From Prorocentrum cordatum (taxonomy: Eukaryota > Sar > Dinophyceae > Prorocentrales > Prorocentraceae): 64,000 bases of DNA. The DNA lies in the NCBI GenBank assembly GCA_963575745.1, contig CAUYUJ010022515.1, positions 493,766 through 557,765 on the forward strand, in the 5' to 3' direction. The position numbers and the translations under genes are program-made. The first letter of the stretch is position 1. Each line of letters begins with the position of its first letter. A model generated the notes under the pieces. The model did not search any database and had not been told where the DNA came from. It was given only the letters and a program-made list of their open reading frames with translations. Positions 1 to 64,000 of this stretch are shown here, one piece after another.

Positions 1-1170
1 GAGGACCCGCTCAAGCCGGCGGAGGTACAACGAGGTGTGCTTCGCTGGCGGAGGCTGGCGGGGGCTCGGTGGAAGCCACCCGGAGTAACCTCCCACGAAC
101 GCCAACGCCAGCGTCCACAGTTTTCTGGATTTGGCCAAGTGGTGGTGGGATGATTGTTTGGATCGGATTCTCAGGGCCTCAGGATTTCCCACCGGCATTC
201 GTGGGCAGGTTGTGTTGTTCCGACTCCATTGCCCGATCCGAATGATTCATCACGCATTATTATCCTCCGTCTCCCGTCCACTCGCAGGTGTGTTCTTCTT
301 TTGGCTTGGTCCGCTCCGCTTCTGCAATCGAGCGTGATTTTCTTCGAATGCATGCTTATCGTCGGAGAGGTGCAGATGATCGTGGAGCTCTGGGTGCCTG
401 CTGTTTGCCTAGGCCTAACATGCGCATCCTTCCTCAACGCACGTGCGACGCAGCAGTACATCGGATGGATTGCGCCCGCTATCTCTGATCGGGCGGATGC
501 ACATCGGAAGTCGCGGTTGGCCAAGTGGTCTTCGTGCCACGTGTTTGCTCACCGACTCCATGGCAAGTAGCGATCATGCGGGCCACGGGAGCTTTACTGA
601 GGTCCCATGCCCGCAGGAGCATCAGCTCCTTTTCCTCTCGATCCTCGGCAGCCGCTGAGGAAGGGTAGCGCCGTGCTTGGTCCAAGGCGCTGTCACCTTC
701 GCTGACACAGTTCCCTTGGAAAAGCACCCCGTCACCGCTGCCGTCGTCTCGGCAATGATCACTCGAAAGGCAGGGTGAGGTGCATTCGTCGCACCAGCGA
801 CGTTTCTCCGCGCCCACGAGTTGGAAATTACGTGCACATGTCATCAACATGCGTAGATGCACGCACAGCTTACTAACACACGTGTCTACCAGCAAACTGG
901 AAAACAAAAAACAACACGACGCGGCTAGCCTGGGGAAAAGCTGGATTGCGGCCAGATGTCTTTCTGGAGCTCGCCCCCTCTCTGGCCGGGCACGCTGGGC
1001 TTCTACATGTGTATGCAGCGCGTGGCCTCCAGATGTTCCACATGTGAATCCAGTCATGCGTTTTTTCGTCCCCCCTCCGGGGCGGAGACTTCTCCATAAC
1101 CACCGCCTCGGGGATCCATCTTCGAGAGGACCTTGGCAGGCGGTCGGTATGGATATATTCGGGCCTCCTA
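1..1170. other. No recognised gene
   Basis: Non-repetitive GC-moderate sequence. Short open frames exist on both strands, the longest 192 codons at 479-1057 on the minus strand, which includes a CDEC-type Cys pair and a stretch rich in Glu, Leu and Arg. I recognise no family in any of them. The same sequence recurs at 29213-30382 with identical translations, so conservation between the copies gives no test of coding. Confidence 0.5.
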
Positions 1171-1177
1171 GGGTCTA

Positions 1178-1225
<48 letters not shown>

Positions 1226-1258
1226 CATACGTATATTTATATATATATATATATATAT
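1178..1258. repeat. (AT)n microsatellite
   Basis: About 80 bases of nearly pure AT dinucleotide broken by a few GTAT and ACGT interruptions, able to fold back on itself. The second copy (about 30390-30480) is 10 bases longer, one of the few differences between the two blocks. Confidence 0.95.
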
Positions 1259-1348
1259 CCAAATCCACCGGTCTCTGAGGTCCCAGGATATCGGTTTCCC
1301 AGGCGGTGGATGTGCATCAATCTCCGCCTCGCACTGGTACGCAGTACA

Positions 1349-1533
1349 CGCCGGTCGCTGAAAGTAGGTATTGTGTTGGATTCCCAGGCCCCAATCTACT
1401 TTAGGCGCCTCCCTACATCAAGGGTCGAGCGGCTTTCCCTCGTCCCTCCTCTTCAGTGGGCGGGCGGAAACCCAATCTATTTCCAGCGCTTTCTTACTTC
1501 ATGTTTCTTCCCACTTCTTCCGACTGGCGGGTA
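1349..1533. repeat. 185-bp repeat, left member of a pair
   Basis: This segment matches 4231-4413 with scattered substitutions over its whole length. Each member contains GAAAGTAG near its start and the reverse complement CTACTTTC about 35 bases later, then several further CTACTTC-like words. The two members flank a 2.7-kb stretch of GGCCGTCTTGGG-type repeats like terminal direct repeats, but no LTR signals, primer site or target duplication were seen. Duplicated again at 30571-30755. Confidence 0.7.
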
Positions 1534-1699
1534 AGTCTACGCCTCGCATTGGTACGCAGCACGCGTTTCGCGCTCTGCCACGTGGCGCTCCGCGGTCGGC
1601 CTGCTCTCTGCTGGCCCTCTGCGGTCGCCAGATCTCCGGATCCCACCACCCCTGGCCACTCGGGCCCCTGGCACGTGGACGCACTGCTCTGCTTGATTG

Positions 1700-4010
1700 G
1701 GTTCCGTGGGGTATGGCGGCCTCCTGGAGGCTCCTCTCGCTTCGCGGGGTGCACGTCCGGAGCCCGTCCAGTCCAGTCGTTGCGGTGCCTGGTGGGAGTC
1801 TTTCTTGGGCGCATTGGAGGCTTCAAGGGGCATCTTGGGGGCTTCTTTGGGGCCTCTTGGGGCCTCTTATGGGCGTCTCGGGCCCTCTTGGAGCGCTCTT
1901 GCGCCGTTTGGCCCCTTCGGAGGTCGTCCTGTGGGCCTCTCGCGTCCGCCTTGGGGCTCTCTTGGGGTCCTCTTGGGCCGTCTTGGGGTTCTCTTGGACT
2001 GTCTTGGGGGCCTCTTGAGGCTGTCTGTGGGCGCTCTTGAACCGTATTGGGGTCTTGGGCCGTCTTGGGGCCATTTTGGAGGCTGCTTGGGCCATCATGG
2101 GCCTCTGAATGTAGAGAAAGGCTAGGACGCTAAAATCCCTTAAACACCTCTGGAGGCGCTCTTTGGGGTCCTCTTGGCGCCCTCTTGTGCCGTCTTGGGA
2201 GCTTTTTGGCACCTCCTTGGGCCATCTTGGACTGTCTTGGGGCCGTCTTGGCCCGTGCTGAGGCAATCGTGAGCCGTTTTGACGCCCTCTGAGACCCCCA
2301 GGAGGCCCATGGGGCCTTAATCATACATGTTCCATAAGCCGGGCCCAGAGGATCCTCCATTTCTGGTCGACGGAAGTGGCGTGGCCTCGGGACGAGTGGC
2401 AAGGGGGGTTACAGTACCACGCAAATCAGATGTAGCAGTTTTGTAGTATTGGATGCATTGGATACGTTATATTATGACGTTCGTCGAAAAACGCTGCCGC
2501 TCAGCACGTTACCTCCAGACGTGGATTCCTCTCGCTTCGCGGGGTGCACGTCCGGAGTACGTACAGTCAAGTCTTTTTGGGGGTTCTCGGGAGTCTCTTG
2601 GTGACTTCTTTGGGGTCTCTTTGGGCTTCTTGGGGACGTCTTGAGCCGTATTGGGCGTTGTTGCGCCGGTTGGCCCCTGCCGAGGCCGTATTGGGGGCCT
2701 CTCGGGGCCGCGTGGGGGCTCTCTTGGGGTCCTCTTGGGCCGTCTCGGGCCTCGGGGGCACCTTGGGCCGTCTTGGGGACCTCTTTGGGCCGTCTTGGGG
2801 CCCTCTGGAGTCGTCTTGGGGTCCTCTCGGGCGTTTCTTGAGCCGTCATGGGGCGATTTTGGAAGCTGCTTGGGTCGTCAGGAGTCGAAAACATAGAGAA
2901 CGCGAATTTGTTTCAAAAACCTTCCGGAAAATCAATGGTTTGGGTTTGCGGAGGCGCTATTGGGGCTCCTTTGGGGGCCCTCTTGGGCCGTCTTGGAGGC
3001 TTTTTGGGCCCTCGCGGCTATCTTGGGCTGACTCGGGGCCGTCGTGTGGCCGTCTAGGGCCCATCGTGAGCCATTTTGAGGCCCTCTTGGGCCCCTGGGA
3101 GGGCCTCGGGGCCCAAATCATAGATTTTCCATCGATTTGGGGGGTTTTTGAAACCCAGAAGGGGTCCACCATCTTTGGGTCGGTGGATGTGGCGTGGCCC
3201 CTGGGGGGGTTAGGGGGAGAAATTATAATGTAACGCGTTGCAGCTTGTAGCCATTATGCAATCATCGCATACATCAGATCATCAGATACGTTGCATTAAG
3301 GCGTTCGCCGGAAAACGCTGCCACTCAGCACGTCACCTCCGGACGTGGATTCCTCTCGCTTCGCGGGGTGCACGTCCGGAGCACGTACAGTCCAGTCGTT
3401 GTCGGGCCTCGGGGAACTTCTTGGAGGCCCCTTGGAGGCCTCTTTGGGGCCGCTTGGGTCCTCGCGGGGGCGTCTGGGAGGCCTCTTGGGGGCCTCTGGG
3501 AGGCCTCTTGGGGGCCTCTCGGAGCCCCGTGTGGGCGTCTTGGGGGCGCTCTTGCGCTGTCTGGTCCCTTCGGAGACTGTCTTGGGGTATTCTTGGGCCG
3601 TCTTAGGGGCCTCTTGGAGCATCTCGGCGTCCTCTTTGGGCTGTCTGGGGACCCTTTTGGGCCGTTTTGGGGCCCTCTTCAGGGCTTCTTGGGCCGTCTG
3701 GGGGCCACTTCGGAGGCTGTTTCGGCCGTCCTGGACTCTTGAGAGTAAAAAAAGGCAGGAACGCTGACATCTTTTTTTACATGGGGAAATCAATGGTGTT
3801 TGGCTTTGGAGGTGCTCTTGGGGGTCCTCTGGGGGCCCTCTTGGGGCGTCTTGGGGTCTTTGTAGGCCCTCTTAGGGCCATCTTGCGCCGTCTTGGGGCC
3901 GTCTTGGGCCGTCTTGAGGCCGTCTCGAGCCGTCTTGAGGCCTTGTAGGGCCCCCAAGAGGGCCAACATGCTCAACTCATTGATTTTCTATGGGTTTTGG
4001 TAGGTTTTTA
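1700..4010. repeat. Three 0.8-kb higher-order repeats of GGCCGTCTTGGG-type units
   Basis: Three modules start with a shared header containing CTCTCGCTTCGCGGGGTGCA at 1734, 2529 and 3353 (spacings 795 and 824). Each then runs through a degenerate 11-12-bp array of GGCCGTCTTGGG and GGGGCCTCTTG words, a short AT-richer break, more array, and a closing segment. All six frames stay open for long stretches, giving Gly/Leu/Trp/Ser-rich or Pro/Arg/Lys-rich translations in each, so this is a minisatellite and not coding. The same unit recurs at 18270-18895 and in the duplicated block at 30922-33232. Confidence 0.9.
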
Positions 4011-4149
4011 GACCCAGGAGGACGTTTTGAAGAGGAACGCTTGGCATCGATCGGACGTGTGCATTTTTTCCTCGGCGAGGACCATGGAGGAGCATCCTGG
4101 ATGACTCAGCGATAAAAGCACGCACGACACCGAACAGTACACGAGCGAT

Positions 4150-4640
4150 TGCGAGAACGTGGCCCGCCCATCCGTCCGTGACGCTGCTGCAGACTTTTAG
4201 CACGAGGGCTCGCGGAGATGACACGGTAGCCACCGGTCGTTGAAAGTAGGTATTTCTGGATTCCCAGATTCCAATCTACTTTCAGCGCCTTCCTACTTCA
4301 AGAGTCGAGTGGTTTTCCCTCTTCCTTCCTCTTCAGGAGGCGTGCGCAAACCCAATATATTTCCAACGCCTTCCTACTTCATGTTTCTACCTACTTCTTC
4401 CGACCGATGGGTAACCACATGTTGACCAAGGGCCCGCCCTCCATCCTGGAAGCTGCTGCACACCTTTTCACACGAATGCTCGCGGCGCTGGGACGAGAGC
4501 CACATGTTTAGAACGCCCCGTCCCTCCATCTGTGAAGCTGCTGCAAGTTTCCGGCTTTGGGATCACAAACCGTGAGGACATCTCTCCGGCGAAACGCACT
4601 GTCCGCCCTACCGACACGTCTGCGGTGGGGGGGCGCGACA
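4150..4640. repeat. Dispersed ~80-bp satellite units
   Basis: Degenerate units containing GCGGCGCTGGGACGAGAGCC, then CCCGCCCTCCATC and GTGAAGCTGCTGCA. The same family forms the arrays at 26270-26720, 27220-27690 and 28380-28790, where it likewise ends next to a GGA tract. About two and a half units are present. Confidence 0.7.
4231..4413. repeat. 185-bp repeat, right member of a pair
   Basis: Partner of 1349-1533; see that entry. Here the inner GAAAGTAG / CTACTTTC inverted words are better preserved. Duplicated at 33453-33635. Confidence 0.7.
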
Positions 4641-4672
4641 AGGAAGTGTGATTTAAAAGGGAACGGTATGGA

Positions 4673-4907
4673 GTAGGAGGAGGAGGAGGAGGAGGAGGAG
4701 GAGGAGGAGGAGGAGGAGGAGGAGAGGAGCAGGGGGAGGAGAGGAGGAGGAGGAGGAGGAGGAGGAGGGGAGGAGAGGAGGAGGAAGGAGGAGGAAGAGG
4801 AGGAGGGGAGAGGAGGAGGGGGAGGAGGAGGAGGAGGAGGAGGAGTGAGGAGGAGGAATGAGGAGGAGGAATGAGGAGCAGGAGCAGGAGCAGGAGCAGG
4901 AGGGGGT
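4673..4907. repeat. (GGA)n tract
   Basis: About 235 bases of GGA repeats with AGG/GAG variants and a terminal GCAGGA run. Copy 2 (about 33895-34105) is 24 bases shorter. Open frames through it (poly-Gly/Glu or poly-Pro/Ser/Leu) are repeat translations. Confidence 0.95.
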
Positions 4908-5297
4908 GGAGGAGAGTATGGCGGAGGTAGGAGAAGGGAGGAGGTCTGCATGTATTGTTTGCTCCCCCTGCCTTCCTATCTATACTTGTCCAATTCCTGT
5001 GTCGCTCACCCAGCTCCTCCTCCTCCTCCTCCTTCTGTTCCTCCGGATTCTCGACAGACAGCTGACCATGCAGGCTTAAAACCAGGACATTCGACAATTG
5101 ACGAGTTGTTCACGTGTCACATTCTCCGGGAGCGCGCGCACACGAATGGAACCGAAACCTGTGGGATGCATTAATTTCTGTTCGCAGTGAGTTGTCCACT
5201 CCACTGCTCGCGCAAACATCCCACCCACCCACCCGCAACTTGGTTTGCAAAATCTCTTAAGACCGTGACGGTGGGTACCACATGGCACTTGGCAACA

Positions 5298-5543
5298 ACA
5301 GCGACGCCGACGACGACAGCGACAACGACGATGACGACGCCGCCGACAACGACTACGACGACACCGACGACGTCTCCAACGACTTCGACGACGCCGACAA
5401 CGACGACGACGACGACACCGACGACGACGACGACGACGACACCGACGCCGACGACGACGACGATGACAAGACGACGACGATGACGACGCCGACGACGACG
5501 ATAACGACGACACCGACGACGACGACGACGTCAACGACGCCGA

Positions 5544-5575
<32 letters not shown>

Positions 5576-6060
5576 ACGCCGACGTCGACGACGACGAAGA
5601 CGACAACGACGCCGACGCCGACGACGACGAGACGACGACGACGTCGCCAACGAAAACAACGAGGAAGGAGGGAGGACGACGACGGCGACAACGACGACAA
5701 CGACGAGGGAGGAGGGAGGACGGCGACGACGCGAACGACGAAGAAGGAGGAAGGACGGCGACGCCGACGACGACAACGACGAGGGAGGAGGGAAGACGAC
5801 GACGACAACGACGACGACGACGACGGCGACGAAATAGGAGGGACGACGACGAGACGCCGACGACGGACGACGACGACGACGAGGGAGGAGGAGGAAGGAC
5901 GACCACGGCGACAACGACGACGGAAACGACCACGACGCCAAAGAGGACGACGACGACGAACACGAGGAAAGACAGAGGACGACGTAGGCGACGACGACGA
6001 CGACGACAACGACGCGGGAGGAGAGAGGACGGCGACGACGACGACGACGACGACGCAAGA
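5298..6060. repeat. (GAC)n trinucleotide tract
   Basis: About 760 bases dominated by GAC/ACG with interspersed GCC, GGAGG and AAC words. All frames are open because the unit is a codon: poly-Asp, poly-Thr and poly-Arg forward; Val, Ser and Arg in reverse. Frame changes along the tract and absence of non-repeat sequence argue against a gene. The duplicate at 34496-35285 is 28 bases longer. Confidence 0.95.
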
Positions 6061-6495
6061 GCGCGCGCGCACGCTTTGGTTGAACATCCGTTTTGCGAAA
6101 CCTTGTGGTTTTGTAGGTTTTTTGGACAAACGATTTCCAAACCCTTCCGAAACCGATGGGTTTTGAAGGTGTTCGGCTTACGCGCGCGACGACGCGCGCG
6201 TCTGCACTTCGTCCTATTTTTCGCAGGGGTTTCTCGCGACGGCACATGCGCAACGGCGTTCGACAGATTTCGACATGAGCGCGCGCGAAGCCCGTTTGGT
6301 AGCATTATGTGAAAATCGTTAAAAACGCATGGCTTCCTTAAGATTTCGCCAGAGCTTTCGCGGAAGCTGGTTTAGCAACTCTGTGTTGCGAAACCCTATG
6401 TTCTTGTATTCCCAACCCTCCTGCGTTGGGTTCTCGTTTTGCATAGAGCACTGCTCGCGCGAACCTTCCTTCCTTCCCGTCCTTCGCTTCCCCCC
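6061..6495. other. Spacer between GAC tract and satellite, no gene recognised
   Basis: Contains a segment around 6100-6230 (GCGCGCGACGACGCGCGCGT followed by a CATTTCGTC-like word) that is clearly similar to 37680-37800, so it is itself a dispersed repeat. No gene recognised; copied at about 35287-35720. Confidence 0.6.
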
Positions 6496-6499
6496 TGCC

Positions 6500-7163
6500 T
6501 GGGGGCTGCGATCTGTGAAACTGACGCCACTTTCGAGGGCTGTTGAGGGGCCCAGCACAGTGGGTACCCCCCGCAGATTGAAATTAGACCTCGCCATCCC
6601 TGGGGGGGCTGCGATCTGTGAAACTGTCGCCACGTTCGAGGCCTGCTGAGGGGCCCAGCACAGTGGGTACTCACCGCAGACTCAAACTATACCTCGCCAT
6701 CCCTGGGGGGCTGCGATCTGTGAAATTGTCGCCACTTTCGAGGGCTGCTGAGGGGCCCAGCACAGTGGGTACCCACCGCAGATTCGGAAAAATCAAATTA
6801 GACCTCGCCATCCCTGGGGGCTGCGATCTGTGAGCTGTCGCCCACTTTCGAGGGCTGCTGAGGGGGCAACAGCACAGTGGGCAACCCACCGCGATTCAAA
6901 TTAGACTCGCCATCCCTGGGGGGCTGCGATCCTGTGAAGGCTGTCGCACTTTTCGAGGGCTGCTGAGGGGCACAGCACAGTGGGGTAATCACCGCAGAAT
7001 CATATTAGACCCGCCATCCCCTGGGGGATGCGATCTGTGAAACCGTCGCCACGTTCGAGGGCTGCTGATGGGGCCCAGCACAGTGGGTACTCACCGCAGA
7101 CTCAAATGGGACCTCGCCATCCCGGGGGGGCTGCGATCTATGAAACTGTCGCCACTTTCGAGG
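6500..7163. repeat. 102-bp satellite, truncated by the gap
   Basis: About six and a half tandem units containing CTGCGATCTGTGAAACTGTC, GAGGGCTGCTGAGG and CAGCACAGTGGGTAC. Units near 6780-7030 carry extra or missing single bases relative to copy 2, which keeps a regular 102-bp period. The array runs into the N gap. Confidence 0.95.
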
Positions 7164-7263
7164 NNNNNNNNNNNNNNNNNNNNNNNNNNNNNNNNNNNNN
7201 NNNNNNNNNNNNNNNNNNNNNNNNNNNNNNNNNNNNNNNNNNNNNNNNNNNNNNNNNNNNNNN
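7164..7263. other. Assembly gap, exactly 100 N
   Basis: A run of exactly 100 N, the usual placeholder for a scaffold gap of unknown size. It lies between the truncated 102-bp satellite and a short (GA)n run (7264-7284). Adjacency across it should not be trusted. Confidence 0.99.
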
Positions 7264-7516
7264 AGAGAGAGAGAGAGAGAGAGATAGCGGCCTCGGACCC
7301 GGGGCGGCAGCTCAGCTTGAGCAGCAATCTGGAGCGCGTGCCTCCTCGCGTCTGGACAAGAACGCAGAAGTTTTTGAATGCCGAAGTCGCGAGAAGCTTC
7401 GCCAGGGCCTCCACGGGAGACGCAGGGCTGATGCGAAGGATAAGGGGAAGCCGAGTCTGCGAGGCGGGGCAGTGTCCGCGGACGTTGTGGCCGCGCAAGA
7501 GCCGAACGAGAGCGCC

Positions 7517-8620
7517 ATGACGCACCTCGCGCACCCGCTCCCACCGGAGATGGATCTAGGAGAGATGCTACGCGGGAAGCCAGCGCGAGAGAGATGCTCG
7601 GAGGGCGCGTGGAGTTGCGATCATCTGCATACCAAAGGGATGCCGAATATCGGAAACTCATGTTTCGCGAACGCCGTAGTGCAAGTGTTGCTACGACTCG
7701 GGCACATTCGGCAAGCAGTGTGTCGCCACGGGGGCGCGTGCACCGCGCGGTCGGCAACGCGGCGCGGCGTGCGTGCGTTGGCCGAGCAGGCAGGCCTGAT
7801 GAACTCAACCACGGCGGAGCTCCCGGCCACCGAGCGAGAACAAGCGCCGGCAGTGACAGCGACGCGATCTGGATTTTTTTCAGCACGGGCGCCACAACGA
7901 TTTCCGAGGTAATCGGCAGTGCGATGCGAGCGAGCTTTGGAGTGCCATGGTGGAGACAAAGTGCGGAGTCGGCAGCGTTGAGTAGAATGGCAGCGCAACC
8001 GCCTCGGGACTCGTTCGTAGACGAGTGCGTGCTCGGGTACGCAGTGTGTCAACGACGGTATTGCGCGGGATGCGGATGGGTCTCGGACTTGTACAGACGA
8101 GAACGATTCATGACTATTCAGTTGTGGGAGCACGCGGAACATTCAGAGCCCTTGTGCTTCGGCGCCTTGGTCGGAGTGCACGCGCGCGCTGCGCAGTATG
8201 ATTTGCCGCGTCCTCATCGGCCGGCGTTGCCGGAGGGCGAAGTGTGGGACGGTTGCCAAGGGCCGTCGCAGGCACACGACATCCCTGCGGTTTCGCCGCC
8301 GCCGTTGCTGACTGTAGTTCTCAGTAGAAGGATGCCTCATGGGATGGACAGGGTGAACGCTCGCGCGAGGATCCCGCGAGAGATCGGATGGCCATGCAAT
8401 GACAGCATCAAGTACCGGCTCCAGGGTGCAATCTGTCACCTGGAACGTCAAAGCCATTATGTTGCGCATTGTGGTTGCCCTGGGGTAGGTGTTGTCAGGT
8501 TCGACGACGGCAATGTTACTCGAGTGGGGTTTGCAGGGTTTTCTGGCTGCGAGAGAAACCATGTGGATGTTGCCGTCGTTGTTTTGGCGCGGGCTGCGGC
8601 AGGTGGGACATCGTCTGCAG
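7517..8620 (+). pseudogene. USP (C19) deubiquitinase domain, frameshifted
   Basis: The Cys box GMPNIGNSCFANAVVQVLL lies at about 7640-7695, with the catalytic Cys codon at 7661-7663. A QDA-type box (RQCDASELW) follows at about 7914-7940 in another frame, then a CAGC zinc-finger half near 8070. The His box (KYRLQGAICHLERQSHYVAH) has its catalytic His codon at 8455-8457 and is followed by VVRFDDGNV. This order is that of ubiquitin-specific proteases, which cut ubiquitin from targets. Two frameshifts separate the boxes, one probably at the T homopolymer at 7874-7880. The start is the first ATG (7517) in the Cys-box frame; the frame is open upstream to the gap, so the true N-terminus may be missing. 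The domain is co-directional with the Rep/helicase and separated from it only by linker, which supports one polyprotein. Confidence 0.82.
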
Positions 8621-9381
8621 GCGGCGGAAGCGAGTTGCCATCCGCGGGCGGCTCTGCTGGCGCAGAACAGCGCGCGGACGCTCCCCGCGCGAGCGTTGAA
8701 GGCGAGATGACAGGAGTTTCGAAAGGCGCGAGTGTGGGGCGGGACACAAATGGGAGTGGCAGCGTTGATGCGACGGTAAAGAGGACGCGGGTCGATGGAC
8801 ACAAGGGAGCGGACACGTCTCGGCGCAGCTCGGTGAATGACGAGGGTTGGCGGGGGCGAGCCGACGGCGGCGAAGGAGAAGGCACAGTGCGAGGTGGGCC
8901 ACTCCCGGACAAAGCGGGCGCCAAGGATCGCTCTTCAGAAGACCACGTGGGAGCTGGCGGGCGGGTGGATTCGACAGGGGCGGGCTCGGGCGTGCCGGCG
9001 CCGCCACCACCCGGTAAGGAACGTGGGGCAAAGGGCGCCGAGGCACGCAAACGGCGGCGGGCTGGAGCAAGCATCGGCGCCAGCGGCAATGCGAAGAAGG
9101 CTGTGGTTGCGTCGTGGAGTGGTGGGAGGTGCAACGATGGGGCTAGCTGCGCTGGCGAATGTGCGAGAGCCGCGATTGGGTCGGCAGTCGGTGGCGATGA
9201 GGAAACAGTTGTGAAGCAAGGGGACGACAGGGCAAAAGGGCAGAGCGTCGGAGACGGGGCAGCACGGCAAAGGGAAAGAGTGACGTCTGGCGGGGCGACG
9301 GAACCACGGGTTGACATAGGCGCGATGGGCGTGGACGGGGCGCCGCTTGGTGGACGAGACCCTTTCAGGGGGCGTGGTTGA
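8621..9381 (+). pseudogene. Disordered linker after the USP domain
   Basis: Continues the His-box frame for about 250 residues rich in Gly, Ala, Ser, Arg and Asp with no predicted domain, ending at a stop at 9379-9381. The minus strand is also open here (within 8457-10517, 686 codons), a composition effect of GC-rich third positions; that strand has no motif and is not called. The next domain begins in an overlapping frame at about 9347, so a frameshift lies between 9347 and 9381. Confidence 0.6.
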
Positions 9382-9919
9382 CGGCGATGACGGCGCCCCC
9401 GCGGCAGACGCCATGCAGAAGGCTTTCTATAATGTTTGTGTAGACGCGTCGTCGAAAGATCCTCGGCGGGCCCGAGAACTCCTCGCGGCAGCTGCTGCGG
9501 CAAGGGCGAGGCGACGCCCAACGGTGCCTGCGGATCCAGACGATCCCGCGCAACCTTGGTCGCGAGCACTGGCAGAGGACATGGCTGTCGAGTTGCCAGC
9601 CGTGCACTGTGCGTTTGTGGGGTGTACGTGGCAGTCGGAGGACGTAGACGAGTTGTACGGGCATGTCCGCGAGGTGCACGGTGCCGTCGTGATGCCAATT
9701 GCCGACTTTTTTCATCCTGAGGACGAGGGCGAGGATCTCCGCGTCGCGGCAGCGTACCATGCGATCGTTGCACATGCCGTTCGGGGTGGGGCGCCGCTGT
9801 CGGCAAATTCCCTTCACAGAAGGAGTTTGGCCAGGTACGCGGAAGCAACGAAGCAGAAAAGCATAGCGTCTCCGATATGCTTTCTATGCGCGTGCACGTT
9901 TCCATGGGTGGAAAGCTGA
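9347..9919 (+). pseudogene. C2H2-finger segment of the Helitron protein
   Basis: A 190-residue segment with an acidic/Ala-rich lead and a C2H2 finger (HCAFVGC then ELYGHVREVH) at about 9604-9680. A helical YHAIVAHAVRGGAPLSAN-like stretch and a second Cys pair (PICFLCAC) at about 9873-9896 follow. The layout parallels the C-terminal third of the intact minus-strand protein at 23052-24428 (C2H2, YRKR, then an EAAC..CA motif), which links both to one family. The frame ends at a stop at 9917 while homology-like sequence resumes in another frame at 9954. Confidence 0.65.
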
Positions 9920-9953
9920 CGAGGGAACCAGATCTTCCTGGGAGCGGCCGTTC

Positions 9954-10754
9954 ATGGCATCCGAAGCGGACCCGAGTGTAGTGAGTCGATTTGGCGAGTG
10001 GGCCATGCCGGACGTGCACGTGCGTTTCAGCGTCGACGCATACTTGCGAGACTACCGGTTCGAACCAGGGAACGAAGCGTTGGACTTGGAAAGAGATGCG
10101 TGGTACCGAGAAGACTTCACCGATTAGCTCGTGGCAGTCCCGACGTCCCGCGGTGAAGTGCAAATTCTGTGTTGTCCCGAAGATCAACGTTGCCACAGGG
10201 GGTGCCAGGAGAAGGGAGTGGCATGTCCCGAATGCAGAGTGCCTCTTTGCGTGGAGTGCAAGGTGGAGGTGGGCGCGCCATATCGGTGGCGAGCAACTGC
10301 GATCCCAGCAGTCCCGCGCTGGAGTCTTGCGAATGACTTGATGGTGTTCTATTCGCCAGATCGCATGTACACAGAAGGCATGACCGTGATGGAGATGATT
10401 TGCTGCAGCCCTTGCGTTACGTCGATGATATGCTTTTCGTTGGAGGTAAAGTTTCAGAACGACCGTGAAAGCAGCAAGGGCAGGGAAAACCTGTTTGACA
10501 GCGCCGCGGGGTTCCACAGCGGGCGTCTGGCAGCGCGAGGCAATGCCACGAGCTTCATGCTACCGTGGCAGGAAATATTGCGAGAGCTCCGTCAGCTCGA
10601 GAAGGAAGGGCGCCAGGGAAGCGATTCGGCGGTGCCGGTCGCGGGTGATCGGTTGGGGTCGGTGGTGCAAATCTTTCTCAATATCAACGACGCCGCTAGT
10701 AAGGACAACCTGCCGGTTTCATACATCAAGCGAATCTGCGGCGCGAAGTGGTGA
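9954..10754 (+). pseudogene. Cys-rich N-terminal Rep-associated module, one nonsense codon
   Basis: One frame runs from ATG 9954 to about 10716 with a single TAG at 10126-10128. Upstream of the TAG the peptide (VDAYLRDYRFEPGNEAL) is ordinary coding-like sequence. Downstream comes a Cys cluster (LCCPEDQRC, CQEKGVACPECRVPLCVEC) and then LANDLMVFYSPDRMYTEG and TVMEMICCSPCVTSMICF. I recall these as characteristic of dinoflagellate Helitron proteins upstream of Rep. From about 10716 the sense frame shifts: the bases at 10720-10750 read as HQANLRREVVKRH in the frame used by the next segment. Confidence 0.7.
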
Positions 10755-11945
10755 AGCGCCACATCAAGATGATGAAGCAGCGCGGACACCGGGCCTTCGT
10801 GAACGTCAACGTGGAGGCGATGGAGAGAAAGGCTGAGCAGTTGCCGAAGGACGGCGTGCCGCCTGAGATTGTCCGGCCGCTGCCGCATGACACAACGTTG
10901 GACAAGCTCATGGTGCAGAAGAATGCGACGCCCTGTGATGGGGCGCGAGAATCTGTGGGAGCGGCCGCGCGCGACATGGACTTGCGTACGCCGAATGCCG
11001 TCATGATGGAGAAGTCGTCGGTGGACGAAGTGGACGCGAACAAGTTGAGGCAGGGTGCGTTTGAGCATGTGCCTGGCAGGTCGCCTGCAGAGCACGAAAA
11101 TCGAGGTCCAGGCGCACGCGCGGCCGTGCAGGCAGGTGCATTGGCCATGGAAACGAAAAGCTTCGTACTGCGTCTGGCAAGTACGTGGACGGGCAGGTGT
11201 GACAGGCCCGAGTGCCCGTGCGGTGGAAATAGAGACGAGCGCGCTCTTGCGAGGACGAGCAGAATGGGGGACAAGGCCGCTAACGTGGATACGGAGACAC
11301 TGCAATTTCGGCTGTGGGAGATGCTGGAAACGGACGCGTCTCGCATTAGGTACGTGGTGTATCCAGGGCGTGCGATGATGAATCAGTTTGTTCCGTGGTT
11401 TTTCGGTGTGGCATTCCCGTTCTGTCTCAAGTGCGGTGTGGGGGTGCCGGACATGCCCGAGTGGCAGGAAAATGCACGACATCGACGTGGCCCAGCGGCG
11501 CCCCGCGTGGAACTGGCTCTGTGGGCGCGCATCATGACGCGTCGGGTGGAGTCTCAATTCTGGCGTGAGTGGCCGTTTGGTTTTACGGTGTCGTCGGTCT
11601 TGTTTCAAAGTTCCGTGAATATGGCCCTGTCCGTCCGCTTGGCGGACTATAGGAAGGACGGAGAGACGGAATGCCAGTATTCGCAAGGTGAACTCGAGAA
11701 GGCAGCCGTGAGCATCGTGGATGCTTTGCATGGTACGTACAAGGATCCGTCAACCGGGAAGCCCACCAAAGTGCGCGGAGATTTCTCGAAGCTGAAATAT
11801 GTGCAGTCGCTCGACCCGATAGCGAAACGATTGGCTGCAGGAGCCAGCGCGGTTGCTCGCAGGATTGAAGGGACAAACGAGGTGCGGACGCTCATGAGGT
11901 ACGACACCCATGCTGCTCGAATCGCCCAGACGAGAGGCACAACCT
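10716..11945 (+). pseudogene. Rep N-terminal region (Helitron_like_N-type)
   Basis: About 400 codons, including MKQRGHRAFVNVNVEAMERK, a PECPCGG Cys motif, AMMNQFVPWFFGVAFPFCLK, an aromatic-rich stretch (VESQFWREWPFGFTVSSVL) and GTNEVRTLMRYDTHAARI. The last resembles the start of Helitron Rep (motif 1 region). In this frame a stop ends the segment at 11950. The bases from about 11919 read in another frame as DERHNLVMVRLSRSRKNDPV, the expected continuation, so a frameshift with a small deletion has removed the short FVT-type motif 1 that normally sits between the two. Confidence 0.75.
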
Positions 11946-13741
11946 GGTAATGGTGCGGCTGTCGCGGTCGCGAAAGAACGACCCCGTGAATCGTCGTGCG
12001 GCGCGGGCGCTTCACGGCCCAACGCATGGTGGGTTGTGGGAGCCGTCGCTGGCGCACAATGATGAAGTATCTGGAGACGCCGTGACAAGAGATCGGCGCG
12101 AGCAGGCGGGCGAGGGCGGATCGGGCACAGAGGGGGCAAAGGGCGACGACGACGTGGACATGGCAGTACCTCTGGCGATGTTGGCAAATGCCGTTCCCGC
12201 GTCGGACGAGAGAAGAGCCGTGCTAGCTCGGGACCCGCTGGCGGGCGTTGACGGGTTTCGGGTCATCGTGGGCCTTGTATTTGAGTACATGCTGGGCATG
12301 CGGTATTGTCCGAAATCCCCAGATTGCGAGTGCGCGGACTTGCTTGGCAGCAGCGCGACGGCGGCGGGCGGGTGCTCGGGCCGTGTGGACGGGGTGTACG
12401 GCAGCATTGAAGCTCAGAAGTCGGCGGGAAGTCTGCATTTGCACGTGCAAGTCTTCGTTCAGTGTTTGCACCAGCATAGTCCGTTGCACGAACTGCTACA
12501 GCTGCCGACAGATGTGCTTAAGGGGCTGGTAGAAGAGTACAAGAGGTACAAGAGAAACGCGAGTCGTCAGGAGTACGCTGACGTAGAAGGCTGGAGGGAC
12601 AGGAAAACGGAAGTGGAGAAGGCGTGGCCCTCGTACCGCGAGACCGCGGATCTGGTCGCAGCGCCGGAGTACTTACACAGCGGCCAGACTAATGGGTTGG
12701 GAGAGACGGAAGGAGGCGGTAGAAAATCAACGAGCGGCGATGGGGCAACAGAAAATTGGAACAAGGGAAGCGAAGAAGGGCGAACCTGGCTGCAAGAGTA
12801 CCTCGGCGTCCGGGTGCAAAAGTGGCAGGAGTTTCGACAGAAGCACGTGCGCCAGTGGAGTAAGCGTTTGCAGCGCGTGGTACCGTTGGCACATTGTCAG
12901 AGGAAAGATGGCATGACGCAGTGCAGAAGCTTTTTCCCGCGCGCGACGTGACTCATCGATCGCGCAGTGGTGTTATGCCAAGGCTTTTTGCAAAACCAGG
13001 ACATGCCGCGAGCAGGGAGGAGGAACATGACAGGGTGCTTGCACGGGCCCATGAACGGAGAGAGCCTGAACGGAACGCTGCCTGCGATGCTGAGCGGTGC
13101 GGTAGGGTTGAATTTTAACAGCGATTTGCAGATCGCGCACAGGTTCCCAGTGACAGAAGCTACGCACGATAGTTGGGTGTGCGAAGAGCGGTGCTGGGAA
13201 GCAGATCGACCCAAAGACATGGTTCTGGCAGCGCAACGAGCGCAGAATGCAGCAGCGGGGTACGCGGCGGACTATCAGTGCAAGCGTTGTGCCCCGTCCT
13301 TCAACGAGGTGCGGGAGATCAAAAAAGGTCATCACGCGCTGGCGGAGCAGACGAAAGACAGGACCGCGGCGTACCGAGCGAATAGGCACATGAAGAGGCT
13401 TCTCAGTGACATGCACGGGAGAGGCGTGGTGCGGTCAGCGCAGGAAAGTGCGAATCTGCGAGCGTACCGAGACCCAAGAGACGTGACTGGTGCCGAGAGT
13501 ATCAAGACTGCGAAGACAGCCATGATCCCGGGAGCAGAGGCAGTGCGCATGGCGGACCGGCTCTGTGCAGATGGGGACGGTGTCACCGTAGAAGCGTCGG
13601 GGATTCTGGAAGCGGACAAACGAGAAGGGATGAAAAAGCGTCGAATTGTGTCTAAGAGTCCAGTGTACTTGTATGGCATGCGGCCAGTGGACGCTCCTGG
13701 TGCGCCCGACTTGGCACATTTATCATTGTATGAGTTTTTGT
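11920..13741 (+). pseudogene. Rep catalytic domain: HUH and Y2 motifs, TGA at 12949
   Basis: GVYGSIEAQKSAGSLHLHVQ carries the His-hydrophobic-His (HUH) metal site at codons 12436-12444. GYAADYQCK has the spacing Y-x3-Y-x2-K expected for the two catalytic tyrosines, at 13261-13263 and 13273-13275, with Lys at 13282-13284. These are the nicking and strand-transfer residues of rolling-circle transposases and all are retained. A TGA at 12949-12951 interrupts FFPRAT-x-LIDRAVVLCQG in frame, where I expect Trp (TGG to TGA). The same frame continues to 13741-13743, where a second TGA sits in LYEFL-x-YWRIELA. Confidence 0.85.
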
Positions 13742-13743
13742 GA

Positions 13744-15530
13744 TATTGGCGCATCGAGTTGGCAGCATTTCCCCGCAGCGGAGCAGAGCTGGCAGCTGCG
13801 GCCAGCAATGAGTACCAGGCGGAGCTGACGCTGTCCGGTATTCAGAAGGTCCGCGAAGCAGACCAGCAGAGAGCGGACACTGACGAGGGCGGTGCGCAGG
13901 CCGGCCCCCAGTTGAAAGCCGGCGTGGATTATAAGATCAAGGAAGGATGGGGGGGTTGCTCGTGGGCCCCGTTTCCAGAAATTCCAGAGCTGGAAATTTT
14001 GAGGCGCACGTGGGTGCTGGTGCGAAACGAGCGCCCGAGAAACCGCAGTTTTCATGGAGCGCCGCAGCCGAAACACGGAGCGGGGCAGGAGGATAGGAAC
14101 GGGTTTTTGTTGATGGTATATTTCCGGGCCTCCACACTTCGTGACGATGTCGACTGTGGAGCGCCGCACTTGCGGGAGTTCCGCGGAGCGCAGGGGTCGT
14201 GGGCGGAAGCGTCTTTGGAGTGGTCAGAGAAAGGCATGCCATGTGGAGAAACAAAGAGGCACGTGCATAATTACATGAGCGTGGTGGATTTGAGACCAGT
14301 CACGGACGAAGGTCTAGTCAAGCACGAGGACGAGCTGTACAGCGATGAAGAACTGGACCCGAGAATTGTCGACGCGGCGACCAGGCGCAAGACGCGCGTG
14401 GGAGGCGCGCCCATGGAGAAAGAGGACAGGCGGACAAATGTAGACGCGGAGTGCGAAAAGGAGAAGAGCCAGGAGGCCATGGCCACGGGCGACGCCGTGT
14501 GGAGCGAGAGAACGAGTCGACAGAATGGAAAGCGCAAGAAGCGCGGAGAGGACGGTGTCTTGAGGTGGGATGACGCGGAAGTGCAGAAAGCGCAAGCGGT
14601 GGCCGCGGCGTCGAGGGCCGCAGAAGGCAGCGGCGCGGGTGGAGAAGAAGGTGCTCCGGAAGTGGTCACGGCCAAGAAAGCGACAGCGTCCAGTGTGCGG
14701 AGGTGGAGATCCGGTCTTGCGGATAGCGGGTTGAACGCGAGACAACGGAGCGTCGTTGAGAAGGTGGGAGATCGAGCATTGGCGCATGCATTCGCGAGTT
14801 CCGCGAGCGGAAGGAAAATAGGCCAGAGCCGTTATGATATGCAGCCCCTCGTGTGGACGTTGCATGGTGGCCCGGGGACGGGGAAGAGTTTCGTCATAGA
14901 TAAGATCCGAAAGGAGCTGTTCGAAAAAGAGTTGGGGTGGACGCACGGCATAGATTTTCAGGTGGCAGCGTTGCAGGCTACAAACGCGTCGGCTCTTGAC
15001 GGGAGTACGATTCACAGTGCATTTGGGCTCGGTGCGAGGAAAACGAAAGAGAAGGACGCGGCGGGCGATGCCAACGCAGAGGCGAAGAAGAAAACGCAGA
15101 AAGAGCAAGCCGCGCAGCGTATGTCACAGTGGAAGTGGCTGATAGTGGACGAGGTGAGTATGGCCAGCGCGAACTTCACTGCAGAGCTAGACTCCCACTT
15201 GCGGTCGTGCGTGTCAGCTGCAAGCGACACGAAGGTGGGTGAAGACGGCGTAACCAGGCCCTTCGGGGGCTTGAATGTGTTGTTCTGCGGGGATTTCTAT
15301 CAATGGGAGCCGCCTTCAGGGACAGCCATTAATGCGCTTCCGATGTCGTATTTGAAAAACGCGAGGAAATACGCGCCAGGTGCCACGGATGACCACGGGC
15401 AGAATATCTTTCGGGGAGCGGGTGGCGAAGGCGCAGTGCAGGGAATGACAGAATTGACAGAGTGCAAACGCGTGGAGGGTCAAGACGATTGGTTTCTCGC
15501 AGTGCAGGACGAGTTCCGCCGAAGGGGTTG
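13744..15530 (+). pseudogene. Pif1-type helicase, motifs I-III
   Basis: Continues the Rep frame. After about 370 residues of conserved linker comes motif I (HGGPGTGKS, 14863-14889), motif Ia with ATNASALDGSTIHSAFGLG (about 14980-15033), motif II (LIVDEVSM, 15139-15162) and motif III (GDFYQWEPP, about 15289-15315). This is a superfamily-1B helicase of the Pif1/Helitron type, which unwinds DNA 5' to 3' during rolling-circle transposition. Walker A Lys and Walker B Asp-Glu are intact. The sense frame shifts near 15522 at GGGGTT. The old frame runs on only to a stop at 15591, while GLSERTRNFLHG and the rest of the helicase follow in the new one. Confidence 0.88.
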
Positions 15531-16115
15531 TCGGAACGCACGCGCAATTTTTTGCATGGCAGACCGACGGACGCGCCGGGGTCGTGGGTGAACGGCGCAC
15601 CGTTGTGCGGGAACACGCGTTGTCTCAAAGACATAGAGGCAATTGCGAAGCAAAACGAGCTCGAATGTGACGCTTGCACAGCTGAGCGGGAGAAGAGACA
15701 GCTCGTTGCGACGTCGCCCGAAGATGCGCGGCTTCGGGAGGAGAAATTCCTTGAAGCGATCGCCATTTATGCGAATCAGGACGTTCGTTGCCACGTCGGG
15801 AGGCAGAGAGCTGTGCAGTTGGCGAAGGAGCGAGGAGAACAGCTGCCGCGGGTCGCAGCCAGGGACCGCCCTTGCCACGGGGGGGAACAGAGGAGGCCGC
15901 ACACGGTGGAGGATGAGATACGTTGGCTGGGGTACCACGAGAAGGAGTGCGCAAGCTTGCCCGGGTGGATGCCGTTGGCCAAGGGGATGCCGGTGGCTTT
16001 AGGAGATCACTTGGATCGGTCGAAAAGCAGCTTCTGCGGGGTCGCACAGCGACGATCCATGGATGGGCGTTGCACGAGGATGAGGTCGTTGGAGATCAGG
16101 ACGAGGAAGTATTGA
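15525..16115 (+). pseudogene. Helicase middle segment
   Basis: Reads GLSERTRNFLHGRPTDAPGS, then two Cys pairs (CGNTRC, CDAC) typical of the zinc-bearing insert of these helicases. It continues with EAIAIYANQDVRCHVGRQRA and WMPLAKGMPVALGDHLD, the conserved Pif1-type linker before motif V. Near 16020 the sense frame changes again: KQLLRGRTATIHGWALHEDE and VLMHLPRVIVLDF are read at about 16030-16150 in a third frame before returning at about 16150. Confidence 0.75.
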
Positions 16116-16149
16116 TGCATCTGCCGAGAGTGATTGTGTTGGACTTCCT

Positions 16150-17000
16150 TCCATGCGAAGGAGTGGCACCTGCCAGCGTGGGAGCCAGGGCTGTATCCAA
16201 TCATCCCATCGAAAGGGTGGCAATGGTTCTTGGACGGATATCGGGAGCATCCAGCATTGAGTGTGAAGCGCACGCAGTTCATGATCACCCCGGCTTTGGC
16301 AGTGGCGGCGCACTCTGCGCAGGGCCGGACCATGGCCGCAGTGATAGCAGACCTTGAAAGAGGGCGCGGCGTGAGTTGGATGTCAAGTTACGTTGCCATC
16401 GCGCGCGTGCGCAAGCGAGAGGACCTTTTGATTTTCCGGCCTTTTAATAGGAGGCCGCGCAACGCAGGCGAGATGGAGGGCGCGAAAAAATTGTTGCAGG
16501 TGCTACGAGGGGAGAGCCTCGACTGGGATGAGTGGGAGGCGGAACTGATGCCGCGAGACCAGTGCGACCGCTGCCTGCGGAGATTGTTGGCAGAGGCGTT
16601 CACGAAGTACGAGTTCCAGAGAAAGGAAAGGCCGGCGCTCTGCAAAGAGTGCACGGAGGAAATGACAAACGCGGACGAGAAATGGTGCAAAACGTGCAGA
16701 GGGTGGGCAACGAGAGCAGAGAGTGACGACGCGGTGCGCCATGTTCGCGGCCGGAACGCGGACGCGGCGGCCGACGACGGGGAGACAAAAAGGATTCGGA
16801 CAATGTACTGCGCGAAGTGCAGCCAAGTCAAAGCCAGGCAGAACTCGCGGAAAGGCAACGCGAAGTGGAACGAGAGCGTCGGCGCTGTGCGATGTGCGAA
16901 CGACAAGTGCCTGTCGCTGTATGACGAAAAGGCGGAGATGTCGGAAGCTCAGAAAAAAGCACAACGCTGCGGGGGACAGGCTCTGTCGGAAATGCGCTGA
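16150..17000 (+). pseudogene. Helicase motifs V-VI and first zinc repeats
   Basis: Motif V region MITPALAVAAHSAQGRTM (about 16278-16331) and motif VI YVAIARVRKREDLLIFRPF (about 16389-16445) complete the Pif1-type core. After LLQVLRGESLDWDEWEAEL comes the first Cys-rich unit (CDRCLRRLLAEAF then ALCKEC, about 16564-16653), a KWCKTCRGWA unit and YCAKCSQVKARQ. The Cys pairs around an Ala-Phe core resemble the Stc1-type zinc finger; this family assignment is inference. The frame ends at 17000; the sense continues in the frame below from about 16975. Confidence 0.8.
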
Positions 17001-17511
17001 AGAACGAGGGAAAGGGGTGCGACGGAGGAACGCGGAGGCAGCGAATCGCAAACGGAAAGTGCGCTGTTCGAACAATGTCTGTCGATCAATATTCCCGGAG
17101 GAGGCAGATATGTCCGAAGCCCAGAAGAAGCACAATGCTGCGGGGGAGAGGCTCTGTCGGAAATGCGCGGAGGAGCGGGAGAAGGCGGTTTTGCGCGCGA
17201 ATTGCGAGGCAGGGAATCGCAAACGGAAAGCCGAGGCGGAAGCGAAGCAGCTGGCGCGCGCGGCGTGCGGAGAAGCGTTCTCGGACACGAAACATTTGAG
17301 GCAGAACCAAGAAGAACATCATCGACGGGCGAATCAAACAAAGGTGGCGGGCGGAGGCTGCAAGGAACTCGGGTTCACAGCCCGCAGTTGCCAGGCGTAT
17401 CAGTGCAGCGGCGCGTGCAAGAGGAGACTGCCGAACTCGGCGTTCCCCAACCCGCGCAATGTCCCGCGCGATGCCAAAAAGGGCACACTGAAATGCAAGA
17501 CTTGTAAATGA
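16975..17511 (+). pseudogene. C-terminal tandem zinc repeats, Stc1-like
   Basis: Two near-identical units of about 50 residues (SEAQKKHNAAGDRLCRKCAE and SEAQKKHNAAGERLCRKCAE) are separated by a Cys pair (RCSNNVCRSIF). A C2H2-like CGEAFSDTKHLRQNQEEHH and a final CSGACKRRLPNSAFPNPRNV ... LKCKTCK complete the protein. The final unit fits an Stc1-type zinc finger (two Cys pairs with Ser-Ala-Phe between). The stop is at 17509-17511. The unit duplication probably arose by recent internal tandem duplication. Likely role, by analogy: DNA or protein contact of the transposase. Confidence 0.65.
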
Positions 17512-18010
17512 TGTCCAATGGGGCGCGCGCGCGCGCTGGGCAGGAAGAGGGGGGGGAAGAGAGGGATAGGGCGTGAGGCGGAGGATGGGGGGGAAAGAAT
17601 CGGGGTGGTATAGATTCTGGCGTTTTTGGGTTAGTGATTTTATGTTATTTTGAGGTCGGGTTTCTGTACTTGATTTCCTCTGAATGTGTTTGTCATTCTC
17701 GTCTTTTCGCGTTGTTTTCTCAACCTCATTTTCGGAGTTCTGTTGTGGTTGATGTATGTTTAATTCATCTTAATTGTCTATTCTCAATGTGGGGTTGTGA
17801 GTGTGTGACCCTTTTGGATTGCTCTTCTATAATTGTTGCCCCGGAGGGACTTACGCATGCTCTTTATCATTTTTGGATTTAGTGATTTACTTCCTGGGTT
17901 TAAACAGCTAGTTTATTGAGGGCCTTCATTTACGGGTCTTGCGTCTATTTTCGCTCTGTTACCGTGTACTTCTGCGAGTTTACCGCAGCATGATGAAGGT
18001 TGAGGGCCGA
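17512..18010 (+). other. AT-rich 3' region downstream of the Helitron ORF
   Basis: An abrupt change to T-rich, comparatively AT-rich sequence without recognisable coding. Two similar words (TTTGGGTTAGTGATTTTATG near 17626 and TTTTTGGATTTAGTGATTTA near 17871) suggest a small internal duplication. Probably 3' UTR and/or terminal sequence of the element. No AATAAA-type signal is relied on, since dinoflagellates generally lack one, and a Helitron 3' hairpin plus CTRR end was not identified. Confidence 0.5.
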
Positions 18011-18204
18011 GGGTAGTGTATGATACATAGAGTGGACGACGAGGAGATGGAGAAGGAGGAGGGGGAGAGGGAAGAGGGACACAGAGACACGGCGGCATGG
18101 GCACCCCCGGAGCGCACGCGCGCCGCGCCGCGCGCGGGCGACACACCGCGCGCGTGGGCGAGCGACGGCGGCGAGGGAGGACGGCGACGGCGGCGAGGGT
18201 GGGC

Positions 18205-18245
18205 GAATGTCCCGCGCAATGTCCCGCGCGACGCCAAAAAAGGCA
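18205..18245 (+). repeat. Remnant of the Helitron ORF 3' end
   Basis: About 36 bases match 17455-17490, the codons of the last zinc repeat (NVPRDAKKGTLK), with a few substitutions. The match stops before the final Cys pair. It is followed within 30 bases by a GGCCGTCTTGGG-type array, so the junction marks either an internal 3' duplication or a second, mostly lost element. Confidence 0.75.
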
Positions 18246-18269
18246 CCCTGAAGAGCGGCTTGTGCGGTG

Positions 18270-18895
18270 ATCGCGGGGGTCTTTTGGGGGGCTTCTCGCG
18301 GGACTCTTGGAGGCAGTTTCGAAGCCTCTTTGGATCCGTTTTGGGGCCGTTTGGGGCCCTCTTGGAGGCCTTTTGGAGCTTCTTCGGCGCGTCTTGGGGG
18401 CCTCTTGGGGCCTCTTGGATCCTTCTGTGGCCGTCTTGGGGCGGAAGGCTCGGATTGTCGTTTCTAGCTCCCCCTCTTGGGCCCCTCTTGGGGCCGTCTT
18501 GGGGCCCTCTTGGGCCGTCTTGGGGGCCTCTTGGGCAGTCTTGGCGCCTTCTTGGGCCGACTTGGGCGCCTCTTGGGGGCCTCTTGGGCCGTCTTGGGGC
18601 GGTCTCGGGGTGCTCTTGGACCGTCTTCAACGCCGTAAAGGCCGACAAGTCGTATATGATGAAAATGTACGTCTTCCCCCAAGGAATTGATGATTTTCGG
18701 CTCTTCGGCCCTTCGGAGGACTGTTCTTGGAAGCCTCTTGGGCCGTCTTGGAGGCCTCTTGGCTCGTCTTGGGGCCATCTTGGGCGTCTTGGAGCGCTCG
18801 TTTGGCGTCTCGGGGCCCTCGTGGGCCGTCTTGGAGCCGTCGCGAGGCCTTCTTGCCCCGTCTTGGGCCTTTTTGGGGCCCAAAAGAGCCCGTGA
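18270..18895. repeat. GGCCGTCTTGGG-type minisatellite array
   Basis: The same degenerate 11-12-bp unit as at 1780-3950, broken near 18600-18720 by an AT-richer insert as in the modules of the first block. Gly/Leu/Trp-rich open frames on the plus strand and Pro/Arg/Lys-rich ones on the minus strand are repeat translations. G homopolymers of 8 to 10 follow at 18911-18985. Confidence 0.9.
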
Positions 18896-19039
18896 GTCGC
18901 TCGCGCCGGGCGGGGGGGGGGGGGCCGGGGGGGGGGGGTCAAATCTCCGGTTTGGGGTCCCGGGGGGGGGGGTATGGGGGGGGGGACTATCTCACACGCC
19001 TAGAGACCCACAGGGTTCGTCGGATATCAAGGCTTTCCG

Positions 19040-19165
19040 GCTTTTTATATTAAAAAAATATCCAGGCAAAGCAGCTAACAGCGATGTGTAGGAGCATATT
19101 TGGAAGCATTCCCTTTAAGATTCAGATGAGAATCCAGTTGTAGAATTCTGCTGTTCTCGCAGTCG
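19040..19165. repeat. ~115-bp repeat shared with 21885-22005
   Basis: AACAGCGATGTGTAG, a variable middle, then GTTGTAGAATTCTG and GTTCTCGCAGTCG occur in the same order in both places. In both cases the segment leads directly into a tract of CAG-type repeats. Probably the end of a dispersed element. Confidence 0.75.
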
Positions 19166-19199
19166 TAGTCGCATTCGCGATGACAGTCGCAGTGGCAAC

Positions 19200-20375
19200 G
19201 GCAGTCGCAGTCACAGCCTCAGCCTCAGCCTGCCTCAGCCTCAGCCTCAGCCTCTGCCTTCAGCCTTTGTTTTGTTTTTCTGTTTATTTTATTTTTTTTT
19301 TTTTTTTTGTTTATTTTTTTTTTTATTTTTTTTCTTTTGTTTTTATTTATCTGGTTGCTTTTTTTCTATTTTTTTTTTTGTTTCTTTTTTCTTTATTTTT
19401 TTTTTTTTTTGTTTTTTTTGTTTTTATTTTTTTTTTTTTATTAGTTTTTTGTTTTTTTTTTTTTTTTTTTATTTATCTTTTTTTTTTTTTTTTTTTGCTC
19501 AGTTCAGCCTCAGCTCAGCCTCAGCGGCTTCGCCTCAGCATCAGTCTGCCTTCAGCCTCGGCCGAGCCTCAGCCTGCATCAGCCTCAGCCTCAGCCTCAG
19601 CCAGCCTCAGCATCAGCCAGCCTCAGCATCAGCCTGCCTCAGCCTCAGCCTCAGCCTGCCTCTGCCTCAGCCTCAGCCTGCTTCAGCCTCAGCCTCAATC
19701 TGCTTCAGCCTCGGCCTCAGCCACAGCCTGCCTCAGCCTCAGCCTGCATCAGCCTCAGCCTCAGCCTCAGCCTGCCTCAGCATCAGCCTGCCTCAGCCTC
19801 AGCCTCAGCCTGCCTCAGCCTCAGCCTCAGCCTGCTTCAGCCTCAGCCTCAGTCTGCCTTCAGCCTCGGCCTCAGCCTCAGCCTCCTCAGCCTCAGCCTG
19901 CATCAGCCTCAGCCTCAGCCTCAGCCTGCCTCAGCATCAGCCTGCCTCAGCCTCAGCCTCAGCCTGCCTCAGCCTCAGCCTCAGCCTGCTTCAGCCTCAG
20001 CCTCAGTCTGCCTTCAGCCTCGGCCTCAGCCTCAGCCTGCCTCAGCCTCAGCCTGCATCAGCCTCAGCCTCAGCCTCAGCCTGCCTCAGCCTCAGCCTGC
20101 CTCAGCCTCAGCCTAGCCTGCTTCAGCCTCAGCCTCAGTCTGCCTTCAGCCTCGGCCTCAGCCTCAGCCTGCCTCAGCCTCAGCCTGCATCAGCCTCAGC
20201 CTCAGCCTCAGCCTGCCTCAGCATCAGCCTGCCTCAGCCTCAGCCTCAGCCTCAGCCTCAGCCTCAGCCTGCTTCAGCCTCAGCCTCAGTCTGCCTTCAG
20301 CCTCGGCCTCAGCCTCAGCCTGCCTCAGCCTCAGCCTGCCTCAGCCTCAGCCTCAGCCTCAGCCTGCCTCAGCAT
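19200..20375. repeat. (CAGCCT)n tract with internal T-rich island
   Basis: CAGCCT/CAGCCTG hexamer-type repeats with higher-order blocks of about 130 bases containing CTTCAGCCTCGGCC. They are interrupted at about 19268-19497 by a 230-base island of T runs with scattered A, G and C. Open frames (Ser/Ala/Gln/Pro/Leu) through the tract are repeat translations. Confidence 0.95.
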
Positions 20376-20845
20376 TCAAAATGTGGCCCGGGAATGGAGT
20401 TCTGGGAACTCGAAGAACACGCAGTGGCCTGCAGTTGGCTCCGGGCATTCAAAATCATGCCCAGTAATGGACTTCTGGGAACTCGAAGACCACGAAGTGG
20501 CCTACAGTTGGCTCGGGCATTCGAAATCATGCCCAGGAATGGAGTTCTGGGAACTCGAAGAACACGCAGTGGCCTGCAGTTGGCTCTGGGCATTCAAAAT
20601 GTGGCCCGGGAATGGAGTTCTGGGAACTCGAAGAGCACGAAGTGGCCTACAGTTGGCTCCGGGCATTCATATTCATGTGGCCCGGGAATGGAGTTCTGGG
20701 AGGTCGAAGAGCACGAAGTGTGTGACTGTTTGCTTAAAACGAGCCCGGCCCTCGCCTGTCCGGCTCCCGCCCAGACCCCCCTGGGGAGTCCTCAGATGCT
20801 TTCTTTTGACCCCATTAGAAACCTATCAGTCTTCGCTGTTAGGTA
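20376..20845. repeat. 73-bp tandem repeat (5 units) plus 130-bp tail
   Basis: Units contain GGGCATTCAAAATGTGGCCC, GGAGTTCTGGGAA and CGAAGAGCACGAAGTGGCC. After the last unit a tail starts GTGTGACTGTTTGCTTAAAA and ends CAGTCTTCGCTGTTAGGTAA. The same unit and the same tail, in the same order, are at 24530-25057, so array and tail move or were copied together. Confidence 0.9.
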
Positions 20846-20867
20846 ACAAAAAAAACAAACAGGGTGT

Positions 20868-20990
20868 GAGCCCCGGGGAGGGCATTGGAAAAAAAACAGT
20901 GTGCCCTGGAGGGGGGATCAACTAGACTGATTTAAAGACATGAGATTTCAACCATAACAACAATAATCATTTTTCACTGTTCGCTCTTAT
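20868..20990. repeat. ~120-bp repeat shared with 21567-21690
   Basis: Both copies contain a TGGGAAAA-like word, TGTGCCC, then GGAGGGGGGATCAAC, and end in TTGTTCGCTC-like sequence. Identity is moderate. In both places an A-rich stretch rich in AACAACAA sits in the middle. Confidence 0.6.
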
Positions 20991-21279
20991 CTGCTCGTGG
21001 GACGCTCAGCACGTATATCTGGAACCCTCGATACCCGCCCTCTTCGTCTTCGATCGTGCCCCCTTGCAGCGTTGATTCCGTGCAGCCGCTAAGGTAGAGG
21101 AAGAGATGACGGATGGAAGGGAGGGACGAGGGGGAGGGAGGAGGATGGAGCACGAGAGCGGCTAGGAACAGAAAACACGTGGCAGAACCAGACGGCCAGA
21201 TCGGGTGGGTAGACCTAACGGGCGGGTCGGGAAGGCGGGCCCAGGCGGCCAGGTCGAGAGGGCGGTTTGCTGAAGCGTG

Positions 21280-21450
21280 CGTCCTGCATGATAGCGCGAT
21301 TCCCAAACAAATCGTGTGGAAATGAACAGCGAGAGCGTGATTCCTAAGTGTCGAGGACGCGGCGTTTTAATACGAGGAAATTTCGCGCGAAAGCGCGATT
21401 CCTGTATAAATTATTAGGATGTCCCGCGCGAGAGCGCGGTTTGGGAATAA
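21280..21450. repeat. Short degenerate AGCGCGATTCC repeats
   Basis: Four spaced occurrences of AGCGCGATTCC or close variants at about 21293, 21331, 21393 and 21437, the later ones preceded by a palindromic GCGCGAAAGCGC or GCGCGAGAGCGC. Spacing 38-62 bases. No gene seen in 21000-21880. Confidence 0.55.
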
Positions 21451-21984
21451 ACTACGAGGACAGTGACAGGCGGGAGCTTTTTTTGTTGTAATTCTGGGGC
21501 CAGGGGGCCAGTTGGGTCCCCCCTCGTTTTCCCTTGTAAGAACAGGCGCGAACCCCAGGATAAGCAGTTTAATGGGAAAATGCAATGTGCCCGGGAGGGG
21601 GGATCAACAAGACGTATGTCTTAGAAGTGAAAATTCCAGACCAACAATAGAAACAACAACAAACATTTTAAGATTGTTCGCTCCTCTTGCAAAGGTCTCT
21701 CGTGATCCATCATTTTCCCTCCCCCGTGTCTCTTCCCACCTCCCTCCCCTCCCTTGTTTTCGTGGCTGCGCCAACTACATGTGGCAGGGAAGGAAGATGC
21801 CCTCCAAGGGGGTACGATCGAAGACAAAAGGCCGGTAACGAGGGCTCGGGATATACATGACATGTTACAGTAAATGCGATCATCTGGAAAATTATCCCGG
21901 CAAAGCAACCTAACAGCGATGTGTAGAAGCATAGCTGGAAACATTGCCTGTGGTATTCATGTAAGAGTGCAGTTGTAGAATTCT

Positions 21985-22200
21985 GGTGTTCTCGCAGTCG
22001 CATTCGGATTCGCAGTGGCAGTCGCAGTGGCAACATCAGCGGCAGTCGCAGTGGCACTGCCAGTAGTTGCAGTAGCAATAGCTACACTAGCAGCAGCAAC
22101 AGCAGCAGCAGTAATAGCAACAGTAGTAGTAGTAGCAGTAGAAGAAGTAGTGATGGTAGTAGTGGTAACAGTGAAGTAGTAGTTGTAGTGTGTGGAGTGA
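21985..22200. repeat. Degenerate CAG/AGT trinucleotide tract
   Basis: Follows the 115-bp repeat at 21885 exactly as the CAGCCT tract follows its partner at 19040. Changes gradually from CAGTGGCAG words to AGTAGTAGT. Confidence 0.85.
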
Positions 22201-22242
22201 ACGAGTAGGAGTGATGGGAGCAGTGGTAGTAGCAGTAGAAAC

Positions 22243-22425
22243 ACTGCTTTCGATAACGGTATCTCCAAATGAGATCTTTGTATAAATGCATTGAGGTCTA
22301 AACAAGACACTGCTATCAACGGATGTGATTCCAAACGAGACACTGCTATCAACGGGTTGAGCCTCAAACGACACACTTGCATCAATGAGTGTAGCTCCAA
22401 AACAGGCACTCCCATGAATGGATTT
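22243..22425 (-). repeat. Five 33-bp units encoding an 11-residue repeat
   Basis: On the minus strand the sequence is open (127 codons, 22087-22470) and reads five 11-residue units: FGATLIDASVS, FEAQPVDSSVS, FGITSVDSSVL, FRPQCIYTKIS and FGDTVIESSVS. The period is a multiple of three and the pattern F-G-x4-D-S-S-V-S is kept while bases vary. It is flanked by trinucleotide repeats with no start context or domain, so coding status is open. Confidence 0.5.
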
Positions 22426-22686
22426 AGTGTGATGTCGTAGTAGTAGTAGTAGTAGTAGTAGTATGGGCACGGACCCGTAAGACCTGAGTCTCCACCGGGG
22501 TGCTCGGCGAAGCCATTGATGATGATGATGATGTGATGATTGAGGAGGATGATGGGATGATGACCGCGCTACTTGGATTTGTTATGTCCGTCTTTCTCGG
22601 CCTCCAACCAAATCTTGGAAGACATCTCGCAAACGGAAGAGGAGCGCACTGAGGAGCGGCGTGTGAAGCGGACAGTCGGCAAAACT

Positions 22687-22980
22687 TGCAGGCTGAGAAG
22701 CACCGCAGAAACTCGGAGGCTGAGAAGCACCGCGGCCGCGCAGTCCTACTACTGCTGGAACTAGGATTACAAGTACGCACGCCGAGAAGCACCGTGGACA
22801 CGCGGGCTCGGATACTTCACCTCTCCCGCTTGTATTGCAGGAAATCGCGCCAATCCGGCGGCTGGCAAGTACCGAGGAGGCGCAGGCTGAGAAGCACCGC
22901 GCGAGTGCAGGCTGAGAAGCACTACGCGAGTGCATGCCACGGCATTGCGTGTCACATGAATGCAGGCTGAGAAGCACCAC
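22687..22980. repeat. Interspersed GGCTGAGAAGCACCGC motif
   Basis: Seven occurrences of (GCA)GGCTGAGAAGCACCGC or close variants separated by 20-90 bases of unrelated sequence. A GGCTGAGGAGCACCGC variant recurs at about 24315-24400, inside the first codons of the minus-strand gene 23052-24428. The motif therefore lies at both ends of that gene. Confidence 0.8.
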
Positions 22981-23051
22981 ATTTTGTTTACCAGACTCCC
23001 AGGTCACCTGATCCCGCAACAACAGCCACGGCGTAGCTGCCACAGGGGCCG

Positions 23052-24428
23052 CTACCGCTGCCTGTGCCTGTCCACGTCCAGGAGCTTCTGCACGAGCTCC
23101 GGGGGCTGCAAGTAGTACACCCCGCGGTGCTTCACCAGGGTCCGCGCGGGTCGCGCATTCGCCTCGCCCTCGGACACGTCGTCCTGGTCGCTTGCAGGGC
23201 CCGCGCAGTGCTCGGATACACGGTCCTCCGGCACTGCGCCAAACAGGCTCAGTTTGTGGCGGCGCTCGAGGTAATCTTTCTGCGCGCAGACTACGCAGGC
23301 TGCCTCGCATCGGTGTGCTGCCTCGTTGCCCGAGAAGCGGTTGCCCTTGCTGCCCGGGTGACAGAACTGCTGGAAGTGAGCAAAATTCTGCACCATGAGC
23401 TTCTTTTCCTGGGCGGCTATCGGCCTGCAGCCAGCCTCCGCCATCAGGCACAGCACCCGTTTGCGGTATTCCGCCTCGCCCGCGTGGCCCTGCTGCTTGT
23501 GCCGCGCAAAGTCTTCCTCTGTAAGAAAGTCGCAGTCGCAGAGCTGGCACACGAGCGGCCCCGTCATGACGGGGCGGTCGGAGAAGACGCGCAGCTGGTC
23601 CCCCTCCACCTCGCCGCCGGGAACGTAGCAGCTCTTCCCCGCGGGGGCGGCCGACGCCTCGCGCACCCGCTCCGCGTACCGCTGTGCGAATGCCGTGTGT
23701 TGCGCAGAGAGGCTGGACACAAGCTCCTTGTAGGCGGCAAGGCGCCGCAGGATTGCCTTGGTCCGGATGCCACTCTCGAGCATCAGCAGGTCCTGGTCGA
23801 TCCTGTTCTGCGCCTCCTCAGCGAACCCTTCCATGGGGTTTGGAAGGCCCTCCGCCTCCGCGATGCGAGTCTTTGTTGTGGCTTCGCTCTCCGCTTGCTT
23901 GAAGGCCTGTAGCTCGGCATCCTGCTCCGGGGAGAACTGGTTGGCCTTCCGTGCTTTCCGGACTTTCTCTGCCAGCTGCCGCTCTGCGAGGCTACGCCTG
24001 GCATGCTCCTTCGGGTGGCGGCCGAGGTCTCGCACTTGCTGCATGAGCTCCTCGGTCTTGTTTCGCTTTTGCTGCATGAGCTCCTCGGTCTTCTGCTTCC
24101 GCTTCAGCTCCTCGGTCTCCGTCTGCTGATCAGCGCAGCCCAGGGCCTGCAGTTCATGCAACATGTCTTTGGGGATGCGGTCGCGATGGTCCGAGAAACG
24201 TTTGGCCAACTTGTTTTCGGCCCGTTCTTGTTCGGACGTTCCTTTATTTCGCTTCGGTATCCGGCCGAACTGCTTCACGTGCTCGACGAGCGTTTGCAGA
24301 GGACCGCTCAATGCAGCACGCTGAGGAGCAGCGCTGTTCCCTGCCGCAGGCTGAGGAGCACCGCTGTTCAATGCAGCAGGGTCAGGAGCACCGCCGCCAG
24401 ACCGAGAACTATCAGCATGTCCTGGCAT
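23052..24428 (-). CDS. N-terminal module of a Helitron-type protein, 458 residues
   Basis: Uninterrupted frame from ATG at 24428. Residues 45-95 and 118-176 are two basic helical repeats (VKQFGRIPKRN and VRDLGRHPKEH cores) resembling helicase-associated (HA) repeats, separated by a KTEELMQQ duplication. Residues 294-315 form a C2H2 finger (C294, C297, H310, H315). A YRKRVLCLMAEAG helix, QNFAHFQQF and a second Cys motif (CEAACVVCAQKDYLE) follow. The order matches the 9347-9919 segment of the USP Helitron. The frame stops after LLDVDRHRQR, where related proteins continue into Rep, and no Rep or helicase lies beyond. It is a truncated element, or a host-retained N-terminal protein, since it is the only long motif-bearing frame here without breaks. 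The first 40 residues are encoded partly by the GGCTGAGGAGCACCGC repeat. Confidence 0.7.
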   Translation of the reverse strand: MPGHADSSRSGGGAPDPAALNSGAPQPAAGNSAAPQRAALSGPLQTLVEHVKQFGRIPKRNKGTSEQERAENKLAKRFSDHRDRIPKDMLHELQALGCADQQTETEELKRKQKTEELMQQKRNKTEELMQQVRDLGRHPKEHARRSLAERQLAEKVRKARKANQFSPEQDAELQAFKQAESEATTKTRIAEAEGLPNPMEGFAEEAQNRIDQDLLMLESGIRTKAILRRLAAYKELVSSLSAQHTAFAQRYAERVREASAAPAGKSCYVPGGEVEGDQLRVFSDRPVMTGPLVCQLCDCDFLTEEDFARHKQQGHAGEAEYRKRVLCLMAEAGCRPIAAQEKKLMVQNFAHFQQFCHPGSKGNRFSGNEAAHRCEAACVVCAQKDYLERRHKLSLFGAVPEDRVSEHCAGPASDQDDVSEGEANARPARTLVKHRGVYYLQPPELVQKLLDVDRHRQR

Positions 24429-24529
24429 TAAGGTGTGCAGTAGGCGCTGCGCAGTTCCTTTGAAAGGAAATCTTCGAAAGCAGGGCTGTAGCCAAGAAGG
24501 CTACGGGGACGATGATGATGATGAAGATG

Positions 24530-25057
24530 ATGAGTCTTGGAAGTCTGGGAAGTGGAAGAGCACGAAGTGGCGTGCAGTTGGCTCCGGGCATTCAAAATGT
24601 GGCCCGAGAGTGGAGTTCTGGGAAGTGGAAGAGCACGAAGTGGCCTACAGTTGGCTCCGGGCATTCAAAATGTGTCCCGGGAGCTCTGTTCTGGGAAGTC
24701 CAAGAGCACGAAGTGGCCTACACTTGGCTCCGGGCATCCAAAATGTGGCCCGGGAATGGAGTTCTGGGAAATCGAAGAGCACGAAGTGGCCTACAGTTGG
24801 CTCCGGGCATCCAAAATGTGGCCCGGGAATGGAATTCTGGGAAGTCGAAGAGCTCGAAGTGGCCTACAGTTGGTTCCAGGCATTCAAAATGTGGCCCGGG
24901 AATGGAGTTCTGGGAGGTCGAAGAGCACGAAGTGTGTGACTGTTTGCTTAAAACGAGCCCGGCCCTCGCCTGTCCGGCTCCCGCCCAGACCCCCCTGGGG
25001 AGTCATCATATGCTCTCTTTTGACCCCATTAGAAACCTATCAGTCTTCGCTGTTAGG
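24530..25057. repeat. 73-bp tandem repeat (6 units) plus tail, second locus
   Basis: Same unit (period 73, counted from the CTCCGGGCA words at 24582, 24655 and 24728) and same tail as 20376-20845. Ends CTGTTAGGTAA at about 25057, and beyond that the two loci differ, so this end is sharply defined. Confidence 0.92.
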
Positions 25058-25084
25058 TAATGTCAGTATTAAATTGAGTGTGGT

Positions 25085-25430
25085 CGTTGTTGATGTTGTT
25101 GGTGGTGATGATGGTCGTGGCGGTGATGGTGATGGTGAGCCTGATGATGAGCATGAGGACGAGCATGCCGATGAATATGATGATGGGCATGTTGATGATG
25201 ATGATGATGATGACCGCGGCGATGATGATGATTGTGGTGTTGATGACGGTGGTAATCCTGATTAAAAAAGACGACGGTGATGACGATGGTGAAAAAAATG
25301 GATGGTGTATAGTGGGTGGTGGAAGATGAAGGTGGTGAGGGTGGTGGTGATGATGATGAGATTGATGATGTGAGAGGAGGAGGAGGAGGAGAAACAGGAG
25401 GAGAAAGAGGAGGAGGAGGATCCTTTCCCC
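25085..25430. repeat. GAT/GGT-type trinucleotide tract
   Basis: Degenerate GATGATG, GGTGGT and finally GGAGGA words. Open frames through it (His/Ile/Thr-rich in reverse, Asp/Val/Met-rich forward) are repeat translations. No gene. Confidence 0.85.
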
Positions 25431-25525
25431 GCAGCGGCGACGAGGGGCGTCGCTGCTGCCTGCCCCGACAACCGAGGCCTCCAAAAGCATTGGTCCTCCC
25501 AGGCAGCCCTAAGTGGAACCTGGTC

Positions 25526-25729
25526 TGTGGGAAAAAACACACACATTGTGGGAAAAACACTGCGGGAGTAAAACGCACTGTGGGAAAACACACACACAGT
25601 GGGAACAAAAAAACACACAGTGTTTTTTTCCCACAGTGTGTTTTTTCCCCACAGTGTGTTTTGTTGTGTGCTTTTGTCCCACAGTGTGTGTTTTGTGTGT
25701 GGTTTTTCCCACAGTGTGTTTTTTCCCAC
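25526..25729. mobile_element. Foldback element built of CACACTGTGGGAAAA units
   Basis: Starts TGTGGGAAAAAACACAC and ends with the reverse complement GTGTGTTTTTTCCCA. The left half repeats the word in one orientation and the right half in the other, so the 204 bases can fold into one long hairpin. A similar foldback is at 60192-60340. No target duplication was recognised. The left edge GGTCTGTGGG and right edge TTTCCAG would also permit a GT...AG intron-like reading, but no host gene is evident here. Confidence 0.75.
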
Positions 25730-25796
25730 GAGATTTCCAGGGGGTAGGAGTTGAGGCGGAAGTGCAGGGAGAGCAAACCGGAGTGCCGATGGGATG

Positions 25797-28700
25797 GCGA
25801 GGAGGAGGAGGAGGAGGAGGAGGAGGAGGAGGAGGAGGAGGAGGAGGAGGAGGAGGAGGAGGAGGAGGAGGAGGAAAAGGAGGAGGAGGAGCAGGAAAAG
25901 GAGGACCAGTGCAAGCCCAAGGGTCATCAACGACGTTGGAATAAAGCCTCCCTCCAAGCTCCCCCTTCACAGGCCCCTGCAATGATTCACTTCCACTGAG
26001 GGAACTGCCTCGTTGGAAGACAACCGTTTGCAGAGCCTGCAGCGTGCCAAAACATTATTCCTTGCAGTTCAACGCCAAGGATCAGTCTGATTTCTGCGTC
26101 TTGACGACCCTGAATCGTGCCAGAGCGCTATTCCTTGAACGTCAACACTGCGAATCAACGTAACCGTTGCGCCTTCGTGATCTTGAATATCTCCAAGACG
26201 CATGTTCTCGCACGTTGACGTGGGAAGCCGTGACACCCTTGCATTTTTAAAATAAAGAAAAAAGTGCGGGGTCCTAAGGCGAGAGCCACATGTTGAAAAG
26301 GATCCGCCCTCAATCCGCGAACATGTTGCGAAGTTTGAAAAAAGGAATGCGCGCGGCGCTAAGGCGAGAGCCACCATTTAGAAACCACCCGCCCTCTATC
26401 CGTGAAGATCCTGCAAAGTTTAAACAAACGAATGTGCGCGGCGCTAGGGCGAGAGCCACAGTTTGAAAGCCACCCGCCCTCAATCCGTGAAGGCCTTGCA
26501 AATGTTTAGAACGAATGTGCGCGGCGCTAAAACGACTGCTACATGTTGAAAACCATCCGCCCCCAATACATGAAGCTCTTGCGAACGTTTAAAGCGAATG
26601 TGCGCGGCGCCCTCAATATGTGAACCTCTTGTAAATGTTGAAGACGAATGTGCGTGGCGCTATAGAGAGAGCCCACATTGTGGAAAACACCCGCCTTCCA
26701 TCTGTGAAACGGATGCAAAGTTTAAGCTCCAGGTTCACAAATGGTGGGGCAATCTCAGGAGGAACGAACGCCCAGCCAGCCCTTTCGACCAGCCCCGGGG
26801 TGCGACAGGGAGGAGTTATTCATAGTGAAAAGGAATGGAGGAGAAGGAGGAGGAGGAGGAGGAGGAGGACCAGGGTAAACCCAAGAGTAATCGACGATGT
26901 TGGAATAAACCCTCCCTCCAGGCTCCCTTTTTTCATAGGCTCCTACAGTGGTTCGTTTCCTGTGAGGGAACTTCCTCGTTGGAAGACAACCGTTTGCAGA
27001 GCCTGCAGCGTGTCAAACAATTATTTCCGGGATTCCAACGCCACTGATCAATCTGATTGTTGCGTCTTGACGACCCTGAATCGTGCCAGAGCGCCATTCC
27101 TGGGATTTCAACCCCGCGAATCAACGTAACTGTTGCGTCGTCATAATCGTGAACATTTCCAAAGTGTAATTTGTCGCGCGTTGACCACTGGAATCCGTGA
27201 AATCCCTGCAAATTGTGACAACACATGTGCGGGGCGCTAAGGCGAGAGCCACATGTTGAAAAGGATTCGCCCTCAATCCGCGAACATGTTGCGAAGCTTG
27301 AAAAAAAAGAAGGAATGCGCGCGGCGCTAAGGCGAGAGCCACCATTTGGAAACCACCCGCCCTCTATCCGTGAAGATCCTGCAAAGTTTAAAAACACATG
27401 AGCGCGGCGCTAAAGCGAGAACCACATGTTGAACACCACCCGCCCTCAATCCGTGAAGCTCTTGCAGCGGCGCTAGGGCGAGAGCCACAGTTGAAGACCA
27501 GCCGTCCTCAATCCGTGAATCTCTTTCAAAGTTTTGGAAGGAATGTGCGCGGCGCTAAGGCGAGAGCCACAGTTTGAAAACCATCCGCCCCCAATCCATG
27601 AAGCTCTTTCGAAAGTTTAAAGCGAATGTGCGCGGCGCTAATGCGAGAGCCACATGTTGAAAACCACCCGCCCTCCATGTGTGAAACCGTCGTAAGGTAT
27701 TCAGCTCCAGGGTCATAAATGGTAAGGAAATCTCAGGCAAACCGCCTGACCCGCCCTTTCGACCAGCCTCGGGGTGCGACAGGGAGAAACTAGTCATAAG
27801 GAAAAGGAGTGGAGGAGGAAGAGGAGGAGGAGGAGGAGGAGGAGGAGGAGGATAAGGAGGAGGAAGGAACGGAAGGTGCAGGAACGGGATGAGGATGAAG
27901 AGGAGGAGGAGGAGGAGGAGGAGGAAGAGCAGGAAAGGGAGGACGGGGAAGATGAGAGGAAGGGCTTGTGGGATTTGAGAAACTCTAGGAGGTTCTGAGG
28001 ATTTCTGGCAGGCATAGCAGAGGAGGAGTGTGAGGAAGAGGGGGAGGAGGAGGAGGAGGAGGAGGAGGAGGAGGAGGAGGAGGAGGAGGACGAGGAGGAG
28101 GAGGAGGAAGAGGAGGACCAGTGCAAACCCAAGAGTCATCAACGATGTTGGAATCAACCCTCCCTCCAAGCTCCCTCCTCACAGGCCCCTACAACGGTTC
28201 ATTTCCATTGAGGGAAGTGCCTTGATGGAAGACAACCGTTTGAAGACCCTGGAGCATGCCAAAACATTGCTTTCAGCGAGTCAACATAATTGTTGCGCCC
28301 GCATAATCCTGAAGCCGTCCAAATCACAATTTCTGGTACGCTGACCATGGGAAGTCGAGAAACGATTCCAAAGTTTAAAAATACGAATGAGCGCGGCGCT
28401 AAGGCAAGAGACACATTTTGAAGAGGAACCGCCCTCAATCCGTGAAGCCCTTGCACATGTGATAAACGAATGTGCGCGGCGCTACAGCGGCAGCCACATA
28501 TTGAAAACTACCCGCCCTCAATCCGTGCATCTCTGTCAAAGCTTTAGAAGGAAAGTGCGCGGCGCCAACGCGAGAGCCACATGTTGAAAACCACCCGCCC
28601 TCAATTCGTGAAGTTTTTGCGAATGTTCAAAACGAATGTGCGTGGCGCTAATGCAAGAGCCACGTGCTGAAAACCACCCTCCCTCAATCCGTGAAGCTCT

Positions 28701-28895
28701 GGTATTTTTTAAATGGATATGCGCGGTGCTAAGGCGAGACTCACATTTTGAAACCACCCGCCCTTCATCTGTGAACCTGTTGCCATTTTTACGCTTCAGA
28801 GTCTTAAGCGGTGATGAGGTCTCAGGCAGAACGCCCAGCCCGCCCTGAAAATTAGCCTCAGGCTCCGACAGGGAACAGTTGTTTATATGGAAGAG
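25797..28895. repeat. Three ~1-kb higher-order repeats (GGA tract, spacer, ~80-bp satellite)
   Basis: Each module begins with a GGA tract (25799-25905, 26832-26870, 27811-28115). It continues with a shared spacer (AACCCAAGAGTAATCGACGA-like, GGAAGACAACCGTTTG, CTGAATCGTGCCAGAGCG). It then runs through several ~80-bp units carrying GCGCGGCGCTAAGGCGAGAG and CCGCCCTCAATCCGTGAAG, and ends in CCAGCCTCGGGGTGCGACAG before the next GGA tract. A fourth GGA tract closes it at 28898-28965. Six frames are open in parts; none is coding. Confidence 0.9.
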
Positions 28896-28901
28896 GTATG
28901 C

Positions 28902-28932
<31 letters not shown>

Positions 28933-28996
28933 GGGGGATGGGGGAGGAGGAGGAGGACTGAGAAAGGAGTCGGGCGCAAGCGTACTTATCGCGCAC

Positions 28997-29024
28997 CCTC
29001 CTCCAGACACTTGTCTGGAGGAGG
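28997..29024. other. Perfect 13-bp hairpin, 2-nt loop
   Basis: CCTCCTCCAGACA, CT, TGTCTGGAGGAGG. It lies 190 bases before the start of the 7-kb duplicated block and next to a GGA tract. Function unknown. Confidence 0.8.
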
Positions 29025-30389
29025 GGCTCCACGGCCGCGAGCCACAGGCCGCCAAGGCCGCCGCCGTCAGCAGCAGCAGATTGAGGGCGAGGAGGAGGGG
29101 AAGGTGCATCCCTCGGTGCAGGCAGGGCGTTCAGAAAGGGGCCTCGTTGCCTGGGGCTCCGTTTTGTGTGCGGGTGGGCAGAACGAAAGGGCTGACGCAT
29201 TTCCCTCGGCGGGAGGACCCGCTCAAGCCGGCGGAGGTACAACGAGGTGTGCTTCGCTGGCGGAGGCTGGCGGGGGCTCGGTGGAAGCCACCCGGAGTAA
29301 CCTCCCACGAACGCCAACGCCAGCGTCCACAGTTTTCTGGATTTGGCCAAGTGGTGGTGGGATGATTGTTTGGATCGGATTCTCAGGGCCTCAGGATTTC
29401 CCACCGGCATTCGTGGGCAGGTTGTGTTGTTCCGACTCCATTGCCCGATCCGAATGATTCATCACGCATTATTATCCTCCGTCTCCCGTCCACTCGCAGG
29501 TGTGTTCTTCTTTTGGCTTGGTCCGCTCCGCTTCTGCAATCGAGCGTGATTTTCTTCGAATGCATGCTTATCGTCGGAGAGGTGCAGATGATCGTGGAGC
29601 TCTGGGTGCCTGCTGTTTGCCTAGGCCTAACATGCGCATCCTTCCTCAACGCACGTGCGACGCAGCAGTACATCGGATGGATTGCGCCCGCTATCTCTGA
29701 TCGGGCGGATGCACATCGGAAGTCGCGGTTGGCCAAGTGGTCTTCGTGCCACGTGTTTGCTCACCGACTCCATGGCAAGTAGCGATCATGCGGGCCACGG
29801 GAGCTTTACTGAGGTCCCATGCCCGCAGGAGCATCAGCTCCTTTTCCTCTCGATCCTCGGCAGCCGCTGAGGAAGGGTAGCGCCGTGCTTGGTCCAAGGC
29901 GCTGTCACCTTCGCTGACACAGTTCCCTTGGAAAAGCACCCCGTCACCGCTGCCGTCGTCTCGGCAATGATCACTCGAAAGGCAGGGTGAGGTGCATTCG
30001 TCGCACCAGCGACGTTTCTCCGCGCCCACGAGTTGGAAATTACGTGCACATGTCATCAACATGCGTAGATGCACGCACAGCTTACTAACACACGTGTCTA
30101 CCAGCAAACTGGAAAACAAAAAACAACACGACGCGGCTAGCCTGGGGAAAAGCTGGATTGCGGCCAGATGTCTTTCTGGAGCTCGCCCCCTCTCTGGCCG
30201 GGCACGCTGGGCTTCTACATGTGTATGCAGCGCGTGGCCTCCAGATGTTCCACATGTGAATCCAGTCATGCGTTTTTTCGTCCCCCCTCCGGGGCGGAGA
30301 CTTCTCCATAACCACCGCCTCGGGGATCCATCTTCGAGAGGACCTTGGCAGGCGGTCGGTATGGATATATTCGGGCCTCCTAGGGTCTA

Positions 30390-30447
<58 letters not shown>

Positions 30448-30480
30448 CATACGTATATTTATATATATATATATATATAT
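30390..30480. repeat. (AT)n microsatellite, copy 2
   Basis: Ten bases longer than its counterpart at 1178-1258. Confidence 0.95.
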
Positions 30481-30921
30481 CCAAATCCACCGGTCTCTGA
30501 GGTCCCAGGATATCGGTTTCCCAGGCGGTGGATGTGCATCAATCTCCGCCTCGCACTGGTACGCAGTACACGCCGGTCGCTGAAAGTAGGTATTGTGTTG
30601 GATTCCCAGGCCCCAATCTACTTTAGGCGCCTCCCTACATCAAGGGTCGAGCGGCTTTCCCTCGTCCCTCCTCTTCAGTGGGCGGGCGGAAACCCAATCT
30701 ATTTCCAGCGCTTTCTTACTTCATGTTTCTTCCCACTTCTTCCGACTGGCGGGTAAGTCTACGCCTCGCATTGGTACGCAGCACGCGTTTCGCGCTCTGC
30801 CACGTGGCGCTCCGCGGTCGGCCTGCTCTCTGCTGGCCCTCTGCGGTCGCCAGATCTCCGGATCCCACCACCCCTGGCCACTCGGGCCCCTGGCACGTGG
30901 ACGCACTGCTCTGCTTGATTG

Positions 30922-33232
30922 GGTTCCGTGGGGTATGGCGGCCTCCTGGAGGCTCCTCTCGCTTCGCGGGGTGCACGTCCGGAGCCCGTCCAGTCCAGTC
31001 GTTGCGGTGCCTGGTGGGAGTCTTTCTTGGGCGCATTGGAGGCTTCAAGGGGCATCTTGGGGGCTTCTTTGGGGCCTCTTGGGGCCTCTTATGGGCGTCT
31101 CGGGCCCTCTTGGAGCGCTCTTGCGCCGTTTGGCCCCTTCGGAGGTCGTCCTGTGGGCCTCTCGCGTCCGCCTTGGGGCTCTCTTGGGGTCCTCTTGGGC
31201 CGTCTTGGGGTTCTCTTGGACTGTCTTGGGGGCCTCTTGAGGCTGTCTGTGGGCGCTCTTGAACCGTATTGGGGTCTTGGGCCGTCTTGGGGCCATTTTG
31301 GAGGCTGCTTGGGCCATCATGGGCCTCTGAATGTAGAGAAAGGCTAGGACGCTAAAATCCCTTAAACACCTCTGGAGGCGCTCTTTGGGGTCCTCTTGGC
31401 GCCCTCTTGTGCCGTCTTGGGAGCTTTTTGGCACCTCCTTGGGCCATCTTGGACTGTCTTGGGGCCGTCTTGGCCCGTGCTGAGGCAATCGTGAGCCGTT
31501 TTGACGCCCTCTGAGACCCCCAGGAGGCCCATGGGGCCTTAATCATACATGTTCCATAAGCCGGGCCCAGAGGATCCTCCATTTCTGGTCGACGGAAGTG
31601 GCGTGGCCTCGGGACGAGTGGCAAGGGGGGTTACAGTACCACGCAAATCAGATGTAGCAGTTTTGTAGTATTGGATGCATTGGATACGTTATATTATGAC
31701 GTTCGTCGAAAAACGCTGCCGCTCAGCACGTTACCTCCAGACGTGGATTCCTCTCGCTTCGCGGGGTGCACGTCCGGAGTACGTACAGTCAAGTCTTTTT
31801 GGGGGTTCTCGGGAGTCTCTTGGTGACTTCTTTGGGGTCTCTTTGGGCTTCTTGGGGACGTCTTGAGCCGTATTGGGCGTTGTTGCGCCGGTTGGCCCCT
31901 GCCGAGGCCGTATTGGGGGCCTCTCGGGGCCGCGTGGGGGCTCTCTTGGGGTCCTCTTGGGCCGTCTCGGGCCTCGGGGGCACCTTGGGCCGTCTTGGGG
32001 ACCTCTTTGGGCCGTCTTGGGGCCCTCTGGAGTCGTCTTGGGGTCCTCTCGGGCGTTTCTTGAGCCGTCATGGGGCGATTTTGGAAGCTGCTTGGGTCGT
32101 CAGGAGTCGAAAACATAGAGAACGCGAATTTGTTTCAAAAACCTTCCGGAAAATCAATGGTTTGGGTTTGCGGAGGCGCTATTGGGGCTCCTTTGGGGGC
32201 CCTCTTGGGCCGTCTTGGAGGCTTTTTGGGCCCTCGCGGCTATCTTGGGCTGACTCGGGGCCGTCGTGTGGCCGTCTAGGGCCCATCGTGAGCCATTTTG
32301 AGGCCCTCTTGGGCCCCTGGGAGGGCCTCGGGGCCCAAATCATAGATTTTCCATCGATTTGGGGGGTTTTTGAAACCCAGAAGGGGTCCACCATCTTTGG
32401 GTCGGTGGATGTGGCGTGGCCCCTGGGGGGGTTAGGGGGAGAAATTATAATGTAACGCGTTGCAGCTTGTAGCCATTATGCAATCATCGCATACATCAGA
32501 TCATCAGATACGTTGCATTAAGGCGTTCGCCGGAAAACGCTGCCACTCAGCACGTCACCTCCGGACGTGGATTCCTCTCGCTTCGCGGGGTGCACGTCCG
32601 GAGCACGTACAGTCCAGTCGTTGTCGGGCCTCGGGGAACTTCTTGGAGGCCCCTTGGAGGCCTCTTTGGGGCCGCTTGGGTCCTCGCGGGGGCGTCTGGG
32701 AGGCCTCTTGGGGGCCTCTGGGAGGCCTCTTGGGGGCCTCTCGGAGCCCCGTGTGGGCGTCTTGGGGGCGCTCTTGCGCTGTCTGGTCCCTTCGGAGACT
32801 GTCTTGGGGTATTCTTGGGCCGTCTTAGGGGCCTCTTGGAGCATCTCGGCGTCCTCTTTGGGCTGTCTGGGGACCCTTTTGGGCCGTTTTGGGGCCCTCT
32901 TCAGGGCTTCTTGGGCCGTCTGGGGGCCACTTCGGAGGCTGTTTCGGCCGTCCTGGACTCTTGAGAGTAAAAAAAGGCAGGAACGCTGACATCTTTTTTT
33001 ACATGGGGAAATCAATGGTGTTTGGCTTTGGAGGTGCTCTTGGGGGTCCTCTGGGGGCCCTCTTGGGGCGTCTTGGGGTCTTTGTAGGCCCTCTTAGGGC
33101 CATCTTGCGCCGTCTTGGGGCCGTCTTGGGCCGTCTTGAGGCCGTCTCGAGCCGTCTTGAGGCCTTGTAGGGCCCCCAAGAGGGCCAACATGCTCAACTC
33201 ATTGATTTTCTATGGGTTTTGGTAGGTTTTTA
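30922..33232. repeat. GGCCGTCTTGGG higher-order repeat, copy 2
   Basis: Collinear with 1700-4010 at a constant 29222-base offset; no difference was noticed. See that entry. Confidence 0.9.
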
Positions 33233-33894
33233 GACCCAGGAGGACGTTTTGAAGAGGAACGCTTGGCATCGATCGGACGTGTGCATTTTTTCCTCGGCGA
33301 GGACCATGGAGGAGCATCCTGGATGACTCAGCGATAAAAGCACGCACGACACCGAACAGTACACGAGCGATTGCGAGAACGTGGCCCGCCCATCCGTCCG
33401 TGACGCTGCTGCAGACTTTTAGCACGAGGGCTCGCGGAGATGACACGGTAGCCACCGGTCGTTGAAAGTAGGTATTTCTGGATTCCCAGATTCCAATCTA
33501 CTTTCAGCGCCTTCCTACTTCAAGAGTCGAGTGGTTTTCCCTCTTCCTTCCTCTTCAGGAGGCGTGCGCAAACCCAATATATTTCCAACGCCTTCCTACT
33601 TCATGTTTCTACCTACTTCTTCCGACCGATGGGTAACCACATGTTGACCAAGGGCCCGCCCTCCATCCTGGAAGCTGCTGCACACCTTTTCACACGAATG
33701 CTCGCGGCGCTGGGACGAGAGCCACATGTTTAGAACGCCCCGTCCCTCCATCTGTGAAGCTGCTGCAAGTTTCCGGCTTTGGGATCACAAACCGTGAGGA
33801 CATCTCTCCGGCGAAACGCACTGTCCGCCCTACCGACACGTCTGCGGTGGGGGGGCGCGACAAGGAAGTGTGATTTAAAAGGGAACGGTATGGA

Positions 33895-34105
33895 GTAGGA
33901 GGAGGAGGAGGAGGAGGAGGAGGAGGAGGAGGAGGAGGAGGAGGAGGAGGAGGAGGAGGAGGAGGAGGAGGAGGAGGAGGAGGAGAGGAGAAGAGGAGGA
34001 GGAGGAGGAGGAGGAGGTGGAGGAGGAGGAGGAGGAGGAGGAGTGAGGAGGAGGAATGAGGAGGAGGAATGAGGAGCAGGAGCAGGAGCAGGAGCAGGAG
34101 GGGGT
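33895..34105. repeat. (GGA)n tract, copy 2
   Basis: Shorter by 24 bases and with fewer interruptions than 4673-4907. Confidence 0.95.
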
Positions 34106-34495
34106 GGAGGAGAGTATGGCGGAGGTAGGAGAAGGGAGGAGGTCTGCATGTATTGTTTGCTCCCCCTGCCTTCCTATCTATACTTGTCCAATTCCTGTGT
34201 CGCTCACCCAGCTCCTCCTCCTCCTCCTCCTTCTGTTCCTCCGGATTCTCGACAGACAGCTGACCATGCAGGCTTAAAACCAGGACATTCGACAATTGAC
34301 GAGTTGTTCACGTGTCACATTCTCCGGGAGCGCGCGCACACGAATGGAACCGAAACCTGTGGGATGCATTAATTTCTGTTCGCAGTGAGTTGTCCACTCC
34401 ACTGCTCGCGCAAACATCCCACCCACCCACCCGCAACTTGGTTTGCAAAATCTCTTAAGACCGTGACGGTGGGTACCACATGGCACTTGGCAACA

Positions 34496-34730
34496 ACAGC
34501 GACGCCGACGACGACAGCGACAACGACGATGACGACGCCGCCGACAACGACTACGACGACACCGACGACGTCTCCAACGACTTCGACGACGCCGACAACG
34601 ACGACGACGACGACGACGATGACGACGACGACGACGACGACGACCGACGACGCGACGACGACGCCGACGACGACGACGATGACAACGACGACGACGATGA
34701 CGACGCCGACGACGACGACGTCAACGACGC

Positions 34731-34776
<46 letters not shown>

Positions 34777-34832
34777 GCGGCGACGACGACGACGCCGACG
34801 TCGACGACGACGAAGACGACAACGACGCCGAC

Positions 34833-34863
<31 letters not shown>

Positions 34864-35285
34864 TCGCCAACGAAAACAACGAGGAAGGAGGGAGGACGAC
34901 GACGGCGACAACGACGACAACGACGAGGGAAGAGGGAGGACGGCGACGACGCGAACGACGAAGAAGGAGGAAGGACGGCGACGCCGACGACGGCAACGAC
35001 GAGGGAGGAGGGAAGACGACGACGACGACAACGACGACGACGACGACGACGGCGACGAAATAGGAGGGACGACGACGAGACGCCGACGACGGACGACGAC
35101 GACGACGAGGGAGGAGGAGGAAGGACGACCACGGCGACAACGACGACGGAAACGACCACGACGCCAAAGAGGACGACGACGACGAACACGAGGAAAGACA
35201 GAGGACGACGTAGGCGACGACGACGACGACGACAACGACGCGGGAGGAGAGAGGACGGCGACGACGACGACGACGACGACGCAAG
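34496..35285. repeat. (GAC)n tract, copy 2
   Basis: Longer by 28 bases than 5298-6060. Internal order differs between about 34600 and 34850 and is the same after that, so the change is confined to the purest part. Confidence 0.95.
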
Positions 35286-35725
35286 AGCGCGCGCGCACGC
35301 TTTGGTTGAACATCCGTTTTGCGAAACCTTGTGGTTTTGTAGGTTTTTTGGACAAACGATTTCCAAACCCTTCCGAAACCGATGGGTTTTGAAGGTGTTC
35401 GGCTTACGCGCGCGACGACGCGCGCGTCTGCACTTCGTCCTATTTTTCGCAGGGGTTTCTCGCGACGGCACATGCGCAACGGCGTTCGACAGATTTCGAC
35501 ATGAGCGCGCGCGAAGCCCGTTTGGTAGCATTATGTGAAAATCGTTAAAAACGCATGGCTTCCTTAAGATTTCGCCAGAGCTTTCGCGGAAGCTGGTTTA
35601 GCAACTCTGTGTTGCGAAACCCTATGTTCTTGTATTCCCAACCCTCCTGCGTTGGGTTCTCGTTTTGCATAGAGCACTGCTCGCGCGAACCTTCCTTCCT
35701 TCCCGTCCTTCGCTTCCCCCCTGCC

Positions 35726-37446
35726 TGGGGGCTGCGATCTGTGAAACTGACGCCACTTTCGAGGGCTGTTGAGGGGCCCAGCACAGTGGGTACCCCCCGC
35801 AGATTGAAATTAGACCTCGCCATCCCTGGGGGGGCTGCGATCTGTGAAACTGTCGCCACGTTCGAGGCCTGCTGAGGGGCCCAGCACAGTGGGTACTCAC
35901 CGCAGACTCAAACTATACCTCGCCATCCCTGGGGGGCTGCGATCTGTGAAATTGTCGCCACTTTCGAGGGCTGCTGAGGGGCCCAGCACAGTGGGTACCC
36001 ACCGCAGATTCAAATTAGACCTCGCCATCCCTGGGGGGCTGCGATCTGTGAAACTGTCGCCACTTTCGAGGGCTGCTGAGGGGCCCAGCACAGTGGGCAC
36101 CCACCGCAGATTCAAATTAGACCTCGCCATCCCTGGGGGGCTGCGATCTGTGAAACTGTCGCCACTTTCGAGGGCTGCTGAGGGGCCCAGCACAGTGGGT
36201 ACTCACCGCAGAATCAGAATTAGACCTCGCCATCCCTGGGGGGCTGCGATCTGTGAAACTGTCGCCACTTTCGAGGGCTGCTGATGGGGCTCAGCACAGT
36301 GGGTACCCACCGCAGACTCAAATTTGACCTCGCCGTCCCTGGGGGAGGGAGGGGGGGGGGGGGGAGGGCGATATGTGAAATTGTCGTCACGTTCGAGGCC
36401 TGCTGAGGGGCACAGCACAGTGGGTACTCACCGCAGACTCAAATTAGACCTCGCCATCCCTGGGGGGCTGCGATCTGTGAAAATGTCGCTACTTTCGAGG
36501 GCTGCTGAGGGGCACAGCACAATGGGTACCCACCGCAGGTTCAAATTAGACCTCGCCATCCCTGGGGGGCTGCGATCTGTGAAATTGTCGCCACTGTCGA
36601 GGGCTGCTGAGGGCCCAGCACAGCGGACACTCACCGCATATTCAAATTAGACCTCGCCGTCCTGGGGGGCTGCGATCTGTGAAGCTGTCGCCACTTTCGA
36701 GGGCTGCTGAGGGGCACAGCACAGTGGGTACTCTCCGTAGACTCAGATTAGACCTCGCCATCCCTGGGGGGGGGGCTGCGATCTGTGAAACTGTCGCCAC
36801 TTTCGAGGGCTGCTGAGGGGCCCAGCACAGTGGGTACCCACCGCAGATTCAAATTAGACCTCGCCATCCCTTGGGGGCTGCGATCTGTGAAACTGTCGCC
36901 ACTTTCGAGGGCTGCTGAGGGGCCGAGCACAGTGGGTACTCACCGCAGAATCAAGTTAGAACTCGCCATCCCTGGGGTGCTGCGATCTGTGAAACTGTCG
37001 CCGCTTTCGAGGGCTGCTGAGGGGCACAGCACTGTGGGTACTCACCGCAGACTCAGATTAGACCTCGCCATCCTTGGGGGGCTGCGATCTGCGAAGCTGT
37101 CGCCACTTTCGAGGGCTGCTGAGGGGCACGGCACAGTGGGTACTCACCGCAGAATCAGATTAGACCCCGCCATCCCTGGGGGGGTGCGATCTGTGAAACT
37201 GTCGCCACGTTCGAGGGCTGCTGAGGGGTCCAGCACACTGGGTACTCACCGCAGACTCAGATTAGACCTCGCCATCCCTGGGGGGCTGCGATCTGTGAAA
37301 CTATCGTTACTTTCGAGGGCTGCTGAGGGGCCCAGCACTGTGGGTACTTACCGCAGACTCAGATTAGACCTCGCAATCCCTGGGGGGCTGCGATCTGTGA
37401 AACTGTCGCCACTTCCGAGGGCTGCTGAGGGGCCCAGCACAGTGGG
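35726..37446. repeat. 102-bp satellite, long array
   Basis: About 17 units with a regular 102-bp period (for example CTGCGATCTG at 36039, 36141 and 36243), one with an internal G-rich expansion at 36340-36365. Because 102 is 34 codons, frames stay open over several units (262 codons at 36785-37573) and repeat peptides such as LRSVKLSPLSRAAEGPSTVG. The minus strand is also open, so this is probably not coding. Confidence 0.95.
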
Positions 37447-37876
37447 CTTCTCGCACGTCTTTCTCCTGCTCTTCGTTCCCGACTCCCCATGTCCTCTTCG
37501 AGCCTGTAGCTGTCGCCCCTCTTTCTTGTATGGTACTCTTGCGCATCATGCCATAGGCGCGTGTCCCAAGTAGCTTACATATCAAACAACGGATCCTGCA
37601 ATTTGATTGTCCATGCAAGTTTCGGCCAACTCGTTTCCCATGATACAAATGGGTTGGGTACGTCACAGGGTAATGTTTTTTGGGAAACTCGATTGCGAAA
37701 TCCTTCCTGCACCGAAGGTTTTTGAAGGATTTCGGCATGCGCGCGCGACGACGCGCGCGTGTGCATTTCGTCTCATTTGTTGCAAGGGATTTGTGGAAAA
37801 GTGTTATGTTAGAACAAACAATGTCACCGCATAGTGTTTTTGACTGAGGAAACCTCAGGGGGGGAACCCGGCTTTG
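37447..37876. other. Spacer with a dispersed repeat, no gene recognised
   Basis: 37640-37800 resembles 6090-6230 (GCGCGCGACGACGCGCGCGT and neighbours), suggesting a dispersed repeat. The rest shows nothing I recognise. Confidence 0.5.
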
Positions 37877-37944
37877 CTGGGATGGTATGATTTCATAATT
37901 AGGATGGACGAGTGTGCAAAATATATGAAATCATACTATCCCAG
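37877..37944. mobile_element. 68-bp inverted-repeat element
   Basis: Arms CTGGGATGGTATGATTTCAT (37877-37896) and ATGAAATCATACTATCCCAG (37925-37944) are reverse complements with one mismatch, around a 28-base loop. It lies immediately upstream of a LINE RT fragment. Too short to code; either a MITE-like remnant or a structured RNA element. No target duplication seen. Confidence 0.6.
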
Positions 37945-37992
37945 GGGGAAGCGATAAGTCCGGGGGGGAGGGGAGTATAATCTATTAATCTT

Positions 37993-38270
37993 GTGGAAAG
38001 GAAAAGCAATCGATTATGCGACAAGGCTTTTAGCACAGTCGAACACAAGAGCATACGGGCAGCACTCATGGCGAAGGCGTCCAGCCAGGATTCATTTCAT
38101 TATTGCAGCAGTTGTACGATGGACAGGTGCCCGCAGTCAGGACTGACGCAACAGGCAGGCCTATCAGCTGTTTAAGGGGCGCGAGACGCTGCCACCCGCT
38201 CGGTCCCCTCCTCTGCACCGCTCTTCCACAGCACAGCCTCGGTCCGCAACGAGATTGTATTGTTTAGCCT
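37993..38270 (+). pseudogene. LINE reverse transcriptase fragment
   Basis: Reads CDKAFSTVEHKSIRAALMAK in one frame, matching the RT block usually written EKAFDTVEH (the first catalytic Asp has become Ser). After a frameshift near 38095 it reads LLQQLYDGQVPAVRTDATGR and ISCLRGARRCHPLGPLL, matching the block that normally ends QGDPLSPLLF. This is the RT palm of a non-LTR element, two adjacent blocks only. The catalytic ADD block is not found downstream; sequence changes to the repeat island at about 38270. Confidence 0.55.
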
Positions 38271-38794
38271 CTGGTGGGTAACATTCGTTACCTGGGCCAA
38301 CGCCTCCCTGGGTAACGGAAGCGATCGTTTTTAAGTGGAGGGGCTGGACCCCCACCCAGACGCGCAGGTGCCCGAAGGCATGTTGTGTTGCTGACATGTT
38401 CACTTAAGCTCTCGCGTGTTACCGTGGTGCATGCAGGCTTATTTAAGGTACTCGAGCACGCATAGCGCTGCTCGCCCTTTTGCGATTATTATCGGGTCCG
38501 GCGTGCAGTTGTACATGCGCGTGGTGCTCGAAGGCGTTGTGTTGTTCGCGAGCACGCTGCGGCGTTCGCAGGTGAATGTGGTGTTCGCGAGAGAGGGAGG
38601 TGCAAGAGGAGGAGAGGAGGAGGAGGAGGAGGAGGAGGAGGAGGAGGAGGCGGGGGAGGAGGAGGGGGACGGTGACGACGAAAAAGGACGAGTGAGGGGT
38701 CTGACACGCACAAGCAGCTGCAAGCGCGGTGGCGGTTTCTATCCTGTCGCCGCCGCGGCTGCCGCCGCCGCCGCCGTGACTACCACCCCCGCCG

Positions 38795-38826
<32 letters not shown>

Positions 38827-40120
38827 GTCGTCGGCGGCAGCGGCGGCGTCGTCGTCGTCGTCGTTGATAGCCGTCGTTGTTGTCAGTGATCACTCGTTGT
38901 CGTCGTCGTCCTCGTCCTCGTCCTTGTCTTCGTCGTCGTCGTCATCGTCGTCGTCGTCGTCTGTCGTCGTTTGTCGTCGTTTGTCATCGTTTGTCGTCGT
39001 CTGTCGTCTGTCGTCGTCTGTCGTCTGTCGTCGTCTGTCGTCGTCGTTGTCGTCATTTTTCGTCATCTGTCGTCGTCAGAGTCGTCGTCGTCAGAGTCGT
39101 CGTCAGTCGCTGTCAGAGTCAGAGTCAGATTCGGAGTCGTCGTCTGTTGTCGTCGTCGTCGGTTGTCGTCGTCTTTCGTCGTCGTCGTCGTCCACGTTGT
39201 CCTCGTCGTCCTCGTTGCCCTGCTCACCACCGCCGCCCGCCTGCTCTATGAGCTCATGTATGGGCCTTTCTTTGCTCCATCGTTGAGGGACCTTCTGATT
39301 GTCGATGCTCTCCGTGGCCACAAAGCCTCTTCGTCCCTTTTTTGAGTGTCCGTCTGGCCAGGCTACACTCGCTCGCAGCCTCCGCCTGGGGGAGACGGGG
39401 AGGATGGGGAAGGGGACGTTGAGGAGGAGGAGCAGGAGGAGGAGGAGGAGGAGGAGGTGGAGGAAGACGAGGAGGAGGAGGAGGAGGAGGAGGAAAAGGA
39501 CGATGAACAGGAGGACGAGGAGGGGAAGCAGGAGCACGCGGAGGAGGAGGAGGAGGAGGAGGAGGAGGAAGAGGAGGAGGAGGAGGAGGACGACGAGAAT
39601 GAGGAGGAGGAGGAGCACGACGACGATTCCGACGACGACGGTCCCAACGACGACGACGAAGACGAAGGCTCTGACGGCGACTCTGACGCTGACGACGGCA
39701 ACGACGAGTCAGAGGACGACGAATTCGACGACGACGACGACGCTGACAACGACGACGACGAGGACGGCGACGACTCCGACGCCGACTCCCTTGAGTCCAT
39801 CGGTGACGCCGATAATTCAGAATGTGATTTCGATGAGGACGGCTGCGACGACGTCTCCAATGATGTCGACGACGATTCCGACGAGGATTCGGACTGCCAC
39901 CGCGATTCCGACGATGTGTTCGCATGTGCTTTGCCGGTATTCTCAGACCTTGCGCGCGTGATTGAATCGCATGCCACTGTTTTGCTCGCAGGCATAGAGT
40001 GCTGCTCGAGCGCGAACTACTGCGATCGCAGCCCGCCCCCGCCCCGACGAACCCCAGCCCTCCCAAGCGTTGCCGTCACCCGGGGCCCAGACCCCCCCCG
40101 GGTAACGACCGTTACCCGCC
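38265..40120. repeat. Trinucleotide-repeat island bounded by GGTAAC palindromes
   Basis: Contains GGA (38603-38672), GTC (38785-39200), GAG (39420-39620) and GAC (39620-39920) tracts. Near the left edge is GGTAAC-ATTC-GTTACC and near the right edge GGGTAACG-AC-CGTTACCC (about 40098-40115), each close to a CGATCGTTTTTA or AAAAACGATT word. The acidic open frame 39346-40140 (264 codons) translates the GAG and GAC tracts. LINE-like sequence lies on both sides. Confidence 0.6.
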
Positions 40121-40175
40121 AATATAAAAACGATTTCTGAGAGAGACCAGTGACGTCGACGGCACGAACCGCGAA

Positions 40176-40715
40176 GTGTTGGGCAATGAGCTCTGCGCAA
40201 ACTGTACCAGCGGCGACGCAGATAACAACCCTCCACCCCACGACACACATGCAACTGTGAACAAACACACAACCTGCGACGAAGTCACCGCACATGTGGA
40301 ATCGAAGATAGATATGGAGCCGTGGGTCGACTACACTCAGCACGCTGCGCGGCGCGCGAAGCATTTGAATCACCACGGGGTCAACAGGTGGGCGACAATT
40401 CACAGGCAGCAATCATGGCCCATGTTTTCACGGGTTGCCAACCACGAGCGCGCAAGGTGGACGTGGAGATCACTACACGGGCATTCAGGAGAAAATGCAC
40501 GACAACGACAACGACAACGAATACGACAACAACAAGACGGACAGCGCAAGCGGTGGGACGACGACGTAACCACATATTTCCAGCAACACACATTCGACCT
40601 GCATCCAACGCCCACACCAACCACCGCAAAAAGGCAACCTAACGACCTCACCTGTGTTTGGCGGGTTCAAGACATATTCACCCGAGCGCCAATACACCCA
40701 CACCACGACGCATGA
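40176..40715 (+). pseudogene. LINE C-terminal region fragment
   Basis: A 179-codon frame includes MEPWVDYTQHAARRAKHL, RWATIHRQQSWPMFSRVANH and RARWTWRSLHGHSG, ending KRWDDDVTTYFQQH. The Trp-rich spacing and the closing RWDDD are what I recall from the region after RT in non-LTR elements with a GRP..RWDDD ending. Composition is A/C-rich compared with the Helitron. It probably belongs to the same decayed element as 37993-38270, with thumb and catalytic ADD block missing. Confidence 0.45.
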
Positions 40716-40989
40716 CAGCACACGACTCACGAACGAATGTCGCTAGCACCCACAGCCAGGTTCACCACTTCTAACCTCCTTTGCTGCACTAGTGCTTTAA
40801 ATGTCTGTTTGTCACGGTGCTGGCTTTATTTTCTGGTGTCACCCAGGCCTGGTGTCAGCCCGGCCTGTACGATAGTCCGCAGCGGTGGTTCCTTTGTTTG
40901 TCCCGGCCTCGTCATCTCAACTCCTTCGAAACCGTGGTGCAAGCCTTTGTTTTGGAAGGCACTGGGGCCGCTTCTGCATCGCGTTTCGA

Positions 40990-42200
40990 TTGTGAAGGGC
41001 TGGTCTGACAGACACCAGAGTTCCCTCAGGTCCCTCATCTCTGGGGGACCCTGGCCGCAATGTCGCGTGTTCAAGCATGGGCTGGCGGAGTCTGGGTGCT
41101 GCCAACGGAGTGGGGGCCCAGATGGTTCCCTGTGGCACAGGGCCTACGCGCGCCCAGCTCCCCAAGGCCTCCGACGGGAACAGACCTCAGCCTTCTACGT
41201 GCTCGTGCTACTAAGGTTAAGGAGTGGGGCTTCGAGGTGGGGGAGAGGTTCGCGAGGGGCCTGTTCCCGAACGTCGTGGAGGTGCTGGCGGTCCCAGAGG
41301 AGCCCGAGCAGCCCGAGCAGACCATCTTCTGGCACAACCAACCTGAGCTTGGCCTTTTGTTGGGTATTGTTTTCACGGGCGGCTCGGCCCTGTGGGTTGA
41401 GTGCCCCCACCTAGCCCGAGCGGGCTGGGCCGCAGTGCAAGTTGATCGGTTCGGTAGGTTAGAGACAGCGACCTACGAGCCCGTGCCGAATTCTCCAACA
41501 CCTCGGCAAACAGCGAGAGATGCCGAGGACTATGCCGTCAATATGCTCATTCGGGTAGCTATGCCCCATTCGATGTCTGTGCAGAATGTGCTGGCACTGT
41601 GTGGCCGGGGAAGGGTGGTGGGACAGGCTGTGGGGATCCTCGCGCGCATCTCTTGGAGCCAGTTTGGGGCAGCGCTCCAGCGGGTAGATATCCGTATGCG
41701 CACAAAAGGCCCACTGCACGCGTGCGGACATAGGTGCGGGGCACACCACGGAATGGGAGTTTGTAGCCAACAGTCTAGCGGATGGTTTCGTTAAGAAAGG
41801 TGTTGCAGCCCATGGTGTCGACCAAACTTTTTTCACCAGCTCTGGCGAGGCCTGGAGTTGCGCACGCGCGAGGCGGCGGCGGCGGCGCGGACCGCAGAGG
41901 CGCACATCCATGCCGACGGCCGAGCCCACCAGGATCTGCTGGAGCGTTACCTGGCGAAGCACCAGGCCCCCCCGCCCAGTGCGCCACCCGCTGATGGCCC
42001 AGCGAGCCCTCACCAGGAGGCGCCCCAGGATCATTCTGGGCTTCGTGGTGGAGGAGCTGGGCTTGGGGGTGGGGCCTGGGCGAGAGGAGTACTCTAGATT
42101 CAGTTTCCATTGGCAGCAGCACCTTCTCTTGCAGCCAGACGCCGAAGGCACGAATCCGAGGGTCATGTTTGTTTTGTCGTGTTGGCGGTGCGGTGCTGTG
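40990..42200 (+). pseudogene. LINE RNase H domain with lost catalytic Asp
   Basis: WPQCRVFKHGLAESGCC (another frame) leads into GERFARGLFPNVVEV, then VFTGGSALWVECPHLARAGW, TARDAEDYAVNMLI and, after a frameshift, VANSLADGFVKKGVAAHGVD. This is an RNase H fold as found downstream of RT in dinoflagellate LINEs. The first motif should read TDGS: codon 41378-41380 is GGC where GAC is expected, so the first catalytic Asp is Gly. The mid-domain V-D-C motif reads ALCGRG. A terminal Cys pair (SCWRCGA, about 42180) remains. Clearly inactive. Confidence 0.7.
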
Positions 42201-42209
42201 AGCTCCGAT

Positions 42210-44020
42210 GGCACATTAAATCCGACGGTGTCCTCCTTGTGTCTAGGTCAAGTCGGGAAAGGGACCAGCTCAGGCGGGCATGCAAAGGAGAGCTCCCCCA
42301 GTACAGAATGGGGGTTGAAGACCTCCGATAAAGTCGTCCCCGCGGAGTGTAGCCAGCGGTGAGAGCGGACCTGCGCGGGCAGGCCGAAGCCGCTCCCGCC
42401 CCCTCCAGCGCGGCCCGCCTGTCTCGTCCGACTTGGGAGCGGGGGGAGGTGGGCGGGCGTGGCGAAGTGCTGAGAGCTTTTTTTGGCCCGACAGTCGAGG
42501 ACCGATCCAGAGTGCTTGAGATGGGCCGTTTTGCGATACCGAGGGCCACTTCAGCCTCCGCGGACCCCGATTTTGAGGGGGGATCCGATTTGGAGGATTA
42601 AGTGTTCGCATTGTTTTTTATGGCCAACCCAAGCCAAGCCAAGACTCTTCTGTCTCCCCCTCCTCCCCTTCCTCGTCCTTCTGTCCCTTTGCCACCTCTC
42701 CCTCGTTCTCCTCCTCCGCCGTTTCCTTTCCTGAGTGGTGAGTGAAGATGTTGTGTCTCCTGCGCGGACGGCGCGACATCTGCCAGAGAAGTTTGAACTG
42801 CGCGGTTGGCCGACATGGCGCTTGAACAAAATATTGCGCGACAGGAAGCTTGTGCGTTATTCACGCAGATGTGGGGGCCGCCTGCAAGACGCGCTCGCGC
42901 ACGCAACCGCCGTCGGCGCTCGCGTAGAACTGGCGGGCAATGGCCACGAGGGCGTCGATGCGCTCACATGAGATCGAGCCCCCTTTCAAACCTCCACGGC
43001 AAAAGTGCAGTGGTTGAAGCGTTTGAAGTTCACCCTCATGTAGCCCAGCTTGAACTGCAAGGACCACCAGGGCATTGAGAGCCGGCGCGCCTCGGCTGGG
43101 AGCCAAACAATTCAAACGGCCCCAAGGCGTTAGACGGGCACCGTCCTTGTCTACACTGGCACTCTGGCAGCCCGCAACGCGACTGCCATGTCCTGCCAAC
43201 GCCACGTGCGCTAGACCTTTCTCTGACGCAGCAGCTTCTGGAGGTTTGCGCGCATCTTCACCGCCCATGTGGACCGCGTCTGGCGACGCTTAGGCTGGCG
43301 CCGCCGCGCAAGCCTCCGAATGGCTCGGCGAAGCTCCTTCTCGGTGCGCCATCCGAAGAAACCATGAATCACGTGGGGCTTCGCAACCTTCAACGCCCTC
43401 CACGTGGGCTTCGCTCCTGAAGCGAGCGCCCTTCCAAACACCTGCCTCGAGAATTCCTGGGTGCGAGGTGAAGACGACCAGCGATCCAACGGCCTCAGGG
43501 TCGCTTCATGAGGCTGGTTGGGACTTCGTCACCGAATCCACCACCACAGCGCCTGGGCACTGGCACGCAGTGGCGGAGGGAGCTGTGTCGCAAGGGCCTT
43601 GGGCGTCGCTGGTTCCGCAGATAAGCGGCAGGCGTTGCCAGAGCAGTCGCTCAAGAAGTCCCGCCTGTCGTCAGCGAGCGGGCTGGGCAGGGGCCGCACG
43701 TTGATGATGCAGTGGGGCGGTCCACCTGTGATCGTTCATATAATGCATATCTGCGTCGCGCCCAACAGTGCCCCCCGCGTTGGAAACCCTGCTCACCGTC
43801 TGCAGAGTAGTTCCATGGTGCCAGATGATCAGCTCGGCCAATTTGTAGTTGCCATATAGCACCGACCCTGTGGGAATCGCACGCGACATGCCTGCGCCTC
43901 ATGTCCCCCGCAGGCGCGTTTTACAAACGCGTTGAAGGTGCGCAAGGCCGCCGCGCGAAACAGCTTGTTATCCGGGACAGGTTGCAAGGCCCGCGAGTAT
44001 GAGTACGAGTGCGGGAAACG
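42210..44020. other. No recognised gene; two unassigned minus-strand frames
   Basis: 42861-43268 (minus, 135 codons) and 43211-43489 (minus, 92 codons, with the basic RRAIRRLARRRQPKRRQ stretch) look moderately coding-like, but I recognise neither. Their mutual frame offset and overlap suggest one older gene with frameshifts. A small GGA tract lies at 44026-44065. Confidence 0.35.
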
Positions 44021-44159
44021 ATGCGAGGAGGAGGAGGAGGAGGAGGAAAAAATTGAGGAGGACGAGAAGAGGCCTGGCGCATGTGATTTTTCCACACGTA
44101 AAGATCTACTAAGGTAGGCCTCGATAGTGCAGCACATGGTCCCTGGCACATACATCGAT

Positions 44160-44320
44160 AGATCGGGTCCCCAACTCTCGAAACCGAGATATCGAGATAT
44201 CGAGTTCGTCGCACTCGAATCCGAGATCCCGATACGTTGGGATATCGAGATATCGAGTTCCCATTCCCCCGGTATCGAGGTATCGAGAGATCGACTTCCC
44301 AGCCCTCCCGAATGAGAGAG
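44160..44320. repeat. GATATCGAG short repeats
   Basis: At least ten occurrences of GATATCGAG, TATCGAGA or CGAGATATCG in 160 bases. The word is near-palindromic, so the region can form many alternative hairpins. Minus-strand translations (ISRYLD-type) are repeat products. Confidence 0.85.
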
Positions 44321-45290
44321 GTCGAGACATGGAGTCTGGTTGCTCCCTGGCCACTGTTCCCACAACCACTTGGCCCGCATACGATGAGCTTTTCATCCAG
44401 GGTCGTGTCCTGATGGCCCTGGGACCTCGTGGGGACCTTCAGAGGCCGAACATAGGAAAACATATACACTTAAATCTTTTGTTAAGAAACTCCCTCCCCC
44501 GAGCTGGGTCTCAGAATTTCTTAGACAAAAATAACGAATTCGCAGAAGCTGGAACCAGTTTCTCAACCTTAACCGTGATTTCCTGCAAGACGCAAGGAGG
44601 CCTGGGGACGAGGGCGAGGGGGCCGACCCTGAGATCCGACTCCGCGAAAAAAGTGCAACATTGCGAAAAGCACGATCGGAACTCAGCAGGCGGCCCCACA
44701 TTTCACAGTATTTGTGCCTGTCTTCCCACCGCTGCGTGCTGAGGTCCTTCTGTGTGTGTTGCCGTTTGTTGTGCGCCATCCTGATGCAACGATCCCAGTT
44801 GATCTAACTGTGCCCAAAGTAGAGAGGGGGAGTACACGCGGAGGGGGGACGAGGAGGAGGAGGAGGGGAGACGAGGAGGGAGGATGGACGAGTAGGAGGA
44901 AGAGGGGGCCGATCGGAGGACAAGGACCCAGACCCCCGAAGTCATGATTTTTCCCACAGCGTCGACCCCCAGAGGTCTCGACTCAATCCCCACGGCCAGC
45001 TTCTCATCCAGAGTGGTTTTTGACGGCCCCGAGGCCCAGCTGGGGCCCCAAGAGGCCCACTCACTCACTCACTCACTCATGCCATGCGCCGGAGCGCGTG
45101 GGCGGGAGCGGCGGCACTACGGCGGTCGCATAAATCACAACGTGCGCGGCAGCAGGAGGAGGAGCAGGAGGAAGGAGGGAAGACAACCGGCCGGCCCCAA
45201 GAGGCCGAAAACAGCAAAAACCTTCCGCCATGATTTTCTCACGACTCGAGGGGTTCTGGGGGGGGCGAGGGGGCCGATCGCGGGGCACGG
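44321..45290. other. No recognised gene
   Basis: Contains two similar words (GAGCTTTTCATCCAGGGTCG near 44388 and AGCTTCTCATCCAGAGTGG near 44998), each followed by a TGG/GACGGCCC stretch, and a (CACT)5 run at about 45060-45079. Nothing coding is recognised. Confidence 0.5.
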
Positions 45291-45295
45291 ACGCA

Positions 45296-45455
45296 GGAGG
45301 AGGAGGAGGAGGAGGAGGAGGAGGAGGAGGAGGAGGAGGAGGAGGAGGAGGAGGAAGAGGAGGAGGAGGAGGAGGAGGAGGGAGGCGGGAGGAGGGAGGA
45401 GGAGGAGGAGGAGGAAAAGGAGGAGAAGGAGGAGGAAGAGGAGGAGGAGGCCGAT
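45296..45455. repeat. (GGA)n tract
   Basis: GGA repeats with AAG interruptions; both flanks contain GGGGCCGATCG- or GGCCGATCGGAGGAC-type words. Followed at 45500-45745 by spaced CTTCTGAGAAG / AGAAGGC palindromic words. Confidence 0.9.
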
Positions 45456-46069
45456 CGGAGGACGCCGTGCCTTCCCGGAGCCCGCCCCCCTGGCGGAGGC
45501 CTCCCAGGCCTTCTGAGAAGTCGCCTAAGCGCTCCCCGAAGACGCAGAAGGCTCCTCAGAAGGCCGGAGGGCTTCTGAAAGGCCCCGCCGCCTTCTGAGA
45601 GGGCCTTCTTTCTCTGCCGGCCACGCGCAGAAGGGGGTCAGGGAGGGGGGAAGCCTCCTTAGAAGCACCCCTGCCTCGTGGAAGGCGCGGGCCCTGCGTG
45701 TAGATGTAAGGCGCGCGCCTGCTAAGAAGCGTCATCCTTCTGAGAAGCCTTCCCCCCTCGCCCTGCCCCCTTGTGCGCGCCGCCAACTCTCACTCCCCCC
45801 GCTCGCTCGCCGCCGAGACGTAGCAGGAGGTGAGCGTTTTCTGATTAATTGTTTTGCCGATCGGCGCGGGCCCTCGCACCACCCCCACACCCATGGAGTA
45901 GATCTTGGCTGTTTTTGGCGCCTGTCTCAAGCGGAGGGGGGTCACCGTTGCAGACAGTCGCGCTCAGCAGATGTCTGGATTCCGCCCAGGGTCGAAACGC
46001 CGAATCAGACGGCTCAAGAGGGGCTCTGGTTTCCAGGCCGCTCCTCAGAGTTCTGTGTCGGGGAGCCTG

Positions 46070-46215
46070 CTGCTCCTCCTCCTCCTCCTCCTCCTCCTCC
46101 TCCTCCTCCTCTCCTCCTCCTCCTCCACCTCCTCCCTCCTCCTCCTCCTCCTCTCCTCCTCCTCTCCTCCTCCTCCTCCTCCTCCTCCTCCTCCTCCTCC
46201 TCCTCCTCCCCCTCT
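46070..46215. repeat. (CTC)n tract
   Basis: CTC repeats with occasional CTCT breaks. Flanks show no gene; 46216-46985 holds nothing recognisable. Confidence 0.92.
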
Positions 46216-46984
46216 GAGGGGGGGCCGCGCCGTGGCCGGGAGAGCGCGCTTCGTTTCCTGCCTGGCCTGTCCTCTTGGCACTGCGACGGCTGCCGTGCTG
46301 GCTCGCTCGTGCCCCGCGCGTTCCGTCCAGCATCGGTCGAACAGATCGGGGGTGGACAGAACCCCCAACAGTGACACGTCGATTAGTGAATTGTGCGTCT
46401 TCGGTTCTCGAGAGGGCGCCGTGGCCGTTATTTTCCAGGCTTGCGCCCGCCAGGTTTGGGCCTCAGGTCGTTTTCACTAAACCACGTTTTACTAAAGGGG
46501 GGTCTGTCCATCCCCGAACATATTGGCTCGCTCACGAGGGCCGATCGGATGGGGGGCCACATGCGAACCCTACCCCTCCCCCTCAGAAATCATGGGCGTA
46601 GGGGTACAGTCGGGGCGCTGAAGAAGGAACCCTTTGCGTTGGGGAGGGGCTCGGTGTTCCTTAATTGCTCCACACCTTGCCTGAGGTTTTCCTTCAGTTT
46701 TCGATGGGAAGCCGAAGTTTAACTTATGGAGCAAAAGGGGCCTCGTTCCCTCATTCAGGGTGCCTCGGGCCAACGCCTCGACTGTAGGGTTCTCATGTGG
46801 CCCCCTATCGGAGGACGCTGTGGCTTCCCAGAGCGCGCCCCCCCCCCCCCCCCGGGCGGGGAGGCATCGCCGCGGGCGGCGCCGCCCTCGCGGAGCACCG
46901 CCGCGAGAGCGCGACGGACGCCGACCGCCTCCGGCGGCAGCTGCAGGAGCCCGGCGGCGGCGGCCCCCCAGTGGTGCCCAGATG

Positions 46985-47105
46985 TTCAGCTCCTCCTTCC
47001 CTCCCCCTTCCCTCCCTCATTCCCTCCCTCCTTCTCTCCCTCGTTCCCTCCCTCCTTCCCTCCCTCCTCCTCCCTCCTCCCTCCTGCTCTTCCTCCTCCT
47101 TGCCT
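46985..47105. repeat. CCCT/CCTC tract
   Basis: Pyrimidine-only CCCTCCTTCCCTC-like sequence for about 115 bases. Confidence 0.85.
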
Positions 47106-47133
47106 TCTCGGCCTTTTTGCTGTGGTCAAGTGT

Positions 47134-47752
47134 AGTGTCTGCTCTTATAAGTGTGACAACTGATATGTCTCCAACTGGAGACTTGATTGCTCCTCCTCCT
47201 CCTCCTCCTCCGCCTCCTCCCTTCAGCTAGCCCGACTTAAAGGTTCTAGCCTGTAGCGTTCTCGAGCCAATGTGCGAAACAAGTCACGAAGAGCGTACGA
47301 CTCGGGGCAAGATGTACCTGGCGGGCGCCGCGGAAAATTAAGGGAAATAACGCCAAGACGAGAATAGTAAAAAGAGTAGGCGCCCGCCAGGTACTAGAGG
47401 TCTGCACTAACCTTAGTACGGTAATAGCTCAGCCAAATTCTTTTAGTGTCTGCTCTTATAAGTGTGACAACTGATATGTCGCCAACTGGAGACTTGATTG
47501 CTCCTCCTCCTCCTCCTCCTCCGCCTCCTCCCTTCAGCTAGCCCGACTTAAAGGTTCTAGCCTGTAGCGTTCTCGAGCCAATGTGCGAAACAAGTCACGA
47601 AGAGCGTACGACTCGGGGCAAGATGTACCTGGCGGGCGCCGCGGAAAATTAAGGGAAATAACGCCAAGACGAGAATAGTAAAAAGAGTAGGCGCCCGCCA
47701 GGTACTAGAGGTCTGCACTAACCTTAGTACGGTAATAGCTCAGCCAAATTCT
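47134..47752. repeat. 311-bp tandem duplication carrying a TIR element
   Basis: 47134-47444 and 47445-47752 are near identical (offset exactly 311). Each copy includes a short TCC tract and an inverted-repeat element: arms GTACCTGGCGGGCGCC and GGCGCCCGCCAGGTAC at 47314-47329 and 47379-47394, repeated at 47625-47640 and 47690-47705. Arms are perfect over 16 bases, loop 49 bases. Confidence 0.95.
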
Positions 47753-47959
47753 GTATTGGTAGTGCCGCCTCGGAAGGCAAGGTGCAGAAAAAGAAAACAC
47801 ATGGGATAGTGATGCAGAAGCGAGAGGCGAGATTGGATGTAGCGGTCCCAGGGTTGCTGCCCAGGGTGGTTCAAGGTTGATCCCAAACCGTAGGTATATC
47901 CGTTCGGACCCCCATACATCACAGTAAGTCATGCTCGAACCTTCCCCTGGTGGATCACC

Positions 47960-49330
47960 GAGTCCTTAAAAGTGAAGATGTGCTGCTCTGGAGCAGGCAA
48001 AGATAGTGCGCAGTTTGTGGCTGCCCTGAGGATACGAGTAAAAGATGTGCTGCTATTATTTAGCAGGCAAAATGTGAAGTAGGCTGGCCTGAGTAGGCTG
48101 GCGTACAGAAGCAGAGTAAACATACAATTATTGGGTTGCTGCCGTATTTGTTCGGCTCCTCGTGGGGAGTCCTCTTCACCGCTTCAGTTCCTAGGGGGGG
48201 TCCCCCGTGACTGCTGCCACCAGTGTGGCTTTGCTCCCCCTGAGCAGAAGTGTGCAGTTCTTGGGCTGCTAACCTTCGTCGGCAAGTCCATCCCTCCCAT
48301 CTTCTATGTAACCCATCCACCATCCAACTCCAGTTCACTTTCTGTGGGCAGCGGTCTGGCTGCTCTCCTGTCCACGTAGGACATGCTGGGTAGTCGAAGG
48401 CCAGACTGTCAGATTGGATTTGGCCCCAAGGGCCAATTTGGCCTGGCCTGACGATTTGGGTGATTCGCCAGACTGGATTCGCGTTGGCTCCCTCGCCAGA
48501 TTGCCCCCGTTCGCCAGATTGGGCCTGCCAGATTGGCGCCTGATTGGCTTCGACTACCCAGACATGAAAAACGGAATCAAACCTGTATGCAATTCTTGGG
48601 CTGCTGCTCTTGGTGGGAGGGGTGAGGAAGGACTTGGAAGGAATGATATAAGCTGCGGAACAGGCGAGGGGTGTGCAATTATTGGGCTGCTACCCTTAGG
48701 CTTAGAAGCTAAGTGCTGCAGTGAGGTAGCAGGCAAACAAACATGAATAGTACATAAGCGCTGCTATTGAGTACCAGGCGCGATCATTAAGTATAGTGAG
48801 CTTGAACGTGCAGAGCAAAAACGGCAAGTGTGAGTATTGTAGGTTGGCTTGTGTAGACTGGCCTGTAGGCGTTCAGCTGGGCTATTATGTGGGCAGCGCA
48901 GCGGTCTGGCTGCTCTCTGGCTGCAAGTGACAGAAAGAGATGCAAGAGGGTTACAAGTCTTGGGCTGCTACCCTTGGTGCGCGGGGCGGGGGGGGGGACA
49001 TGTATGAGAAGAGGAACGGCAGTAGGATGAGGCGCATGCACAGGTAGGGTACAATACTTGGACTGTTGCCCTGCGGCTAAAAGTAACAAGATGCTGCTTT
49101 TGAGTAGCAGGCAAACAAGGACGTACAGTGAGCCGAAACGTGCAGAGGCGAGGCGGCAATTATGAATGCTGTAGGCTGGCCTGTGTAGGCTGGCCTAGCT
49201 GGGCTGTTCTGTGGGCAGCGGTCTGGCTGCTCTGTGTCCACATGTGGCAGAAACAAGAGACAAGCAGGTTGCACGTCTTGGGCTGCTACCTTTGGTGTGG
49301 GGGGCGGGGGAGGAACGAGTATGAATACTA
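47960..49330. repeat. Degenerate ~300-bp repeats
   Basis: Copies near 48040-48260, 48590-48720, 48760-48990 and 49080-49290 share, in order, GTGCTGC..TAGCAGGCAAAC, GTAGGCTGGCCTG, GGGCAGCGGTCTGGCTGCTC and CTTGGGCTGCTACCCTT. Copies are partial and diverged. A small TIR element is inserted at 48386-48561. 49380-49916 shows nothing recognisable. Confidence 0.75.
48386..48561. mobile_element. 176-bp MITE-like element with ACATG target duplication
   Basis: Begins CTGGGTAGTCGAAG and ends with its reverse complement CTTCGACTACCCAG. The similarity continues inward with one indel (GCCA). Direct ACATG flanks it at 48381-48385 and 48562-48566. The interior repeats GCCAGATTGG-like words five times. TIR plus 5-bp target duplication is the signature of a non-autonomous DNA transposon; the superfamily is not determined. 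Confidence 0.85.
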
Positions 49331-49916
49331 GAAGTATGACCGCAGAGAAGAGGCCGAGCACAGCAAGCAGCAATGACGGGAGATAAAGGCGGGAGTATGG
49401 GTTGCGGGCAACCGAACGAGAAGAGTACCGAAACCTTAAACATCCAGGGGAAGTTCAGGATGTCGATAGTCCGCAGCAGTCGGTAGGGTGCGGCCCATAG
49501 GGGGGAGGGGTCCAAATTAAGCAGCTTGGTGGGTCAGCTGACCTGTTCAAGCAGGGGCAGGGTAGGCGACGGGAGTGGAAGACGACACGGCCGCAGGAGT
49601 GGGGCTAGCCTATGTGGGTTGCTTGTTAATGCAAGTACGGTGTGCTGCGTGGGCTTGGCTTGCTGACGTTGAAGTGTCGCGGCTGCGCATCTGCTAAAAG
49701 TGGGGCCGCGTCCTGAAACGGTGACCCCAACGGTAAACTGGAAAGGGTGAGTCTGCCGTGTATGTTATATGAAAGAGGGAGTGTCACGCCTTGGATGGGG
49801 GCCCAACGGTAACTAGGCACGGCTGGGCTTGTAAAACAGAAGAAGGGCATCTTGTATGACATGGGGCCCCACATGTGGTTTAGCAATTCGTGGGCTGCGG
49901 CCACGGGCTTGTGCGG

Positions 49917-51780
49917 TTAATCCCACACCGACGGGATTGTTGAAGGATCCCAAGAAGCCACCAGGCGTGCCAGAAAGACAGGAGAAGGGATGTCAGCATC
50001 AGTGAAGTAATCGACTGAGAAGTAGACAGGGGTGGTGTCGACCACGATGCGTGCGTTGAGCTGTCTGGTCATGGCTACGTACCAGAAACAGAAGGAGAGG
50101 TGAGGACAGTAGAATACGTTCTGCGGCAATTGACGCACTGCAGGTGCGTGTGGTGAATGTCGAGGTGCGCTGCGGTGGTCAGTGTGCACTTCGTCTGCTC
50201 CGCGGCCACCGCCTTCGTAGCCCATTAGCTGTGGCTTGGGTGGTGCCTTGTAGAGTCTCACCATCGGCTTGGGCGGTGGCCCTTTGTAGGGTACATATGG
50301 AAGGTAGTTGTTGCGGGGGCTGTCGAGGAAGTGCTCGTACCACGTCTGATTGATGTGAACGGAGCGTGTAGATATAGCTGTAGAAGGTTGGGTCTCCTGT
50401 GTTACGTACGAAGATGACGCGGTGATTGTAGATGAGTGTGTGTTGGTCGCCTCGTATCGCTGCCGCGTTGTGTGCTGCGATTGCGTTTGTTGCGTGGGTT
50501 TGGGGGTAGCCTTGTGACGCGGCGTAGGTCTGGTGCGCCATGGTGTTTTTCTGTACCTCCTGTACCCAGCGCTGTGTCATGATTCCGCCGGGTGGTGAGT
50601 AGATACTGGTATCTGGAGTACGGGTGGTGGTGGTTGCGCTGGTATGGCGAATCTCATGGTAGGAGGCCACTTGGAGATCGCTTTCGTGTGCGGGGTGTGA
50701 GGTTGTTTGTTGGTTGCGTAGGTGGAAGAGGCGGTGGTGGCTTGGCTGGTAAGGTGTTGGTGGTCGGGGTTGGTGACGCAGGGGCAGTGGTTTGGTTAAG
50801 CTGGTGTGTTGGCGTAAGGTTGAGGTTGAGGTCGTGTTGTGACACTGGTGTAGTTGCTTGTGGTGTGGTGTAGTGTGTGGTGGGGAGTGGTGGTGCCTTC
50901 TTAACAAGTAATTTTGGCTTGGTGGTTGGGGGTGTGGTTGGTGCTGCTGGTCTGCCGGCAGGCTCCTCTTCGGTCTGAGCTACGGACATGGTCCATTGTG
51001 GTGGCAATATGGGTGCTCGTTTCTTGGGCAGTGGGGCTTGTTTGTTTGGTGGTGGTACAGTGGGTGGCGGTGGTCTGTCGTGTTGGTTGTCTTCCGTTTG
51101 TGTTTGCTCCTCGCTGGTGCTGTCGCTGTCGGTTAGTGTCGTGGGCTTGCTGGTGCTAGTAGTGATGGTCGGGTTGCATATGCGTTGGGCTAGTGTTGCG
51201 GTGTCCCGTATGTTGACCGCCCAGTCACGCTTCATGCGGTTGTCGTTGCTGTGACAGGTGTTGAGCCATTGCGGCGCCACTTCTTGTATTGCCGCAGGTG
51301 GGTGGTGCGTGTCCTCCTGACAGGAGTGCCTGAAAGTGCTGGCTTGTCGCTGCAACTTGAAGTCGGATTGCTGCGTTGTTGCGGCGGTGGGCCGCGAATG
51401 CATGTATATCGTTGTTGCAACGGGTGGACGTCAGATGCCTGGGTGGTTTAGCCATGGGTAGGTGTGTGTCCGTCTGGACTGCGTCTTTGAGTTTGATCCT
51501 CCTGGTTGTGGTTGTCGGTGGTCGAGTGAAGGTTGATAGTGGCGTTGCTCGTGGGTATGGTCGTAGATGCGGATGTGTCAGGTGCTGAGCGCCGTCCTGG
51601 CGTGCGAACATCTCGTTGTTGTATTTGTTCAGGTATTCATGTCGTCCAGGTGAACGTAGGTCGTCGTTGGGAAACCTGTATGAGTGGGTGATAGGCTGCT
51701 CGTGGTAGTAGACTGCGTAGTGCCATCTGTCGTCATCGTAGCCGTCGATGCCGTTGGCGTGGTAGCAGTGTGCTGTCCAT
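49917..51780 (-). pseudogene. Unrecognised A/C-rich minus-strand coding sequence
   Basis: Protein-like sequence continues across three or four frames: DDDRWHYAVYYHEQPITHSY and HEYLNKYNNEMFARQDG (about 51600-51730), QEVAPQWLNTCHSNDNRMKR and a Pro/Thr-rich, Lys-rich linker (51290-50680). Then come MTQRWVQEVQKNTMAHQTYA, DPTFYSYIYTLRS, and after a shift near 50370 NQTWYEHFLDSPRNNYLPYV. It ends FYCPHLSFCFWYVAMTRQL and YFSVDYFTDADIPS, with a stop at 49917-49919. Tyr/Trp/Phe-containing stretches are unlike repeat translations. Total about 600 residues. No family recognised; it may be a retroelement structural or host gene remnant. Confidence 0.5.
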
Positions 51781-51785
51781 CCGCT

Positions 51786-51838
51786 CGGGCCCTCCTCCTC
51801 CTCCTCCTCCCCCTCCTCCTCCTCCTTCCCCTTCTTCC
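51786..51838. repeat. (TCC)n tract
   Basis: Short TCC tract between the minus-strand coding remnant and the LINE endonuclease, so both may abut at an insertion site. Confidence 0.85.
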
Positions 51839-51954
51839 CTAGGTGGCCCAGGCATGGCGCGACAGCGCGCGCCGCCCTTGAAGCGGCCAACCCCGCGCCT
51901 GTCCGCGGGGCTTCTCCCCGCGCAGCTCGCAGGCCCGGCGGCGGCAGCGCCGCG

Positions 51955-52777
51955 GTGCCAGCGAGCCCGCTCATATTGACGTTGCAGAACCCGCAGTGCG
52001 CCAACGCACGCAGCAGACTGTTCGACATTGCACATGAGCTAGGGCGGAAGGACATCATCGCGCTCGTGGGCGCCCAGCTCAAGAGCCGCGGCGGGGTCGC
52101 CGGGAGCGCGAAGATTGTTGGCGCGCAGTCCTGCATCGAGGCAGGATATTCGCATGGTCAGTTCACTACTAAGAGTTGTGGAATTACATTATTGCTCAGG
52201 CGTGGAAGGTTTCCTATCCAAGAGCATTCGAGGCGTGGTCCCGCCCTCGCAATCGCCTCTATGGGGCTCCGATACGGCATCATCGCAGCGCACTTCCCTC
52301 TTCGAGAGACGTCATCGGGCAGCAGGCAGTACCGCAAGAGAACAGTGGAGCAGTTGCTGACATGGATATCGGAGGCGATGGCGGTTGTCAGGGAGAGAGG
52401 GGCTGTCCCAGCCGCGAAGGTGGATTTTAACGGCGAGCTGCCACGTAGCCCACAGGATCGAGTTCAGGCATTCACGGCACGGGGCGCATCACGCTCTCAT
52501 CATCGAGGTTCAGACCATATCTGGCTGGACGGGGGCTCTCCGAGCGTTTGCACGCATGTCGCTGAGCCGCCGACGTGCGTTGGAGAAAAAAGACCATCGT
52601 GCATTGACCACGCGCGCATCCTTGGCGAGATGTTGCAGACAGTTAGTTGAACGGATCCAGATTATTTCGTCGGCGGCGAGGAGATTGCAGCTGATGAAGA
52701 CTCGAGAACCTCGAGACCATAGACCTGTGCTGATATTCCCCAACCATCCTGTGTTGTCGGGTCTTGGTTTTGAATAG
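51955..52777 (+). pseudogene. LINE APE-type endonuclease domain, frameshifted
   Basis: Opens PASPLILTLQNPQCANARSR and FDIAHELGRKDIIALVGAQL, then CGITLLLRRGRFPI, YGIIAAHFPL and VDFNGELPR (Asp codon 52423-52425, Asn 52429-52431). After CIDHARILGEML a stop ends the frame at about 52650. The last catalytic motif, REPRDHRPVLI, with Asp at 52715-52717 and His at 52718-52720, lies in another frame. This is the endonuclease/exonuclease/phosphatase fold that nicks target DNA for LINE integration. No RT follows directly; an 88-bp minisatellite begins about 60 bases on. Confidence 0.78.
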
Positions 52778-52839
52778 ACAGCTCCCCGCGTCGCCCCCCC
52801 CCGCTGCCCCCCCCTCCCCCATTCCTTGCTTCTGCTCTC

Positions 52840-53965
52840 CGCATGCCCGTCCCGTTATGGCACGCCCCTCGCGCGGTTCGCGGCCCCATCGGGTGCTCCA
52901 CCGAAGGCCCCAGTGGCTGGGTCCGCATGGCACACCCGCTCATTTCGGCCCCCCCCCCCCCACGAGGATCGTGGCCCCATAGGGGGCCCCACCGAAGGCC
53001 CCAGCGGCAGGGCCCGCATGCGCCGCCCCGCCCATTTCGGCACACACCCCACGAGGGTCGTGGCCCCATAGGGAACCCCACCGAAGGCCCCAGCGGCAGG
53101 GCCCGCATGCGCCGCCCCGCCCATTTCCGCACACCCTTCACGAGGAGCGAGTTCCACCGAAGGCCCCGGCAACATGGTCCGCACGCGCCCCCCCCGCCCA
53201 TTTCGGCGCGCCCCTCGCGAGGATCCTGGCCCCGCAGGGAGCTCCGCCGAAGGCCCCAGCGGCAGGGTCCGCGCGCGTCGCCCCGCCCATGTCGGCTCGG
53301 CGCGCCCATCGCGAGGATCGCGGCCACAGGAGCTCCACCAAAGGCCCCAGCGGCAGGGCCCGCATGCGACCCCCCGCCCATTTCGGCACGCTTTTCACGA
53401 AGATCGTGGCCCCACAGGGAGCTCCACCAAAGGCCCCGGCGGCGGGGTCTGCACGCGCCCCCCTGCCCATTTCGGCGCCCCCTCGCGAGGATCGTGGCCC
53501 CGTAGGTAGCCCCGCCGACGGCCCCAGCAGCAGGTTTCGCACGCGCCCCGCAGCCCACGCAGGCATACCCCTCACGAGGATCGCGGCCACATAGGGAGCT
53601 CCACCGAAGGCCCCGGCGGCGGGGTCCGCACGCGCCCCCCCCGCCCATTTCGGCGCGCCCTTCGCGACGATCGCGGCCGCGTGGGGAGCGCCACCGAAGG
53701 CCCCCGCGGCTGGGCCCGCGCGCGCCCCCTTGCCCATTTCGGCGCCCCCTCGTGAGGATCGTGGCCCCATAGGTAGCCCCGCCGACGGCCCCAGCGGCAG
53801 GTTCGGCGCGCGCCCCCCTGTTCGTTTCAGCGCGCCCCCCCACGTGGATCGCGCCCCCACGGGGAGCTCCACCGAAGGCCCCCGCGACAGGGCCCGGGCG
53901 CGCCCCCCCGCCCATTTCGGCGCGCCCCTCGCGAGGATCGCGGCCCCGTAGGGAGCTCCACCGAG
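52840..53965. repeat. 88-bp GC-rich minisatellite, ~12 units
   Basis: GGCCCCATAGGG-type words recur at 52973, 53062, 53228, 53322, 53408 and 53496 (spacings of 86-94 bases, or twice that where one unit is degenerate). Each unit has CCACCGAAGGCCCC, GGGTCCGCACGCG, CCCATTTCGGCGCG and CACGAGGATCG. Long open frames exist on both strands (441 codons on the minus strand), but the period is not a multiple of three and peptides change frame between units. Confidence 0.93.
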
Positions 53966-56900
53966 AGCGGCCCCCACAACGCGGCACTCGCCAGTGCAGT
54001 TGGTGTGGTCCTTCGCTGGGGTAGTTTCTTGGTTGCGCAGCTGGCCCTCGAACCTCTGCCCCGACGACCGCCGAAGCCGAGTCGAGAAGCGCTGCGCCGG
54101 CGTGTTCTGGCGGTGCACAAGCGGAGTGGAATATTTAGCCAGATGGAGGAGGAGGCCGCGAAGGCCCAGAAGGAGTTCGATTCGGCGGAAGAGCAGGGGG
54201 GCGCAGATGCGATTGACGAGCTATTGATAAGAGCTCTCAATCCAGCGGCTGCGTCGCAACTAGATGCACCACCGTTATGCGCAGAGAGCCACAAGCAGCA
54301 CGCCAAATATATAGCCCGACTGCCGAAGGAAAGGAGTGGCATGGGGGGGGGCGGGGGGGCGGGGGGGCGGAGGACATCGAGCAGCTCGCGCATCAGGCCA
54401 GAAATTTGGGACCAAACTACAGGAGAGAAGAGCGCAATACCTCCGACAAGCTGCGAGGACAAGAACAACAGAACAACTGCCTCGCGCAAAAACTTTGTTG
54501 ATTATTAGCACGCAGGAGGCGGGGGCCTCGCCGGCGACGACTTGCAGCGATTGCAAGCAGCTCCGCCTCGGCGCCGCCCTGGGCGCAGAGAGCGCAGCTA
54601 GACCCGCTCGCTGGAGGGCGCAGGGCCGCGCCGACGCATCCGACCGAGGTGGAACAGAAGATCGAAGAGGAGGGGGGGGAAGATGGAGGAATCAGAGGCC
54701 TTATTTCTCGCAGCTAAGGATTGGGCGCATTGAGCGAAAGCCGCGTGGAAGCTCGGATTTTGGCGCGCGTGGCCAGCCTGGTCGCCCCCGCCCGAGCTCC
54801 TCGGGCCAGCGCCCCATCCGATGTGGGTCGACGACAGGTGGCCTAAGAGAGGGGGTGGGGATCGGTTGCGACCAGGAGTTTGTTAAGATTGATCGCACGA
54901 GAGACGCCATGAAGACGCTACTTGTCGCGCGTCGGAGACGCCGACGGCTTCCAGCTATGCGGCGCAGCGCGCGAGCGGCACGACTGCCGAATAGTAAGCG
55001 CAAGCTTGATTGCGACGGAGAACGGTCGATCATGGTCATGCGTTGTCTCGGGCGAGCATTCCACGCAGCGGCTCCGGCATGCGAAGAGCCCAAGTGGGGC
55101 CCCCCCCCCAACTGGCTCCACGGGGGGCTCAGGCGGAGGAGGAGGGGGGCGTCCATGGGGGCACAACAGGCAGGATCCTATCAAATGCAAGCAGCAGGCA
55201 TCGTTCACGCACATGCTCAGGTGTCACGATGCCACGAATGCCCACTACACTGTTCAGCGCGACGTCTTGTTAGAGGATTTGCATTCTTGCTACTCAGGCG
55301 TAGATGGGCAGTAGTTCATGAAGGATCGGGTCCTGCACGGCGCGTTCTTGCTCGAGGACGAGAGCTGCGTTTCCTGGCAGCAGGCGCGATCAGGCCTTTG
55401 CCCGGGCGACGCGGGAGCCGCCCAGCTGTTCTGCAATAGCTATTCGTCCCCGATTGCGGAGAAGGTGGCAGATTCTTCGGTCAGTCGAGGCTGGTTCCCG
55501 CATGTCGATGCAGCGTGGCCCTGGCGGCCAGATTATCCCGGGCAGTTCGATCGCCCTGTTCTGGCTCACCGCCCACGCGCCCCAAGGGGCCGCCCGCCCT
55601 CTCTTCGCGGGCGGCGCAAGCGCCCCCGCTTCCCCCCGAAGCCCGCGGCCCCCAAAGGCATCCTTGTCCAGTTTGGGCGCCAGAGCGGGGCGGCCCGCAT
55701 CTGGCCCCGCAAGCAGGGCTGGGCGCGCGCCTCGGCGCCCCGGACGCGCCGCGAGGGCATCCTCAGTCAGGTCCTCGACTGGGCCGCCCCCCACGGCACA
55801 GGGGAGGCGCCGATGGCCCCAATCCACGAGCCGAGCCCCCCGCCGCTGCCGCCGCCCGTTTGGGCGGCGCCCTGAGACGAATGAGTGGGCCACCGCGGCC
55901 CGGCGCGCGTTCGGCGCCACCGCGCTCAGTCGCAGCAGCGGGCGAGACGGCTCGCAGCCCTCGTCGCTTCTATCCCGTTCCGCTCTCCTCCCCGCCCGCT
56001 GCGTGTAGCTCCCGGGGGTGGGGTCGTTGATTTTGCGTCGATTTGTGCTGAATGTATGGATTTCCTCTCCGCCCCCATCCCCCTCCCTCGCCCCGCGTTC
56101 TTCGTTGCCCCCTGGGCGGTAGACTGAGGGGTGCCAGTTCCTCGATCATGATTTGACCATCTTCGAGCTCTAACATTGACCCGTTTGGGGTGCGGTTCAT
56201 ACTCCGTCCAATGAAACCCGTTCCCCGTGCGCCTTACGGCTTATGTGTGGACGGATGTTGAACGTGAGGATTTTGTGGACGGATGTTGAGTCCCTCTTTT
56301 AATTTAGCTCGGATGTTGAGGCTTATCTGCGGGATCGCACATGCCATGGCATCCCGCGTCTCACATGACGAGGTTCGCGAGAGAATTGGGCGGGAGCCCA
56401 TCGCCGACATTTTGCTGGCACCAAGTGGACCTGCATTGCAAAGCTGCGCAAGGAGGAGAGCAATGTCCTCTGCAGGGCTCCGCGTTCCACCCCAGAGCCG
56501 TGACGCCCGCGAACGACATGTGCGTTCGAAGAGTCGGTGCCCCCCGGTTCGGATGGGCCAGACAACTACACCCGCGCGTTGTTCGAGTGCGCGGTGAGGA
56601 TGGAACGCGCCTGCGTTCTGATCGACCAGTTTTTTGTGCTCGCGGGAGCCGCGCCGACGCGCCTCAGGGCGCGTGGCGCACCTTTCCTTGCCCGCGCGCC
56701 TTGCTCACGTGCGGCTTAGAGCCCGCGCCAGTAGGTGACGCCTCAAGCGCCAGCGGTCCTGGTTCAAAGGATCACCAAAAGGCCCGCAAAAGCTAGGTAC
56801 CTCTGCGCATTCTGCTTGCTAGCTTTACGTTTTCTTTGGCGTTCTGTGTGGTCATTATGATTATCCCTGGGTCGCCGCGCGTGCCGCCGGCATCAATCGG

Positions 56901-57640
56901 AACGTCGCTGCGCGCCGGTCCTGCTATATAGCGCCAGTTCCATACCACCAACACTCGTGGATACAGGCGCGGATGCATGGCCCAATTCTCGGGGGTGCCA
57001 GCTTGTCCCCCCTGCAGGCGATCGATTCGGATCGCTCTTAGTTTTAACGCGTTGCCCCAACAGTGTTGCCCTAGGTGGGTCTATTGGGCGCCCTTGTCTC
57101 GACTTGCGCCGCCGACGCAAAACATGGCCATTCCTTCCTCTCCTCTTCCCCTCCCTCCCCCGCCCCCCGCCCTCCATCCAGGCCCCTGCGGGTCTGGGCT
57201 GGGATGGGCTGGGCTGAAGCCTCTGGGAACCGTCCTCGCTGCCAGTGTTACCTCAGGACATGGATTGGCCCACCTCTATTGCGAAGGCGACCCCCTGGGG
57301 CCCGGGGCCCAGGTGGCGCCCTGGGCGGGGCCTGGGTCCAAGACCCCAGGGGCCACCTCAATAGATTTGTGCCCATCTCTTTTGCTCTCATGCCCCCTCC
57401 CAGGGAGTCCGGGGCCCGGGGGGCGCCTGGGGGGTTCTCCCGCGGCCGCGTTTCTCGCTGCGAAGGGCCCAAGTCGCCTTCGTCGGGCCCCCTCGCCGCT
57501 GTCGCAGAGGCTGGAGTCCAGCTGCGCAGCCGTCGCCGCCGCCGGTGCCGCCTCCGTCATTCGTTGTTTGTCGTTCGTCGTCGTCGTCGTCCTTGTTGGT
57601 ATGGCCGTGGAATGCGCGCAACCCGACCCCGAGAGTTCCC
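53966..57640. other. GC-rich region with unassigned frames
   Basis: Several plus-strand frames look partly coding: 54005-54508, with a helical SQMEEEAAKAQKEFDSAEEQ stretch, 54336-55439 (367 codons) and 55318-55875. They lie between two LINE remnants on the same strand and may be ORF1 or endonuclease-upstream sequence, but no motif proves this. A 33-base spaced GTGGACGGATGTTGA pair lies near 56240-56290. Nothing else was recognised. Confidence 0.35.
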
Positions 57641-57652
57641 CCAACACCAGAA

Positions 57653-57741
57653 CTGGCATCGCGCAGGTTTCCTCAACTTGTGATTTGGTATCGCGCAGGT
57701 TTCCTCAACTTGGGATTTGGTATCACGAAGGTATCCTCAAC
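57653..57741. repeat. ~33-bp tandem repeat, 3 units
   Basis: GGTATCGCGCAGGTTTCCTC plus AACTTGGGATTT-like sequence three times, the third unit diverged. Directly followed by the GTC tract. Confidence 0.85.
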
Positions 57742-57784
57742 CAGGGGGGCTTGCATGCTTTGCTGATCGTACGTTGCGGCGGCG

Positions 57785-57955
57785 ACGACAAGGACTCCTT
57801 GTCGTCGCCGCCGCCGCCGCCGTCGTCATTGTCGTCGTCGTCGTCGGCGTCGTCGTCGTCGTCTTCGTCGTCGTCGTCGTCGCCGTCTTCGTCGTCTTCG
57901 TCGTCGTCGTCGTCGTTGTCGTCGTCGTCGTCGTCTCGTCGTCGTCGGTCGTCGG
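57785..57955. repeat. (GTC)n tract
   Basis: GTC/TCG trinucleotides with CCG and TTC variants. Forward and reverse open frames through it are repeat translations. Confidence 0.93.
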
Positions 57956-58779
57956 CCTTCGCCGCGGTCGGCGCCGCTGCTGCTTTTCGTTCTCGCCGCC
58001 GCTGGGGCTCGGCCACCGCCGATGCTGGAGCTGCCTGGCTTGCCGCGGATGCGCCTCTGCAGCCGGCCGGGGCGCGGGCTGGGATCAGCAGCGCGGCCAG
58101 AGCTCTTCGGCCGCGTCGTGATGTTCACTCCGCCAGAGTTCTCCCTGGAGCTCCGCCGCGGGGTCGGCCTGTCTTGAGGCCTCGTCCGCTGGCTGCTGGT
58201 GGAACTGCCCATCTGAGCGCGTTAGCTTTTCCCTGTCGGTCGAGCCGCGGAGGCGGTCCACTTGATTTCGTCTTGGAACTCCGCCGCTGCGCGGCAGGCC
58301 CACTGGCGCGCTCGCCAAGCGGACGCTCCGTCTAAGCGGGCCAGCGCAAGAGCGATATTGAGCTTGCGACCGGGGGGGCTGGCTCCGCAGAGGCTGCCGC
58401 GCTGGCAAGCTTCCTCGAGAAGGAGGAGGCGTCATTTAGGCCGGGCCACCTGGGGCCGAGTAGTACAAATCTCTGCTCCTCCTGGGGTGGCCTCGTCTCC
58501 CTCCGTTCTCTTAGTCTCGCGGCTGCGTCCTGCGCTGGCACGAGGCGGCTGGGAGTGCGAGCGGGGGTCCCTGGGGGGGGGGGTCGCCGTGGGGCCCCCC
58601 TCCTCAGGCCCGCGCCTCCTCTTCATCGCGCTCGCATCCAGGGCCAAGGAGCGGCTCCTCCTCCGCGGGCCTGGGAGGAGCGTAGGGCCAGGATCAGTCG
58701 GGCGTTCCTCGGTCCGTCCCCTGTCCTCCCCCCCCCTTCCAATATCGCCGCAGGCGGTGCTTTCCTTTCCCTGAGCGGA

Positions 58780-59566
58780 CGCTGCGGGGTCGCGGCGGTC
58801 GCCGTCATTCGGCCCTACTGCCCTCTGCTGAAGGGGCCGCGCCCGCGCCCCCGCAATGCCGCCTCGCTGGGGCTCCTCCGCCCCGTGGGCGACTTCAACA
58901 TTGGCGAGACGGTCCCACAGAGTTACGAACGCCCGATTATTCGGCATGCCATCCTTGGGCCCCGAGTGGGCCATCATGCACATGCGTCTTCATGGTAACC
59001 CTTCATTGGTATGATGGTGGAAGTTGCAACGGAAGCCCCGACCCACTTCGACCGCCAGCACTACTTAGCGAATTCCCTGGGCAGAATCTCCCCCAGCCCC
59101 CCCCCCGAGCGACCTCGGGCAGCTCAACGTGCAGGCGGGCGCTTTTTGTTGGGGGGGTCAAGATGTAGCAGGAATGTCAGACTCTCGTGTGAGTGATCAC
59201 GCGGTGGTGCGCCCCTGCCTGGGCTTTCAGGCGGGGCTACCGCCGTCGGATCGCCCCCTCCCTGCCTGCGTCTTCAAAAGCCCCCTGTTCGGCGCCAAGG
59301 TCGGCCAGCTCCTGGAGCTGTCGCGCCTGGGCCACCTCCCCGTGGCACAGCGCTGGCAGCGCCACAAACAATTCACGCAGCTGGCCGCGCAGTTCGTCCG
59401 CCATCACTCGCAGAGGCTCCGCGGCGACGACCCCTCGCCGCTGGCAAAGCAGGGCGCCTGGTCATGCTCCGGGCCATTGCGCGGGCTTGTTGGCGACGGG
59501 ACACCCGAGTTGCGCGCCCCCTGCGGAACTCCGCCGATCTCGGCGCCCTGCACTTCGACGCGGTGA
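58780..59566 (+). pseudogene. LINE endonuclease C-terminal half and linker
   Basis: LLRPVGDFNIGE (Asp codon 58891-58893, Asn 58897-58899) is the GDFN motif. After a frameshift, RVSDHAVVRP (Ser-Asp-His at 59192-59200) is the closing catalytic motif. A helical linker follows (VFKSPLFGAKVGQLLELSRL, AQRWQRHKQFTQLAAQFVRH), as usual between endonuclease and RT. About 290 bases between the motifs include a CCCC-rich stretch near 59100 and are not readable in one frame. Confidence 0.65.
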
Positions 59567-60141
59567 ACGGCGCAGCGGTGCTCTCCGACCCGCGGGAGTT
59601 CGCTCGCGTCGCCCGAGTCGCCAAAGAGACAGAGCAGGCTCGCCTTCGCGAGACTGCCGCGCGCCGAGCTCGAGAAGCGCGGGCGGCCAACCAGCCTGGG
59701 GCTGCAGAGGGCCCGCGACGAGCCGAGCGCGTAGGTGTGCGGCGCGCCCTAGCCTGGGCCACCTTCCGACGCAGCGTTATCCTGTCGGGCATCCGCGTCG
59801 ACGGCTCGTCGTCTGGCGCCCGGGTCGCCACCGATCCCAAGGCCATGCCCGACGCCATTGAGAGTCATTGCGGCCCGATCTTTATGAAGCCGTCCGCGTC
59901 CGAGGAGGAGATCGAGGCTTTTGTCCGCACGCGCGTGCCTGCCAGTGATGTCATGGACTCGGTGGCACCTTCCGAGGCTAAGGTAGAGACCGCGCTGAGG
60001 GCGGGGCGACGATCGCAGCCAGGTCCAGACGGCTTCATCTATAACGCGCGGCTCCAGCACCCGGCGTCCCTGAGTGTCCTTATGGATGCGCGCTCGCCGC
60101 GCGCCCGAGGCCTCCCGCACCCTCATGCTCGAGAACACTGA
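59464..60141 (+). pseudogene. LINE pre-RT linker and RT block 0
   Basis: A 225-codon frame with a basic Ala/Arg helical region, WATFRRSVILSGIRVD and PIFMKPSASEEEIEAF, ending at the RT entry block GRRSQPGPDGFIYNARL (about 60001-60050; P-G-P-D-G is the family hallmark). From about 60075 the sense moves to the next frame. Confidence 0.7.
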
Positions 60142-60206
60142 CTTGAAGGCTCTCGCCAGCGCGATGGCCTTCAAGCTCCGCGGCCCAGTGCAGGGAAAAA
60201 GCATAC

Positions 60207-60241
<35 letters not shown>

Positions 60242-60620
60242 TGGGGAAAAATACACACGCACAGTGGGGGAAAACACACACTGTGCGTTTTTTCCCCACT
60301 GTGTGTGTTTTTTCCCCACTGTGTGGTTTTTCCCCACACAGCGGGCGCGCCCTTCGTCCACGGAAGGAACTTTTGCAACCGCACGGCGGCCCTTGACGTG
60401 GAGGCGCGGCGCGCGGGCATTCTGCCGCGGGCGGGGGAGCGAATGCCGACTTTCACGAGCTACGACATTGCAGCCGTCTTCCGGAGCCTGTTCCGGATCT
60501 GGCTCACTTGTGCACTGCGGCGGTTTCGTCTCCCGATCCGTAAGATTTGGATGTTCAGCGCTTTGTATTTCCAGCCGATGACGTGGATCCGCGTGGCTGG
60601 GCGACGACTTCGCTTTTCTC
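60074..60620 (+). pseudogene. LINE RT palm, first half, with inserted foldback element
   Basis: LMLENTDLKALASAMAFKL is RT block 2. It is cut after LRGPVQ by a 150-base CACA/TTTTCCCC foldback that stays open in this frame, and resumes GAPFVHGRNFCNRTAALDVE (the GFV.GRN block) and FTSYDIAAVFRSL, where the Asp codon 60464-60466 is the first catalytic Asp (usual pattern F-D-x-A-x-A-F). Confidence 0.75.
60192..60340. mobile_element. Foldback element inserted in the LINE RT
   Basis: A (CA)n run, then GTGGGGAAAA and CACAGTGGGGGAAAACACAC words, then the reverse complements GTTTTTTCCCCACTGTGTG repeated to the right edge TTTTTCCCCACACAG. It shares its unit with 25526-25729. It interrupts the RT between two conserved blocks. 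GT at 60188 and CAG ending at 60341 would allow an intron-like reading of 154 bases, but removing 154 bases would shift the RT frame, so this is only a possibility. Confidence 0.75.
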
Positions 60621-60623
60621 CTT

Positions 60624-61898
60624 GTGCTGGCCGAAAAAGCCCAGGGACGCCCAGTTTCTGGAGTGGCGTGGGCGGTGGCCATGGGCCCCATCCTGCGTTC
60701 AATCTGCGCGGTCTTCCCATCGCCGGGCGCCAGCTACGTCGGCGGCTGCGCGGACGACGTGGCTCTCGTCGGCTACGACATACGTTATATGAGCCTCCAG
60801 TCGCCGCCTTTCCGCGGCGCGGTACGTCTCGCTGTGCTGGCGCCCCAGGCCACCAAGTGCGTAGCGGTGCCGCTGTATGCGCTTCCGACGCCTCCAGTCG
60901 CGGCACGGCTCTCGGAAACATTGGGCTTGCTAGGCGGGGAGTTGGGAGCAGTTCGAGATAGCAGCGTGCGCGCGTTACTCGGGACTGTTCGTGGGGCCGG
61001 GCGCCCACAGAGCACGGCAGTGGCGCGGCCCACGGCCGAAGTGGTGGAGCCGCACTCAGCAGATTCCTGCGACCAGCGCTCCGCCCGACAGCGCGGTCCG
61101 TTCGCATGCTTCCCACGCGGCGTCGACTCTCTCGTTTGTGGCCCAATTTGCGCCTCTTCCTCCGATGGCTCGCTCGGAATTCCTGACCGCCTGGCCCTCC
61201 ACTCGCTCCTTCAACTCCCTCCCTGCTCGTTCTCACGCTCTGAGCTTTTGGGTATCGCCACGTGGTTCCATGCGGGCGCCATCCCCTCCCTCGAGGTCAT
61301 GACCCCCGCTGCGCGTATGCGCATGGCTTTGCACATTATCCCGGATTGGAGCCTGGCCATGCAACGTCTGCGAAGCGTGGCGGGAAATCATGCGCTTTAC
61401 ATGGGCTTCATGGGGGGAGAGTCGTCGTCGCCGCGCTGTTGGGGAGATTCGGCGGCATTTGCCCAGCACCTGGCTGCGGCGGCGGAAGGTTACGAGGACT
61501 TGCCGCCACTTCGGGCTAGGGATCTTTTGTCGGCGCGGCAAGCGGCGCAGGGTGAGCGCCAGCAGGCAGCGGTGGCGAGCAGGATACCCCACATCCAGCT
61601 TGCCATCGCGCGTCCCCTCTTGCCCACTTCTTTCCTGGACCGTCTCCACCTCCTCCTCCGCTTCCGAGCATGGCATGGAGGAGCAGTGCCCAGGACGGTT
61701 GACGAGATGAGGGAGGTTTGGGGTGAGTTTCGGAGGGAGTTTGTTCATGTGCGACGGACCTGGCGCTGGGCTTTTCTCACAACGGCGTGTGGCGGGCAGA
61801 CGACCTTTGGACGCATGCACGTATTCCGAGGTCGGCCCTGTCTTTTCGGATGCCCCGACGCACGTGCCTTCGACGATGTCCGCCACTACCGCACATGA
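60624..61898 (+). pseudogene. LINE RT second half and C-terminal Cys finger
   Basis: A 424-codon frame. YVGGCADDVALVGYDI contains the catalytic A-D-D (Asp codons 60753-60758). Downstream come the thumb and connection, with LGLLGGELGAV and DRLALHSLLQ helices, and FLDRLHLLLRFRAWHGGAVP. The terminal WRWAFLTTACGGQTTFGR and CLFGCPDARAFDDVRHY form the Cys/His finger typical of dinoflagellate LINEs. The frame stops at 61898 right after HYRT, where the last Cys (HY..C) is expected, so a frameshift again separates the tail. Confidence 0.78.
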
Positions 61899-62090
61899 CC
61901 CTGCTTCACTGGTCTCTTCTTTCCTCCCTCGTTCCCGACTCCTGCCGACCCCATCCAACGGTGGCCCTTCGGCACCTTCTATCCTCCCACTAGGCCGCTC
62001 GCTCGTCGCGCCGCCATTCGACGAGTCGTGTTGGCTTTTCACGTTTACAGTCGGCACGGATTTGTAGGTCGACCTTGCCGAATCAAGGGT
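61899..62090 (+). pseudogene. LINE C-terminal tail remnant
   Basis: Reading frames shift, but MLAFHVYSRHGFVG at 62028 resembles the helix that closes these proteins (LAFHVYS.R). Sequence after about 62090 shows no further LINE features; 62100-62500 has only short frames. Confidence 0.4.
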
Positions 62091-62519
62091 ACTCTTGTGT
62101 CCTGTGTCTCGCGACCCATGCCTCTTACATTCCTGTGGCAATGTGGCCCTCGGAAGGGTCTTGTGTCCGCTCGCGTGTCCTGTCCAACCAAGTCCGACTG
62201 TAGAACAAAGTCAAGGAGGGCGAAGAGCGCCCGTCTGTTGCTGCCGTGGCGCGTGCGTACCAGGCAGCGGCCCTCGCATGGCAAGAGCGAGTTGTGTGCG
62301 CAGCTCCTGGTCACTCCATGGTGGCGCCTCCTCTCCTCTTCCCCCTTCTGTTTGCAGCAGCGCCTGGTTCTATCCACATCTGTTCGCGGTCGGCTTCCCA
62401 CGCAGCTCGCCCCCTGTCTCCAGAGGCCAGCCTCTGTGACCGCGTGAGGCGGTCGAGGCATCCAGCCGTCGTGGTCAACGATGCGGCGCGCTGCAGCGTA
62501 TTGACCCTCCCTCCTCCGT

Positions 62520-62703
62520 TCCTTCTCCTCCTCCTCCTCCTCCACCTCCTTCTCCTCCTCCTCCTCCTCCTCCTCCTCCTCCTCCTCCTCCTCCTCCCTC
62601 CTCCCTCCTCCTCTCTCCTCCTCTCTCCTGCTCGTCGTCGTCGTCCTCCTCCTCCTCCTCCTCCTCCTCCTCCTCCTCCACCTCCTCCTCCTCCTCCTCC
62701 TCC
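62520..62703. repeat. (CTC)n tract
   Basis: CTC/TCC repeats in two stretches (62523-62632 and 62645-62702) split by a TCGTCGTCG word. Open frames through it on both strands are repeat translations. Confidence 0.95.
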
Positions 62704-62996
62704 CGGTTGCAGGGCTACACGTGCAACAGTGTGTCGCGCAAGCACGGCGCACTGCAAAAAGAAAGACCCGGCCGCCCTCGGGGTTCGCAGGCCACGGCCT
62801 GCGGCGGGGAGGGCGGCGGGAGGGCCGATCCGACCGTCAGCGCCTGGCAGGAGGCCTCGGCAGAGCGTCCTGCTCTCTGCGCGGGCCCTGCGGGTGCAGA
62901 CGGCGAACAGCGTGTGACGGCTGCTGGGCTCGCAAAGGGACAGCCCTCCACACTCAGAGCAGCACAGCATCGGGAGCCCACTTCACCACCCACCAA

Positions 62997-63119
62997 ACCA
63001 CCCCAACCCAACCCGACTCCATTTCCAGTGGGGGGGGGTCGGGGAACATTGAAAAAACACAGGCGGAACCCGTACCCCCCCAACCCGAAATTCGGGTCTT
63101 CGGGTTGGGTTGGGGTGGT
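62997..63119. mobile_element. 123-bp element with perfect 20-bp terminal inverted repeats
   Basis: Left end ACCACCCCAACCCAACCCGA (62997-63016) and right end TCGGGTTGGGTTGGGGTGGT (63100-63119) are exact reverse complements. The 83-base interior has a second short inverted pair (CCCGAAATTCGGG near 63084-63096). No target duplication is evident in the flanks. MITE-like or introner-like; the surrounding frame (62707-63195) is open through it but has no recognised domain. Confidence 0.8.
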
Positions 63120-64000
63120 CTGGCAGGTAGTCACCACTGTTCTCTATCCGCGCAGTGACGTGAAGACTCAGTCCAGAACGTCCAGTTACATGTAAGCTAG
63201 GCCCTAACCTCTTAAAAAAAGACATGCCGCATCTTGTTGCCACAGTGCATGACAGGAATGTGAGGGCTCTGGGCCTGAAGGGGTGACTTCCGCGGGCCCG
63301 CATTTGAACCGACCGACCTCCCCCAAGTCCCGAAGGAGGGCCATTCCCCAAGCACCTGCCAAATCCCGTGAACAAGAGCGGTATGTAACTTGAGCGTAGC
63401 TCTGAATTCGCCCGCTTTCGCACTGATGGCTGCTGGCGGCCTGGCCAACATAATAGTCAGCATACTGATTACCCCTACACAGGTCCTTCAGCTTTTGCGG
63501 TGGAAGCTGGTTCTCGTATTGGTGATCCTTGGCCTTGGAGAAGGAGGGGGCCCGACACGAGCGATTCGCCTGCAAATGTGACCCTGAGGGCTGGCCCCAT
63601 AACAGAGCCCACACATGCTGGGCCATGGCATAATCAACATAGATATCCCTGCTCTGGCACTGGTCTTCGCTGCACCAGACTGCAGGAACCATCGCGGCAT
63701 GTCTGGCGGTGCCGCTCGACGGAAGCATGTTGCCAGGGAGCGGCGCCTTGGTGCTTCTAACAAGGTCGCCTCTCTCCTCCTCCTCCTCCTCCTCCGCCTC
63801 CTGCTCCTCCTCCTCCTTCTCCTCCTCCTCCTCCCCCTCATCCTCGTCAACGTGCACCACGCTAACTCCAGCACGGGAGAGGTGGCTTATGTAGGGAATG
63901 GGGCACCCGGGATATTGTTTTTCGCAGAGCAGCTCGGGAAGGCTTCCGTGGTCTGAGGCTGGGGGAGGCGTTGGGGAGGGTGGACTCTCGCTGGGGCCTC
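63120..64000. other. No recognised gene; CTC tract at 63772-63842
   Basis: A minus-strand frame at 63204-63860 (218 codons) includes YVDYAMAQHVWALLWGQP and YADYYVGQAASSHQ, which look coding-like, but half of it translates the CTC tract and no family is recognised. The window ends without a further feature. Confidence 0.4.

Follow-up and report, generated by a model that had tools for sequence, protein, structure and literature searches.

Deubiquitinases have been described in rolling-circle transposons. According to the passages available from one article (PMC9741609, which we take to be Erven et al. 2022), domains of the OTU and/or VTD deubiquitinase type have been published for Helentrons and further Helitrons, some Helitrons having OTU besides or in place of VTD, and Helitrons appear to profit from deubiquitination by different enzyme classes. 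The term "USP" occurs six times in the same article, and none of its available passages places a USP in a Helitron. No USP-bearing Helitron was found in the literature searched, which covered few subscription journals.

We analyzed a 64,000-nucleotide stretch of a Prorocentrum cordatum contig (the window), in which a ubiquitin-specific protease lies upstream of a Rep-helicase. As in the Helitrons of PMC9741609, so far as its available passages describe them, the deubiquitinase of this family is encoded within the RepHel open reading frame of a rolling-circle element, but the enzyme is of the USP class instead of VTD, no endonuclease was found, and in a single genome two unrelated USPs and an OTU are exchanged on one backbone of about 87% DNA identity. 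Helitron2, as portrayed in the accessible part of PMC5148889, shares the HUH/Y2 Rep, the PIF1-type helicase, the 3' hairpin, a non-canonical terminus and the lack of an endonuclease, whereas the protein here is very long and carries an N-terminal deubiquitinase-type module. Cellular USPs (Ubp8 and USP36 for the first kind, USP-A; USP15/46/12 for the second, USP-B) have the same Cys-QDA-His order as the element USPs, and the latter score above the Pfam UCH cut-off, but the element USPs are fused to a transposase and their sequence similarity to the cellular enzymes is low. The explanation that fits best overall, to which we give a probability of roughly 0.6 as a whole, is that the copy in the window is what decay has left of a large Helitron of non-canonical type with an exchangeable deubiquitinase acting in cis.

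The element in the window

Features of the window copy are collected in Table 1. The USP-A module occupies positions 7646-8589 and is scattered across three reading frames by decay; this copy is broken because its three USP boxes occupy three different frames. The catalytic Cys and His were located exactly where the initial annotation had placed them, and the motif coordinates bear out the order it had proposed, USP boxes, HUH, Y-x3-Y-x2-K and helicase, all on the plus strand. Its extent of 7517-17511 did contain a rolling-circle element, but the element continues beyond 17511 to about 19024.

Table 1. Features of the element copy, in window coordinates.
Feature	Position	Strand	Remarks
N gap, 100 bases	7164..7263		assembly join, directly upstream of USP-A
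USP-A Cys box NIGNSCFANAVVQVLL	7646..7693	+	frame 2; catalytic Cys codon 7661-7663; intact counterpart in L043
USP-A QDA-like box RQCDASELWSAM	7914..7949	+	frame 0; in L043 same frame as Cys and His boxes
Cys-rich motif CQRRYCAGCGW within USP-A	8047..8079	+	frame 1
USP-A segment PPLLTVVLSRRM	8299..8334	+	presumably the counterpart of the USP LKRF segment
USP-A His box CHLERQSHYVAH	8434..8469	+	frame 1; catalytic His codon 8455-8457
Shared linker	8879..9381	+	within 645-aa open frame 7444-9381, along with the USP-A C-half
C2H2-like finger, first half (HCAFVGCTW)	9605..9631	+	Pfam 15.7 bits, under cut-off 27
DUF6570 match	10311..10589	+	21.6 bits, under cut-off 24.3; OTU-type copy 27.7 bits
LHLHVQVF, taken to be the Rep HUH motif	12433..12456	+	
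YAADYQCK (Y-x3-Y-x2-K), taken to be the Rep two-tyrosine motif	13261..13284	+	
PIF1-type helicase core	14839..15312	+	C-terminal to Rep; Pfam 59.3 bits, E 5.3e-16 (intact copy 61.3 bits); Walker A HGGPGTGKS 14863-14889; Walker B region 15139-15165
Cys-rich C-terminal tail	16588..17511	+	last frames before stop
Element 3' terminus ACTATCTCACACGCCTAGAGACCCACA...	18986..19024	+	short hairpin at end; placed within a few bases

Pfam UCH scores of the window open frames were 17.8 bits (Cys-box frame) and 13.4 bits (His-box frame) against a cut-off of 23.9, and taken alone are only suggestive of USP-A identity. An intact USP-A from another locus of the genome (L043; 82% DNA identity to the window stretch) scored 56.4 bits (E 4.4e-15, model positions 2-238 of 254), with Cys, QDA and His boxes all in one frame. 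Among solved structures, USP-A was closest to Ubp8 of yeast, followed by human USP36. USP-A and the same linker as in the window are also joined in one protein in a separate database record (P0009). The USP-A genome search scored 138 of 378 candidates, and three copies carried USP-A within long open frames, of 4240 aa (C13221), 4238 aa (C17058) and 4743 aa (C126). On other contigs there are five more USP-A/Rep pairs, collinear and with gaps of about 2.7-3.3 kb, and in none of the five do the open-frame lengths agree.

The window contains the HUH and two-tyrosine Rep and the PIF1-type helicase by which the Helitron superfamily is recognized. Pfam Helitron_like_N gave no match to the window pieces at E<=1, and an OTU-type copy scored 22.8 bits (E 1.1e-4), under the cut-off of 28.9. 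Seven other copies have the same 3' end as the window in different flanks, terminating in ...GGGGTCGGC(G/A)GA with the hairpin at the extreme end; the window terminus is similar, and one further copy (C1480) is without this common end, diverging about 400 bases before it. Of the Helitron2 hallmarks, asymmetric terminal inverted repeats and a hairpin at either end, the 3' hairpin was present, in fetched stretches that stop short of the 5' end. The label Helitron given initially stands in the broad sense: the 3' CTRR of canonical Helitron1, whose hairpin lies 10-12 nt away, was absent, and no Helentron endonuclease family appeared among Pfam matches at E<=0.1 for one 3738-aa OTU-type frame scanned in two pieces. 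A boundary of the OTU group (L033:2870) was considered as the element 5' end and dropped, as seven other copies share sequence further upstream. Viral contigs scanned with the Rep gave one locus with an 18-residue match.

Other deubiquitinase-type modules at the same site

A tblastn search with the Cys-box and His-box parts of the window USP against loci L009-L042 gave no match upstream of Rep, a first hint of other proteases in the relatives. The same search returned four weak Cys-box matches (best E 0.007), all inside the Rep-helicase core. The Rep-helicase of the relatives is about 87% identical in DNA, yet the same place is filled by USP-B, a USP unrelated to USP-A, or by an OTU-fold protease. 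The homology of the window to three USP-B copies (C15199, C4152, C20610) begins at 8879. USP-B scored 47.5 and 32.5 bits against Pfam UCH, above the cut-off, and was nearest to USP15/46/12 with weak E-values (best 5.9e-4). Assignment of the third module to OTU by motif alone was dropped, as Pfam returned nothing at E<=0.1 for the OTU piece of L034, and the fold was examined instead. By its fold and its Cys and His motifs, the protease in these copies is an OTU; its Pfam support is weak, Foldseek gave no match at E<=0.001, and the structural comparison re-aligned solely Foldseek's own candidates.

Protease kind was crossed with Rep copy over the same strand up to 8 kb upstream. Among the 68 Rep copies examined (those scored out of 3033 candidates, all entered), 12 had an OTU, 23 USP-B and 5 USP-A, and none had two kinds; for the other 28, an upper bound, no such protease was found in that range. 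The crossing used 33 of 140 USP-A, 22 of 102 OTU and 38 of 106 USP-B rows, and by eye none of the omitted rows lay on contigs of the 28. The OTU search scored 138 of 181 candidates, the USP-B search 107 of 1445 and the DNA search for element relatives 16 of 1882. In the 14th upstream stretch (C15837) neither protease was among the open frames listed. In three copies (C126, C15234, C18709) USP-A was preceded, at a distance of about 2 kb, by a USP-B Cys-box piece, and the open frames of the two were of equal length.

One open frame, as judged by equal open-frame lengths, spans protease and Rep in 7 OTU copies and in 11 USP-B copies; in two of the latter (C669, C17132) a single TGA interrupts the Rep match. 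In OTU-type copies the protein measures 3738 aa from stop to stop. On these equal lengths the reading as a host USP gene was rejected. The proposed architecture, an N-terminal USP on a Helitron-type transposase, is supported by the 645-aa window frame, by P0009 and by the 11 USP-B/Rep frames; a single frame holding USP and Rep was seen for USP-B but for none of the USP-A pairs. The refuting observation named in the initial annotation, a lack of the USP in other copies, literally holds for the 12 OTU copies, although another deubiquitinase-type module is present there instead; for up to 28 further Rep copies no such protease was found in the 8 kb searched. Convergent acquisition of deubiquitinase activity has firmer support than the initial annotation could give it, as the sequences place USP-A, USP-B and OTU on one shared backbone. 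At the sequence level, these comparisons show a deubiquitinase-type module that is part of the element and that can be of three or more unrelated kinds. The architecture is almost certainly a single long protein with deubiquitinase, linker, finger, HUH/Y2 Rep, PIF1 helicase and Cys-rich tail.

Selection and recombination

Between diverged copies the dN/dS of the USPs was 0.37-0.39 and that of Rep 0.26, with shifted-frame controls at 0.85 and 1.28. Judged by these substitution ratios, our comparison shows both USP kinds to be under purifying selection between diverged copies. Within USP-B subfamilies the ratio was about 1 (1.07 and 1.05), as dead copies would give, and for OTU it was 0.72 at a dS of 0.02, between copies too alike and too young a comparison to judge. 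Trees from either side of window position ~11300 conflicted, with support below 95 in two of the four trees (C21449, too short, was omitted from the tree of 14700-16700), and the modules have therefore probably recombined. We regard module swapping as very likely.

Possible role of the module

In our preferred reading, the deubiquitinase module would act in cis: its link to the Rep-helicase would place it at the donor or target site. There it would strip ubiquitin off the transposase itself, blocking proteasomal turnover, and possibly also deubiquitinate chromatin or repair proteins where the nick is made. Modules would be swapped when elements recombine within the linker and finger region. 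That the main role is protection of the transposase or local proteins has about an even chance. A less probable but tenable alternative is that the protease acts chiefly on host proteins where the DNA is cut, such as ubiquitylated histone H2A/H2B, PCNA or repair factors, and so directs repair or chromatin instead of protecting the transposase itself. Ubp8, the nearest structure to USP-A ahead of USP36, is a histone H2B deubiquitinase, and the rolling-circle nick generates single strands and forks. However, the weak matches of USP-B to USP15/46/12 and the OTU in the same slot indicate no single substrate. Selection probably acts on the removal of ubiquitin as such and not on one substrate or chain type, because the same slot is taken by proteases of two folds and by USPs of different subfamilies.

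Two further explanations have a low probability. Host USP or OTU genes or exons might have been captured by chance and carried as passengers; Helitrons frequently pick up neighboring genes, according to the available part of PMC7928374, and the Rep copies with no protease found, at most 28 of 68, fit this. This explanation is already disfavored and we consider it improbable, as the same slot and equal open frames recur in 18 copies, dN/dS is well below the shifted-frame controls, and each of the three unrelated captures is of deubiquitinase type. It is still harder to credit that the USP is a separate host gene brought beside the Helitron by insertion or by an assembly error at the N gap. An exact second copy of the USP-A stretch does lie 28.6 kb upstream of the window's USP-A on the same contig, but the gap is to the left of the USP and not between USP and Rep, the five other USP-A/Rep pairs are on other contigs, and USP-A and linker share one frame both in the window and in P0009. 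For USP-B and OTU such juxtaposition is already refuted.

Returning to the exchangeable module acting in cis, we think it slightly better than an even bet that the deubiquitinase slot is a core functional part of the element, refilled time and again by unrelated deubiquitinases (two USP lineages and an OTU) through linker recombination, the cassettes being exchanged under pressure from a conflict with the ubiquitin system of the host. The three copies with a USP-B piece ahead of USP-A would then be fossils of one USP replacement in progress. Together these data suggest that ubiquitin removal aids the jumping or survival of these elements. The finding would extend transposon-recruited deubiquitinases to the USP class and would show an exchangeable enzyme class with a kept type of activity among closely related elements of one genome. 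With three deubiquitinases on the same transposase, plus copies in which none was found, the family offers a natural experiment on why Helitrons have deubiquitinases, and its unusual USP and OTU domains would be material for biochemical work.

The USP in the window copy

The initial annotation had claimed a catalytic Cys and His of a ubiquitin-specific protease (here USP-A) ahead of the Rep, and both residues were found exactly where it placed them with the boxes in the right order. The Cys, QDA-like and His boxes lie in three different frames, indicating that the window copy is broken. The ORFs with the Cys and His boxes scored 17.8 and 13.4 bits against Pfam UCH, both below the cut-off of 23.9. 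USP-A was followed 3' by a finger, then a DUF6570-like part, the HUH and two-tyrosine motifs and a PIF1-type helicase, with several frame changes and stops across 9389-17508 as compared to an intact relative.

Features of the element copy in the window
Feature	Position	Strand	Detail
N gap	7164-7263		100 N
USP-A Cys box	7646-7693	+	catalytic Cys 7661
USP-A QDA-like box	7914-7949	+	
USP-A His box	8434-8469	+	catalytic His 8455
HUH motif	12433		
Two-tyrosine motif	13261		
PIF1-type helicase	3' of two-tyrosine motif		59.3 bits

A 7.1-kb stretch is repeated at 1-7129 and 29213-36345 (98.3% identity, 29.2 kb apart); the N gap lies at the end of its first copy, and arrays of a 102-nt repeat occupy 6500-7163 and 35726-37578. 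Another 100% copy of the USP-A stretch was detected outside the window (C21666:472978-473817), and this copy and the 7.1-kb repeat could reflect either a genuine duplication in tandem or one introduced by assembly. Phrase repeats rich in G, C and T, about 10-21 nt each, were present at about 1770-4020, near the window start, and at 18217-18878, within the 3' untranslated part of the element. Sequence resembling them was seen upstream in C15600, a copy of the USP-B1 subfamily.

Proteases upstream of the Rep-helicase core

The 4.13-Gb assembly (21,875 contigs) was searched at the DNA level using 7500-17511, resulting in at least 16 copies with a main stretch 87-88% identical. Similarity in the 16 scored copies started at 8879 or further 3' and none of the 16 covered the USP boxes. 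Upstream stretches were retrieved for 14 copies. A different USP (USP-B) was detected upstream in five of these (C15600, C21449, C15199, C4152 and C20610) and was recognised over the full Pfam model length at 47.5 bits (C15600) and 32.5 bits (C15199). A protease with OTU motifs was detected in eight (C1480, C20398, C1337, C10169, C12337, C17119, C816 and C13276), five of which had one open frame of 3738 codons running from the protease to the Cys-rich tail. Neither USP-B nor OTU was seen among the open frames listed for the fourteenth (C15837).

Searching the genome with the C-terminal half of the window USP-A resulted in at least 140 matches, a count that includes some loci as several pieces. 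Copies at 76% identity had open frames of 4240 aa (C13221) and 4238 aa (C17058) and a copy at 53% had a frame of 4743 aa (C126). In the intact stretch of C13221 (L043) the Cys, QDA and His boxes shared a single frame that scored 56.4 bits against UCH, and the nearest solved structures were yeast Ubp8 (E 2.5e-7) followed by human USP36 (3.3e-5). USP-B was nearest to USP15, USP46 and USP12, weakly (5.9e-4 to 0.01). As USP-A and USP-B had no similarity by BLASTP (E 9.9), the two were probably acquired separately, with very deep divergence the less probable explanation.

To count pairings, Rep loci (68 scored of 3033 candidates) were crossed with the USP-A, OTU and USP-B matches, counting a protease if it was upstream, on the same strand and within 8 kb. 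Among these best 68 of 3033 loci, 12 had OTU, 23 USP-B and 5 USP-A; none had two protease kinds, and for 28 no protease was found among the matches listed. Protease-Rep gaps, where found, were 2.3-4.2 kb. Taking equal open-frame lengths as one frame, protease and Rep were joined in 7 copies with OTU and 11 with USP-B, and in none of the five USP-A pairs. Among the joined USP-B copies, C669 and C17132 have a TGA within the Rep match. The sequence evidence for USP-A fusion is a single 645-aa frame in the window (7444-9381) containing the C-terminal half and the shared linker, and a database protein (P0009) in which a single chain carries USP-A together with this linker. At C126, C15234 and C18709, outside the 68 scored loci, a piece of USP-B with the Cys box (78% across 60 residues) lay about 2 kb ahead of the USP-A match, the two having equal open-frame lengths.

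Six Rep copies (C2709, C14487, C16939, C18795, C18277 and C13305) all had a 1348-aa open frame and matched just residues 1-541 of the Rep query, at 98% identity. No protease was found within 8 kb upstream of them, and they may be a deletion derivative that has lost the protease and is spreading.

Selection, probable module exchange and element ends

Between the subfamilies USP-B1 and USP-B2, the USP had a dN/dS of 0.37 (6 pairs, 298 codons on average); the corresponding values were 0.15 in the finger, 0.26 in Rep and 0.31 in the helicase. Comparisons inside each subfamily gave a dN/dS of about 1 (1.07 and 1.05), as expected once copies are dead. The C-terminal half of USP-A gave 0.39 over 216 codons between the window and C13221, as compared to 0.85 and 1.28 in shifted-frame controls. 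For the finger and the N-terminal part of Rep (9390-11300), the tree paired OTU with USP-B2 and USP-B1 with the window (ultrafast bootstrap 100). Trees of three regions further 3' paired USP-B1 with USP-B2 and OTU with the window (90, 86 and 100). With 95 as the customary bar for ultrafast bootstrap, the conflict is firm for 9390-11300 against 14700-16700. This partner change adjoining the protease junction fits module exchange, as read from trees rather than a formal recombination test.

Seven copies (4 OTU, 3 USP-B) shared the same 3' end after a short hairpin (...CGCCTAGAGACCCACAAGGGGTCGGCGGA), with a single-base difference in C15199 and different flanks beyond it in each. The window had this end, slightly altered, near 19024, and C1480 was without it. 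Unlike canonical Helitrons, which end in CTRR according to PMC5148889, the element does not have a CTRR 3' end. The fetched stretches stop short of its 5' end.

A possible second Helitron type and the proposed role of the module

Helitron_like_N was abundant in the genome, the 150 scored of 1615 candidates yielding at least 151 matches; all matches listed were above the cut-off and several were in open frames >2500 aa. At C18085 (Rep covered by the fetched stretch L004) and C9813, a Helitron_like_N match was followed on its own strand, about 3.8 kb further 3', by an OTU match (47% and 44%), and this may be a second Helitron type that carries OTU at the opposite end. One EukProt entry (P0002, labelled Pyramimonas sp.) matched the OTU module across 64% of the query at a listed identity of 100%, with one residue different by eye. 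This likeness could reflect contamination or transfer between algae, and may hint that the OTU module is transcribed.

Judged from its sequence, the element is a Helitron of non-canonical type, and the deubiquitinase-type module on its transposase is exchangeable. Helitrons with OTU and VTD domains have been published, and these domains were suggested to shield proteins that transposition requires (PMC9741609). No published USP-bearing Helitron was found in literature searches, which were mostly of listings and covered few subscription journals. As far as these searches for a USP-bearing Helitron could show, the USP class, the presence of two unrelated USPs and the exchange between closely related backbones appear to be new. 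Because of this architecture and the exchange between enzyme families, we propose that the module would protect in cis, removing ubiquitin from its own transposase or from proteins near it.
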